From: Neoarius graeffei | Lineage: Eukaryota > Chordata > Actinopteri > Siluriformes > Ariidae | Length of the DNA stretch: 64,000 bases | Assembly: GCF_027579695.1 (NCBI RefSeq) | Contig: NC_083577.1 | Coordinates: 40,243,198 to 40,307,197 of the forward strand | Direction of reading: 5' to 3' | In this document: positions 1 through 64,000 of the stretch, in pieces | Position numbering within the stretch: position 1 is the first letter of the stretch | Layout: every line of letters starts with the position of its first letter | The notes under the pieces: model-generated | Databases searched by the model: none | What the model was told of the DNA's origin: nothing | What the model saw: the letters and a program-made list of their open reading frames with translations, nothing else | Position numbers and translations under genes: made by a program

Positions 1-374
1 TCTGAGCAGCATAAGAGAGCACTTTTCAGATTAAAGAAGAAAACATAATGAAGGCTACTGGGTTTTGCTGCAAAATGAAGAAGCAAGTGTGACAGTCAAA
101 GTGCCCAGAAGAACTGTGGCTGGTTCTGTAAGATGCTCAGTAAAACCTACAGCTCATTTCCTTATCAAGCTGCACTCACTGTACCTGAGACTGCTATTTG
201 GTTTTGTTTTGAAGCAAAGGGTCGTCTCACACCTAATACTGACTTTGTTTCATTTATTATGGCTTACTTATAGTATTTTTTAATGTCAAAACATTTAATT
301 TCATTATTTTTTAAGCCATTTATGGTCTACATCATTTCTTTACATGTGCCTAAGACTTTTGCACAGTACTGGAT
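1..374 (+). mobile_element. 3' end fragment of a Tc1/mariner-like element
   Basis: The stretch ends near 372 with a sequence reading cctaagacttttgcacagta, which resembles the terminal repeat of a common fish Tc1/mariner family. The upstream part looks like the decayed 3' coding end of its transposase. The left part of the element lies outside the window, so no transposase motif can be checked. The assignment rests on the terminal motif and overall feel only. Confidence 0.4.
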
Positions 375-847
375 ATAAGAGCCATTTTACCTGGACAAAG
401 AGTAAATCACTTTTTTAGTCAGTGACTGATGTAGTCCTGGATTTCGTCTCATCTAGAGTCACAGCTTGTTTCTCAAACAAGGGATTAAATTTGACATTTA
501 CATTCAGCATTTTTTGTCAAGCAAAGGCATGGATGTGCCACATTAGTGAGAACTTTTGGGCATCATCAGTCAAACAAATGCTCATTCAATAATAATGCCC
601 TTTACTTTTTGAGCACAAACCTTCATCTGTGTCATCTCTGACCCAAAGACTTAACCTTTCTTGAAGTGCTCATAACCTTAAGGGATTTTTATGCCATTTG
701 GTAAATTTCATTGGGAAACTGGTGATTTCTGTGGAGTCAGTGATCCTATAAAACCATACAGGTTACATCAGGTTACCTGATGCTCCCAGGCTGCTTACAA
801 GGTATAAATATGTAAATATAGAAGCTTCCTAGGATGGACAGACCACA
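375..847. other. Intergenic, nothing recognised
   Basis: AT-rich sequence between two transposon ends. No convincing reading frame, RNA gene or repeat was recognised. Confidence 0.5.
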
Positions 848-2461
848 TGCAGTCATGCTTGAAAGTTTGTGAACCCTTGAGAATTTTCTATATTTCTGCA
901 TAAATATGACCTAAAACATCATCAGATTTTCACACAAGTCCTAAAAGTAGATAAAGAGAACCCAGTTAAACAAATGAGACAAAAATATTACACTTGCTCA
1001 TTTATTTATTGAGGAAAATGATCCAATATTACATATCTGTGAGTGGCAAAAATATGTGAACCTCTTGGATTAGCAGTTAATTTGAAGGTGAAATTAGAGT
1101 CAGGTGTTTTCAATCAATGGGATGGCAATCAGGTGTGAGTGGGCACCCTGTTTTATTTAAAGAACAGGGATCTATCAAAGTCTGATCTTCACAACACATG
1201 TTTGTGGAAGTGTATCATGGCACTAACAAAGGAGATTTCTGAGGACCTCAGAAAAAGTGTTGTTGATGCTCATCAGGCTGGAAAAGGTTACAAAACCATC
1301 TCTAAAGAGTTTGAACTTGACCAATCCACAGTCAGACAGATTGTGTACAAATGGAGGGAATTCAAAACCATTGTTACCCTCCCCAGGAGTGGTCGACCAA
1401 CAAAGATCACTCCAAGAGCAAAGCATGTAGTAGTTGGCGAGGTCACAAAGGATCCCAGGGTAACTTCTAAGCAACTGAAGGCCTCTCTCACATTGGCTAA
1501 TGTTAATGTTCATGAGTCCACCAGCAGGAGAACACTGGACAACAATGGTGTGCATGGCAGGGTTGCAAGGAGAAAGCCACTGCTCTCCAAAAAGAACATT
1601 GCTGCTCATCTGCAGTTTGCTAAAGATCACATGGACAAGCCAGAAGGCTATTGGAAAAATGTTTTGTGGATGGATGAGACCAAAATAGAACTTTTTGCTT
1701 TAAATGAGAAGCGTTATGTTTGGAGAAAGGAAAACACTGCATTCCAGCATAAGAACTTTATCCCATCTGTGAAACATGGTGGTAGTAGTATCATGGTTTG
1801 GGCCTGTTTTGCTGCATCTGGGCCAGGACGGCTTGCCATCATTGATGGAACAATGATTTCTGAATTATACCAGCGAATTCTAAAGGAAAATGTCAGGACA
1901 TCTGTCCATGAACTGAATCTCAAGAGAAGGTGGGTCATGCAGCAAGACAATGACCCTAAGCACACAAGTTGTTCTACCAAAGAATGGTTAAAGAAGAATA
2001 AAGTTAATGTTTTGGAATGGCCAAGTCAAAGTCCTGACCTTAATCCAATCGAAATGTTGTGGAAGGACCTGAAGTGAGCAGTTCAGGTGAGGAAACCCAC
2101 CAACATCCCAGAGTTGAAGCTGTTCTGTAAGGAGGAATGGGCTAAAATTCCTCCAAGCCGGTGTGCAGGACTGATCAACAGTTACCGGAAATGTTTAGTT
2201 GCAGTTATTGCTGCACAAGAGGGTCACACCAGATACTGAAAGCAAAGGTTCACATACTTTTGCCACTCACAGATATGTAATATTGGATCATTTTCCTCAA
2301 TATATAAATGACCAAGTATTATATTTTTGTCTCATTTGTTTAACTGGGTTCTCTTTATCTACTTTTAGGACTTGTGTGAAAATCTGATGATGTTTTAGGT
2401 CATATTTATGCAGAAATATAGAAAATTCTAAAGGGTTCACAAACTTTCAAGCACCACTGTA
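848..2461 (+). mobile_element. Tc1 transposon, family A, copy 1
   Basis: About 1.6 kb with inverted terminal repeats of roughly 200 bp. The right end reads gaaccttt-type sequence ending in caccactgta at 2461, and the left end near 848 is a slightly decayed inverse of it (gcagtcatgcttgaaag). Inside each repeat the gtgaac motif recurs about 200 bp inward, giving the IR/DR layout of Sleeping Beauty-like elements. A second member of the family lies at 18460-21670. The element carries one transposase frame, dead through a stop. Confidence 0.9.
1217..2239 (+). pseudogene. Tc1 transposase (family A), one in-frame stop
   Basis: A 340-codon Tc1 transposase, normal length for the family. It has an N-terminal paired-like helix-turn-helix (STVRQIVYKW), a GRPTK AT-hook-like linker, and a DDE catalytic domain with D in WMDETK, D in QQDNDPKH and E in LNPIEMLW. 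An upstream in-frame ATG at 1139 exists, but MALTKE at 1217 matches where copy 2 (18816) and other Tc1 proteins start. The only evident lesion is TGA at 2075-2077, where copy 2 has CGA, a C-to-T change at a CpG. It removes about the last 54 residues. The frame continues open to a normal stop at 2237-2239. The protein would cut and paste the element in the nucleus; this copy probably cannot. Confidence 0.92.
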
Positions 2462-4061
2462 TATGGGAGCCAAATTCCCTTCAGGTATCCCTCTACATTA
2501 CATTCTGAGGAAAATAAGAATGATTTCCCATTAATATATAAGATGTATGCAGTCCAGAATTATTTTCAAACATTGTGGGACTTTAGAAAAGTGCAGTGCT
2601 TTATATACTCGGGTTGAAACAGATGATCATGACAACATTTTGCTTGGTAATATGTTCAGTAGAACTTTTTGTTCACACCATACTTACAACCAGCAACCCC
2701 TGAAGACCAACACTCCAGCCAGGCTCACATTCACACCAGTGATCTACGAGAGTGAATGTTTGCTGCTTGAAAAAGTTACATTCCAGGAAGAGCATAAAAA
2801 ACCAGCCCAGATTCACCAACCCCACAGCTGGAACATCAGGATTTTAAATTATATGCCATAAATTCACATTTCTAAATCACACTTTTAGATATTGCAGGAG
2901 CAGTTATGAAAAACTGTATTGCTTAGTGAAAGTTGTACTAACAATTGCATCTGTCCCTCTTATTTTCTGTCTCTCTCCCCCTTATCTTCATACATGTTTC
3001 TATTTGCAGGATCTTCATTTCTAATTCAGCTTCACCTCATTTTCATGAAATCTAACGACCAGATCCTTCATTTGATTGATCTTCATTCTTCATTGTGATT
3101 TTTTTCTTCATTTGATTTGATTGATTGATCTTCATTTTTATTCCATAAGGCTTTCACTAAATAGTAAATACAATGTAAATCCAACACTTTTATAGGTTAA
3201 TAATGATAAATTTTCTTGCCTGAAGTTGGAAGATGGTTCTATTAGACATGTACTTACTGCCATTAAAATTCAACAAAGGTGATGTCCAAGCATTCTTTTC
3301 CAGCTCATATTCAATCTATGGTCTTAGAAGTTATTAAATTCATATTTATAATTATTCACTTTAATAGCATAGCTTCAGTCTCAGCAAACTGTTTTAAACA
3401 GAGTTATTAGCAGAATTTTATGCTTTTATAGATCCATTTTGCCGTTTTCAATCTTTATAATCCGCAGTCGCACAGGTGGTTTCTATTTTCTCTTGGTTAA
3501 ATCAAGTTATAGCACTTTTAACAATAGACATATTTTTACAGAATTACAGAATTTTAATGACTTTAAACATGAGCTAATTTTATCCCTAATCTATCCCCAA
3601 TGAGCAAGCCTGTGGCAACAGTAGCAAGGAAAAACTCCCTCAGATGAAATGAGGAAGAAACCTCGAGAGGAACCAGACTCAAAAGGGAACCTATCCTCAT
3701 TTGGGTGATAACAGACAATGTGATTAGAACATTTTTAACAGTTTTAACATGAAGTCTGTTTCGTTGATGTTATAACTCTTCATTGATGGAAACGAGTGCA
3801 AAACTGTTCATGACAACTGCAGTCCTAAAGTTACCAAGTCAACTGTAGTCCTCAGCCATAAAAGCATTCTTAATTTGTCCTGACTCTGTAATCAAGAAAG
3901 AACTAATCTTTAAAAAAAAAAAGCCCATCTTAAGATAAGCTGTTTTTAGGAAATTGGAATAGTTTGCTTAATCAAACAGTGTTTAGAGCGAACTTTTCTG
4001 CTCAGTGTACGTATGGCCTTATGAAAAAAATGTTTTAATAAGCTATTTAAACCATATGCAC
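2462..4061. other. Intergenic stretch, no gene recognised
   Basis: AT-rich DNA. The short frame at 2547-2861 has no recognisable motif and is not called. Apart from the repeat at 3590-3730 nothing was recognised. Confidence 0.5.
3590..3730. repeat. Interspersed repeat remnant (aaggaaaaactccct type)
   Basis: Contains the phrases caaggaaaaactccct, gaggaagaaacctcgagagg and accagactcaaaaggg, which recur together in many fish genomes. The parent element is not identified. This is a pattern memory, not a search. Confidence 0.4.
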
Positions 4062-4075
4062 TAATTTAGGTGTAT

Positions 4076-4421
4076 CAAAGTCAAAGTCCTTCCCACGCCT
4101 TACAGTACCTGGTATTCCTAGGCAGTCTCCCACTCAAGTACTAACCAGGCCAACTCTGTATGGTGGCGCATCAGGCGGCGCCGATCTCCGTTTCCATAGC
4201 CCTCGGCCTCTCGTCTATTACATAGCTAGGGTTACAGTGGGGGGCTAGTCCTCTGGTAACCACGAGAGTTTAACTCCCCATGCACATCTGTATTGCAGCG
4301 TGCCTTGCCAGATGGTAGTAGGTACCATTTTTTTGATGGTCTTTGGTATGACCCGACCGTGAACAGAACTCACGATCTCCCGATCGAGAGGCGGACACGC
4401 TACCACTAGGCCACTAGTCGG
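4076..4421 (-). mobile_element. SINE with tRNA-like head and 5S rRNA-like tail
   Basis: Exact 14-bp target duplications (taatttaggtgtat) flank it at 4062-4075 and 4422-4435. Read on the minus strand it starts with a tRNA-like head having an A-box-like ggcctagtggt..gcgtg and a B-box-like gtgagttc. After a body of about 200 bp it ends in sequence resembling the 3' half of 5S rRNA (ggcctggttagtactt, gggagac, ggaataccaggt). The last bases are a short ctttga repeat. A partial relative lies at 39440-39600. It would be transcribed by RNA polymerase III and moved by a LINE in trans. Confidence 0.82.
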
Positions 4422-4712
4422 TAATTTAGGTGTATAGTTTTGTGTAACTAATTTATTAAACTATGCATTTATGCATTTTTATATTGTACTTTTTCATGTT
4501 AAACCATCCACTTGGACTCCACACTAGAAATGCTCTGGGCTTGTCCTGTTGCACTCAGGCAGGGAAAAGCACTGCTGCCTAATGATTGGATGAGACCAGA
4601 TGAAAAAAAATCCCATTTGTGAAGAGGTGGAGACTTTTTGCACTTCACAAATATGACTTTAAGCACATCGATCTACAGATTAATGGCATGCTCACTTCTC
4701 ATCAGATGATTC

Positions 4713-6306
4713 TACAACCCCGATTCCAAAAACGTTGGGACAAAGTACAAATTGTAAATAAAAACGGAACGCAATGATGTGGAAGTTTCAAAATTCCATA
4801 TTTTATTCAGAATAGAACATAGATGACATATCAAATGTTTAAACTGAGAAAATGTATCATTTAAAGAGAAAAATTAGGTGATTTTAAATTTTATGACAAC
4901 AACACATCTCAAAAAAGTTGGGACAAGGCCATGTTTACCACTGTGAGACATCCCCTTTTCTCTTTACAACAGTCTGTAAACGTCTGGGGACTGAGGAGAC
5001 AAGTTGCTCAAGTTTAGGGATAGGAATGTTAACCCATTCTTGTCTAATATAGGATTCTAGTTGCTCAACTGTCTTAGGTCTTTTTTGTCGTATCTTCCGT
5101 TTTATGATGCGCCAAATGTTTTCTATGGGTGAAAGATCTGGACTGCAGGCTGGCCAGTTCAGTACCCGGACCCTTCTTCTACGCAGCCATGATGCTGTAA
5201 TTGATGCAGTATGTGGTTTGGCATTGTCATGTTGGAAAATGCAAGGTCTTCCCTGAAAGAGATGTCGTCTGGATGGGTGCATATGTTGCTCTAGAACCTG
5301 GATATACCTTTCAGCATTGATGGTGTCTTTCCAGATGTGTAAGCTGCCCATGCCACACGCACTAATGCAACCCCATACCATCAGAGATGCAGGCTTCTGA
5401 ACTGAGCGCTGATGATAACTTGGGTCGTCCTTCTCCTCTTTAGTCCGAATGACACGGCATCCCTGATTTCCATAAAGAACTTCAAATTTTGATTCGTCTG
5501 ACCACAGAACAGTTTTTCACTTTGCCACAGTCCATTTTAAATGAGCCTTGGCCCAGAGAAGATGTCTGTGCTTCTGGATCATGTTTAGATACGGTTTCTT
5601 CTTTGAACTATAGAGTTTTAGCTGGCAACGGCGGATGGCACGGTGAATTGTGTTCATAGATAATGTTCTCTGGAAATATTCCTGAGCCCATTTTGTGATT
5701 TCCAATACAGAAGCATGCTTGTATGTGATGCAGTGCCGTCTAAGAGCCCGAAGATCACGGGCACCCAGTATGGTTTTCCGGCCTTGACCCTTAGATTCTC
5801 TGAATCTTTTGATGATATTATGCACTGTAGATGATGATGATATGTTCAAACTCTTTGCAATTTTACACTGTCGAACTCCTTTCTGATATTGCTCCACTAT
5901 TTGTCGGCACAGAATTAGGGGGATTGGTGATCCTCTTCCCATCTTTACTTCTGAGAGCCGCTGCCACTCCAAGATGCTCTTTTTATACCCAGTCATGTTA
6001 ATGACCTATTGCCAATTGACCTAATGAGTTGCAATTTGCTCCTCCAGCTGTTCCTTTTTTGTACCTTTAACTTTTCCAGCCTCTTATTGCCCCTGTCCCA
6101 ACTTTTTTGAGATGTGTTGCTGTCATGAAATTTCAAATGAGCCAATATTTGGCATGAAATTTCAAAATGTCTCACTTTCGACATTTGATATGTTGTCTAT
6201 GTTCTATTGTGAATACAATATCAGTTTTTGAGATTTGTAAATTATTGCATTCCATTTTTATTTACAATTTGTACTTTGTCCCAACTTTTTTGGAATTGGG
6301 GTTGTA
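4713..6306 (-). mobile_element. Tc1 transposon, family B, copy 1
   Basis: Flanked by TA with the terminal motif tacaaccccgattcc at 4713 and its inverse ending at 6306. The inverted repeats are about 210 bp, and the motif aaaaaagttgggaca occurs at the outer and inner end of each, an IR/DR arrangement. Three other copies lie at 19392, 22892 and 31694. This one is slightly short because of a small coding deletion. Confidence 0.93.
4935..5996 (-). pseudogene. Tc1 transposase (family B), stop and small deletion
   Basis: Family B transposase, 358 codons in the intact copies and 353 here. The catalytic residues are visible: D in WSDESK, D in QHDNAKPH and E in SPIENIW. Compared with the intact copies it lacks six residues (GRISVR) after FRES, has one extra serine in NISSS, and has TGA in place of the tryptophan codon after TVAK near 5516. 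The same frame continues through the stop to 4935, so the only gene-breaking lesion is that stop. The start at 5996 (MTGYKK) is shared by all copies. Confidence 0.92.
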
Positions 6307-6698
6307 TATATTATTCCTAAAGTAAGATGTATTAGGTTTTCTATATTTAGTCAGCAGTCAGTGCTCCTAAAGTTACCAGTCTGCTCTAAAAGCTAGATAT
6401 TGAACCTGTAACAAAAGTCCTACAGTTGTGTTACTTAACAAGGATCTGTATGAGATGAGATAAATGGCAAGCTTAACCCACATAAAACACATTGAATAAT
6501 AACAATAATATGCTCTAGGGAGTAGTTTGATACTAAACAAAAGCCAACCACTTGGAAAAAAGCAAAAAGTACAGATGCTGTGAATATGAAACACCTTTTA
6601 GCAGTGGCAAAAGATTTAAAGATTTTATAGACAGATTCATAAACATGATTTTAAAAGTTTAACTAATCCTGTCTGCAGGATTTGGGGCAATTCATTTT
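6307..6698. other. Intergenic, nothing recognised
   Basis: AT-rich sequence between a Tc1 end and a SINE. No feature seen. Confidence 0.5.
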
Positions 6699-6717
6699 GA
6701 GCTTTGTATTTACAGAG

Positions 6718-7060
6718 CTCTGCCTTACAGCAAGAAAGTTCTGGGTTCGAACCTCACGGCCCATGGATGCCTTTCTGTGTGGAGTTTGCATGTTCTCCCC
6801 GTGTCTGCGTGGGTTTCCTCTGGGTGCTCCAGTTTCCCCTACAGTCAAAAGACATGCAGTTTAGGTAAAATACCCAGCCACTGGGGTTGCACAAGCCAGT
6901 GTATACTTAGTGCCAGTTCCAAGCCTAGCTAAAGTGGGGAGGATTGCATCAGGAAAGGTGTAAAAACCTATGCCAAATCAAATATGCAGATCATGATAAT
7001 CTGCTGTGGTGAACCCTAACGGGAGCAGCTGAAAGAAGAAGAAAAAGAAGAACATTTACA
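6718..7060 (+). mobile_element. DANA/Mermaid-like SINE, head-truncated
   Basis: Contains the hallmark phrases of fish tRNA-derived SINEs: cagcaagaaagttctgggttcgaac (B box), tctgtgtggagtttgcatgt and a variant of tttcccacagtccaaagac. The 3' end runs through ctgctgtggtgaaccctaac to a gaagaagaa tail. Imperfect duplications of gagctttgtatttacagag flank it at 6699-6717 and 7061-7081. The A-box part of the head is missing. Confidence 0.85.
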
Positions 7061-7081
7061 GAGCTTTGTATATTTACAGAG

Positions 7082-7807
7082 GATCAATAAAAAGAAAAAA
7101 TGCATTCATAATATAAAATTTAAAATAATTACCAACTTTGAATGCAAAATTATGCTTTTGTCAGCCTCAAGTTATGAATTATTCAATAATTAAATAGGTA
7201 TTAATAAATACCTGCCAATAAATACATGGCAATAAATATCTTCTAATTACTATTAGCCTTATGTGCATGTTCTGCCAAATAACATGTTATAAACTACAGA
7301 ACAAAAAATGTTTAAAATGATTCATTATGGTCAGCAATTGCTATGGACTAGTGTCCCACTGAAGGTATTTTCTCAAATTGAACCCATGCTCCACCACTTA
7401 AGTTATATTAATGTTTAAATAAAGTAATTTTAAATGCTCTAAAGTTGGAAAATCTAATCAAAGGATACATTTAAATGCATCAAGAATGACTTATTTTTAA
7501 ATATTTTGGAAATTGAGTAATTACTTTATTTTACTTGAACAAACCAGATCTATTTTATTTGAAATAGGCCCAAATCACTCTAATTAGGTTCTTGTAGCAC
7601 ACAAGATATTTATGTTTTTCAGCAATACAAGTGTTATCTGTGAATCTTTTATCTCTAGGCTTAACAGGTTAACTCTCCAAGTGCAACTGCGTTTACAAAA
7701 GTATTCATTTGGAACCCCATTAGGGTGTGAGAGCAAGCAGTTCATAAGTTCCATGAAAATTTTGGTTTCCTTATTTAATTGCAAATCTGTATAATTTTGT
7801 TTGGCCT

Positions 7808-7809
<2 letters not shown>
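7082..7809. other. AT-rich spacer, nothing recognised
   Basis: No convincing gene or repeat. Short open frames here are random-looking. Confidence 0.45.
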
Positions 7810-7855
<46 letters not shown>

Positions 7856-7856
7856 T
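7810..7856. repeat. (TAA)n microsatellite
   Basis: About 15 uninterrupted TAA units, followed by a small palindrome gccgctagcggc at about 7860. Confidence 0.95.
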
Positions 7857-8395
7857 AAAGCCGCTAGCGGCCTTGACAGGCCCTCGCATGTGTGGTTCCA
7901 CAACCCAGGACATTCCGCCATCCAACAAAACAGTCACATGTCATATATTCATCAAATGTTCAAAGGTGATGTGCATGTTGCAAATGCCATGACTGCTTGA
8001 CGGATGAGAGATAGACAGACAAAGACTGTAAGTGTGTGTGTGTGTGTGTTTCTGTGGTGTGAAAATGTACATTTATATATGTACAAAACTATACGTGTCT
8101 CCTCCTTATCTCTATCTCACGCTGTAATCTTAAGTCATCTTAGCTTTCCTGTGTCTGCAGTGTGTGTATGTACATGTAGAGTTTTCATATGTCTGCAACA
8201 AAATGCACAATGATGGCAGGTCACTAATATATAGATTTAGGCACTGCCTAAAAGTGGAGCTCCCATCTGTTTCTGGGTTGTAGAATTTTCTTATATCCTA
8301 GCCAGTCTCTTTTGTTTTATTTCTTTGCTGGCTAGCACTGGCCACTAGGTGGTGTGTATGACTGGTAATTACTAACACTGGCCACTAGGCGGTGT
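7857..8395. other. Unclassified spacer with short repeats
   Basis: Holds a short TG run near 8031-8050 and a duplicated motif cactggccactaggyggtgtgt (about 8336 and 8376). No gene seen. Confidence 0.4.
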
Positions 8396-8783
8396 GTCTC
8401 ATCTCATCTCATCTCATCTCATTATCTCTAGCCGCTTTATCCTTCTACAGGGTCGCAGGCAAGCTGGAGCCTATCCCAGCTGACTACGGGCGAAAGGCGG
8501 GGTACACCCTGGACAAGTCGCCAGGTCATCACAGGGCTGACACATAGACACAGACAACCATTCACACTCACATTCACACCTACGGTCAATTTAGAGTCAC
8601 CAGTTAACCTAACCTGCATGTCTTTGGACTGTGGGGGAAACCGGAGCACCCGGAGGAAACCCACGCGGACACGGGGAGAACATGCAAACTCCACACAGAA
8701 AGGCCCTCGCCGGCCCCGGGCTCGAACCCAGGACCTTCTTGCTGTGAGGCGACGGCGCTAACCACTACACCACCGTGCCGCCC
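8396..8783 (-). mobile_element. tRNA-derived SINE (Mermaid-like), full length
   Basis: Minus-strand copy. The head near 8783 reads gcggcacggtggtgtagtgg (A box), followed by a ggctcgagc-type B box, the shared SINE core and a 3' end that runs into catct repeats at 8396-8420. The same subfamily appears at 11657, 28039, 34557 and 39640. Confidence 0.9.
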
Positions 8784-8836
8784 CCATCACAATCATAATA
8801 CACAATATTTTGTAACGTGTCAGATCAGTCAGTTAA

Positions 8837-10304
8837 AGGACATGGGACATGAAACATAAATGCACGCTATATCAGTTTCTTTCCATTAAAAATATGAAAT
8901 AATTGAATCAACAAATACAAAATGATCTATTAAATTCAGCAAAATCATTATATTCGTGATGATTATATGGCATTTCTGTTCGAGCTCCGATATGCATATT
9001 TTACAACCAGAAGAGCCGCTGTCACGTGATCATACATCACAAAAACTTTCGGGTACAGCACAAGCGGGTAGATGAATATGGAGAAGTGTGAATCGTGATG
9101 ATGACGAATGCGACAAAATAGTTTTTGTGTCTTGGATGACAAGAAAATTGTTTTGTTTTTAGAGTGTTTAACGTACATTGAACATCATGGTGTATTGCGA
9201 CTTCCCAGTCAGTCAGACGCGCTGTTACTCCTGTTAGCAATGTAGCTAGGCTCAGTATGGCCAATGGTATTTTTTGGGGCTGTAGTTAGATGCGACCAAA
9301 CTCTTCCACGTTTTTCCTGTTTACATAGGTTTATATGACCAGTGACATGAAACAAAGTTCAGTTACACAAATTGAAACGTGGTGATTTTCTATGCTATGG
9401 AAAGTCCGCACTATAATGACAGGCGTACTAACACCTTCTGCGCGCTTCGACAGCGCATTGATACCTTCACTCGGAGTTGTACCATTATTTTTTAGACAGG
9501 GCAGACGGACCAGGGCATTCGCCCGCCTGGCCGTGCCCGACGAGGAGCGCTCTCGGCCGGCTTGGGAGGCAGACGGCAGCCCCTCCTGGAAGTGTGGTTT
9601 TACCATGGGCCTCATGCGGTAAGGATTAGTATTATAATTTTGGGTGTATCAATTATTGATTATCATAATTCTGACTCGTTTCGCCATTTTGAATGTTTTC
9701 ATCTCAGACTCTGGAAGCATTGTATCTCAATCAATCTCGAAAAATATCAGCAAAAAAAAAACTAGCTTGCAATGGACTTTAGCTAGATCTATGATGAACT
9801 CTCAATGTATGATACAAAAATAATACTTCTTTCAACAGATCATTAGCCTTTGAGCAGAATTGTTTTTAACTTACCAGGATGTGTTATCGAGCCGACCGCT
9901 TTCAGTTTCATGGGGATTGAATGAACTCTCACTCTCAGAATCATCTGACCCGTCAGAGTAAAGACAAGATCTATGTTCATGTGAATTTCCAGCTATCAGT
10001 TCGAATTGATAGGGTCTAATTTCACATCTCTGTGAAACATCGGGAATGTCACTGTTGATGGTGTCCATTTCGGTAACCTGTTTACATTAGATACCCAAGC
10101 GCTGGCTTCTTGAAAAGTTTTTGTGACGTCACGGGTCACGTGACCGCTTAGCTAATTAATGAATCATTGTTTTACGCTGATGTATAAAAAAGTTGAATAA
10201 TGTGATGATTTTCACATTTTTGACGCCCTGCAGTGATTTAGATGGCATTTCTTATGTCCTTTATACATAATTATACCCAGAAAAAAATCCATGTCCCATG
10301 TCCT
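8837..10304. mobile_element. TTAA-flanked Kolobok-like element, copy 1
   Basis: Bounded by TTAA at 8833-8836 and 10305-10308. The ends are inverted repeats reading AGGACATGGGACATG and its inverse. A second, independently inserted copy in the opposite orientation is at 40788-42437. TTAA targets are typical of piggyBac and Kolobok. The THAP-domain remnant in copy 2 favours Kolobok. In this copy the matching position begins atggtgtattgc near 9188 but is decayed. Internal sequence near 9270-9620 differs from copy 2. Confidence 0.75.
9875..10068 (-). CDS. 65-codon exon-like frame inside Kolobok-like element
   Basis: Open from ATG (MDTI) to a strong splice donor (ctg|gtaagtt) just after DNTS. The predicted peptide is acidic, with a serine/aspartate patch (GSDDSESESS) and a RPYQFE motif. 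The second element copy encodes almost the same peptide with three or four substitutions. No family is firmly recognised. RPYQFE resembles short motifs in P2X7-like zinc-binding proteins that spread with mobile DNA, but that is a loose memory. It is probably the first coding exon of a second gene of this element. Confidence 0.4.
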
Positions 10305-10308
10305 TTAA

Positions 10309-11262
10309 GGCATTGCCAATTTCTGGCACATTTCCTGCTTGGCCAAGTGGTGGCGCTATAACAGGCAGGCCCATTGGGCGTCAGGTTATCATAACAATCA
10401 TAATATCTATTGAAGTAAGAAGTGTCTGACCATACAGTCAATGCACTGTGGCTTTCTGACACGTTTCCTGTTTATGTGGCAAGATATTAAAATCATAAGG
10501 CCATTTCAACATATTACAAGATATCAAAAATCCCTTCGCAATTTAATATCAGCGACATCTTGGCATCACGTATAACAAATTTCACATGAATCTCATGAAC
10601 TGTCTAGGAGGAGCATGTTAAAATTCATCATGTGTCAAAACACACATATTCAAAACCCTATTCTTTCCTTGGCCAGTTGGTGGTGCTATACCAGACAGGC
10701 CCATAACGGCTCAAGAGTATCAGAATCAGAATCATATTACAAGATATCAAGTTCAACATTCAGCAATATCTTGGCATATTATATGTTATAATATTTCAAC
10801 ATATTACAACATATCAAAAATCCCTTCACAATTCAACTTCAGCAATATCTTGGCATCATGTTTGCCAAGTTTGACATGAATTTGATGAACCATCTAGGAG
10901 GAGTACGTTAAAAATGACCAAGTGTAATTTCACTCCAAATGGCCTTATGGCATCATCATTCCAAAGTTCTACCCATTCATTTCAATGGGAAATGGAAAAA
11001 GGGGAGCTATGAAGTCCCTGGGCCATGCCCGGGGCCAAAAGTCTGTGACTGAGTAGCAGTGAAAATGACTGATGTGTGGATCAAATTTCATGAGTTTGCG
11101 TGCATGGGAAATGCCTCAAATAAGGCCAAACGCGGCAGAAAAATAATAATAAGAAGAATCCTTCGAAAAAACAATAGGGTCTTGCACCGAACGGTGCTCA
11201 ACCCTATTGTTTTCCGTCGAAGAATAATAGGGTCTTCGCACCGAATGGTGCTCAGGCCCTAA
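10309..11262. repeat. Unclassified interspersed repeat with internal duplication
   Basis: Phrases such as ggccaagtggtggcgctata, atatcaaaaatcccttc and ctaggaggag each occur twice about 290-330 bp apart, so the body holds a diverged tandem duplication. The right end has two hairpin-forming copies of gcaccgaaNggtgctc inside aatagggtct, near 11175 and 11238. No coding capacity. Similar sequence is common in fish genomes; the class is unknown to me. Confidence 0.5.
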
Positions 11263-11656
11263 TAATAATAATAATAATAATAATAAGTTAAATTTATATA
11301 GCGCCTTTCACAAACCCAAGGACGCTTTACACAGGAGTTACCAACAAAATAAAAATAAAAAACACACACAAGGAAGAGTAGTGTGAGGTAAAGAGAAAAG
11401 TTTTCGAGTTAGCTTTGAAGGAAGAGAGAGTGGAACAGTCACAAAGCGATTGTGGTAACGAGTTCCAAAGTTTAAGAGCAGCAACACTGAATGATCTGCC
11501 ACCCATAGATGCCAGTTTAAAATGTGGAACAGTCAGAAGTCCACAGACAGAAGATCTGAGGGAGCGGGAGGGACAGTACAAATTAATTAGCTCACAGAGA
11601 TAGGAAGGGGCGAAACCATGAAGAGCTTTATAGGTTAAAAGCAAGATTTTGTATTT

Positions 11657-12035
11657 CTCATCTCATCTCATTATCTGTAGCCACTTTATCCTGTTCTACA
11701 GGGTCACAGGCAAGCTGGAGCCTATCCCAGCTGACTACAGGCGAAAGGCGGGGTACACCCTGGACAAGTCGCCAGATCATCACAGGGCTGACACATAGAC
11801 ACAGACAACCATTCACACTCACATTCACACCTACGGTCAATTTAGAGTCACCAGTTAACCTAACCTGCATGTCTTTGGACTGTGGGGGAAACCGGAGCAC
11901 CCGGAGGAAACCCACGCGGACACGGGGAGAACATGCAAACTCCGCACAGAAAGGCCCTCGCCGGCCACAGGGCTCGAACCCAGGACCTTCTTGCTGTGAG
12001 GCGACAGCGCTAACCACTACACCACCATGCCGCCT
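11657..12035 (-). mobile_element. tRNA-derived SINE (Mermaid-like)
   Basis: Same subfamily and orientation as 8396-8783, with the head at 12035 and catct repeats at 11657. It forms one side of a composite insert bounded by agattttgtattt at 11644-11656 and 12688-12700. Confidence 0.88.
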
Positions 12036-12223
12036 ATTACCAAATCGTTATCAGGATATGTTATGACCCTAAGTCTTTGACCCTAAATTTTCTATGGTTA
12101 TACCATAATGTAGGCCTTGGTAATAAAATGATGGCAATATTCAGTGTCAATAAACACTTCATCAATAGCAATATGAAAATTGTTCCGTAGAATGTTTGGC
12201 GGGTTCATTTAAATGCAAACCAT
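12036..12223. other. Spacer within SINE cluster, nothing recognised
   Basis: AT-rich filler between two SINEs; origin unknown. Confidence 0.4.
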
Positions 12224-12560
12224 GGGGCAGCATGGTGGTGTAGTGGTTAGCACTGTCGCCTCGTAGCAAGAAGGTTCTGGGTTCGAGCCCAGCAGCCGAC
12301 AGGGGCCTTTCTGTGTGGAGTTTGCATGTTCTCCTCATGTCTGCGTGGGTTTCCTCCAGGTGCTGTGGTTTCCCCCACAGTCCAAAGACATGCGGTTAGG
12401 TTAACATGGGGCGGCCATGGGCTGAACCGCCCTTGAGCAAGGCTCTGAACCCCCAACTGCTCCCCAGGTGCTATAACATAGCTGCCCACTGCTCTGGGTA
12501 TGTGTGTGTGCTCATTGCTCACTTATGTGTAGATATGCATGTTCATTGCTTCAGATGGGT
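12224..12560 (+). mobile_element. tRNA-derived SINE, different 3' body
   Basis: The head is shared with the Mermaid-like SINEs (gtggtgtagtggttagcac, gggttcgagcc). After the common core the 3' part differs: ccttgagcaaggc, ctgctccccaggtgct, gctgcccactgctctggg and cttcagatgggttaaa. The same 3' part occurs alone at 33555-33740. It ends abruptly at gatgggttaaa where an inverted SINE head begins. Confidence 0.85.
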
Positions 12561-12687
12561 TAAACCCATGCGGACACAGGGAGAACATGCAAACTCCGCA
12601 CAGAAAGGCCCTCGCCAGCCACAGGGCTCGAACCCGGACTTTCTTGCTGTGAGGTGACAGCGCTAACCACTACACCACCGTGCAGCC
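12561..12687 (-). mobile_element. SINE head fragment, inverted
   Basis: Only the first about 127 bp of a minus-strand Mermaid-like SINE. Its head end at 12687 directly abuts the target duplication agattttgtattt (12688-12700). Confidence 0.85.
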
Positions 12688-14892
12688 AGATTTTGTATTT
12701 ACTCCGAAAAATAACTGGCAACCAATGCAGTTGCTGTAAAACAGGAGTGATGTGAGCAGTGCGCTTGGTGAGTGTGAGGACTCTTGCTGCTGAGTTTTGG
12801 ATGTACTGCAGGCGATTGAGCAATGTGGCAGGGAGACCATAAAAGAGAGAGTTACAGTAGTCAAGACGAGAAAAAATAAATGTATTGACCAAAATTTTGG
12901 CATCAGTTTCCAAGAGAAAAGGGCGGAGACGTGCAATATTGCGGAGGTGAAAGAAAGCATTCTTAGTAATTAGTTTAAGATGGGGTTCAAACGTAAGGGT
13001 GGAGTCAAAGATAACTCCAAGGTTTTTTATAACTTGGGAAGGACTAATAGACACACCATCAACATCAATAATAAAACTGGAGAAATTCAGAACCTGTCTT
13101 TTGGTACCTACTAATAGAACCTCCGTTTTGCTATCATTACGTTTAAGGCAGTTCTTATGCAGCCATTGCTTAAGGTCAGTGATGCAAGTCCTTAGCAGCT
13201 GAACAGAGGCTATGGAAGGGGTGATAGTGATGTAGATTTGAATGTCATCAGCATAACAATGAAAGTTAAGGCCATGGTTACAAATAATCTGGCCTATAGG
13301 AGAAACATATAAAAAGAAGTGGACCAAGGACAGAACCCTAAGGCACACCTTGAACAACAGTAGCAGTGGATGATTTATGAACAGCAATAGAAATAAACGA
13401 TTGCCTGTTTGCTAGATATGACTGAAACCAGGATAAAGCTAAGCCAGTAATACCAAAAGAAGACAGTCTGGAAATGAGTATCTCATGATGTACAGTGTCA
13501 AAGGCAGCTGTGAGGTCCAAGAGAACAAGGACACTGAGATGACCAGCATCAGTTGAGAGCAGGAGGTCATTAACAACTCTTAAGAGAGCAGATTCAGTGC
13601 TATGCATATTGCGAAAGCCTGACTGAAAGGGTTTATAGAGATCATTACGAGCAAGGAAAGTATGAAGCTGAGAGGCTACAACTCTCTCCATTACTTTAGC
13701 TAGGAAAGGGAGATTAGAGATGGGTCTGTAATTGGACAGTGAAAGAGAATCTAGACCAGGTTTCTTTAGTATTGGTGTAACTGAAGCAATTTTGAGGGAG
13801 ATGGGAACAGTGCCTAAAGCTAAAACACTGATTAATCAAATGAGCAATATAAGGGGAGATAGCAGATACACAGGATTTAAGAAGTGCAGTGGGTGCAGGT
13901 CCAACATTTCTGAGGAGGAGGAGGACTTAGTCATAATTTCCGATACTTTAGAAGAATCAACAGGAGAGAAGGCAGAGAGACTGCAGTCAGCTTTATGAAA
14001 GAGCTACTAGCGAGACAGAAGAATGAATTTCAGAATGAAAGTGTTGGTAAATACTGTCAATTTTATCCTTGAAAAAATCCAAAAAAGCCTGACACTGAGC
14101 AGGGGAACTGGGGGTGGTTAGGAAGGAGGCTGAAGAAGTTGATTGTGTTAAACAGAGTTTTGGGTCTATGATTGCCACTCTTAATGATGTTAGCATAGTA
14201 GGAGGATTGGGCAGCATTAAGAGCATCCTTATACTTTGCGATGTGTTCAGAGAAGAGTGAAAGATGAATAATAAGGCCAGTTTTCTTATAAAGGCGCTCT
14301 AGCCGCCTTCCCTTGGCCTTCATGGCCCTAAGCTCAGAGGTGAACCAAGGAGAGGCGCGATTTGCGGAGACCTGTCTAGTTTTAAGGGGAGCGAAAGTAT
14401 TAAGTGTGTTAGATATAGTATTATTGTAAATAGCAACTGTATCATCAGGAAAGGAAACCTCAGCAAATTTACAAAAAGAAGAGAGGAGAGAGGCAGAGAA
14501 AGAATGCACATCAATAGAAGAAAGATTACGGAAAGAGACAGTAGAACGCAGAGGAAGTTTAGAAGAAGGCACACTGAGACAACACTCAATCAACTTGTGG
14601 TCAGTAAAACCTGCATCAGAACCCGATACAGATGCAATTTTTGTACCAGTAGAGCAAAGCAAGTCAAGTATATGACCATGATTATGTGTGGGAAAGTCAA
14701 CATACTGAGTTAAACCAAAACATTCAAAGACAGTCAAGAGCTCATCAGTAAGGGAGCAACTAATATCAACATGAATATTAAAGTCACCCAGAAGAATGAC
14801 AGCAGTACAGACAGATGAGGCTACAGTTAGCAGTCCATTCAGTTCAGACAGAAAAAGAGATGGTGATGATTTGGGAGGTCGATAGATTAAGA

Positions 14893-15795
14893 CAGGGATG
14901 AGAGTTTTCCGCTTTTCGGTGGATTTCCGCTTTTTCTGAGTAAAAATCGACCTTTTTATATTATGCCAAATCCGTTGAGATTTTTTTTTCATTTATTGAG
15001 GGGGGTTGGGGTATATTCCTTCGTGATACTCAAGCGTAATTCATTCCTATGACGATGTTACATGTTTACATTTTCGCCATCTTTAGTCTCGCTAAGTCTC
15101 GTGATAGAATATGTGTTATCTACAATGTAATTGGCCAAAACATCGATGGCGAGAGCATGATAGCCAATCATAACAGTTCTTACAAAAGTACCCACATCCA
15201 TTCTATTTTATCGAAACTTGCAACTTGCACATGTTCATCGTCGCTGCTCTTCAAAAATACGTTTCTCTTTCGTATCGGCTTTTTTTTTTAAGTTTATCCC
15301 ATAAACTTAGCATTCGTTTGATTTAATACATTGAACATGTATATGATAGATAGTCAGTAAATCTGAATTAATGCTGACAGTTTTGAAAACTTAAATATTT
15401 CAAAAGACTTTTTGAAGAAATCATATGCAACGAGGACATAGGGAGAAAAGGTCAGTCACCCTAAGAAATTTTATTTAATATATGAACATTTTGATAATTA
15501 ATAGAGCTTAAGTTTAATGTGAATTTAGTTTGTCATTTTTGTTGATCATGAATTATAACCATACCCTTGAATGTAGAATGTGATTTTATTTTGAAGTCAA
15601 ACAATGCTCCTATTGATTTGAAACATATTTTCATGTAAATATATAAAAAAGACAACAGATTTTTTTATCTACTACAGCTCAGATTGCAGGAAAAGTGGTT
15701 TGTAAGGCCTTATTTTTCAAAATTTTCCTGGGGGGGATCCCTCCCCCATTGGCTTCATTTTCTGCTTTTTTGATGACCACCCACTCTCATCCCTG
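14893..15795. mobile_element. DNA transposon with CAGGGATGAGAGT ends
   Basis: Inverted ends CAGGGATGAGAGT at 14893 and 15795. A 6-bp duplication TTAAGA flanks it at 14887-14892 and, after subtracting the next insertion, at 16863-16868. No coding frame, so non-autonomous. A related end fragment (cagggatgc...ttttcggtgga-like) is near 41602. The superfamily is not determined; the ends look hAT-like but 6 bp is atypical. Confidence 0.65.
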
Positions 15796-15799
15796 TTAA

Positions 15800-16862
15800 A
15801 GGCCCGGTCCCACTGCACTTACGGATGCAAAGAGGATGTAAAACGTAAAAAAATCTTTGCCATCTGTTGGAAAACGCTATGCATCCGTTGTGTACTCATT
15901 GCATACGTGCTTCATACGCTCTATCCATCGAGCATCCGTCCACTGTGATTTCATCCGCGCAAAAAGTTTTGAGTTGCACAAAACTTTTAGAACGGATGAA
16001 CTTTCCGCCGTGTACGATGTAAATCCGCGACATATACGAGCAACAAACGTTCTATGTCCATTATCATCCGTTAAATGTCTGCTGTATCCTCTCTGCATTC
16101 TCTGGGCATCCTCGCAACTCACATCCGCTGCAGCTGAAAACGGAAAGAGGGAGGAAAGATAAGGTACATGAAACGTCTATTCATCGTTAGTAGCACGGAA
16201 ATAGAAAGGATGTAAGCGTATGCATCTCGTATATAAAGTATTCAAAATGGACAAAGCGTTTATATCTGGGATGTATCTCGTATATTTAGGATGTCTGGAG
16301 TATGTCTAGAGTATGTAGAAGGACACCTAGCGGACAATCGATATTTTGTATAAAAAGGGGGAGAAAATCATCTGGATCTCTCGATGTAGCCGCCAGCACA
16401 TCTTTCCGCTTTATGCTGACGGCGTGCGTGCTGCATCCCTTTATATCCGCGGAGCAGACGCAATTCATACCCCCCGCATGTGCAGTGAACAGTCTGCATC
16501 CGATATACATCCGCGCAACATCCCCTTTGTTTCCGTTAGGCGTACGTGATGCATCCCCTTCATCCGCTATGCATCCGCTCTTTCTGCTATGCGTCCGCTT
16601 CTCAGTTATCACCGGTAACCCCTTCGGAGCTGTCATCCACTTCCATCCACTTTCATCTGCTAGGCTTCCTATGAACATGCGTTTAACATCCCCGCTATAT
16701 AGTACCCACGTCCGTTCTTTTCCGTTCTGTTTTCGCCAATTTTCGCCAATTTTGTCCATTTCTGGAGCGGATGAAAACGGATAGAGCCACCCCCGAAATT
16801 TTGCTCGTCCGCTGTGTCCTTTTTGCATACGTTTTGTGTCCATCGGCCTGTGGGACCGGGCC
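15800..16862. mobile_element. TTAA-flanked element with AGGCCCGGTCCCAC ends
   Basis: TTAA at 15796-15799 and 16863-16866. The ends are (A)GGCCCGGTCCCAC and its inverse. The interior is full of imperfect copies of catccgc/gcatacg-like hexamers on both strands. No transposase motif was found, although frames exist on both strands across 16286-16843. It is probably a non-autonomous piggyBac- or Kolobok-type element. It sits exactly in the right target duplication of the neighbour at 14893. Confidence 0.65.
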
Positions 16863-17006
16863 TTAAGAGCAGCAACATCAGTGTGGGAGTGGAGGTTTTC
16901 AAAGCCAGATATTCACAGGATGTAACATCGTGAAAAACAATCTCTTTAAGTTTCAAACCACATCGGAAAACTGCAGCTAGACCTCCACCTTTCCCTGTGA
17001 GACAGG

Positions 17007-17428
17007 CAGGGGTGTCCTAGTGGAGGGAAAAGGGGGACTGAGTTACCAGGGCCCCAAGTGGGGGGAGGGCCCTTGAGAAGTCTGTAATTTTATTTTCCTT
17101 TAAATATCAGTACCATTTAAAGATCACAGTATATGTTGCTAACTAATGTAAATGTAATGTTTTGGGTAAATAAATCGTTTGATTAATGGACTGAATTGTG
17201 TGTCTTAGCCTACATATAGTGTCTGTCCTACATATAATATTGTGTGATTAGGGTTTTTTATTCATTTAAGAGTTGTTAGATTAATGTGTGGCTACATAAC
17301 TGACTGGACTGGTAGTACGCCCTTGTTGTTAGATACTTTCAGCATTGTTAACTGCTGAGCTATTTTTTTTGGGGGGGCCCATGGCCACTGCTTGTGCATA
17401 GGGCCCAGAATTTGGTGCTACGCCCCTG
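17007..17428. mobile_element. Short hAT-like MITE with CAGGGG ends
   Basis: The ends are CAGGGGTGTCCTAG and the inverse of CAGGGGCGTAGCACC. It has no coding capacity and interrupts the L2 endonuclease frame. The flanks gagacagg and gagaagga are similar but not an exact 8-bp duplication. The ends resemble those of the hAT at 28946. Confidence 0.55.
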
Positions 17429-17870
17429 GAGAAGGAGCTTTGATATATATGTGTATCCAGCTGGTGAAGACATATTTAAATATAGATAGTCCTCAGCCTG
17501 TTGCCATGTTTCCACCAGCAGAAGTATGTCCAGGGTCTTTTGGATAATTAGGTCATTAATGAGTGACGCTTTGTTGGTGATGGGGCAGGAGTTTAAAAGG
17601 CCAATTTTCGCAGGAGACACAGGTGACAATCCAGAGACAGCAGAACATTGCAGTTTCCCAAGTGAGCGAAGAACACCGTGATTAACTCCATGAGCGTTTT
17701 TGTTGACCTTGGCAATCCGATTGTGAGTCCATATGATGGGTATGGAAGACTCCGAAGCATAATGAGCAGTCGGAGAGCGCGGAGAGCGGTGAATTTACCG
17801 AGGGCGGCGCGCGATTCCAATAGAGCGGCACAGATTAAATACCGCGGAATCCAAGCGGTGCCGCGCACTA

Positions 17871-18459
17871 AGGCTTTTTAATTCCTCCGGCGAGTAGGTG
17901 TAAAACATGGGTAAAAGCCCGGGCCACAAAACCAGTACCCAGACCCACAGTCACAATCCAAAAACAGATGGATAGACGCAGTCCAATGTAAGGTGCAAAG
18001 CCACCTAGCCTAACACCGCTCATAAACGTAGCCAAAACATCAGCGGTTCCACACCCACAGTACAGTGCAGGGAAGCGATTTGACTAATCAGCACAGAAAA
18101 CAAGACAACAGCGTAGTGAATGGTGTAAACTCACTCACCACTGCTGAAGTCAAGCGGGTGGAAAGAAAGCGGGGGCTCGCAGGCGGGTTAGCTACAGGTG
18201 ATTGCAAAAAGCCGGTGTCAAAACCAAACAAGAAGAGTCCGAAATTGACCAAAAAGAAAAAAATGGATAAGCAACACGTTGCCAAAAACTCAGAAGCACA
18301 GTTAAAGAAAACAAAAAAGAAAAAAAACGCCAGGGAGAAGAGGCAGCAAACTCGCGCACTACGTACTCGAAACCGGAAAAACGGTTTTTAATCACTTAAT
18401 GGTGTTGTGATTAAATTGTCAAAAATATAACCCCCAATGTTTAAAACAAATATTGTATA
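17871..18459. other. Possible L2 5' region, not resolved
   Basis: Higher GC than its surroundings and free of recognised repeats. It may be the 5' untranslated part of the minus-strand L2. A lysine-rich plus-strand frame (18065-18391) lacks any known motif and is not called. Confidence 0.35.
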
Positions 18460-19391
18460 TACAGTGGTGCCTGAAAGTTTGTGAACCCTTTAGAATTTTC
18501 TATATTTCTGCATAAATATGACCTAAAACATCATCAGATTTTCACACAAGTCCTAAACGTAGATTAAGAGAACCCAGTTAAACAAATGAGACAAAAATAT
18601 TATACTTGCTCATTTATTTATTGTGGAAAATGATCCAGTATTACATATCTGTGAGTGGCAAAAGTATGTGAACAGTTAATTTGAAGGTGAAATTAGAGTC
18701 AGGTGTTTTCAATCAATGGGATGACAATCAGGTGTGAGTGGGCACCCTGTTTTGTTTAAAGAACAGGGATCTATCAAAGTCTGATCTTTACAACACATGT
18801 TTGTGGAAGTGTATCATGGCACGAACAAAGGAGATTTCTGAGGACCTCAGAAAAAGCATTGTTGATGCTCATCAGGCTGGAAAAGGTTACAAAACCATCT
18901 CTAAAGAGTTTGGACTCCGCCAATCCACAGTCAGACAGACTGTGTACAAATGGAGGAAATTCAAGACCATTGTTACCCTCCCCAGGAGTGGTCGACCAAC
19001 AAAGATCACTCCAAGAGCAAAGCATGTATGTAATAGTCGGTGAGGTCACAAAGGACCCCAGGGTAACTTCTAAGCAACTGAAGGCCTCTCTCACATTGGC
19101 TAATGTTAATGTTCATGAGTCCACCATCAGGAGAACACTGAACAACAATGGTGTGCATGGCAGGGTTGCAAGGGGAAAGCCACTGCTCTCCAAAAAGAAC
19201 ATTGCTGCTCATCTGCAGTTTGCTAAAGATCATGTGGACAAGCCAGAAGGCTATTGGAAAAATGTTCTGTGGAGGGATGAGACCAAAATAGAACTTTTTG
19301 CTTTAAATGAGATGCATTATGTTTGGAGAAAGGAAAACACTGCATTCCAGCATAAGAACCTTATCCCATCTGTGAAACATGGTGGTGGTAG

Positions 19392-21000
19392 TACAACCCT
19401 GATTCCAAAAAAGTTGGGACAAAGTACAAATTGTAAATAAAAACGGAATGCAATGATGTGGAAGTTTCAAAATTCCATATTTTATTCAGAATAGAACAGA
19501 GATGACATATAAAATGTTTAAACTGAGAAAATGTATCATTTAAAGAGAAAAATTAGGTGATTTTAAATTTCATGACAACAACACATCTCAAAAAAGTTGG
19601 GACAAGGCCATGTTTACCACTGTGAGACATCCCCTTTTCTCTTTACAACAGTCTGTAAACATCTGGGGACTGAAGAGACAAGTTGCTCAAGTTTAGGGAT
19701 AGGAATGTTAACCCATTCTTGTCTAATGTAGGATTCTAGTTGCTCAACTGTCTTAGGTCTTTTTTGTCGTATCTTCCGTTTTATGATGCGCCAAATGTTT
19801 TCTATGGGTGAAAGATCTGGACTGCAGGCTGGCCAGTTCAGTACCCGGACCCTTCTTCTACGCAGCCATGATGCTGTAATTGATGCAGTATGTGGTTTGG
19901 CATTGTCATGTTGGAAAATGCAAGGTCTTCCCTGAAAGAGACGTCGTCTGGATGGGAGCATATGTTGCTCTAGAACCTGGATATACCTTTCAGCATTGAT
20001 GGTGTCTTTCCAGATGTGTAAGCTGCCCATGCCACATGCACTAATGCAACCCCATACCATCAGAGATGCAGGCTTCTGAACTGAGCGCTGATAACAACTT
20101 GGGTCGTCCTTCTCCTCTTTAGTCCGAATTGCACGGCATCCCTGATTTCCATAAAGAACTTCAAATTTTGATTCGTCTGACCACAGAACAGTTTTCCACT
20201 TTGCCACAGTCCATTTTAAATGAGCCTTGGCCCAGAGAAGACGTCTGCGCTTCTGGATCATGTTTAGATACGGCTTCTTCTTTGAACTATAGAGTTTTAG
20301 CTGGCAACGGCAGATGGCACAGTGAATTGTGTTCACAGATAATGTTCTCTGGAAATATTCCTGAGCCCATTTTGTGATTTCCAATACAGAAGCATGCCTG
20401 TATGTGATGCAGTGCCATCTAAGGGCCCGAAGATCACGGGCACCCAGTATGGTTTTCCGGCCTTGACCCTTACGCACAGAGATTCTTCCAGATTCTCTGA
20501 ATCTTTTGATGATATTATGCACTGTAGGTGATGATATGTTCAAAGTCTTTGCAGTTTTACACTGTCGGACTCCTTTCTGATATTGCTCCACTATTTGTCG
20601 GTGCAGAATTAGGGGGATTGGTGATCCTCTTCCCATCTTTACTTCTGAGAGCCGCTGCCACTCCAAGATGCTCTTTTTATACCCAGTCATGTTAATGACC
20701 TATTGCCAATTGACCTAATGAGTTGCAATTTGGTCTTCCAGCTGTTCCTTTTTTGTACCTTTAACTTTTCCAGCCTCTTATTGCCCCTGTCCCAACTTTT
20801 TTGAGATGTGTTGCTGTCATGAAATTTCAAATGAGCCAATATTTGGCATGAAATTTCAAAATGTCTCACTTTCGACATTTGATATGTTGTCTATGTTCTA
20901 TTGTGAATACAACATCAGTTTTTGAGATTTGTAAATTATTGCATTCCGTTTTTATTTACAATTTGTACTTTGTCCCAACTTTTTTGGAATCGGGGTTGTA
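19392..21000 (-). mobile_element. Tc1 transposon, family B, copy 2 (ORF intact)
   Basis: Length 1609 bp with TA at both edges, inverted repeats of about 210 bp and aaaaaagttgggaca direct repeats inside each. It is inserted in the family A transposase, so it is younger than that copy. Confidence 0.94.
19614..20690 (-). CDS. Tc1 transposase (family B), full-length ORF
   Basis: A 358-residue open frame. Around residues 20-150 are two paired-like helix-turn-helix modules, including [11 protein letters not shown], and a KGQGRK AT-hook-like linker. The DDE domain follows with D in WSDESK, D in [10 protein letters not shown] and E in SPIENIW, all present. Compared with the copy at 23202, two arginines in the DNA-binding part are cysteine (HCAICRC against HRAIRRC), CpG-type changes that may weaken DNA binding. 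The encoded enzyme would excise and insert the element at TA. Whether it is expressed or active cannot be told from sequence. Confidence 0.9.
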
Positions 21001-21670
21001 TCATGGTTTGGGCCCATTTTGCTGCATCTGGGCCAGGACGGCTTTCCCTCATTGATGGAACAATGAATTCTGAATTATACCAGCGAATTCTAAAGGAAAA
21101 TGTCAGGACATCTGTCCATGAACTGAATCTCAAGAGAAGGTGGTCATGCAGCAAGACAATGACCCTAAGCACACAAGTTGTTCTACCAAAGAATGGTTAA
21201 AGAAGAATAAAGTTAATGTTTTGGAATGGCCAAGTCAAAGTTCTGACCTTAATCCAATCGAAATGTTGTGGAAGGACCTGAAGCGAGCAGTTCGTGTGAG
21301 GAAACCCACCAACATCCCAGAGTTGAAGCTGTTCTGTATGGAGGAATGGGCTAAAATTCTTCCAAGCCGGTGTGCAGGACTGATCAACAGTTACTGGAAA
21401 TGTTTAGTTGCAGTTATTGCTGCACAAGAGGGTCACACCGGATACGGAAAGCAAAGGTTCACATACTTTTGCCACTCACAGATATATAATATTGGATCAT
21501 TTTCCTCAGTAAATAAATGACCAAGCATAATATTTTTGACTCATTTGTTTAACTGGGTTCTCTTTATCTACTTTTATGACTTGTGTGAAAATCTGATGAT
21601 GTTTTAGGTCATATTTATGCAGAAATATAGAAAATTATAAAGGGTTCACAAACTTTCAAGCACCACTGTA

Positions 21671-22040
21671 CTTGTATATAACTTGTAAATAACAGTGTAT
21701 AGTGATAATTAATGGAGATGCATTATTTCTTAAGTTTGATGTTATGCGTGTCTCATTATTAACTAAAACATGCATTTGCAAAATTGCAGAGCAAGTTTGA
21801 GAAGAGTCATTAATCCTCATATATGGATATACAATACATTGCTCAATTCATAATATTGACCCTCCTTACATTCTCTCCAGTGTACCTTGACCAACATCTG
21901 AACATGGGGTGAACTTTAGGTATGTGCTTACATGAGCATGTGGGAGTATCTCCAGATGCATCTACTCTCTGTACAAACTGTGGGCGTCTGTTTGATATGT
22001 GCAAACAGTTGCTCATCTGACAGCCCTCGCTCACACTGGC
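21671..22040. other. Upstream region of hemopexin/Wap65 gene
   Basis: About 370 bp between a transposon end and the TATA box. No mobile element was recognised, so this is the candidate proximal promoter. No individual factor site is claimed. Confidence 0.5.
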
Positions 22041-22049
22041 TATAAAAGG
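22041..22049 (+). promoter_or_regulatory. TATA box of hemopexin/Wap65 gene
   Basis: tataaaagg lies 84 bp before the start codon. Transcription would begin about 30 bp downstream, near 22070, leaving a 5' leader of about 55 bases. This is the usual layout for a strongly expressed liver plasma-protein gene. No factor sites were verified. Confidence 0.75.
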
Positions 22050-22124
22050 TTGAGGATAGCAGGTTCTTCGGTACCTCCTCCAGCTGAGCTGTGTCTGCAG
22101 TGGAACCAGAGGATCGTCTTAACG

Positions 22125-24873
22125 ATGAGGGCATTCATCCAGACCTTCACCATCTGCCTGGCTCTCTCTCTCTGCCTGGCAGATAGCGTGTGAGTGCTGT
22201 TTGCTGTACACTTCAGAGCTTCTTTTGCTGTTCAACTCACCTATGTGAATCTCTCTTTTTTTTGCAATCAGTTAATATCTGTATGTGCAGCATTATTCTT
22301 AGCCATTTTGAAATTTAGCTTATGCCTGTTCGAGTCCTTGAATGAAAACTGATATAAAAAGAAGAGTTTTCAAATATAAACACACTTATCAATCATGGGT
22401 AACCTAACTTTATATTCTAACTTCTCCCTTCTTTCCTGTTCTGCTGATCTTTGGTGTCCAGGGATCATCACCACCATTCTGAAGGTAAGTTAATGTTTGA
22501 GCAATTCAGCTGTTCCCAGCTTACTTTGCAGTAGGAATTCTGTGTCTATATACAGAGTCTATCTGTGCAACTACAAAGGCAACAAAACAAGCATTGCAAT
22601 AATATTTCTATGCAAATGCTATAAAATAAGCAATATATTGTTTTATTAAAATATAATATTAAATAAGAAATTGTTGTTTGATTCAGATGAACATGACCAC
22701 CATTTACACGATCAGCATCACAAACACTTTGATCGCTGCAAGGAATTAGTGTTTGATGCTGCACTTGAGGATGAGAATGGGGTTCACTACTTCTTTAAGG
22801 GTGAGTAGAAAAATCATCAAACTATGCCAGGTAGACCTATGCAATAAAACAAACAGAGTTCCATATTTTTTCCAAGTTATTTTTTTTTTAATACAACCCC
22901 GATTCCAAAAACATTGGGACAAAGTACAAATTGTAAATAAAAATGGAATGCAATAATCTACAAATCTCAAAAACTGATATTGTATTCACAATAGAACATA
23001 GACAACATATCAAATGTCGAAAGTGAGACATTTTGAAATTTCATGCCAAATATTTGCTCATTTGAAATTTCATGACAGCAACACATCTCAAAAAAGTTGG
23101 GACAGGGGCAATAAGAGGCTGGAAAAGTTAAAGGTACAAAAAAGGAACAGCTGGAGGACCAAATTGCAACTCATTAGGTCAATTGGCAATAGGTCATTAA
23201 CATGACTGGGTATAAAAAGAGCATCTTGGAGTGGCAGCGGCTCTCAGAAGTAAAGATGGGAAGAGGATCACCAATCCCCCTAATTCTGCGCCGACAAATA
23301 GTTGAGCAATATCAGAAAGGAGTCCGACAGTGTAAAATTGCAAAGAGTTTGAACATATCATCATCTACAGTACATAATATCATCAAAAAATTCAGAGAAT
23401 CTGGAAGAATCTCTGTGCGTAAGAGTCAAGGCCGGAAAACCATACAGGGTGCCCGTGATCTTCGGGCCCTTAGACGGCACTGCATCACATACAGGCATGC
23501 TTCTGTATTGGAAATCACAAAATGGGCTCAGGAATATTTCCAGAGAACATTATCTATGAACACAATTCACCGTGCCATCCGCCGTTGCCAGCTAAAACTC
23601 TATAGTTCAAAGAAGAAGCCGTATCTAAACATGATCCAGAAGCGCAGACGTCTTCTCTGGGCCAAGGCTCATTTAAAATGGACTGTGGCAAAGTGGAAAA
23701 CTGTTCTGTGGTCAGACAAATCAAAATTTGAAGTTCTTTATGGAAATCAGGGATGCCGTGTCATTCGGACTAAAGAGGAGAAGGACGACCCAAGTTGTTA
23801 TCAGCGCTCAGTTCAGAAGCCTGCATCTCTGATGGTATGGGGTTGCATTAGTGCATGTGGCATGGGCAGCTTACACATCTGGAAAGACACCATCAATGCT
23901 GAAAGGTATATCCAGGTTCTAGAGCAACATATGCTCCCATCCAGACGACGTCTCTTTCAGGGAAGACCTTGCATTTTCCAACATGACAATGCCAAACCAC
24001 ATACTGCATCAATTACAGCATCATGGCTGCGTAGAAGAAGGGTCCGGGTACTGAACTGGCCAGCCTGCAGTCCAGATCTTTCACCCATAGAAAACATTTG
24101 GCGCATCATAAAACGGAAGATACGACAAAAAAGACCTAAGACAGTTGAGCAACTAGAATCCTATATTAGACAAGAATGGGTTAACATTCCTATCCCTAAA
24201 CTTGAGCAACTTGTCTCCTCAGTCCCCAGACGTTTACAGACTGTTGTAAAGAGAAAAGGGGATGTCTCACAGTGGTAAACATGGCCTTGTCCCAACTTTT
24301 TTGAGATGTGTTGTTGTCATGAAATTTAAAATCACCTAATTTTTCTCTTTAAATGATACATTTTCTCAGTTTAAACATTTGATGTGTCATCTATATTCTA
24401 TTCTGAATAAAATATGGAATTTTGAAACTTCCACATCATTGCGTTCCGTTTTTATTTACAATTTGTACTTTGTCCCAACGTTTTTGGAATCGGGGTTGTA
24501 CAATACATTTAACATGAATGTAGGTTTTCAAGATATTTAAATAATATTGGCTGGCTTTTTTTCGTGGTATATTAGTTATATTCCATACCACGAAATAGTC
24601 AAGTCAAGTCAACTTTATTGTCAAATATGCTATACATGCTCGACATACAGCACAGATGAAATATCAGTCCTCTCTGACCCACGGTGCAAACTGGCAATGC
24701 AATAAATAAAAATAGAATAATTGAAAAAAAACCCCAATATAAACAGTATAAACACTCTAGATAGGAACTAGACATAGACTAAACACTCAAACAATATAAA
24801 CAGTATAAATAAACAGTATAAACACTAGATAAGAACAAGACAGACTAAACACTCAAACAGACAACAGTCAGCC

Positions 24874-24915
<42 letters not shown>

Positions 24916-27398
24916 TTTATTATACATACATATTTGATGGAACAGCTAGTGTGGAAGTTTTACGTGTAATACGTATCTTATGGCATTTTCAATTCACTGT
25001 GACAGTTTACTGCAGACGCCGGCTGTAAACAAAGAAATGCTTTTGCGCATGCGTAGCAGAAAACTTTCTCACTGAATATGCGCATCAGCTCTGACGTTTA
25101 ACATCATGTTGTCTTGACAACCATGCAATATCGTAAACCATATTCAACGCTCATTCTCCATTGGGTAGAATGATGTTATACACATAGGATAAGCGATATG
25201 CTAACAATATTGCATACTATCAAACCAAATGAATGAAACCCGCTAGAACGGAATAGAACGCATGTTTTAATTCCATCGAAAAAGTGTCCTGTATGTATAA
25301 TAATATATAATATGGCTTATTACTGGGAACTGAGGAAAAACACATTTGTATTTTTTTTAAATACAAATGGTGATTGCTGTCAATTGTAAAGCAATAATAA
25401 TTTGCCTTTTTTGGTCTCTATGAATGGTTTCCCCTTGATCACTGATGTTTGCTGTCAGATGATCATGTGTTTAAGGGGTTCCATGGTGAAGGTGAACTTA
25501 CAAATCAGACCTTCCCTGAGTTGGATGATCATCTTCTGGGACATGTGGATGCAGCATTCCACTTGCCATCTGAGGACAGTCCTGACCGCCATGAGCATCT
25601 GTATTTCTTCCTGGTACGTTGACTTTCACTTGCACATTTGTACCGTCCATAGCTTTTTCTGAAAGCTATGTGCCATCTGTGCCTGTGGTTTACTGAATTT
25701 CAATATTTTTACAATTTCAAAACTATTGAATTTCAAATTTAGATGATTTAAATTCAAATTAAACTTTCTATGTCCCTCTATGTAGGATGACAAGGTTTTC
25801 AGCTATGAAAATCACAAGCTGACTGAAGGATATCCAAAAGTCATCTCTGAGGTATTCCCTGGTATTCCGGGTCATTTGGATGCTGCAGTTGAGTGCCACA
25901 AACCTGACTGTCCCAATAACACTATTGTCTTTTTCAAGGGTATGACATTTAACTGCATTATAAAAGTAAAAAATAAAATTAAATTAAAAAAAGTTTCTTA
26001 AATGGGTCACTCAGCATGTTAAATGTTCCATATAAATTGATTTATAACCCATGACCCATTCCCTATACTCCTTGTTTTTACCCCAGGTCATGAAATCTAC
26101 CACTTTGACATTGACACCAAGGAGGTCCATGAGAAAGAATTCAAAAGCATGCCCAACTGCTCTGCTGCCTTCCGCTATGCGGGAAAATATTACTGTCTCC
26201 ATGGCCACGACTTCTCCAAGTTCGACCCCAATACTGGGGAAGTTCATGGGAAATATCCAAAAGAGGCCCGTGAATACTTCATGAGTTGTCCCAGTTATGG
26301 TAAGTGAAAAAAGAGTGAGGATGAAAGAGTCTGTGTTTAAACAGAAAACATAATTATATTTCGGAGTGTATTTGATGGCATGATACTCTGTGTATTAGGT
26401 GAGAAGACTGAGGCAGAGAACATTGAGAGAGAGCAGTGCAGCCATGTGCACCTGGATGCCGTCGCTGAGGATGATGATCATGATCTATTTGCTTTCAGAG
26501 GTTAGTAGGTTCAGTACACAGTAATACTCATAATGTGGGTACGAATCTATTGTCTTTCAGTCAGGCTTCAAGAGAAACACACCCAAGACAACTGAGCAAA
26601 TCGACATTCTGGTTTAACCTTTCTCAAATTCTTTTCTCATTCACCAGGCCACCATTTTCTCAGTAAAATTGATGGACAATATCATGCTGGCACTATTACG
26701 AGTGCCTTTAAAGGACTGCCGAGTAATATTGATGCTGCGTTTGCCCATGAAAATCACATACACATCATCAAGGTTAGTGCTCATAAAATCAAACATTTCC
26801 AATATGCTGTATAACCAACAAACGTGCAACTGGTATGAAAAAAGAGAAAATGTATGCATAATTATCTTTTGGTATGTGTTGGTTCCTTGCAGGGTGACCA
26901 ACTGTATGTCTATAATATATCACACAAACATGGAGAGGCTCACGAACTCCGAGATGGTTACCCCAAAAGTGTGAAGGAGGGATTGGGGCTTGAGGGTCAT
27001 ATAGATGCTGCCTTCATTTGTCCCAAGGAAACAATTGTTCATGTCATCGAAGGTAATAAAGCAACAACCATACAATAGTAATATCAAGCGATTTTGTAGT
27101 TTTTCACGTGTGTGATAATTGAGCCATAACCCTGCTCTCTTTGTGTGCCTTTATATCATTTGCAGGTAATAAAATATATGATGTGGACCTGGGGGTTGAG
27201 CCACATACCCATACAGAGGCAAAATCTATCCCATATAAGCATGTTGATGCTGTCCTGTGTGGAGCAGAAGGTGTGTCAGTAATCATTGATGACAATTTCT
27301 ACCACTATGACAGCCTTCTTATATTCATTGGTGGGAGGATACTGCCCCCGAAGCAAGATGTGAACACGAAGCTTCTCGGCTGTGACCATCATGTGTGA
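22125..27398 (+). CDS. hpx: Hemopexin / warm-temperature acclimation protein Wap65
   Basis: A secreted plasma heme-binding glycoprotein, made mainly in liver in vertebrates; fish members are called Wap65. Ten coding exons: 22125-22189, 22462-22484, 22687-22800, 25459-25613, 25786-25939, 26087-26299, 26399-26500, 26648-26772, 26893-27052, 27166-27398. All introns are GT-AG, the phases agree, and the sum is 1344 nt (447 residues). Residues 1 to about 20 are a signal peptide ([12 protein letters not shown] core). Residues 23-43 are histidine-rich ([14 protein letters not shown]). Eight hemopexin repeats with DAA/DAV-type starts follow, forming two four-blade propellers, for example [32 protein letters not shown] and HVDAVLCG. 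Length matches the family (about 430-460). Exon 2 is only 23 nt. Intron 3 (22801-25458) holds a Tc1. The subtype (Wap65-1 or -2) was not decided. Confidence 0.95.
22892..24500 (+). mobile_element. Tc1 transposon, family B, copy 3 (ORF intact), in intron 3
   Basis: 1609 bp, flanked by TA, with the same IR/DR ends as the other family B copies. It lies inside intron 3 of hemopexin/Wap65 in the sense direction and makes up most of that intron. Confidence 0.94.
23202..24278 (+). CDS. Tc1 transposase (family B), full-length ORF
   Basis: 358 residues, co-linear with the frame at 19614-20690. It keeps the HTH region ([18 protein letters not shown]) and the catalytic D (WSDKSK), D ([10 protein letters not shown]) and E (SPIENIW). 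The residue after the first catalytic D is K where other copies have E; its effect is unknown. The start MTGYKK sits just after the left inverted repeat. It lies in a host intron, so it would be removed from the hemopexin mRNA unless cryptic sites are used. Confidence 0.9.
24566..24597. repeat. Short hairpin
   Basis: ttcgtggtat and its inverse ataccacgaa are separated by about 14 bp. It may be the remains of a MITE end; no function is implied. Confidence 0.5.
24598..24876 (-). mobile_element. 3' tail of a non-LTR retrotransposon
   Basis: Begins with the repeated unit aagtc followed by aactttattgtcaaatatgc and acagcacagatgaaat, a common fish LINE tail on the minus strand. No coding part is left. 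It is within hemopexin intron 3. Confidence 0.55.
24877..24916. repeat. (ATT)n microsatellite
   Basis: About 13 ATT units inside hemopexin intron 3. The remainder of the intron to 25458 shows nothing recognised. Confidence 0.95.
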
Positions 27399-27727
27399 GC
27401 GTCAGAGAGAAGATAACACCACAACTAAAGGAGGACCACAAACCTTTCATCCTCTAAATAATGCAAAGTTAAAACCTAAAACAGGCTCTAATGGTGTTCC
27501 TCTGACTTATCACTCTGGCCTTGAATGCATTTTCCTACCTCTGGTGCTCTGTTTAACTAAGCCTGAATTTTATTCCACAATATGCAACTTAAGCTATGTC
27601 TTTTTTTTTTTTTGACCACTGTGCAGAGTGCCATTTCAAATAGCTGCATCCATACAACAAGGCTATGATGTCTCTGTCAGTGCTGTTTGTGAACATCGAG
27701 AACCACCTGTGCACTTTGTGGCTGATG

Positions 27728-27733
27728 AATAAA
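27728..27733 (+). terminator. Poly(A) signal of hemopexin/Wap65
   Basis: AATAAA 330 bp after the stop codon, followed within 20-30 bp by a GT/T-rich stretch. The 3' untranslated region would be about 27399-27755. Confidence 0.75.
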
Positions 27734-27755
27734 CTAAAGTAAAAATCATTTAGTG

Positions 27756-28038
27756 TCCTGTTTTTTAATTGACAATTTATTCCACAAATCATGCTAAAGG
27801 TTTTGTCTTTGCGCTGTATTCAGATGGCAACTTAGCTTCCAAAGATGTTAGTAGATGTGTGGTGAAAGTTCGACATATGAACAACTGTATAAAAAAATTA
27901 GAAGGATAAAAACGCAGACTGATGAAACAGATAGTAGTGTATGGGTAACCTACACTGATAATTGCAATATAATTTAAAAAAGACTAATGAAAAATTCAAA
28001 TAAGCTTCATTTACAAATGAAAAAATACATTTTAATCC
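27756..28038. other. Downstream spacer, nothing recognised
   Basis: AT-rich, no feature seen. Confidence 0.5.
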
Positions 28039-28393
28039 ATCCACCCATTACTGCTTATCCTGTGCAGGGTTGCGGGCAAGCTGGAGCCTATCCCAGCTGA
28101 CTATGGGCGAGAGGCGGGGTACACCCTGGACAAGTCATCAGATCATCGCAGAGCTGACACATAGACACAGACAACCATTCACACTCACCTACAGTCAATT
28201 TAGAGACACCAGTTAGCCTAACCTGCATGTCTTTGGACTGTAGGGGAAACCGGAGCACCTGGCAGAAACCCATGCAGATACGGGAAGAACATGCAAACTC
28301 CACACAGAAAGGCCCCCGTCGGCCACTGGGCTCGAGCCCAGAACCTTCTTGCTGTGAGGTAACTGTGCTGACCACTACACCATTGTGGCACCC
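28039..28393 (-). mobile_element. tRNA-derived SINE (Mermaid-like)
   Basis: Minus-strand copy with the head near 28393 (ggtgccacaatggtgtagtg) and 3' end near 28045 (ctgcttatcctgtgcagg). A few deletions relative to 8396-8783. Confidence 0.85.
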
Positions 28394-28438
28394 AAATACA
28401 TTTTGAAAGATTCAAATAAGCATATAATATGGGTAACA

Positions 28439-28700
28439 TGCACTATATGACCACGACCTTGTGGACATCTGACCGTCACATCCATTTGTGCTTTTCTGAA
28501 CATCTCATTCCAGATTTAGTCCCCTTTGCTCTTATAATAACCTCCACTCTTCTGGGAAGGGTTTCCACCAGATTTTAGAATGTTGTTGTGTGGATTTGTG
28601 CTTATTCAACTACAAGAACATTAGTGAGGTCAGACACTGATGTTGGGCAAAGAAGCCTGTTGTGTAGTCACCTCTCCAGGCGAGTTTTCATGACTGTCAT
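28439..28700. repeat. DNA-transposon-like interspersed repeat
   Basis: Carries cttgtggacatctgacc, cctccactcttctgggaagg and ttagtgaggtcagacactga, phrases that recur together in fish repeats. The ends are not defined; the class is uncertain. Confidence 0.55.
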
Positions 28701-28945
28701 TTCAGTCATTGCATTTTGTTGAACTCGGCAGGGGAATGGGCTGATATGGGAAGTGATGTCATACACTCAAGCCACAATTTTAAATCTCCATTGGCCTGAA
28801 AATCACATAAAAAAACAACCTTTTGTAATGTAAAAGATGCCTCCAAGTCATTGTGCTGTGCAAGACTGTAGCAGCACAGCTAATCTAGAGGTAGGGATAT
28901 CAATTCATAACTCACCACTAAACGAGACAAATCACATGAAGTGGG

Positions 28946-30987
28946 CAGGGGCGGAGCTAAAGGGGGTGGGTGGGGCCATTTCCCCTGGGCCTTGGGCCCT
29001 CCCCCTAGCCGTACAGGGCCCCACCCTTTGACATTCAGGCCCTCCCATATGCGATTTCATTGGAAATTCCTTGAAACCTACAAGTTTTCACATGATTACA
29101 GACTAGTTGACCTATATATCTCTCATTTTTGCTACACATTCTTATCATGGTTTAAAAAAATAAAATAAAAAAAACCCCTGTGAAATCAGGATAGTTGAGG
29201 CTTTTCTTGGATTCGAGATAACTGTGAACGCATCCGCTTCTGAACTGGAGGGCCGAATTATTAGCTGCATTGAAGGGAATGGCTTAGATCTCTCCAGATG
29301 CCATGGACAGGGTTATGACGGCGCAGCGAACATGAGCGGAATTTATTCTGGTGTTCAAGCGAGAATAGCGGAGCAGGAGCCCCTTGCTTTGTACGTGCAC
29401 TGTGCGGCTCATTGTCTGAATTTGGTACTGAATGATTCTGTCAAAACTATCCCAGAGATTAGACAGATTTATGATGTGGTTGCCAACAGTGTTAAGAGAT
29501 GGGCATTACTTGGTGACTTATTGAGCCCAGAGAGCAGGGATATAACCTTGATACGCCTCTGCCCAACCCGCTGGTCCTCCCGCTACGATGCGCTTGTTGC
29601 GTTAAAGTACAGATATGGAGACGTCATTAAAGCTCTCACTTACAAGCGAGAAAACGAATGAATGAGATGAGGCAGATGCACTTAAAAAGGCCATTACTAA
29701 ATTTCAGTTCATATTTTTAATCAGCCTTCAGACAAAGATTTTGGAGTGCACTAATGCCATCTCAAAGTTACTGCAGGAGAAGACCATTGATCTCCTCAAA
29801 ATGTCTGCATTATTGCAGAATGCTGTACGAACTCTACAGGAGTACAGGGACCAGTTTGATGAGGCAAAGGCTTCCACTCTGGCATTGGCTGTGAAATGGG
29901 GCAGTCAAACGCAATTTGTAGCCACCAGGTTGAAAAAAGTGAAGTGCCACTTTGATCACCTTAGCAAAGACAGTCGGCTTTCCGATGCAGAACATTAGTT
30001 TTGGGAGAATGTGTTCTATGCATGCCTTGATGTAATCATTCAGCAGCTGTCACAAAGGTTTGTCAGTTTAAATCGGACTGCTCATTTGTTTAAGGCTATT
30101 CATCCAAATACGCTCCAGCATGCCAAGGACGAGGAGCTATATGAAGTGGCCATCGACTGTGTGATCACTATAGTCGGGATATTGACTCCAGCTTTCCTGG
30201 TCAACTAGTGTCATTTAGGGCTTGTTTCAAGGAGCAGATAGCGAGACACACATCTGTGCTTAGCCTAGCCAGGTTGCTGGTAGTAGATCATCCAGCAGTA
30301 ACTTCTACATTTAGTGAGGTGTGCACGGCCTTCTTGCTTTTTCTCACTCTCCCTGTCTCAGTTGTGGCAGCAGAACGCTCTTTCTCCAAATTAAAATTGA
30401 TAAATTATCTCAGGAACACAATGGGTCAAGAGAGACTCTGTGGATTGGCCATTTTATCAATTGAGAATAAGTGAGCAAGAGCACTTAACATCCCTCAAAT
30501 AGTCGACGACTTTGTGGAGCGCAAGGCGCATCAGATGCCTTTTTAATGATGAACGCAGGTTTCTGTGTTGGCTTTGTAGTTGAAGACGTGCTTACACAAT
30601 GAGGGTGTATCATTCATGATTGCTGGATTTTTTTTTTTTGTTGTTTAGTGTCTATTTGGAACATAATAAAAATGAATGGAAAATACAGGCTATGTAGGCC
30701 TATAAAAAAATAATAATAATAAAAAAAAACTTTGAGCAAGTTCTGTTCTAATATAGCCTGATTATATGCCACAGGCCTTCTGTTTGTTTGCAATTTCGCC
30801 ATGGCTAGGTCCAAAGGCTACGTTCTTAAAAACTGCTTTCTGTTAGATATAGCCTGAGTAGGCCTATATGCCGCAAGCCTTCTAATTTGTTTGTTTGCAA
30901 TTTCGCCATGTGTGTGTGTGTGTGTGTGTGTGGGGGGGGTGATTGGTGTTTTGCCCCGGGGCCTTGTGTGCAGTTGTTCCACCACTG
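28946..30987 (+). mobile_element. hAT transposon with exact 8-bp target duplication
   Basis: gaagtggg occurs at 28938-28945 and 30988-30995. The ends are CAGGGGCGGAGCTAA and the inverse of CAGTGGTGGAACAAC. 2042 bp, shorter than autonomous members because the 5' coding part is missing. A TG microsatellite lies near the right end (about 30910-30931). Confidence 0.88.
29187..30546 (+). pseudogene. hAT transposase (ZMYM1-like), N-truncated and broken
   Basis: Matches the C-terminal two thirds of hAT transposases like the one behind ZMYM1: CHGQGYDGAANMSG, YVHCAAHCLNLVLND, CPTRWSSRYDAL, and the C-terminal dimerisation region VVAAERSFSKLKLI. Breaks: a frameshift near 29659, a stop near 29998, stops near 30208 and 30474 (TGA before ARALN, possibly from CGA), with the frame ending at 30546. 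The zinc-finger N-terminus is absent. Not functional. Confidence 0.85.
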
Positions 30988-30995
30988 GAAGTGGG

Positions 30996-31280
30996 TAAAG
31001 TTTGCTAGACTTCACTGAAAAAATGTTGATCCTGATAGGCATGTTGGGGCTTGTACAGTATATTTTGACAGCCCCTGCTTTAGAGCACATCATGGTAAAG
31101 GATCTTGAAGGATACTTGTTTCTGGAGTCATACCAACGAGCTAGAAAACTGAAGTCTCTGTTGTTAGTGTCAGAGAACACCAGAAGGTGAAATGTCAAAA
31201 TCCCATGTTCTATAGTAGTCGATTTTGTCCAAACTACATGAAATTATAATGATCATCCTTGATTAAAAAACATTTGTCCT
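30996..31280. other. Spacer after hAT, nothing firm
   Basis: Contains the last codons of the THAP relic. The frame 31002-31190 has no recognised motif. Confidence 0.4.
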
Positions 31281-31693
31281 TCACGCCATCAGACTGTACA
31301 ACTCCTCTCTGGGGGGGGGGGGGGGGGGGGTAACAGGAGGACAGAGGATGAGAAGGAGCAGTAGCCTAGCCTAACAATAAGCAATACTGGACAATGTGCA
31401 ATATAATGTGCAATATAAAGTGCAATATCTCTCCTGCCGCTGCCCCCTTTCTCCCCACCTTTTTTTCCCCTCCTTCCCCCCTCCCCTCTTCCTCTCTTCC
31501 CCAAATCTTATTCTTTTATATTTCTATATGTAAATACTTAATTTATTTTAATTTATCTAGAAGTTTTCTCTATTTCTTTTCTGTTTATCTGTAATGATGC
31601 TGCTGGAATCTTAATTTCTCTGAGGGAACCTGCCCAAAGGGCTCAATAAAGTTTTATCTAATCTAATCTAATCTAATCTAATCTAATCTAATC
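31281..31693 (+). mobile_element. 3' end of a non-LTR retrotransposon with (ATCTA)n tail
   Basis: A coding-end-like stretch (catcagactgtacaac) is followed by a 20-bp G run (31311-31330), a pyrimidine-rich body, and gagggaacctgcccaaaggg then caataaagttttatc running into repeated atcta units up to 31693. The arrangement resembles Rex1/Babar-type fish LINE tails. The next element is inserted in the last TA of this tail. Confidence 0.6.
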
Positions 31694-33302
31694 TACAACC
31701 CCGATTCCAAAAAAGTTGGGACAAAGTCCAAATTGTAAATAAAAACAGAATGCAATAATTTACAAATCTCAAAAACTGATATTGTATTCACAGTAGAACA
31801 TAGACAACATATCAAATGTTGAAAGTGAGACAATTTGAAATTTCACGCCAAATATTGGCTCATTTGAAATTTCATGACAGCAACACATCTCATAAAAGTT
31901 GGGACAGGGGCAATAAGAGGCTGGAAAAGTTAAAGGTACAAAAAAGGAACAGCTGGAGGACCAAATTGCAACTCATTAGGTCAATTGCCAATAGGTCATT
32001 AACATGACTGGGTATAAAAAGAGCATCTTGGAGTGGCAGCGGCTCTCAGAAGTAAAGATGGGAAGAGGATCACCAATCCCCCTAATTCTGCGCCGACAAA
32101 TAGTGGAGCAATATCAGAAAGGAGTTTGACAGTGTAAAATTGCAAAGAGTTTGAACATATCATCATCTACAGTGCATAATATCATCAAAAGATTCAGAGA
32201 ATCTGGAAGAATCTCTGTGCGTAAGGGTCAAGGCCAGAAAACCATACTGGGTGCCCGTGATCTTCGGGCCCTTAGACGGCACTGCATCACATACAGGCAT
32301 GCTTCTGTATTGGAAATCACAAAATGGGCTCAGGAATATTTCCAGAGAACATTATCTGTGAACACAATTCACCGTGCCATCCGCCGTTGCCAGCTGAAAC
32401 TCTATAGTTCAAAGAAGAAGCCGTATCTAAACATGATCCAGAAGCGCAGACATCTTCTCTGGGCCAAGGCTCATTTAAAATGGACTGTGGCAAAGTGGAA
32501 AACTGTTCTGTGGTCAGACGAATCAAAATTTGAAGTTCTTTATGGAAATCAGGGACGCCGTGTCATTCGGACTAAAGAGGAGAAGGACGACCCAAGTGGT
32601 TATCAGCGCTCAGTTCAGAAGCCTGCATCTTTGATGGCATGGGGTTGCATTAGTGCGTGTGGCATGGGCAGCTTACACATCTGGAAAGACACCATCAATG
32701 CTGAAAGGAATATCCAGGTTCTAGAGCAACATATGCTCCCATCCAGACGACGTCTCTTTCAGGGGAGACCTTGCATTTTCCAACATGACAATGCCAAACC
32801 ACATACTGCATAAATTACAGCATCATGGCTGCGTAGAGGAAGGGTCCAGGTACTGAACTGGCCAGCCTGCAGTCCAGATCTTTCACCCATAGAAAACATT
32901 TGGCGCATCATAAAACGGAAGATACGACAAAAAAGACCTAAGACAGTTGAGCAACTCGAATCCTACTTTAGACAAGAATGGGTTAACATTCCTATCCCTA
33001 AACTTGAGCAACTTGTCTCCTCAGTCCCCAGACGTTTACAGACTGTTGTAAAGAGAAAAGAGGATGTCTCACAGTGGTAAACATGGCCTTGTCCCAACTT
33101 TTTTGAGATGTATTGTTGTCATGAAATTTAAAATCACCTAATTTTTCTCTTTAAATGATACATTTTCTCAGTTTAAACATTTGATATGTCATCTATGTTC
33201 TATTCTGAATAAAATATGGAATTTTGAAACTTCCACATCATTGCATTCCGTTTTTATTTACAATTTGTACTTTGTCCCAACTTTTTTGGAATCGGGGTTG
33301 TA
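31694..33302 (+). mobile_element. Tc1 transposon, family B, copy 4
   Basis: 1609 bp with TA flanks and the same terminal and internal motifs as the other family B copies. Full length, but its transposase is dead. Confidence 0.93.
32004..33080 (+). pseudogene. Tc1 transposase (family B), two stops
   Basis: 358 codons without indels relative to the intact copies. TGA near 32128 replaces CGA (KGVRQCK region, a C-to-T at CpG), and TAA at 32812 replaces the serine codon after PHTA. DDE motifs are otherwise present. Confidence 0.92.
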
Positions 33303-33554
33303 TTTTTACCTTAAAGATGGTCAGGGTAGTGTTCACTATAACAACCAAAAACTCTTCTTCCTCTTCTTGTTCTGAGGCAATGGCATTCATGTACACTTCA
33401 CCATCCTCCTCAGTTACACAAACTTCTAGATTTTTGTCGAACGGGATTACAGCATTAGAACAACTATTTCCAAGCATGCCAAACATGTTTTTATCACAGC
33501 TAACAAAGTGTTTATAATTTAAAGGTTTCGTTGCCCTTTGTATTGCTATTATAA

Positions 33555-33740
33555 CATGGGGTGGCCTTGGGCTGAGGTGCCCTTGAGCAAGGTACCTAAC
33601 CCCTGACTGCTCCCCAGGCGCTGTAGTGTGGCTGCCCACTGCTCTGGGTGTGTGTTCACTGCTTCAGATGGGTTAAATACAGAGGATGAATCTCACTGTG
33701 CTTGAAGTGTGCATGTGACAAAGGTTTCTTCTTCTTCTTA
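33555..33740 (+). mobile_element. SINE 3' part
   Basis: Only the 3' body seen in 12224-12560 (ccttgagcaaggtacctaac, gctgcccactgctctggg, ctgtgcttgaagtgtgc) followed by a cttctt tail. The head is missing. Confidence 0.75.
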
Positions 33741-33964
33741 ATGTACAGTGGATATAAAAAGTGTACACACCCCGTAAAAATGATCGGTTTTTCTGATGTA
33801 AAAAAATGAGACCACAATAAATAATTTCAAAACTTTTCCCACCTTTAATGTGACCTATAACCTGTACAATTCAATTGAAAAACAAACAAATCTATTTGGG
33901 GGAAAAACATTAACAAAAAAAAAAAGTACAATAAGCTGGTTGCATAAGTGTGCACACCCTTAAA

Positions 33965-35115
<1,151 letters not shown>

Positions 35116-35239
35116 CTTCTTGTTTAATGGCGGTTGGCAGCCAGCTTATATGGAGCATTACCGCCACCATCTGGACTGGAGTGTGAATCAGGAGTTTACA
35201 ACAAAATAAAGAAAAAAAAAACAACAACCCTAAATTCTA

Positions 35240-38042
35240 TTCATCAGTCCTGTGTTTTTCAGGAAACTACATAAGTGGTTGAAACAGACTCCTCCTGTGT
35301 TTAACTGTAGTATTCTCTGTAGACTGAGCTGGATTTGTTTTTTCTTTAATTGGTCAATTAATCTTTGTCTCTCTAGGTGGTATTTAGGACACTGTATAAG
35401 TACATGTTCTATGGTCTCCTGGCTATCACTACACTCACAGGTCCCATCTGTTTAGTGCTATATGACCAAAGCACATCCTTGAAAATACATCCTCTTCTTG
35501 CTTGCTTCTACCTGTATTCCTACCTCTTTCAACTTTGTTTTGGATATTATAATAATGACACCCAGTATGCCCAGTGTTCCAAAGGTGTTGCCATTTGTCA
35601 GTGACTTTAGTTTTAACTATGCTTTTGATTTCTTCCTTGCTGTGTGTAATATGAATGTCTATAGTGGATTTCTTTGTTGCTTGCTTAGCAAACTTGTCTG
35701 CTATCTCATTTCCTCTTACACCTCTCTGAGCTGGCGCCCATGTAAATGACAAATTGATTCCAGATCTGACCAGATTATTTCCCATTTGCATGATTTCATA
35801 TACAATGTCTTACCTTGACTCAGACTGTCCATTTTTTAGGCTTGTTAGTGCTGAGCTTGAGTCAGATGCAATCACTACCTTGCTTGGTTTGTGATCTTCC
35901 ACCCAGTGTAATGCCAACCATATTGCTACTAGTTCTCCTGTATATACTGCCAAATTGTTAGTTATTCTTTTTGCCACAGCAATTTTTTGTTCTGGAATGG
36001 CATATGCCACTCCCACCTTTTCATCAGATCTTGATGCATCTGTGTACATCATAAGAGTGTCTTTATATTTTTCTCTTAAGTAAATAAATACTTTGATGTT
36101 GTCTAGGTCAGGGTCCCCCTGTTTTTCCTCCAACAGTCCTAGATCAATGTTGAGGTCTATAATAAACCATGGAGGGATTACTGGGAACACAACAGTGGGG
36201 GATATCCTGACTGCATCCAACTCCATTTCTCTCACTCTATATGGTATTGTCCATCCAAAGCTTTTAATTCCCTCACTCTCCCTCTCTTGACACTGTAGCA
36301 AGACTGACTGTGTTATGTGGTTGTCATTATGACCCTTTAGGTTTGACCAGTATACAACTGCAAGCTGTTCTCTCCTAAGGTGGAGGACATCTCTCCCATC
36401 TCAACTTGTGTGGCTGCCACTGGTGTTGTTTTCTTTGCACCACAACATAGTCTGAGGGCTTGGTTGTGTACTACCTCCAGCTGTATTAGTAAGGTTTTAG
36501 CAGCTGATCCATATACCATACAGCCATAGTCAAACACTGATCTGATCAGCCCTGTATAAATTGCTTTAAGAGCTGTTCTACTTGCTCCCCAATCCACTCC
36601 ACACAAACACCTCATAACATTTAGTACCTTTTTACACTTGTCAACCATCTTTTTAATATGTATTTTCCATGTTAATCTCCCATTAAGCCAAAGCCCCAGG
36701 TACTTAAAGGATTCAACCCTTTCCAATTTTTTACCTGCCAGTCTCAGTTTTAAATTCAGTCCTGTCCTCTTTTTAGTGAATATCATTGATTTTGTTTCAT
36801 CTTCAGATATTCTAAATCCCCACTGGAGGGCCCTTTCCTGCACTCTATTTAGTGCTTGTTGCATCCTGTTCACTAAGAAGCCTATGTTTCTCCCCCTTTT
36901 CCATATTGCTCCATAATCTGCAAACAGTGCTACACCACTGCCCTTTTGTATGTCCTTAAACATTCCATTAATCATGATGGAAAAGAGCAAAGGGCTAATT
37001 ATACTCCCTTGTGGAGTGCCATTCTCTACCTTGTAATTCTTGCTCAATGTGCCATTTATTTTTACTGATATGGATCTTTCTGACAGAAATTCTTTGATCC
37101 ACTTGAACATTCGCCCTCCAATTCCCATCGGATTTAGTTTTATTAAGAGACCCTCCTTCCACAACATGTCGTATGCTTTTTCTATGTCTAACTGATTCCC
37201 TGTTTACTTGTGCTTTCCTTATATCATCCTCCAATTGTATGATTGGGTCCATAGTCCATCTTCCTTTCCTTAAACCACTTTGATAATTCTCCAACTTTTC
37301 TTTAGTTTCAATCCAGTATGTTAGGTTGTCATTTATCATTCTTTCTATTGTCTTCCCCATGTGTGAGGTCAGTGCAATGGGTCTGTAATTACTTGGCTGC
37401 TTAGGGTCTTTCCCAGGTTTCTTAATAGGAATATAATCACTGCCCTCTTCCATTCATTTGGGATTACCCCTATTTCCCATATTCTATTGTACAGACATAA
37501 CAATACATCCTTTCCTTCATCAATTAGACTTTTTAACATAGTGTAGTTGACTCCATCCTTCCCTGGGGATGTTTTGCCTAGTTTCCTCAGGGCATTATAC
37601 TGAGCTCAGACCTTGAGAACTCTAAATTTAGGGCCTCCTCTTCATCCCTATTACCCACTTCAAAATGATAATTCCTAATGGTTTCTTCCCTACCTCTTTT
37701 CTCATCTTGACTTAGGTTATCTGTGCTATGCACTTTAACTAATGTTCTTGCAATGATCTCTGCTTTGTCTTTATTATTCGTAATTACATTTTGTCCATCA
37801 ACCAGCACTGGGTACCCATACTCCTTCCCACTACCTTTCATTTTCTTAATCATCCCCCAAACTTTCTCCACTGGGGTAGTTCTACCTATGGAGTTGCAGA
37901 ACTAACTCCAGTATTCTTTCTTTGCCGTTTTAATAGTTTTCCTAACCATAGCCTGAACTTTCTTGTATTCAGTAAGAGTCAGAAAATTATGTGTTCTTTT
38001 CAAAATCCTAAAGGTCCTGTTTCTTTCTTTTATGACTGGGGT

Positions 38043-38076
<34 letters not shown>

Positions 38077-38146
38077 AATCATCAGACCACCATGGCGCTA
38101 TCTTATTGAGCTGTGTGACATCTTGGTATAGAGAAACCTTTTTATA
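35240..38146 (-). mobile_element. LINE of the I/Nimb type with RNase H domain
   Basis: A minus-strand retrotransposon fragment holding an RT and a downstream RNase H, the domain order of I-like and Nimb elements. The endonuclease part is lost. A 30-bp T run (38045-38074, A on the coding strand) sits within the pre-RT coding region after APWWSDDCK. The 3' limit near 35240 is approximate. Confidence 0.78.
35435..37871 (-). pseudogene. RT-RNase H polyprotein, broken
   Basis: In minus order: a linker (EKVWGMIKKMKG, 37871-37587), RT start (IPIKKPGKDP, NYRPIALTS), a frameshift and deletion in motif A near 37170-37200, NGTPQGSIISPL, the catalytic box read as LFADYG instead of FADD (second Asp lost), and the thumb. 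RNase H follows (36301-35435) with D in YTDASRS, E in YTGELVAI, D in VIASDSSS and GNEIAD, where the usual His two before G is replaced (APAQRGV). TAA near 35808 (SR|DIVYE) is in frame. Dead. Confidence 0.82.
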
Positions 38147-38816
38147 GGCCATCAATTAGGCCTAAACCAGCTGATATTAATTTGCACTGATAGGGGGCAG
38201 GATTGCTTTCTAAATAAATACTGACAGATTTCAGCTGGTTTCTTGGCTTTCAATGCCTTTTTGCACCTCCTTTTCTTCATGTGTTCAATACTTATTCCCT
38301 GTGTCATTCCACTTTATTACATTTAAATTTATAGACATATATGTTTTGATTTCTTTGTCTGTGTGAATTACTTGGGTTGTTACCGACGTCTGGTGAAAAT
38401 TTCATGTCAGCCCCATCACAAATATATTTACTGAGGAAAATGCTGACGTGTTCAACACATTTTCCCCACTGTGTTCTTGGAGCGCCGCGCATGCGCACTG
38501 CTAATGCCGAATAGGGATATGACTTTCCAAAGCTGGTGAGGACAAAACCAGGGCGCGACTGATACTGTATCTCCATCCTGCATAATAAGTCCCGCCTTCA
38601 CCATTTTCATAGAAAACGAAACTGAATGCCATGCCGATACCAGTTTTAACTTTCCTTCATGGGGGAAAACGAAAGCTAAAGTTTACAATAAATACTGCTG
38701 ATATGCATATACAGCGTACACATAACACTCCTCTTCTCCAGCTGCACACATTAGACCTAGCTGGGAAGACAACTGGAGATAAAGCAGGTAAGTAATCTCC
38801 TGTACACGAAATAAGA
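38147..38816. other. Spacer, nothing recognised
   Basis: Ordinary-looking sequence with a small CpG cluster near 38480. No gene or repeat recognised. Confidence 0.45.
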
Positions 38817-38853
38817 TACACACACACACACACACGTGTGTGTGTGTCATATA

Positions 38854-38909
<56 letters not shown>
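38817..38909. repeat. (CA)n/(TG)n and (TA)n microsatellites
   Basis: A CA run turning into TG at acgtgtgtg, then about 26 TA units to 38909; TTA units at 38927-38940. TTTA repeats lie at 39045-39070. Confidence 0.95.
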
Positions 38910-38913
<4 letters not shown>

Positions 38914-39265
38914 TGTATGCTGTTTATTATTATTATTATTAACAAGCACTCGATAAAGCAACTTTACTGATTATAATACAAGTACTGTATAATACAATAG
39001 GAGATTAATCATTAGTTATCATAGCTTTTTCTCCTGTGATGGGTTATTTATTTATTTATTTATTTATTTTTGTGTGTGTGTAGGAATGATAGGCCTATTG
39101 ATGTAAATTTAGTAAAATAAAAGGTGTCCAGTGGGCTTATTGCAAAAACACGTCTGTGTACAGTAGGTTACACAGATAATCCGGAAGTCTTACTGCAAGA
39201 TTAAATCAGTGGACAAAACAGGATGTGTTTAAGCTACATAATAATACAGCTCTATTTAGGTATGA

Positions 39266-39291
39266 GTACTGGTGTGTGTGTGTGTGTGTGT

Positions 39292-39322
<31 letters not shown>
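39266..39322. repeat. (TG)n(AG)n microsatellite
   Basis: Compound dinucleotide repeat. The rest of 38910-39440 shows nothing recognised apart from short repeats. Confidence 0.95.
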
Positions 39323-39439
39323 CATTTGGACACACCTACTCATTCATACATTTTTCTGTATTTTGACCATCAAATCTATATCTATGAAATAACAAATGTA
39401 ACATTTATGGAATTAGGCGGGAAACAAAAACAAGTTTGA

Positions 39440-39600
39440 CTTCCCTACTCACATCTGTATCACAGCATGCCTTGCCAGATGGCAGGTACCATTTTTATGA
39501 TGGTCTTTGGTATGACCCGACCACGAGTAGAACTCATAATCTCCTGGTCGAAAGGCAGACACACTAACCACAAGGCCAACTCACAGTCAACTCCCCAACT
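39440..39600 (-). mobile_element. Fragment of the tRNA-headed SINE seen at 4076
   Basis: Shares gccttgccagatgg, ggtaccatttttatgatggt, tctttggtatgacccgacc and the tRNA-like head (inverse of aggcagacacactaaccac). The 5S-like 3' part is absent. Confidence 0.75.
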
Positions 39601-39639
39601 GTAGTAATCCATATTATGTCAAGAACTGTTCAACTAAGT

Positions 39640-39993
39640 AAACATCCATGCATGATCTGTAGTCACTTATCCTGTTCTACAGGGTCACAGGCAAGCTGGA
39701 GCCTATCCCAGCTGACCATGGGTGAGAGGCGGGGTACACCTTGTACAAGTCACCAGGTCATCGCAGGGCTGACACATAGAGACAAAACAACCATTCACAC
39801 TCACTTTACAGCGACCAATTATTCTAACCTGCATGTCTTTGGGGGAAACCGGAGCACCCGGAGGAAACCCACACAGACATGGGGAGAACATGCAAACTCC
39901 ACACATAAAGGCCCTCGCCGGCTGCTGGGCTCGAACCCAGGACCTTCTTGCTGTGAGGCGACAGTGCTAACCACTACACCACTGTGCCATCCA
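39640..39993 (-). mobile_element. tRNA-derived SINE (Mermaid-like)
   Basis: Minus-strand copy with the head at 39993 (ggatggcacagtggtgtagt) and the 3' end near 39645. The core is shortened at tctttgggggaaacc. Confidence 0.85.
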
Positions 39994-40122
39994 CATATAA
40001 AAACACATACACCGTGTCCCAGAACTTTGGGGGCAACTTGATCTACTGTATGTTTAATATTAAGACACAGTGTCTTGCAAAAATATTCATCCCCCTTTGT
40101 GTTTGTCCTGTTTTGTCGCATT

Positions 40123-40388
40123 CAAAAGCCAGAGTCCCATATACGTTTTTGTACGTACGTTGGGGAGTGCCTGTTAGAGAGCACACTCTGTCTAGGCCGT
40201 CGGCATGGTGAGGTAGGGTGGCCAATTCCTTTCCTCGCCGCCTTTAACTTCCCCAGTGTTTTCACCAGGTCCCCATTCACTGCTGGGTGGACAGGAGGCA
40301 AGCCCCAGATCACCGTCCGAGGCGAGGCTCAAACCGGGGACCGTTCGTTTGGCGGTCAAGTGCTCTAACCACTTGGCCACCTCGCCTC
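40123..40388 (-). mobile_element. tRNA-derived SINE, separate family
   Basis: 12-bp duplications (ttttgtYgcatt) at 40111-40122 and 40389-40400. The head on the minus strand reads gaggtggccaagtggttaga (A box) and ggtttgagcc (B box). The body (gacggtgatctggggcttgc etc.) is unlike the Mermaid-like SINEs. Confidence 0.8.
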
Positions 40389-41029
40389 TTTTGTTGCATT
40401 ACAAGCTGGAATTAAAATTGATTTTTGGAGGGTTAGCACCATTTCATTTACACACTATGCCTACCATTTTAAAGGTGAAAGTTGTTGTTTTATTGTGACA
40501 CAAACAATAATTAAGATGAAAAAAACAGAAATCTGGAGTGTGCATAGGTATCCCCCCCCCAAAAAAAAAAGTCAGTACTTTGTAGAGACACCTTTTGCTG
40601 CAATTTCAGCTGCCAGTCTCTTGGGGTATGTCTCTATTAGCTTAGCACATCTAGCCACTGAGATTTGTGCCCATTCCTCAAGGTAAAACTGTTCCAACTC
40701 CTTTAGGTTAGATGGGTTGCGTTGGTGTACAAGTTTTCAAATCTGATTGATTAGGCCATTCCAAGACATTTAAATGTTTCCCTTTAAAGGATATGGGACA
40801 TGGATTTTTTTCTGGGTATAATTATGTATAAAGGACATAAGAAATGCCATCTAAATCACTGCAGGGCGTCAAAAATGTGAAAATCATCACATTATTCAAG
40901 TTTTTTTATACATCAGCGTAAAACAAGGATTCGTTAATGAGCTAGGTGGTCACGTGACCCGTGACGTACAGTAACAAAAACTTTCCAAGGAGCCAGCGCT
41001 TGGGAATCTAATGTAAACAGGTTACTGAA

Positions 41030-41223
41030 ATGGACACCATCGACAGTGATATTCCCGATGTTTCACAGAGATGTGAAGTTAGACCCTATCAATTCGAACT
41101 GATAGCTGGAAATTCACATGAACATAGATCTTGTCTTTACTCTGACGGGTCAGATGATTCTGAGAGTGAGAGTTCATTCAGCCCTCATGAAACTGAAAGT
41201 GGTCGGCTCGATAACACTTCCTG
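41030..41223 (+). CDS. 65-codon exon-like frame inside Kolobok-like element, copy 2
   Basis: Near-identical to the frame at 9875-10068: MDTIDSDIPD start, RPYQFE, GSDDSESESS, ending at a ctg|gtaagtt splice donor. Conservation of the frame and donor in two separately inserted copies suggests it was coding in the source element. The downstream exon was not identified here. No function is assigned. Confidence 0.4.
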
Positions 41224-41503
41224 GTAAGTTAAAAACAATTCTGCTCAAAGGCTAATGATCTGTTGAAAGAAGTATTATTTTTGTATCATACATTGAAAGT
41301 TCATCATAGATCTAGCTAAAGTCCGTTGCAAGCTAGTTATTTTTTTTGCTGATATTTTTCGAGATTGATTGAGATACAATGCTTCCAGAGTCTGAGATGA
41401 AAACATTCAAAATGGCGAAACGAGTCAGAATTATGATAATCAATAATTGATACACCCAAAATTATAATACTAATCCTTACCTCGGCTTTCAGTCGCTTAG
41501 CGC

Positions 41504-41592
41504 AGAGGTCTTTAATAGGGGGGTCGCGAAATCGCACCGGATCACTCATATCAACAAAAATATTCCTGCCCTGTCCCCTGGCCTCCATCACG
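41504..41592. mobile_element. End fragment of the BED-type hAT family
   Basis: cagaggtcttta, ggggggtcgcg and atatcaacaaaaatattcct match the right end of the hAT at 57814-63732 (its 63640-63732) in inverse. Only about 90 bp remain. Next to it at about 41602 is cagggatgc..cggtggatgcc, resembling the end of the element at 14893. Confidence 0.7.
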
Positions 41593-41674
41593 CAGGGATG
41601 CAAACAGCGCGCCTTTCGGTGGATGCCGCCTTTTTCACGGCTGAATCGCGCAGATCCGATTTTTTAAAAAAAAT

Positions 41675-41846
41675 AGCGATATTAATTCATGAAACATGAA
41701 GTATAAGGATGAGAAAAAAACAGTTTAAATCGGGAAGCTGCGCACATTTGTACAGCCTGGCGCAAATGTGCGCAGCTTCCCGATTTAAACTGTTTTTTTT
41801 CTCATCCTTATACTTCCTGTTTCCTGTTTCATGAATTAATATCGCT
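41675..41846. repeat. 172-bp inverted repeat (hairpin)
   Basis: Arms 41675-41750 and 41763-41846 are inverse copies with a 12-bp loop. The right arm has about ten extra bases (ctgtttcctg partial repeat). Nested within the Kolobok-like element. Confidence 0.9.
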
Positions 41847-41869
41847 CAGTACCTGAGTATTAATGTTGA

Positions 41870-42128
41870 AAGAATCCTCAGTGAAATGGTCCGAACACAG
41901 TTTGTGGGAAACAGTAGGTGCAAAGTTTTTTCAACAGGTGTTCTGTAAAGTTATCCTACCTCTTGGATTTGTCCTACCAAGCCTACTGTGCATGCGCGAA
42001 GCCTACTGCGCATGCGCAGGTGAGCCCACACTTTCCTCAGCTTCGGGTCCTTGGGGAATGCAAAAAAAACTTACTCCAGGGCATTTCCCATTGGAATTAT
42101 TGCAACCATAAGCAGCACAATACACCAT
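41870..42128 (-). pseudogene. THAP-domain remnant of Kolobok-like transposase
   Basis: The minus-strand ATG at 42128 gives MVYCAAYGCNNS (the C-x4-C pair). After a 1-base shift KDPKLRKVWAHL follows, and further down CSDHFTEDSF (the C-x2-H pair). These are the landmarks of a THAP zinc finger, which Kolobok transposases carry. The catalytic domain is absent. At least two frame breaks. Confidence 0.65.
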
Positions 42129-42681
42129 GATGTCCAATGTATGATGTCCAATGTACTTTAAAGACTATTAAAAACAATTTTCTTGTCATCCACTTCTCCA
42201 ATCTACCCGCTTGTGCTGTGCCCGAAAGTTTTTGTTACGTATGATCACGTGACAGCGGCTCTTCCGGTTGCAAAAAATGCATATCGGAAGTCGAGCAGAA
42301 ATGCCATATAATCATCACGAATATAATGATTTTGCTGAATTTAATAGATGATTTTGTATTTGTTGATGCAATTAATTCATATTTTTAATGGAAAGAAACT
42401 GATATAGCGTGCTTTTATGTTTCATGTCCCATATCCTTTAAACCACTCCAGTGTAGCTTTAGCAGTATGTTTTGGGTCATTGTCCTGCTGGAACATGACC
42501 CTTCGTCCCAGTCTCAAACCTCTGGCTGGCTCAAACAGGTTTTCCTCCAGAATTGCCCTATATTTAGTGCCATCCATCTTTCCTTCCATCCTGACAAGCT
42601 TTCCTGTCTCTGCAGATGAAAAATATCCCCACAACATAATGCTGCCACCACCATGCTTCACTGTAGGAATGGTGTTCTCAG

Positions 42682-43206
42682 ATCGCAGCAGAAAAATTTA
42701 CTATTAAAACCAGTTGTTAAAACAAAGTGTGGTGAAGCAGCTTTTAGCTACTATGCAGTACAGCTATGGAACCAACTGCCAGAGGACATTAAAAATGCTC
42801 CTGCTGTTGGCAGCTTCAAATCTAGGTTAAAGACCAAGCTGTTTTCAGATGCTTTCTGTTAAATAATTAATATTTTTACATTTTTTATAATCTTTTTCTC
42901 TGCATGTTTTAAATTTATTTTAACTTTATTCTATTTTATTCTGCTAGGTTTTTTTTTCTCTTTCTCTTTCTTTTTCTCCTTTTTCTTTTTGGCATTTTAA
43001 TATTTTATTTCTACTATTGTTTAATTCTTATTATTTTCTTTTAATTCTTTTAATTCTTTTAATTAATTATTTTAGAATAAAGATAAAATTATTTTATGTA
43101 ATTTTATTTCTCTATTGTTTACTGTTTTTGTTTTTACTTCTGTAAAGCACATTGAACTGCCATTGTGTATGAAATGTGCTATATAAATAAACTTGCCTTG
43201 CCTTGC
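42682..43206 (+). mobile_element. L2 LINE 3' end (C-terminus and UTR)
   Basis: Encodes only the last about 60 residues of the RT protein (CGEAAFSYYAVQLWNQLPED, ending 42862). It then has the L2 3' UTR ending gtgctatataaataaacttg with ttgcc repeats. A short duplication ctcag flanks it. 5'-truncated and inserted in Tc1 family D. Confidence 0.85.
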
Positions 43207-43561
43207 CTCAGGGTGTTGGGTTTGCGCCACACATGGCATTTCCCATGATGGCCAAAAAGGTCAGTTTTAGTCTCATTTGACCAGAGAATCTTCTTCCATG
43301 TGTTTGAGGAGTCTGCCACATGCTGTTGGGAAAATTCCAAATGTGTTTTTTTTCTGCCCACTCTTCCATAAAGCCCCACTCTGTGGAGTCTACGGCTTAA
43401 AGTGGTCCTATAGACAGATACTCCCATCTCCACTGTGGATCTTTGCAGCTCCTTCAGTGTTATCTTTGGTGCTTTTGTTGCATCTCTGATTAATGCCCTC
43501 CTTGCCCGGTCTGTGAGTTTTGGTGGGTGGCCTTCTCTTTTCAGGTTTGTAGTGGTGTCAT

Positions 43562-46500
43562 TTGTTGTCAGGTCAGGGGATAGTTCTCTTGCTACTGCTA
43601 TCATTGTAACACAGTACAACCTGCCGCAGTGGACAAGTGGTCGGCATCTAAACCAGCTCCCCCACCAGCCTAGTGCTGGTGAGGAGGGTGGCATGTCACC
43701 CTGCAGGACAAAAAGCAAGACCTGTCAAAGGGCGGATGAGCTCCTCGTGAGCCAACGGCCAACATGCACCAAGCGCCTGTGGAGCGCTCAGGGCACAGAT
43801 GGACAAATGCATTCTGTTGGCCATCCACTGCATCCTGTCTTATCTCTGGCCGTCTCAACTACGTCTTGCTGCTGGGTCCAGATACTTCAGGACGAGAGAG
43901 TGAGGCTGATGCTGTGCAACTCTCCCTCACTTTAATCAAAGTCACGCGCATGTCATGACTTCATCCCTTATCACATTACCCCTTCATCCCCATCTACTCT
44001 TCTCAAGTCCTGTGGCGATGGATTCATGGCGAAGCGACAGGTGTGGACTCACTGGCAGTCATAGTCACAACTCTACACGTAGGTGGACCAGGCCATATGG
44101 TCGTTTTGCAGTGAATGAGACAGCGCTGGAATTCGGCAGCCCCCTGGTCGACGAAGCAGCCCTCTTCAGGACAGCACTGCTTCCCCCCATAGCCTGGGGA
44201 AGGGACTAGAAAAGGTGTCCTAAACATTGCCTGTCTCACTCTCTCCTGGCCAGCATGCCGCAGCTAGCGGGTGTCTCATATCAGCGGCAAGAAGAGAACA
44301 AATAAGTCTAAATTACCTAAAGTGACCTCGGTCACTCTTGGCGCATGGAATGTGCGTACCCTCTTGGACCGTGCCGGCTCTAATCGACCTGAGAGAAGGA
44401 CAGCCCTCATTGCCTGCGAACTAGCCTGTTACAATGTGGAGATTGTAGCACTTAGTGAGACTCATCCAGCAGAGGAAGGACAACTGACTGAGAAGTCTGC
44501 CGGCTATACATTCTTCTGGATCGGGCACGGATCAAACGATCGATGTGAAGCAGGCATTGGCTTTGCTATTAAGTCCAATTTGGCCAATAAGCTGGCAGTT
44601 CCCCCTGAGGGGATAAACGATTGCCTGATGACTGCCTGCATGCTGCTTCCCATGAATAGATTTGTCACATTGATTAGTGCCTATGCCCCTACCATGACAA
44701 ACCCTGACGATGTGAAGGAAGGATTCTACGAGGATCTCAAGAACGCCATTGCTGCTGTACCTAGATCAGATAAGCTCATCATTCTCGGCAGTTTGAACCC
44801 CCGTGTTGGCAGAGACCATGAGGCATGGGAAGGTGTGCTGGGGAAGCATGGCGTTGGCAAGTGTAACAGCAATGGACTCCTCCTACTTGAGACCTGTGCT
44901 GCCTTTGATCTTCTCATCATCAACTCAGCCTTCCGTCTTCCGACCTGTAACAAGATGTCGTGAATGCACCCCCGTTCCAAGCATTGGCATCTCTTGGACT
45001 ATGTCATCACCAGGCAGAGGGACAGACAAGATGTTAGGGTCACCAAGACCATGTACGGAGCTGAATGCTGGACTGACCATCATCTATTGATCTCCAAGAT
45101 GAATCTTTGCATCACTCCACCAAGAAGGCCTCAAGGTGTCAGAGTCCCCAAGCGGTTGAATGTCTCCAAACTTAAGAATGATCTCATCAAGCATGAACTG
45201 ACTGAGGAGCTTGATAAGAATTTATTAACTCCCAACACAAACGCAGAGGCTGATGTGGAAACCCAGTGGGCGCGTTTTCATGATACTGTTTACGCTACTG
45301 CCTCCGTTGTTGTCGGTCCTACTACCCAAAAACACCAGGATTGGTTTGATGACAATAATAGTCACATCATGTCCATACTGGAGGAAAAATGCCGTCTCCA
45401 CAGAGCACTTCTCAATGATCCCTCCTCTTCCTCTAAGAAAGCTGTGCTCAGAGAGGCCAAGCGAGCTGCCCAATCCGAGTTACGTCGTATGCATGACAAA
45501 TGGTTCTGTATGAAGGCCAATGCCATTCAGGCCTATGCAGATAGTAATGATATGAAAAACTTCTACAGCGCCCTAAAGACCGTGTACGGTCCCACTTCGT
45601 CTGGAACGTCCTCTATCCTCAGTGCCGACGGGAACACAATCATCTCGGAGAGGGAGAAGATCCTTGAACGCTGGTCAGAGCACTTCAACAGCATCCTCAA
45701 CTGCCCATCCACCATAAATGAAGAAGCCATAGCAAGATTGCCACAAGTCCCAGTGAACGAGAATCTCGCTGATCCTCCTACTGAAGCGGAAGTATCAAAA
45801 GCCATCAAGTCCATGTCCAGTGGGAAGGCACCTGGTGCTGACTCCATTCCAGCAGAAATTTATGCTTCTGGAGGACCTAAACTGATCGAGACCCTCATAA
45901 GCCTGTTCAATCTGATGTGGTCTCAAGAAAGGCTCCCACAGGACTTTAAAGACGCTTCCATAGCCCACCTTTACAAGCGCAAAGGGAACAGATTTGTATG
46001 TGATAACCATCAGGGCATTTCCTTGCTGTCCATCGCTGGAAAGATCCTGGTCCACATTCTGCTTAATCGCCTCATCAAACACCTGGAACGCAGCCTGCTA
46101 CCTGAAAGCCAGTGTGGATTCCGTATGGGACGAAGTACCATCGACATGATCTTTGCAGCTCGGCAACTCCAAGAAAAGTGCAAGGAGCAGAACGTTGGTC
46201 TGTACACCACATTCGTGGACCTAACCAAAGCGTTTGATTCTGTTTGCCATGACAGGTTGTGGAAGATCATGTCCAAGTTTGGTTGCCCTCGCAAGTTCAT
46301 TGCAATGGTCCAGCAATTTCATGATGGCATGAACACGAGAGTACAGGACAATAGGGAGTTCTCCCAGTCGTTTCCCATCACCAATGGAGTTAAGCAGGGC
46401 TGCGTGCTGGTCCCCACTCTATTCAGCATGGTGTTCTCAGCCATGCTGTCAGACGCCTACCGCGATGGCGACATCGGTGTCGGTTTTCGTTATCGTACGT

Positions 46501-47579
46501 ACAGAAAACTCTTCAACCCTTGGAGGCTGCAAGCAAGGACAAAAGTTCACGAAGAGACAGCTCGTGACTTCCTCTTTGCTGATGATTGTGCACTAAACGC
46601 TAGTTCAGAGTTAGAAATGCAGCGTAGCTTGGACCGGTTAGCTAAAGCCTGTGATGACTTCAATCTCACAATTTCAACCAAAAAGACTGAGGTCCTCCAT
46701 CAACCAGCCCCTGCAGCTCCATATATAGAGCCCCCACATCACCGTCAGTGGTCAGAGTCTAACAGCGGTAGACAAGTTTGTATACCTTGGCAGCATTCTC
46801 TCATGCTCTGCTAATATTGATGAGGAAGTGGCCTACAGAATCACGAGAGCTAGCACTGCCTTTGGCAGGCTTAAGGACAAGGTATGGGGGCGTAGAGGAC
46901 TGAGCCTTGACACCAAGCTCAAAGTCTACAGAGCAGTAGTTCTGCCATCTATGCTATATGCCTGTGAGACTTGGACCGTATACAGTCGTCATGCCAAGCA
47001 GCTCAACGCCTTTCATATGAAATGTCTCAGGACCCTACTCCATGTGACGTGGCGCGATAAAGTCCCAGACACCGAAGTGCTCCAGCAGGCTAAGATGGAG
47101 AGCATCTATGCCATCCTTATACGCTCTCAGCTTCGATGGGCTGGTCATATCTACCGCATGGACGACTGTCGTCTCCCTAAAAGGCTTCTCTATGGCGAGC
47201 TGTCCACAGGCAAGCACTGTCTTGGTAGACCGAAGCTACACTACAAAGACACTTTGAAGGCATCCCTCAAGCTTTGCAGCATTCCTTATATATCTTGGGA
47301 AAAGTCCACTGAGGACCATCCTGTCTGGTGCTCCCTTATAATATCTGGCGTGACTGCCTTTGAGGAGAGGTGCACCAGGGAGAAAGAGCTACGTCGGCAG
47401 AAAAGGAAAAAGACTGATAGTTCCACCTCCACCCTTGGCTCAGACCTGCACATCCCATGTCCCCACTGCAACAGACTTTTCAAGGCCAAGATTGGCCTAA
47501 TCAGCCATCTTCGCATTCACCCCACCCCCCAGTGATTCATAGAAGTCATGGTCATCTTCGCACGTGAAGGACAAACATC
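43562..47579 (+). mobile_element. RTE-like LINE (CFDP2-like), near full length
   Basis: Exact 11-bp duplications agtggtgtcat at 43551-43561 and 47580-47590. 4018 bp. It starts with a 5' region of about 700 bp (43562-44262), carries endonuclease and RT, and ends shortly after the stop. Inserted in the HTH-coding part of Tc1 family D. Confidence 0.88.
44271..47535 (+). pseudogene. LINE endonuclease-reverse transcriptase with C-terminal zinc finger
   Basis: Endonuclease of the craniofacial-development-protein-2-like type: LGAWNVRTLLD, ALSETHP, SAYAPT, then GSLNPRVG where GDFNARVG is usual, so the catalytic D is replaced by S. TGA at 44961-44963 stands where TGG is expected before MHPRSKHWH. RT spans 44964-46814 with VDLTKAFDSV, GVKQGCVL and LFADDCAL intact. 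An extra C in the run at 46731-46735 shifts the frame before KFVYLGS-like sequence. The rest (46828-47535) ends in a C2H2 finger CPHCNRLF..HLRIH. Inactive, but only a few lesions. Confidence 0.85.
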
Positions 47580-47926
47580 AGTGGTGTCATATTCTTTCCA
47601 TTTTGCTATAATGGATTTAATGGTGCTCCCTGGGATATTCAAAGTTTGGGATATTCTTTATAACCCAACCCTGATCTACTTCTTCACAACTTTGTCTCTG
47701 ACCTGTTTGGAGTGCTCCTTGGTTTTCATGTTGCTTGCTTAGTAGTGTTGCAGAGTCAGGGTCCTTCCAGAGCAGGGTGATTTATACAGACATCATGTGA
47801 CAGATCATGTGACACTTTGACTGCACACAGGTGGATCTTAATCAACTAATTATGTCACTTGTGAAGTGAATTGGTTGGACCAGCTCTTATTTAGGGGTTT
47901 CATATGAAAGGGGGTGAATACCTATG

Positions 47927-48691
47927 GGTCATTCCATGTCAATTCACACAAATGCCCCAAACCTCCCCAGTGACACCTCTTCAATTTGCCTTATTTTTAT
48001 TTTCTTAGTGCCTTATGATGTCAAATGAAAGAATCCAAAATTTTAGCTTCCTAGCTCGAACGTTTTTTTGAGTTAGGGCCCTTCAAAGTTTGGGTGCCAC
48101 GCCCACTTTTGGGGTCCGGGAATTGCACACTTAATTTGCAAGCATTTTTGGAGGCCCATATTTTTTGTTCTAAGGGGGATATAGACCTGTAAATTGCTAT
48201 ATCTATGTATTCTGGCCCTGTCTATCAGATTCTGCACCTAAAAATAGCATAGGTTTACTAACTTTATAGATATTAACCCCTTAAAAGTGGATTTTTTAAT
48301 GACAATTTTTTTTTACATTTTGGGGGTCTATATCTTGGAAAGTTTTTATGTTGATGGCGTTTCAACTGATTTATCATCATATTTGGGAACTCTACTGTGT
48401 ACTTAGAGAGTTTCAGGGCACTCAGAGCTTTGGTGGGGGTACAGGAGGGCCCCAAATATGGCTTCGGGACAAAATTACCATTTGGTACGTCCTACTTCAG
48501 GCCATTAGTTGGCCATGTGGGCACATGATGACTGGAATGAGCCTTTAACCCTATCAACAGACACCTTTTATCAAACTTTTAAGCCAATAAAAACTTTGAT
48601 TATCCAACTCTTTCCATATAAACTAAGCATTTGTATATGGTACTGTTTTTGCATATTTTCTGAAAAATCCTAAGTTCGGAAAGTAGGTCAA
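47927..48691. repeat. Left arm of long terminal inverted repeat
   Basis: Landmarks shared with the right arm: agtgacacctcttcaatttg, cacgcccacttttgggg, ggccccaaatatggcttcgg, cccacatggcc and aaagtaggtcaa at the inner edge. It differs from the right arm by scattered substitutions and small indels. Confidence 0.9.
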
Positions 48692-49122
48692 CTATTGTTT
48701 TGACTGCCTATTCATGTTTAAGGTAGTAAAAGCATGCCCATATAGTGATTTTAATCTATGGGAAGATTATTTATACCCAATACCCCATTAGTTATATTGA
48801 CAATTACAAGGGATAAACCCTTTCCCGGCTGTTTCACGATGCTGTTTTTTTTTTTTACATTTGACACCTTTCCCTGTATCCAACCAAACTCTGACCACTA
48901 TACACTTAATAGTTAAATGCATCTTTCAAACAGGAAAGGGAAAGATGCAAACAAGGGGATGATCCCAAGAAAAACATCCTAGTTGCTTTACTACATTTGT
49001 TCTGACATCCAATCTGGAAGTTAAACCTAGACTCATCAGGTTTTTTTTTTTTCAAGAAAAGGGGAAGGGGCCCCTCGCCACTCATGTGGGGAAAATTAGC
49101 ATATCAATTAGTAAAAAGGGGA

Positions 49123-49128
<6 letters not shown>

Positions 49129-49185
<57 letters not shown>

Positions 49186-49196
49186 ATATATATATC
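49129..49196. repeat. (TA)n microsatellite
   Basis: About 30 TA units adjoining the 3' end of the LINE fragment at 49197. Another TA run (atatatatat) lies at its other end near 50673-50682. The stretch 48692-49128 holds nothing recognised. Confidence 0.95.
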
Positions 49197-50672
49197 CTTC
49201 TCACCCCCGGCGGAGGGGTGGTATCCATGTCATCCTCAAGCTTGGGTCCTCTACCAGAGGCCTGGGAGTTTGAGGGTTCTGCGCAGTATCTTCGATGTTC
49301 CTAGGACTGCGCTCTTCTGGACTGAGGCTTCAGATGTTGTTCCTGGGATTTGCTGGAGCCACTCTCCCAGTTTGGGGGTTACTGCCCCAAGTGCCCCCAC
49401 TAGCACGGGGACCACGCAACCCTTGACCTTCCACATCCGTTCCAGCTGCTCTTTCAACCCTTGATACTTCTCAAGTTTCTCATGTTCCTTCTTCCTGATG
49501 TTGGCGTCAGCTGGGATCGCCACATCTTTCACCACCACCCTCTTCTGCTCTTTGTCCACCACCACTATGTCCGGTTGGTTAGCCAGGATCTGTTTGTCAG
49601 TCTGGAAGCTGAAGTCCCACAGAACCTTGGCCCTGTTGTTCTCAGCCACTTTCTGTGGTATGGCCCATTGGGACTTGGGTACTTCTATTCCATACTGGTT
49701 GCAGATGTTCCTGTATACTATCCCAGCCACTTGGTTGTGCCTCTCCATGTACGCTGATCCAGCTAGCATCTTACACCCTGCTACTATGTGCTGGACTGTT
49801 TCAGGGGTTTCTTTGCACAGTCTGCATCTTGGGTCTGATCTACTCTGGTAGATCCTGGCCTTTATGGCTCTTGTGCTTATGGCCTGTTCTTGTGCTGCCA
49901 TGATTAGTGCCTCTGTGCTGTCTGTCAGTCCTGCATTATCCAGCCACTGGTAGGATTTCTTGATATCAGCCACTTCCTCTATCTGACGGTGGTACATGCC
50001 ATGTAGGGGTTTGTCTCTCCAGGTTGTCTGTTCCTCCTCCTCCTCTGCACTCTCATCATGGTTCTGCTGCCTGAGACATTCACTTAGCAGTTCATCCTTT
50101 GGGGCCATCTTTCTGATGTATTCTCAGATTTTCGATGTTTCATCCTGGACCGTGGTCTTGATGCTCACTAGCCCTCGGCCTCCCTCTTTCCGCTTAGTGT
50201 ATAGTCTCAGGGTGCTGGACTTGGAGTGGAACCCTCCATGCATGGTGAGGAGCTTTCTAGTCTTGATATCTGTGGCTTCTATCTCCTCCTTTGGCCAGTT
50301 TATGATACCAGCGTGGTATCTGATGACTGGTAGTGCGTACATGTTGATGGCTCGGACCTTGTTCTTACCATTCAGCTGACTTTTCAGGACCTGCCTTACT
50401 CTCTGGAGGTATTTGGCTGTGATTGACTTCCTTGTGGCCTCTTCATGGTTTCCATTAGCCTGTGGGATGCCAAGGTACTTGTAGCTGTCTTGGATATCAC
50501 CTATGTTGCCCTCTGGTAGGTCAATCCCCTCAGTCCGGATCATCTTGCCTCTCTTTGAGACCATCCGGCCACACTTATCCAATCCGAATGACATCCCTAT
50601 GTCATCGCTGTAGATCCGGGTGGTGTGGATCAGCGAGTCTATTTCTCGCTCATTCCTGGCATACATATATAT
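49197..50672 (-). mobile_element. Dong/Rex6-like LINE, 5'-truncated, in a (TA)n tract
   Basis: A minus-strand fragment holding the end of RT and the C-terminal domain. The 3' end abuts (TA)n at 49196 and the truncated 5' end abuts a TA run at 50673. Target choice in TA/TAA microsatellites is known for Dong-type elements. Confidence 0.75.
49251..50672 (-). pseudogene. LINE RT end plus restriction-like endonuclease, one stop
   Basis: Opens just after the RT catalytic box (YARNEREIDSLIH), then SFGLDKCGRMV and YKYLGIPQ (thumb). The C-terminal domain has the CCHC knuckle CRLCKETPETVQHIVAGC and a PD-(D/E)xK-type endonuclease (QPDIVVVDKEQKRVVVKDVA). This C-terminal endonuclease marks R2/R4/Dong/Rex6-like LINEs and cuts the target site. 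TGA near 50121 (KI|EYIRK) is the only stop in an otherwise continuous frame. Confidence 0.8.
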
Positions 50673-50682
50673 ATATAATTTT

Positions 50683-51098
50683 ATTATAATCATTATAAAC
50701 ATGAAGGGGGCATGGGTATTCATGAGGAACTCTATATATTTTTGATACATACCTTTCTTCTATACAATTGTTTTTAAAGTATTGATCATAAAGACATCTA
50801 AATGTTAACAGTTTTATGCTATGTGTTCATTACTTACAATTATTGGTTGTTTCAATATCAAAGTCTTGAGCATATGGCTCAAACCCACTGGTATTTTCAT
50901 GAACAGTTAGCATTAAAAAAATCAAAGAGATATCTGTAAACAAATGTTTCACTTTTGTAACAATTATTTTGTATACAAAGTAAAATTAATTAGTAACAAA
51001 CTGTGACATCACACAAAGGCTCCCAAGCTGAGTATTTGCTTGCTTATAAATATCTAAACTGAATTCACAGAGAAAAGAGGATTGTTTCAATAAGGTCA
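50683..51098. other. AT-rich interior of long-TIR element
   Basis: Nothing recognised. Confidence 0.4.
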
Positions 51099-51372
51099 TT
51101 GTCGGGAGGGGAAGACACCAATATTCGGTGTCAGTTTGTTAACCAAAAAATCCCCTGCTCATGGAAGATGGAACAAAGTACTTGCAAGATTGGTTTGTCA
51201 CTAAATGATGACTGCCATAAAGTTGTATATTCTAGGCTGGGTGCCATTTCAAGACGTTATATGTCGTGTAAATGCGCCAGAGATTCAAGGTCGTAGTGCT
51301 CGGCATTATAAACTTGTTGCGGTTGATGTAGAAAGAATTGAGATGCTTCTTCCAAAGTACATTCATGCTTAA
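51099..51372 (+). pseudogene. Unidentified protein relic in long-TIR element
   Basis: A frame EDTNIRCQFVNQK..CHKVVYSRLGA runs to about 51250. After a single-base shift it continues FQDVICRVNAPEIQGRSARH..DVERIEMLLPKYIHA to TAA at 51370-51372. The joined piece reads like a natural C-terminus. I do not recognise the family. Because it lies inside the inverted repeats it may be the last exon of this element's own transposase, or an unrelated passenger. Confidence 0.35.
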
Positions 51373-51714
51373 CTGTCAGTGTCAGTCAGCAAGCCTGGTT
51401 ATGGTTTTATATTGAATTGAATCGTTTTGTATTGTGCCTACATGTATTTTACAGCAGTAAATGGCGTCCATGCCTCATTAAAATTGTCTGATCTGATCAC
51501 ATGACTAATTTATTCTTAAGTAAGTGTAGTTTAAGTTACGTGTGTGTGTACAGTGTGCAAAGGGTTAATAAATGTAAACTGTCAGTTTATATATTCAAAT
51601 ATATGTGTTCAGTGATATTATCCTTGTTTTAATCTTACTATTTTATAATTTGAATGTGTTTTAGTACCTTTTGATTTGAAGTGGCAGTTAAAACAATAGC
51701 TGACCTGGTTAATA
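51373..51714. other. Possible 3' part of the unidentified gene
   Basis: AT-rich, no coding or repeat signal recognised. Confidence 0.35.
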
Positions 51715-51729
51715 ACCTGATATGGTTAA

Positions 51730-52336
51730 AAATCTTGGTGTTTTCATTGACAGCGAGCTAAACTTTGACAGTCACATGAAAGCAATCACTAAATCGTCAT
51801 TTTATCACCTAAAAACATTTCCAAACTAAGAGGACTTGTGTCAAAAAAATTATCTGGAAAAACTTATACATGCCTTCATCTCTAGTAGGGTTGATTACTG
51901 CAATGGCCTTTTCACAGGCCTGCCAAAAAAGACCATCAAACGACTTCAGCTGGTTCAAAATGCAGCGGCTAGGGTTCTCGCACGAACAAAAAGAACAGAG
52001 CACATTATTCCAATTCTAAGGTCCCTTCACTGGCTTCCAGTAAGCTACAGAATTGACTTTAAAGCATTGCTGCTGGTGTACAAATCTCTAAACGGTACAG
52101 GGCCCAATTACCTCTCTGATATGTTGCAGCGGCCTAACCCAATCAGATCTACCAGATCGCAGCAGCAAAATTTACTGGTAAAACCTGTTGTTAAAACAAA
52201 GTGTGGTGAAGCAGCTTTTAGCTATTATGCAGTACAGCTATGGAACCAACTCCCAGAGGACATCAAAAATGCTCCTGCTGTTGGCAGCTTCAAATCTAGA
52301 CTAAAGACCAAGCTGTTTTCAGATGTTTTCTGCTAA
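51730..52336 (+). pseudogene. L2 reverse transcriptase C-terminus
   Basis: Starts at VKNLGVFIDSELNF (the RT thumb entry) with a stop and frameshift near 51825. From 51836 it is open: SRVDYCNGLF, LQLVQNAAARVL, LHWLPVSYRIDFK, LWNQLPEDIKNAP. It ends normally at 52336. The RT catalytic part is lost through 5' truncation. Confidence 0.85.
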
Positions 52337-52901
52337 CTGATAAATATCATCATTTTTACATGTTTTAAACTTTACTTAACTTTTATTAGGTTGCAATGCA
52401 AAGCATTGCAACTATTGTTCTTCTACGTGTTTCTTCTTCTTCTTCTTCTTATATTTTTTCTTATATTTATTATTCCTACGCAAATTTCGATTTCGAATAA
52501 CTCAATAACCGTACGTCGCACACAGACAAACAATATATCAAAATGTGCGGCTCGATCGGACTCACTATGCTATTACTTTTCTCTACAGAATACGATTTTT
52601 TCGCGACGTAGTCGCGAAAAAATCGCCCAAAAAAACCCCATTCATTTCTATGGAATTAATTGAAAAAAAAAGCACTTTTTCAAACATCCGCTGCTCTGGC
52701 ATGCTTTCAGCTAGAGACGTGATTCAAACTCTAAAACGTAGGAAAACTTCTCCTCTGTGGATCTGGCATTCAACTTTTCTGCTAGGTTCTACACTTTCGG
52801 ATCAGTCCCGGCTCAAACGCCATGTGGGTTCCGGGAGAAAATCCGGCTTTTGAATGGGTGTCTATTGCGTTACACACCAGTGCAGCTCGTTTACTTAGAG
52901 T

Positions 52902-54249
52902 TAGAGGTCTGTGCGGGTCGGATTTTTCAGTCCCGCTCCCGCCCGCGCCCGCAAAGAATTATGATTTTCAGTCCCGTTCCCGCCTGCGCCTGCCATATTT
53001 TGTCCCGCTCCCGCCCGATGCAGATGTTCGCGTTATTTCTCAAGAAAGTTCTTGTCTTGACACAGCGTGATGGTGCCCCGCCCCCTACTTTGAGTGGATT
53101 TGAGCATAAATATCTACAGCTCACGTTCGTTATTATTTACCTTCTTTCTGAATTCAGCATGTAGTGTCTCTAATAATAATTAGTGCTGCCAAGCAATTAA
53201 AATATTTAATCGCAAATCACACATTTTTATCACATGAGAAACCATTGTAATTCTCTGATCAGCATAAAAAAGTGAATGGGCTTGTTTTGTACTAATGGTG
53301 TGTTTCGTGTTTTTTTTTTTTTTTTTATTGCAAAGCAGAGCTAGTAAGAGAAGTGAATTGATTTACTTGTTGAGTTAGTCTACAACTTTAATCAGAGAGA
53401 CAGATTACACAGTGACGGTAGGCTTGACTCAATGCTATCCCAGAAATCCTTCCTGTAATATGCAAATTTAGCCGCCTCTGATTGGACAGCCAAATTTGCA
53501 TATTACAGGAAGGATTTCTGGGATAGCATTGAGTCAAGCCTACCGTCACTGTGTAATCTGTCTCTCTGACTAAAATTGTAGACTAACGCAAGTAGTAAAT
53601 CAATTCACTTCTCTTACTAGCTCTGCTTTGCAATAAAAAAAAAAAACACCCACCATTGGTACAAAGCAAGCCCATTCACGTTTTTATGCTAATCAGAGAA
53701 TTACAATGGCTTCTCATGTGATTAAAATGTGCGTTTCGCGATTAAGTATTTTAATTGCTTGACAGCACTAATTATTGTTAGATACACTACATAACTCAAT
53801 ATGTAACTCAAGCAGTAAATCACTTCATTCACGCTTCTTTTGCTAGCTGGGTGTGAACTGCGAGTTATTAGAGTGATCAAAGGATTTCCCGTTAGGGTGA
53901 TCAATGGCAAATTTAAGATGCTATTCCTCACTCAATCTGGCAATCTGACTCTCTCTGTAAATTTAGGCATCTTAAAATGTTTTTATTAATGCCAAATAAA
54001 ATATCCAGCACAAATTATATATGATAGACACAAATTAATAATTTATAAATTTTAGTTAGCGGGACTGCAGCTTATCACTGCTCCTGCCCGCGCCGCATAT
54101 GTGTACTCCCGCTCCCGCCCGCGAGCGCATATGTGCACTTCCGGTCCCGCCCGCGCCCGCAATGAGCTTTCAAAATTTGTCCCGCGCCGCACTGCTTTGC
54201 GGCGGGTCCCGCGAGTCCCGCGGGACTCCCGCGGGAGTGCAGGGCTCTA
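52902..54249. mobile_element. hAT-like MITE with 8-bp duplication and GC-rich ends
   Basis: cttagagt at 52894-52901 and 54250-54257. The ends TAGAGGTCTGTGC and the inverse of TAGAGCCCTGCAC are imperfect inverted repeats. Next to both ends are strongly GC-rich blocks made of cccgctcccgcccgcgcccg-like units. Neither arm carries a coding frame. A palindromic element is nested inside at 53160-53791. Confidence 0.7.
53160..53791. repeat. 632-bp near-perfect palindrome (foldback element)
   Basis: The left arm 53160-53469 and right arm 53492-53791 are inverse copies over about 300 bp with few mismatches, around a 22-bp centre. Landmarks are tagtgctg/cagcacta at the outer part, aagcagagctagtaagagaa mid-arm and taatatgcaaattt at the inner edge. 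No coding frame. It is probably a foldback MITE, and any transcript would form a long hairpin. Confidence 0.93.
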
Positions 54250-55060
54250 CTTAGAGTGTAGAGAGCTTGAAAAAATAGCTCAAACTTTCTCGCTTAAACT
54301 GTGGTTTCAGCCACAAATTTCACTCTACAGAGATAAATTTCTCAAAAGTAGTAGTAAAACTTGTCCTGATTCACACAATGTGTGTACCTAAATGATAGGA
54401 TTTACAGTTTTTGAATGAGAAGCCTCAAACTGAGGAGAGTGCAGCCGAGAGGCCTCGTTGACACCCATTATAAACGTGACAGAAAAGTCACTCATATTTA
54501 ACTCGCTCTAGTGTCCTCATTTTTAACACTACAGACAAAAAATTACATCAGTGTATTCAGGAGACCCTTCTAGCACTCACTGTGAAAGAACTTTGTGAAT
54601 AGCTGCTTTCGTTGTCGAGTTATTTGTTGTTCGAGGCCTGCTCCTGAGCAAAAAACAGCAGACACCTGACAAAATCTTGTGTGTCTTAACGCTCCTGCTC
54701 AGGCCCGTCGCCATGCCGACTGGGGCCAGTGAGGGAGCAGAGAGAGGGGGGGCTGCTGTCTCAAGCACACACATAAATCATGGCATTGTAGCTTCATAGC
54801 AGGTCACACATTCACGGCCAGCGAACATGCGTGACCTAATTGCTTCGCGCACTGCATCCTCTCACAATTTCCCCAGGGGAATTGTCCGGTCTAGTTCCAT
54901 TTTATTCTGCTGTTTTTAATGAACTTTCTCTCTTCTTCCCCCTTTATTTAATGTAATTTTATTTTCTATTGTTTACTGTTTTGCTTTTACTTCTTTAAAG
55001 CACATTGAACTGCCACTGTGTATGAAATGTGCTATATAAATAAACTTGCCTTGCCTTGCT

Positions 55061-55813
55061 TTGACCTACTTTTCGGATTTTTCAGAAAATATGCAAAAAC
55101 AGTACCATATACAAATGCTTAGTTTATATTGAAGGAGTTGGATAATCAAAGTTTTTATTGGCTTAAAAGTTTGATAAAAGGTGTCTGTTGATAGGGTTAA
55201 AGGCTCATTCCAGTCATCATGTGCCCACATGGCCAACTAATGGCCTGAAGTAGAACGTACCAAATGGTAATTTTGTCCCGAAGCCATATTTGGGGCCCTC
55301 CTGTACCCCCACCAAAGCTCTGAGTGCCTTGAAACTCTCTAAGTACACAGTAGAGTTCCCAAATATGATGATAAATCAGTTTAAACCCTATCAACACAAA
55401 AACTTTCCAAGATATGGACCCCTGAAATGTCAAAAAAAAAATTTGTGTCATTAAAAAAATTCACTTTTAAGGGGTTAATATCTCTAAAGTTAGTAAACCT
55501 GTGCTATTTTTAGATGCAGAATCTGATAGACAGGGCCAGAATACATAGATATAGCAATTTACAGGTCTATATCCCCCTTAGAACAAAAGATATGGGCCTC
55601 CAAAAATGCTTGCAAATTAAGTGTACAATTCCCGGACCCCAAAAGTGGGCGTGGCACCCAAACTTTGAAGGGCCAAAATTCAAAAAACGTTCCAGCTAGG
55701 AAGCTAAAATTTTGGATTCTTTCTTTTGACATCATAAGGCACTAATAAAATAAATATCAGGCAAATTGAAGAGGTGTCACTGGGGAGGGTGTGTGAATTG
55801 ACATGGAATGACC
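55061..55813. repeat. Right arm of long terminal inverted repeat
   Basis: Inverse of 47927-48691, beginning ttgacctacttt at the inner edge and ending gacatggaatgacc. Confidence 0.9.
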
Positions 55814-56018
55814 CCTATGCACACTCCAGATTTCTGTTTTTTTTTCATCTTAATTATTGTTTATGTCACAATAAAACAACAATTTTCACCTTTAAAGTGG
55901 TAGGCACAGTGTGTAAATGAAACGGTGCTAACCCTCCAAAAATCCATTTTAATTCCAGCTTGTAATACGACAAAACAGGACAAACAGAAAGGGGGATGAA
56001 TACTTTTGCAAGACACTG

Positions 56019-56026
<8 letters not shown>

Positions 56027-56050
<24 letters not shown>

Positions 56051-56078
56051 GAGTGTGTGTGTGTGTGTGTGTGTGTGT
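56027..56078. repeat. (CA)n-(TG)n microsatellite
   Basis: A CA run, a short gagtg, then a TG run, so the region forms an imperfect palindrome right after the Tc1 family D end. Confidence 0.95.
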
Positions 56079-57813
56079 CTATTTGCTCTACTGACTTTTC
56101 CTACCAGTTTATATTCTAGGCTCTTACAAGAGCATTATTGCTATATTTTGAAGGAAAAAATATGCAAGTTGTTATCTGTACATATTAAAGAGATAAAATA
56201 AACAATTTCATGTGTGGTAGTTTATTATTTATGATGAAACTTTACTTTAAATGCAAGTGTAATTGTAGTCGCAAAGGTTTTGAGTATTTTTTCCACTTGG
56301 TGGTGTCTTGAGCAGATTTGTACAATTGTGGTAGTAAATCGTAGCTAATTATTTTATAGATTTAAGTATTGTAGTTTTTATGATGTTGATTATGACTGTG
56401 CATTAAAATGTGTAAATTATTTTGTATATGAATGTAAGATGTTTTGAACTTTCCCATCATGCACGATTGCACATGACCTGCTACTTCCTGTTGAGCGTGT
56501 ATGAATGAATGGACGTTCGTCAGTTTTGTAGCGTGGTTTGAAGTAAGTTTGAAGAGTGAGTTACTCGATAAGGATAACAAGGTCAGCCGTAATATCCCTC
56601 TTAGTCTGCAAGCAGGCAAAAGTGGTATGTTATGTATATTTTATTATTTTTTATAGCATTTAAGATTGTGTTTATGAACGTAGGATTGATTGCTGTATGT
56701 ATGTTATTTATTTCTGTCTAGTTCTACGGTGTTTTGGTGTCTGTGTTTGTCAGAGCAATAAAGAAACATCAGTGATAAAGAACCTTGGCCTTGGATTTGT
56801 GACTAAGGGCGGTATAGCAAGATCAGTCTAAATTCAAGGGGCTTAATTTGAACATGAACAATGGGTAGTCAATTTTTTCACTTTTTTACTTGCTTTAATC
56901 CTGATATTTAAAGTTGCAGATGACAGACTGGCATAACATTAGTATTATTATATGATATTGTGCATTTAAATCAAACAGAAAAGGTGACGCAAGCAATTTA
57001 TCACCGTTTGAAAAAACTCGTATTTTTAACGTAACCGTCTGTCCAATGTTACTATTTTACTATGTAAACAATTACTCTGCAAATTGTCAAAGAAAATGGC
57101 AAGAGATAACTAAAACCCGTAAATTTGGGTTTTCATTCAACGTAGTAATTATTATGAGCATCATTCTTACAAAAACGGGAATTTTTGAAGTTTCTTTCTC
57201 AATCGTCAAGCGTCTGTCAATTTTTCTTTACTCACGTAATGAAACTAGATTTGACCTAATAACGTTTGGGAACACCCCATAGAAATAAAACTGCGCATGT
57301 CAAAACGTCATTTCCGGGTCTTTGTTTAAAGATTCCCAGAATTTCCGGAAACTGTTTAGTTTCGCGTGTTCTGATGCAAAGAAGTATGTCGGTCTCAATT
57401 TTACGTGAGCAAGGTAAGTTACATGAATCATATTTATTTGGCATGTTTTCGTTGTAAATTCACATTTATGTAATCAATGACAATATTTATTTATCAAATA
57501 TGCACGGAAACCTTACTATATTTGTGTTTATAGCACATTTCTGACACTGAGAATGGGGGGTTCCTAGAGTTATTTTTAGAAATATGGCCGATTGGACAGA
57601 CAGTTACGGACTCATAACGTAACATGGACAAACATAGAACTTTCGGTCCGAGTTACGTGAATGGAGGGAATATCCGAATCGCTTTTTAAGTTTGTGTTTC
57701 ATGTTTTTACTGTCTTATTTTCCACTGCTGATTATTTTTTATTACTACTGAATAAAATATCAGATTTTGCGAGAGATTGAAAAATTTGAATAAGATCTAA
57801 TATCGCTCTAGGT
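56079..57813. other. No gene recognised; possible LTR and MITE traces
   Basis: Near 56755-56830, agcaataaagaaacatcag and ccttggccttggatttgtga look like the end of an LTR but no partner was found. At 57030-57047 and 57591-57608 an 18-bp motif (cgtaacYgtctgtccaat) occurs in inverse orientation, possibly MITE ends. Other frames here are not supported. Confidence 0.35.
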
Positions 57814-57937
57814 CAGGGGTCTTCAACGTTTTTCAGGCCAGGGACCCCCAAACAGATGGCGAACTGGGCCTGGGACCCCCTACTATATATACACGGCATA
57901 GAATTGTGTTTTACATTAAATTGAGCTTAGTGTCATG

Positions 57938-59546
57938 TACAGTGGGGCAAAAAAGTATTTAGTCAGCCACCAATTGTGCAAGTTCTCCCACTTAAAAAGA
58001 TGAGAGAGGCCTGTAATTTTCATCATAGGTACACTTCAACTATGAGAGACAGAATGGGTGGAAAGAATCCAGGAAATCACATTGTAGGATTTTTAATGAA
58101 TTAATTGGTAAATTCCTCGGTAAAATAAGTATTTGGTCACCTACAAACAAGCAAGATTTCTGGCTCTCACAGACCTGTAACTTCTTCTTTAAGAGGCTCC
58201 TCTGTCCTCCACTCGTTACCTGTATTAATGGCACCTGTTTGAACTCGTTATCAGTATAAAAGACACCTGTCCACAACCTCAAACAGTCACACTCCAAACT
58301 CCACTATGGCCAAGACCAAAGAGCTGTCAAAGGACACCAGAAACAAAATTGTAGACCTGCACCAGGCTAGGAAGATTGAATCTGCAATAGGTAAGCAGCT
58401 TGGTGTGAAGAAATCAACTGTGGGAGCAATTATTAGAAAATGGAAGACATACAAGACCACTGATAATCTCCCTCGATCTGGGGCTCCACGCAAGATCTCA
58501 CCCCATGGGGTCAAATTGATCACAAGAACGGTGAACAAAAATCCCAGAACCACACAGGGGGACCTAGTGAATGACCTGCAGAGAGTTGGGACCAAAGTAA
58601 CAAAGGCTACCATCAGTAACACACTACGTCGCCAGGGACTCAAATCCTGCAGTGCCAGACGTGTCCCCCTGCTTAAGCCAGTACATGTCCAGGCCCAACT
58701 GAAGTTTGCTAGAGAGCATTTGGATGATCCAGAAGAGGATTGGGAGAATGTCATATGGTCAGATGAAACCAAAATAGAACTTTTTGGTAAAAACTCAACT
58801 TGTCGTGTTTGGAGGAGAAAGAATGCTGAGTTGCATCCAAAGAACACCATACCTACTGTGAAGCATGGGGGTGGAAACATCATGCTTTGGGGCTGTTTTT
58901 CTGCAAAGGGACCAGGACGACTGATCCGTGTAAAGGAAAGAATGAATGGGGCCATGTATCATGAGATTTTGAGTGAAAACCTCCTTCCATCAGCAAGAGC
59001 ATTGAAGATGAAACGTGGCTGGGTCTTTCAGCATGACAATAATCCCAAACACACCGCCCGGGCAATGAAGGAGTGGCTTCGTAAGAAGCATTTCAAGGTC
59101 CTGGAGTGGCCTAGCCAGTCTCCAGATCTCAACCCCATAGAAAATCTTTGGAGGGAGTTGAAAGTCCGTGTTGCTCAGCGACAGCCCCAAAACATCACTG
59201 CTCTAGAGGAGATCTGCATGGAGGAATGGGCCAAAATACCAGCAACAGTGTGTGAAAACCTTGTGAAGACTTACAGAAAACGTTTGACCTCTGTCATTGC
59301 CAACAAAGGGTATATAACAAAGTATTGAGATGAACTTTTGTTATTGACCAAATACTTATTTTCCACCATAATTTGCAAATAAATTCTTTAAAAATCAGAC
59401 AGTGTGATTTTCTGGATTTTTTTTTCTCATTTTGTCTCTCATTGTTGAAGTGTACCTATGATGAAAATTACAGGCCTCTCTCATCTTTTTAAGTGGGAGA
59501 ACTTGCACAATTGGTGACTGACTAAAAACTTTTTTGCCCCACTGTA
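57938..59546 (+). mobile_element. Tc1 transposon, family C, structurally intact
   Basis: 1609 bp from tacagtggggc to gccccactgta with TA edges. The outer about 120 bp of the two ends are almost identical. The motif agtatttNgtcanccac recurs inside each end (IR/DR layout). It holds one full open transposase frame. It is inserted in the hAT, so it is younger than that copy. Confidence 0.95.
58306..59328 (+). CDS. Tc1 transposase (family C), full-length ORF
   Basis: 340 residues, exactly the usual Tc1 length, with no stop or shift. Paired-like HTH region at about residues 1-110, with [12 protein letters not shown] and GAPRKI (AT-hook-like), and a second HTH with TISNTLRR. The DDE domain has D in [12 protein letters not shown] in [10 protein letters not shown] and E in LNPIENLW at normal spacing, plus [13 protein letters not shown]. 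The start MAKTKEL is the first ATG after the left inverted repeat. Terminal repeats, direct repeats and ORF all look intact, so this is the best candidate in the window for a mobile autonomous element. Activity is not shown by sequence alone. Confidence 0.95.
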
Positions 59547-60183
59547 TAAACATTGCTACTCTGTTATGGTACATTCAATACAAGGAAAAATACACAGGTT
59601 AATACTGTATTTTCATGTTTTTTATTTTAAAGATGGGCTAGATAGGCCCTACAGGGTGGATGTGCTACTGCCATTTTTAAACACAACTTGCATATAACAC
59701 AGGCCTATTAAGATCGTTCACTGATTCAACCAAAAAACAAGTGCAAGGGAGAGAGTGGCTGTGCTTCTGCCATTTACACATACATCTTGCACAAATACAG
59801 AGCTATTCAAATAATTAACAATTAACACAAATCAAGTTAAACTTTGATCATAACACATCAAGTTAAACTGTGAACATACATGAAAAGGGGACAGTGAACC
59901 CCCAAGCCATCTGTGAATTCCCACATTAGTGAGATGTCTGACCCTGATGAGTTGCACATAACATATCTATCCTGGGGTAGATGGAGGTTGTCAGGCAGAG
60001 GGTCAGATCAGCCTCAGGCTGCAGCCTTGACCTGTATTTGTTCTTCAGGTAAGTGAGAGAAGAAAATCCACTTTCACAAAGATATGTAGTTGCAAAGGGC
60101 AAAAGGCTCATCATAGCTTTTGCTGCCAATTGTGGAAAGTCTTTCTGACAAGAGATCCAGAACTGACTGAGTGATTTTGTGTC

Positions 60184-60493
60184 TGTAGCGGGTATAACGT
60201 GAGGGTGGAGCACAGAAGACAGCAGGACAGAGATCAGGATGAAATATAGGTTTTTATTGCCGCACTTTTCAGTTGGACTCTCAAACGCAACACTCGGAGA
60301 TTCACACACACTCTCCTCTCGGCAAGCTCCCCTCTGCTCTCACTCTCCCTCCTTAAATAGGGCGCGGTTTACTGGGGAGAACACACACAAAACACAGGTT
60401 AATTACACTCAGGTGAAGCGATTCTGCCACTTACCTTCCCCAACTCTGCCCTCCTGTCACAGACCGGTGCTTGACCACGCCCCCGCTGCCACA
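60184..60493 (-). mobile_element. Gypsy 3' LTR
   Basis: On the minus strand it begins TGTGGCAGCGGGGGC and ends CGCTACA (TG..CA). It contains a TATA-like tatttaag and the poly(A) signal aataaaaacc about 50 bp before the end. About 310 bp. No second LTR was found in the window, so the element is 5'-truncated. Confidence 0.75.
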
Positions 60494-62045
60494 TACCCCT
60501 ACCGCCCGACTCAGGCTGGGCGCCCGTCCGACCCGCAGCCGACTCCCCCCCCGACGGGAGAGGAAGTCCGCCACAACCATCTGCGCCCCCGGCCTGTGGA
60601 CCACCTTGAAGTTGAAAGGTTGGAGCGCCAGATACCAACGGGTGATCCGCGCGTTGGCATCCTTCATGCGGTGGAGCCACTGGAGGGGCGCGTGGTCCGA
60701 ACAGAGGGTGAAAGAGCGCCCCAGCAGGTAGTAACGGAGGGCGAGGACCGCCCACTTGATCGCCAGGCACTCTTTCTCGATTGTGCTGTAGCGCCCCTCA
60801 CGCACTGACAGCTTTCGGCTGATGTATAACACTGGGCGGTCCTCTCCCCCCACCTGCTGGAACAAAACGGCCCCCAGCCCTCTGTCCGATGCATCCGTCT
60901 GTAACAAAAAAGGGAGAGAGAAGTCAGGGGAGTGCAAAAGTGGCCCCCCACACAGTGCAGCCTTTACCTCAGAGAAAGCCCACTGGCACTGCTCCGTCCA
61001 CTGGACCGGATCTGGCGCCCCCTTTTTAGTGAGGTCAGTCAGCGGGCTGGTGACGTCCGAATAATTAGGTATAAACTTACGATAATAGCCAGCCAGCCCC
61101 AGGAACTGTCTCACCCCCTTTTTGGTCTTGGGCCTCGGGCAGGCTGCAATCGCTGCTGTCTTATTAATTTGGGGACGCACCTGCCCATTACCCAAGTGGA
61201 AGCCCAGATACTGTACTTCCACCCACCCAATCGCACACTTCTTCGGGTTGGCTGTGAGACCCGCCCGCCTCAGCGACCTAAGGACGGCCCTCAGGTGTTG
61301 CAGGTGCCGCTGCCAGTCATTACTATAAATGATGTCGTCTAAGTAAGTGGCCGCATAGGTGGCGTGGGGCCGGAGGACCCGGTCCATCAGCCGCTGAAAC
61401 GTAGCGGGCGCCCCAAACAGCCCAAACGGAAGTGTGACGAACTGGTGTAAGCCGAACGGTGTGGAAAAGGCAGTTTTTTCCTGGGATAATGGAGTCAAGG
61501 GGATCTGCCAATATCCCTTCATCAAATCCAGTGTCGAGTAAAAGCGAGCCGTGCCTAGTCGATCGAGCAGCTCATCAATACGAGGCATTGGGTACGCGTC
61601 GAATTTAGACACCGCGTTGACTTTTCTATAGTCCACGCAGAACCGGACCGAGCCGTCGGCCTTGGGAACCAAGACCACCGGGCTGCTCCAGTCACTGTGG
61701 GACTCCTCGACGATGCCCATTTCGAGCATGGCCTGAAGTTCTTCCCGAACCACCTTTTTTTGTGTTCGGGTAATCTATAAGGACGACTACGCACTACCAC
61801 CCCCTGGGGCGTCTCTATGTGGTGTTCTATGAGGTTGGTGCGACCGGGCAGGGGCGAGAACACATCCGAAAACTCGGTCTGCAATTGGGCGACCTCCGTG
61901 AGTTGGGTCGGGGAGAGGTGGTCTCCACAGGGGACCGGAGAGGTGCGAGATGCCAATGACCCTTTTTGGACCTCCGGCCCCAGCTCCGCCTTCTCCGGAA
62001 CTACCGACACCAACGCCACGGGGACCTCCTCGTTCCAGAGAAGTA
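60494..62045 (-). pseudogene. Ty3/Gypsy pol fragment: RT and RNase H, no integrase
   Basis: Minus strand. A pre-RT segment (TEFSDVFSPLPGRTNLIEHH) is followed, after a one-base loss in an A run near 61757, by RT: SSPVVLVPKADGSVRFCVDY, YSTLDLMKGYWQIP, FGLFGAPATFQRLMD and YLDDIIYSN (catalytic). RNase H then has LLQTDASDRGLGAVL, YSTIEKECLAI and CSDHAPLQWL, ending at VADFLSRRGG. Only about 100 bp separate this from the LTR, so integrase is missing. Gag and protease are also gone (5' truncation at the hAT junction). Not autonomous. Confidence 0.88.
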
Positions 62046-63740
62046 GCGCCTGAACAGCCCCTCGAGTGCCTCCAAATGCGCGAGAATTGCATGCATTATG
62101 GGGGGTGAGAGCACAGCAGAATCGCCCAGCTCATCAACTGATGGAAACATGGAAAACGTTTCCTGTCCAATGCGCTCCCTCCATCATTTGATTTTTTTTG
62201 ATAAAGCCTTCCATTTTGTCATAGAGGTGAATTGCAACTGTATTGCGGCCTTGCATCGAGCTGTTCAGTTTGTTCAATTCAGCAAAAATGTCAACCAGGT
62301 AGGCAAGCGTGGTGAGCCAAACGTTGTCATTGAAAAGTGCAGCCAGGTCTGTTCGCTTTTGCATAAGTAAAAACTCCCGAATGGATTTGCGCAATTCCAA
62401 CACACGTGACAACACTGTTCCACGTGAAAGCCATCTCACTTCGGAATGGTACAGTATAGGAGCGCAGTGTGTTGTTCTCCCTCAGCAGCGCAGAGGTTTG
62501 AGAAGAGGCGCGTTTGCAAAGCGCTCTTCTTCACTAAGTTGACCACTTTCACCACAGCATCCACGACTTCTGCCAACTCCGCGCTCATGTCTTTGGCAAC
62601 AAGTGACTCCCTATGTAACATACAGTGGGTCCAGATTACTTGCGGAGATACATCTCGAACCAGCGCGATAAGTCCGCTTTTTAAACCGGCCATGGCTCTT
62701 GCACCGTCCATACACAGCGCAATACATTTTGACCATGGGATGTCATTTTCTCTGAAGAAATTGTCGATTACTTTGAAAATTTCGGAACTGGTTGTGCGTT
62801 GAGGAAGGCACTTGCAAAACAAAAATTCCTCTTTCATTTCCTGATTATCTACAAAGCGTACAAACGCCAGGAGCTGGGCGTCATTGGCCACATCTGTAGA
62901 TTCATCCAACTGCAGTGCAAATGCATCTGCCATCCTGAGTTTCTCAAGCAGTTGTGCCCTTACATCTGTTGCCATATCATCTATCCGACGAGCTATGGTT
63001 GTATCAGAGATGGGGATAGTTTTCAGTTTATTTATGTCAATATCGCTGCCATCCATTGTTTGACACATGTCGGTTACTACAGGCATTATTAAGTCCTCTC
63101 CAGCTGTGTATGGCTGTTTCTTCTGGGCAATCCTCAGGGCCATTTGATAAGAGCATTTCAAAGCTAGCTCACCAACTTTGGCTGATTTTCTTATCAGTGT
63201 CTGTTGACCTCAGAGGGATTTAAGATTAGCTTGGAAGTATTCAATGGGTTTGTCTTTTAAGTGGCTGTATGTTGTCTCCAAATGACGCTGCAGCTTCGAT
63301 GGCTTCATAGATTGGTTTGAAAGAACAGCGGAGCAAATGACACACATTGGAAATTCAATGCCATCTCTCTCCTTGAAGGTAAAGCCAAACTTCATATAAT
63401 TATCTGAGTATTTTCGGGTCTTTTCTTGTTTGCGCTTACCCTTAGCTCTGACATCAGCAACAACTTCTTCGCCACTTTCAGTCGCGTTTTCGTTCTTTTC
63501 AGAGGTGGATGGCATTGCTACTGTGCTTGCTGATTTGTTTGGTCGAATTACAAAACGATCTATTTTTCAGTAAGAACAAATATGTGGGTTTAACCCGGTT
63601 ACAGTGGGTAGGCTAAGTTAGCTAACGGAGGCCAGGGGACAGGGCAGGAATATTTTTGTTGATATGAGTGATCCGGTGCGATTTCACGACCCCCCTGTAG
63701 TACCTCCGCGACCCCCCTGTTGAAGACCTCTGCTCTAGGT

Positions 63741-64000
63741 TACTTGAATGTTTAAAACAAATAATTCTGAGAATGAATTTCTCGTTTCCAAGTTTAAAGC
63801 TTTGTTGATTGTGATGTTTGTTTAGTTTTTCTGTGTAAGTTGGTGTGAATTTATGGTTTGTTTGTGTGTTTTGAGTTTTTAAAAAAAGCATTTGTCTGTC
63901 CTGTTACATGAGACAGGATGATTTTGCATTTACTTTTGTTATGTTAGAAATATGTTTCACATGGTAACATATCAATTCTTTGTTTAAAAATTGATACCAA
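63741..64000. other. Flank of hAT, nothing recognised
   Basis: AT-rich host flank beyond the right target duplication. No feature seen. Confidence 0.5.

Follow-up and report, generated by a model that had tools for sequence, protein, structure and literature searches.

A composite transposon inside a Neoarius graeffei Tc1 element, with nested layers that most likely travelled as a unit

An interrupted Tc1 element and its five inserts

The window, the whole 64,000-nucleotide stretch of Neoarius graeffei DNA that was analysed, contains a single Tc1 element (Tc1 D) of about 1.57 kb in total, spread over 40066-56020 in six co-linear pieces on the minus strand. With the transposase at 58243-59328 as query, tblastn recovered a Tc1-type transposase from these pieces in co-linear, minus-strand segments (best E 2.6e-27). 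Piece 1 (40066-40122) is the outer part of a terminal inverted repeat (TIR), includes one copy of a SINE target duplication and matches the other TIR at 92%. Piece 2 (40401-40787) joins the inner part of this TIR to the transposase C-terminus, where amino acids 310-361 align at 40730-40575 and 279-293 at 40788-40744. Piece 3 (42442-42681) holds the transposase core (amino acids 197-280 at 42688-42437), piece 4 (43212-43561) amino acids 78-194 at 43538-43215 and a match to HTH_Tnp_Tc3_2 (E 5.2e-13), and piece 5 (47591-47926) amino acids 24-77 at 47726-47568. The other TIR forms piece 6 (55820-56020) and pairs with TIR stretches in 40061-40548. The host TIRs pair with each other at 92-93% and are flanked by TA on the right and CA on the left. 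Both the tblastn order and the TIR pairing bear out the earlier note, which had described one Tc1 in ordered, same-strand pieces. Self-comparison of the window gave no second copy of the family, and the alignment check proposed in that note therefore needed the whole genome; divergence of the host from 29 relatives was 6.0-8.6%.

The description of five inserts, most with target duplications, also held; all five carry such duplications, and relatives show the sites uninterrupted. Insert 1 (40123-40388, minus strand), which we take to be a tRNA-like SINE, lies between TTTTGTCGCATT at 40111-40122 and TTTTGTTGCATT at 40389-40400, a duplication TTTTGT(C/T)GCATT with 11 of 12 bases alike; SINE-only matches to it are spread over many chromosomes. 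Insert 2 (40788-42437) is a TTAA-target element with TIR AGGATATGGGACATG, TTAA at 40784-40787 and 42438-42441, and a palindrome at 41675-41846; a second copy at 8833-10312 differs in the middle. Insert 3 (42682-43206, plus strand) is a 5'-truncated LINE tail, L2a, flanked by CTCAG at 42677-42681 and 43207-43211; 26 other loci are 100% identical to it over 142 bp. We presume L2a, and L2b in the composite described below, to be of the L2 clade. Insert 4 (43562-47579, plus strand) was recognised as a LINE from frames for a reverse transcriptase (RVT_1, E 1.4e-29) and an endonuclease (Exo_endo_phos, E 4.5e-4, below the family's curated cut-off), together with an 11-bp duplication, AGTGGTGTCAT, at 43551-43561 and 47580-47590. 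Insert 5 (47926-55814) is a composite DNA transposon of 7889 bp whose TIRs start with GGGTCATTCC and whose target duplication is CTAT, or 6 bp (CCTATG) with matching end bases counted. Among the best 40 scored matches in each case, the window locus alone spans the joins of the Tc1 with L2a, with the insert 4 LINE and with the composite.

Empty sites were compared in 30 Tc1 relatives from the same 2.34-Gb genome. At the TTAA element site the two Tc1 sides are adjacent in all 30 relatives (none separated or not assessable), and in every one of them the sides overlap by exactly the duplication. The L2a site is closed in 28 and separated in 2, all being assessable, with the overlap equal to the duplication in 26 of the 28; for the insert 4 LINE the sides are adjacent in 28, separated in none and not assessable in 2, with 23 of 28 overlaps equal to the duplication. 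At the long-TIR site of the composite, adjacency was found in 24 relatives, separation in 1, and 5 were not assessable; of the 24, 16 overlap by 6 bp, 7 by 4 bp and a single one by 3 bp. The SINE is missing in 29 of 30 relatives. One Tc1 copy (L002) carries it at the same site, on the same strand and with the same duplication, without the other inserts. The window Tc1 and L002 have 1 derived site in common against 44 and 52 private ones, and between these two copies the SINEs differ at 14 of 258 sites and the Tc1 sequences at 118 of 1367 (Fisher p 0.105); the sharing could reflect either common descent or two insertions into one hot spot. The TTAA element also occurs at the same TTAA of another Tc1 copy (C5:102.93M, L073), by either parallel insertion or sharing.

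Layers inside the composite

The composite has TIRs of about 0.8 kb. The left one occupies ~47926-48731, and the right one runs from 55814 to 55062 and continues at 51706-51659. The same TIR ends occur at five loci, four of them with a perfect 4-bp duplication, as expected of a cut-and-paste element. Three open reading frames of at least 150 aa, all those in the composite but 49006-49464, were searched and gave zf-RVT or no family, with no transposase identified among them. A LINE fragment (~49196-50665, minus strand) lies at level 3 in a TA microsatellite (49128-49195) and matches zf-RVT at E 3e-4, below the curated cut-off; the earlier note had overlooked it.

Also at level 3, the right TIR is interrupted by L2b (51707-55061, plus strand), an L2-type LINE flanked by TGACCT at 51701-51706 and 55062-55067, with a 168-aa frame that matched no Pfam family. 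Its empty site was read in two relatives (L071, L072). L2b is itself interrupted at level 4 by a Helentron/Helitron2-like element (52388-54894, plus strand), for which three relatives (L068, L069, L070) have the TT empty site; in L068-L072 the left ends lie outside the fetched sequence. Both terminal hairpins of the level-4 element fold, and it combines a TT target, a palindrome near the 5' end and a 3' stem-loop, the features given for such elements in the part of PMC4067079 used here. The same part of that source assigns a CTRR end to canonical Helitrons and CTAG to a proto-Helentron. In a comparison with Helentrons, HINEs and Helitron2 that considered frames of at least 150 aa, the CTAG end of our element fits both of these (PMC4067079).

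Level 5 is a hAT-like element (52902-54249, plus strand) with an 8-bp duplication, CTTAGAGT, at 52894-52901 and 54250-54257, beside short, imperfect TIRs (TAGAGGTCTG/CAGGGCTCTA); the open reading frame listing has no frame of at least 150 aa in it. Two relatives (L062, L063) have a single CTTAGAGT in its place. The empty-site relatives thus support the nesting proposed earlier, with the L2 in the long-TIR element, the Helentron-like element in the L2 and the hAT-like element in the Helentron-like one.

The palindrome at 53159-53792 (about 89% arm identity by BLAST) had been proposed as a sixth level. It belongs to the hAT-like family and is no separate layer, because its junction with the hAT sequence is spanned by each of the 40 scored matches (the window and 39 others at 94-99%); its edges showed no target duplication. 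As a side line, the right flank, 53793-54070, is similar to the right arm, at a score attained by 2 of 500 shuffles. Past the first seed the likeness is lost (117 of 500 shuffles), and the genome-wide matches supersede a reading of this flank as kin of the palindrome. The proposed age test, by which inner layers should be younger, failed on the arms: K2P is 0.066 for the innermost palindrome and 0.036 for the long-TIR arms. Dating layers in this way was abandoned, as the palindrome value exceeds that of the long TIRs and resembles those of the Tc1 TIRs (0.052 and 0.069). Rfam gave no match at the gathering threshold, and viral contigs no match to three patterns.

Copies elsewhere and the stages of growth

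The composite block occurs with identical element ends at four other loci, C14:54.56M, C1:23.05M, C8:45.99M and C1:18.02M. The C14:54.56M copy aligns at 96.9% over 7957 columns. The hAT-like element is present in the blocks at C14:54.56M and C1:18.02M and absent at C1:23.05M and C8:45.99M; the C1:18.02M copy is rearranged and enlarged, and contains additional inserts as well as another, incomplete Helentron-like stretch. Perfect 4-bp duplications (CTAT, AATT, TGCT and ATTG) flank four of the five copies, the window copy included, and C1:23.05M is without a clean one. In its left arm and body, the window composite differs by only 0.8-1.1% from the four other copies, in contrast to the arm divergences given above.

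Counting the best 40 scored matches for each junction, 8 loci span the left junction of L2b, 7 the LINE-fragment junction, 5 the left junction of the Helentron-like element and 3, window included, the right junction of the hAT-like element, and these sets are nested. A further 27 of the best 40 matches at the L2b junction, on many chromosomes, are long-TIR sequence that ends there. The genome has kept every stage: the long-TIR element without L2, with L2, and with the successive additions of the LINE fragment, the Helentron-like element and the hAT-like element.

The eight L2-bearing copies differ at 12-38 of about 1710 sites. In a tree of the ladder, the copies on C4 and C12 have common derived sites that are missing in the window copy (96% support). 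The tree is weak outside this grouping: C1:18.02M, with the hAT-like element, pairs with C1:23.05M, without it, at 39%, and C18, which has no LINE fragment, falls with C4 and C12 at 64% and not at the base. Adjoining the hAT-like element, 7 of 9 informative sites group its three carriers. Among these carriers, K2P is 0.013-0.119 in the hAT segments and 0.002-0.044 in the rest of the block, a difference that we cannot fully explain.

Origin of the nest

The inner junctions held in common, the empty sites, the identical ends at five loci and the 4-bp duplications at four are directly established. They make it very probable that the composite was built elsewhere in steps and landed whole in the Tc1, its inner levels travelling as a unit. 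Because every stage persists in the genome as a junction set, levels 3 to 5 travelled together and most likely predate the join with the window Tc1. In this scheme five elements interrupted one Tc1 copy: a SINE, a TTAA-target element, an L2, a LINE and a 7.9-kb DNA transposon. Separately, a long-TIR lineage would have gained an L2, next a LINE fragment, next a Helentron-like element and next a palindrome-containing hAT-like element, keeping its mobility after every insertion, before the finished composite landed in the window Tc1 and duplicated CTAT. Movement may have been in trans, by a putative transposase for which the TIRs would suffice, whatever lies between them. In all likelihood the lineage grew from about 3 kb, a size obtained by subtraction, to 7.9 kb through four unrelated elements, mobile throughout and with all intermediates kept in one genome. 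Given the divergence of the Tc1 from its relatives (6.0-8.6%) against the 12-38 sites among L2-bearing copies, a younger composite could have entered a Tc1 that was already old.

A host older by divergence than the ladder also suits a nest built at the window locus, with the long-TIR element entering the Tc1 early, levels 3-5 being added there as in the earlier note, except for the palindrome, and copies being exported at each stage. The window copy is among the three most complete, and the data leave the direction of copying unfixed, such that any carrier could be the building site. However, among the best 40 scored matches the window is one of three known hAT carriers and one of eight known L2 carriers; if carriers are exchangeable, its chance of being the L2-stage site would be about 1 in 8. 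The window copy was also not the donor of both C4 and C12, and because it lacks their common derived sites, other copies served as donors. Building and export at this locus thus appears unlikely, and we infer that the composite arrived ready-made.

Spread of the block by segmental duplication or gene conversion is highly improbable in view of the identical TIR end bases in all five copies, the perfect and mutually different 4-bp duplications of four, and the 27 long-TIR matches (of the best 40 scored) that end at the L2 junction on many chromosomes. The missing clean duplication at C1:23.05M would fit such a process, as would the flanking repeat sequence common to C14 and C1:18.02M. We take these two copies to sit in one repeat family, because the C1:18.02M flank reads as the uninterrupted C14 target; when flanks of up to 600 bp on each side (80 bp for the C8 left flank) were compared all against all, no others matched between copies. 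It is even harder to credit that collapsed or mis-joined repeats produced a chimeric nest. The region is largely repetitive and known from assembly sequence only, but the Tc1 resumes at duplicated bases after the inserts, relatives have the empty sites, and the order within the composite is repeated at other loci with a few percent difference.

Arrival of a ready-made composite would change how the nest is read as a record. The earlier note had taken six layers as a local insertion history; the nesting of its parts stands, and the insertion of all layers at this locus does not. Because the block exists at other loci, local addition of the inner layers is not required and most likely did not happen. 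Nesting depth is commonly taken as local stratigraphy, which here would count six local events on a single path where the whole inner stack most likely came in one arrival. If travelling nests are common, ordering by nesting level yields too many events and can put them in the wrong sequence. REANNOTATE (PMC2672092) and TinT (PMC3014933) are tools that, in the parts of these sources used here, order nested transposons in time from the outside in. That order holds inside the composite, whereas the outermost join, between composite and Tc1, most likely formed after those further in, and nesting level therefore need not give the local order.

Nested transposons and the onward movement of nests are already known, and it is the complete ladder that is unusual. 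A narrowly phrased literature search, weak as evidence of absence, gave no evident report of a travelling nest with several steps. The ladder offers a natural series for the cargo limit of a mobile DNA transposon and for correcting nest-based ages. The closest likeness is found in rice, where the portion of PMC3903597 used here describes MULEs with the Tourist-like MITE Os0548 at the same site in 107 highly similar copies, the MITE being intact in 40 and partial in 67. There, too, a transposon carrying an inserted transposon kept multiplying (PMC3903597). The rice MULEs hold one nested element, whereas the composite, in an animal, took up four successive inserts of different classes in one lineage, with each stage present in the genome.

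Tc1 host and its inserts

Within a genome of 2.34 Gb, the window (C9:40243198-40307197), whose transposons are suggestive of a ray-finned fish, contains one minus-strand Tc1, which a transposase search recovered as five co-linear stretches running from 47726 to 40575 and whose TIRs pair at 92-93%. Its five interruptions are a SINE at 40123-40388, a TTAA-target element at 40788-42437, an L2-type tail (L2a) at 42682-43206, a LINE that has frames for endonuclease and reverse transcriptase (43562-47579) and, at 47926-55814, a long-TIR element. Self-comparison of the window showed this Tc1 family there only once, so relatives were drawn from outside it: 29 loci (L022-L050) chosen by similarity to 42437-42676, together with locus L002 (n = 30).

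The Tc1 pieces that flank the TTAA site are adjacent in 30/30 relatives. Those around L2a are adjacent in 28/30 (separated in two), those around the LINE in 28/30 (the other two not assessable) and those around the long-TIR element in 24/30 (separated in one, five not assessable). The overlap between pieces equals the target duplication in 30/30, 26/28 and 23/28 relatives at the TTAA, L2a and LINE sites, respectively; at the long-TIR site it is 6 bp in 16 of the 24 relatives, 4 bp in seven and 3 bp in one. The proposal of an earlier note that all pieces are co-linear with one Tc1 family therefore stood up to this comparison.

Among the best 40 scored matches for each join, only the window locus spans the junctions of Tc1 with the long-TIR element, the LINE and L2a. 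The TTAA join was spanned by the window locus and one other at 86%, reflecting either sharing or a parallel hit. On C5:102.93M (L073), a TTAA-target element occupies the same TTAA (window 40784) of another copy of this Tc1 family (86-89% alike). The SINE join is spanned by the window locus and L002 (C24:13.09M). When L002 was compared with window 40111-40400, the SINE was found at the identical base, strand and duplication, and the two Tc1s share almost no derived sites; the site is either a hot spot or the SINE an old passenger.

Stages of the long-TIR composite

The long-TIR block carries a LINE fragment (about 49196-50665) in a TA microsatellite and, in its right TIR, an L2 (51707-55061). 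A Helentron-like element (52388-54894) lies inside the L2, a hAT-like element (52902-54249) inside that, and a palindrome (53159-53792) inside the hAT-like element. The LINE fragment is on the minus strand, with a weak zf-RVT match (window 49128-50690), and the microsatellite looks as if targeted. The label Helentron-like reflects a TT target and terminal hairpins, set against criteria described in PMC4067079. The two TIRs match over ~0.8 kb and the right one resumes beyond the L2; therefore, the left TIR provides the uninterrupted version of the L2 site.

The earlier note counted the palindrome as a separate layer, which the genomic matches contradict. The left hAT/palindrome edge (query 53020-53300) is spanned by 40/40 of the best scored matches, the window included, the other 39 being 94-99% alike and spread over many chromosomes, so the palindrome multiplied with the hAT family. 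A target duplication was looked for at the palindrome edges and none was seen.

Junction counts are lower bounds, because scoring covers the best candidates only. Among the best 40 scored for each junction, the long-TIR/L2 junction was spanned at 8 loci (27 had long-TIR sequence ending there, 5 L2 only) and the LINE-fragment junction at 7 (25 long-TIR only, 8 LINE only), all belonging to the 8 L2-bearing loci. C18:5.21M, one of the 25, has the L2 and no LINE fragment at this junction. The Helentron-like junction was spanned at at least five loci, all within the 7 (49 match rows from the best 40 scored candidates), and the right hAT junction at three, all within the five (37 Helentron-like only). 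Unoccupied sites were found for the L2 in L071 and L072 (a single TGACCT), for the Helentron-like element in L068-L070 and for the hAT-like element in L062 and L063. At C3:53.85-54.57M and C5:23.38-23.67M, matches to the 5' end of the Helentron-like element form clusters spanning a few hundred kb, and loci L056-L060 (C7, C3, C8, C3, C4) hold repeated blocks of this element; these are possibly tandem arrays derived from it.

All four non-window Helentron-bearing loci that were fetched contain the long-TIR block with start and end bases identical to the window copy, and two of them are the best two non-window matches for the hAT/palindrome query. At C14:54.56M the hAT is in place (7957 alignment columns, 96.9%). 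The copy at C1:18.02M, 10492 bp long, also includes the hAT, and has in addition a second, partial stretch of Helentron-like sequence and further inserts. The copies at C1:23.05M and C8:45.99M are without the hAT and have one CTTAGAGT at its would-be position; C8:45.99M has an additional insert of its own. The additional inserts gained at C8:45.99M (L063) and C1:18.02M (L064) include a repeat resembling window 39651-40002.

Movement and relative age of the composite

Perfect 4-bp duplications flank 4/5 copies (CTAT in the window, AATT, TGCT and ATTG); none was found at the flanks of C1:23.05M, which have a repeat in common. The flanks of C14 match those of C1:18.02M in a way that suggests that both copies inserted into members of a single repeat family; among the flanks compared, no further pair matched. 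The constant termini and fixed-length duplications are consistent with cut-and-paste transposition in which a transposase, probably provided in trans, acts on the TIRs. No transposase was found among three frames of at least 150 aa in the block (zf-RVT or no family); a transposase remnant may lie in a fourth such frame (49006-49464) or in shorter ones.

Divergence of the Tc1 from 29 relatives is 6.0-8.6%, and their tree is star-like (L032 was omitted as too short). The eight L2-bearing copies differ pairwise at 12-38 sites in about 1710. Among the five Helentron-bearing copies, K2P ranges from 0.002-0.044 for each segment they share, the hAT excepted; hAT segments among the three carriers differ by 0.013-0.119. 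Over 142 bp, L2a shows no difference from 26 other copies, so it is probably very young. From these divergences, it is most likely that the Tc1 was already old when a young composite arrived in it ready-made and a very young L2 inserted, a direction that we infer.

The window copy is one of three hAT carriers and one of eight L2 carriers among the best 40 scored per junction, and could in principle itself be the site where the composite was built. In the tree of L2-bearing copies, those on C4 and C12 have shared derived sites that are not in the window copy (96% support), so copies other than the window's acted as donors at least once. In the same tree, neither a group of the three hAT carriers nor a basal position of C18 emerged (weak supports of 39 and 64); adjoining the hAT, 7/9 informative sites unite the three carriers.

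In TinT (PMC3014933) and REANNOTATE (PMC2672092), nesting is read as an order in time. For rice MULEs, PMC3903597 reports that a transposon carrying a nested MITE multiplied onward, to 107 copies. A narrowly phrased literature search gave no evident report of a multi-step travelling nest. The kind of phenomenon is already known, and the completeness of the record is unusual.

A further nest, and a possible one, in the window

A 1.6-kb Tc1 at 19392-21001 sits inside a copy of another Tc1 family (18457-21697), whose uninterrupted version is found at 847-2461. The inserted Tc1 has four copies that are 96-98% alike (4709-6307, 19392-21001, 22891-24504 and 31691-33302), two with an open 361-aa frame. 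The middle of the TTAA-target element (41482-42190) differs from that of a second copy (9089-9617) and contains its own palindrome and a stretch resembling 63627-63710; it is possibly another nest.
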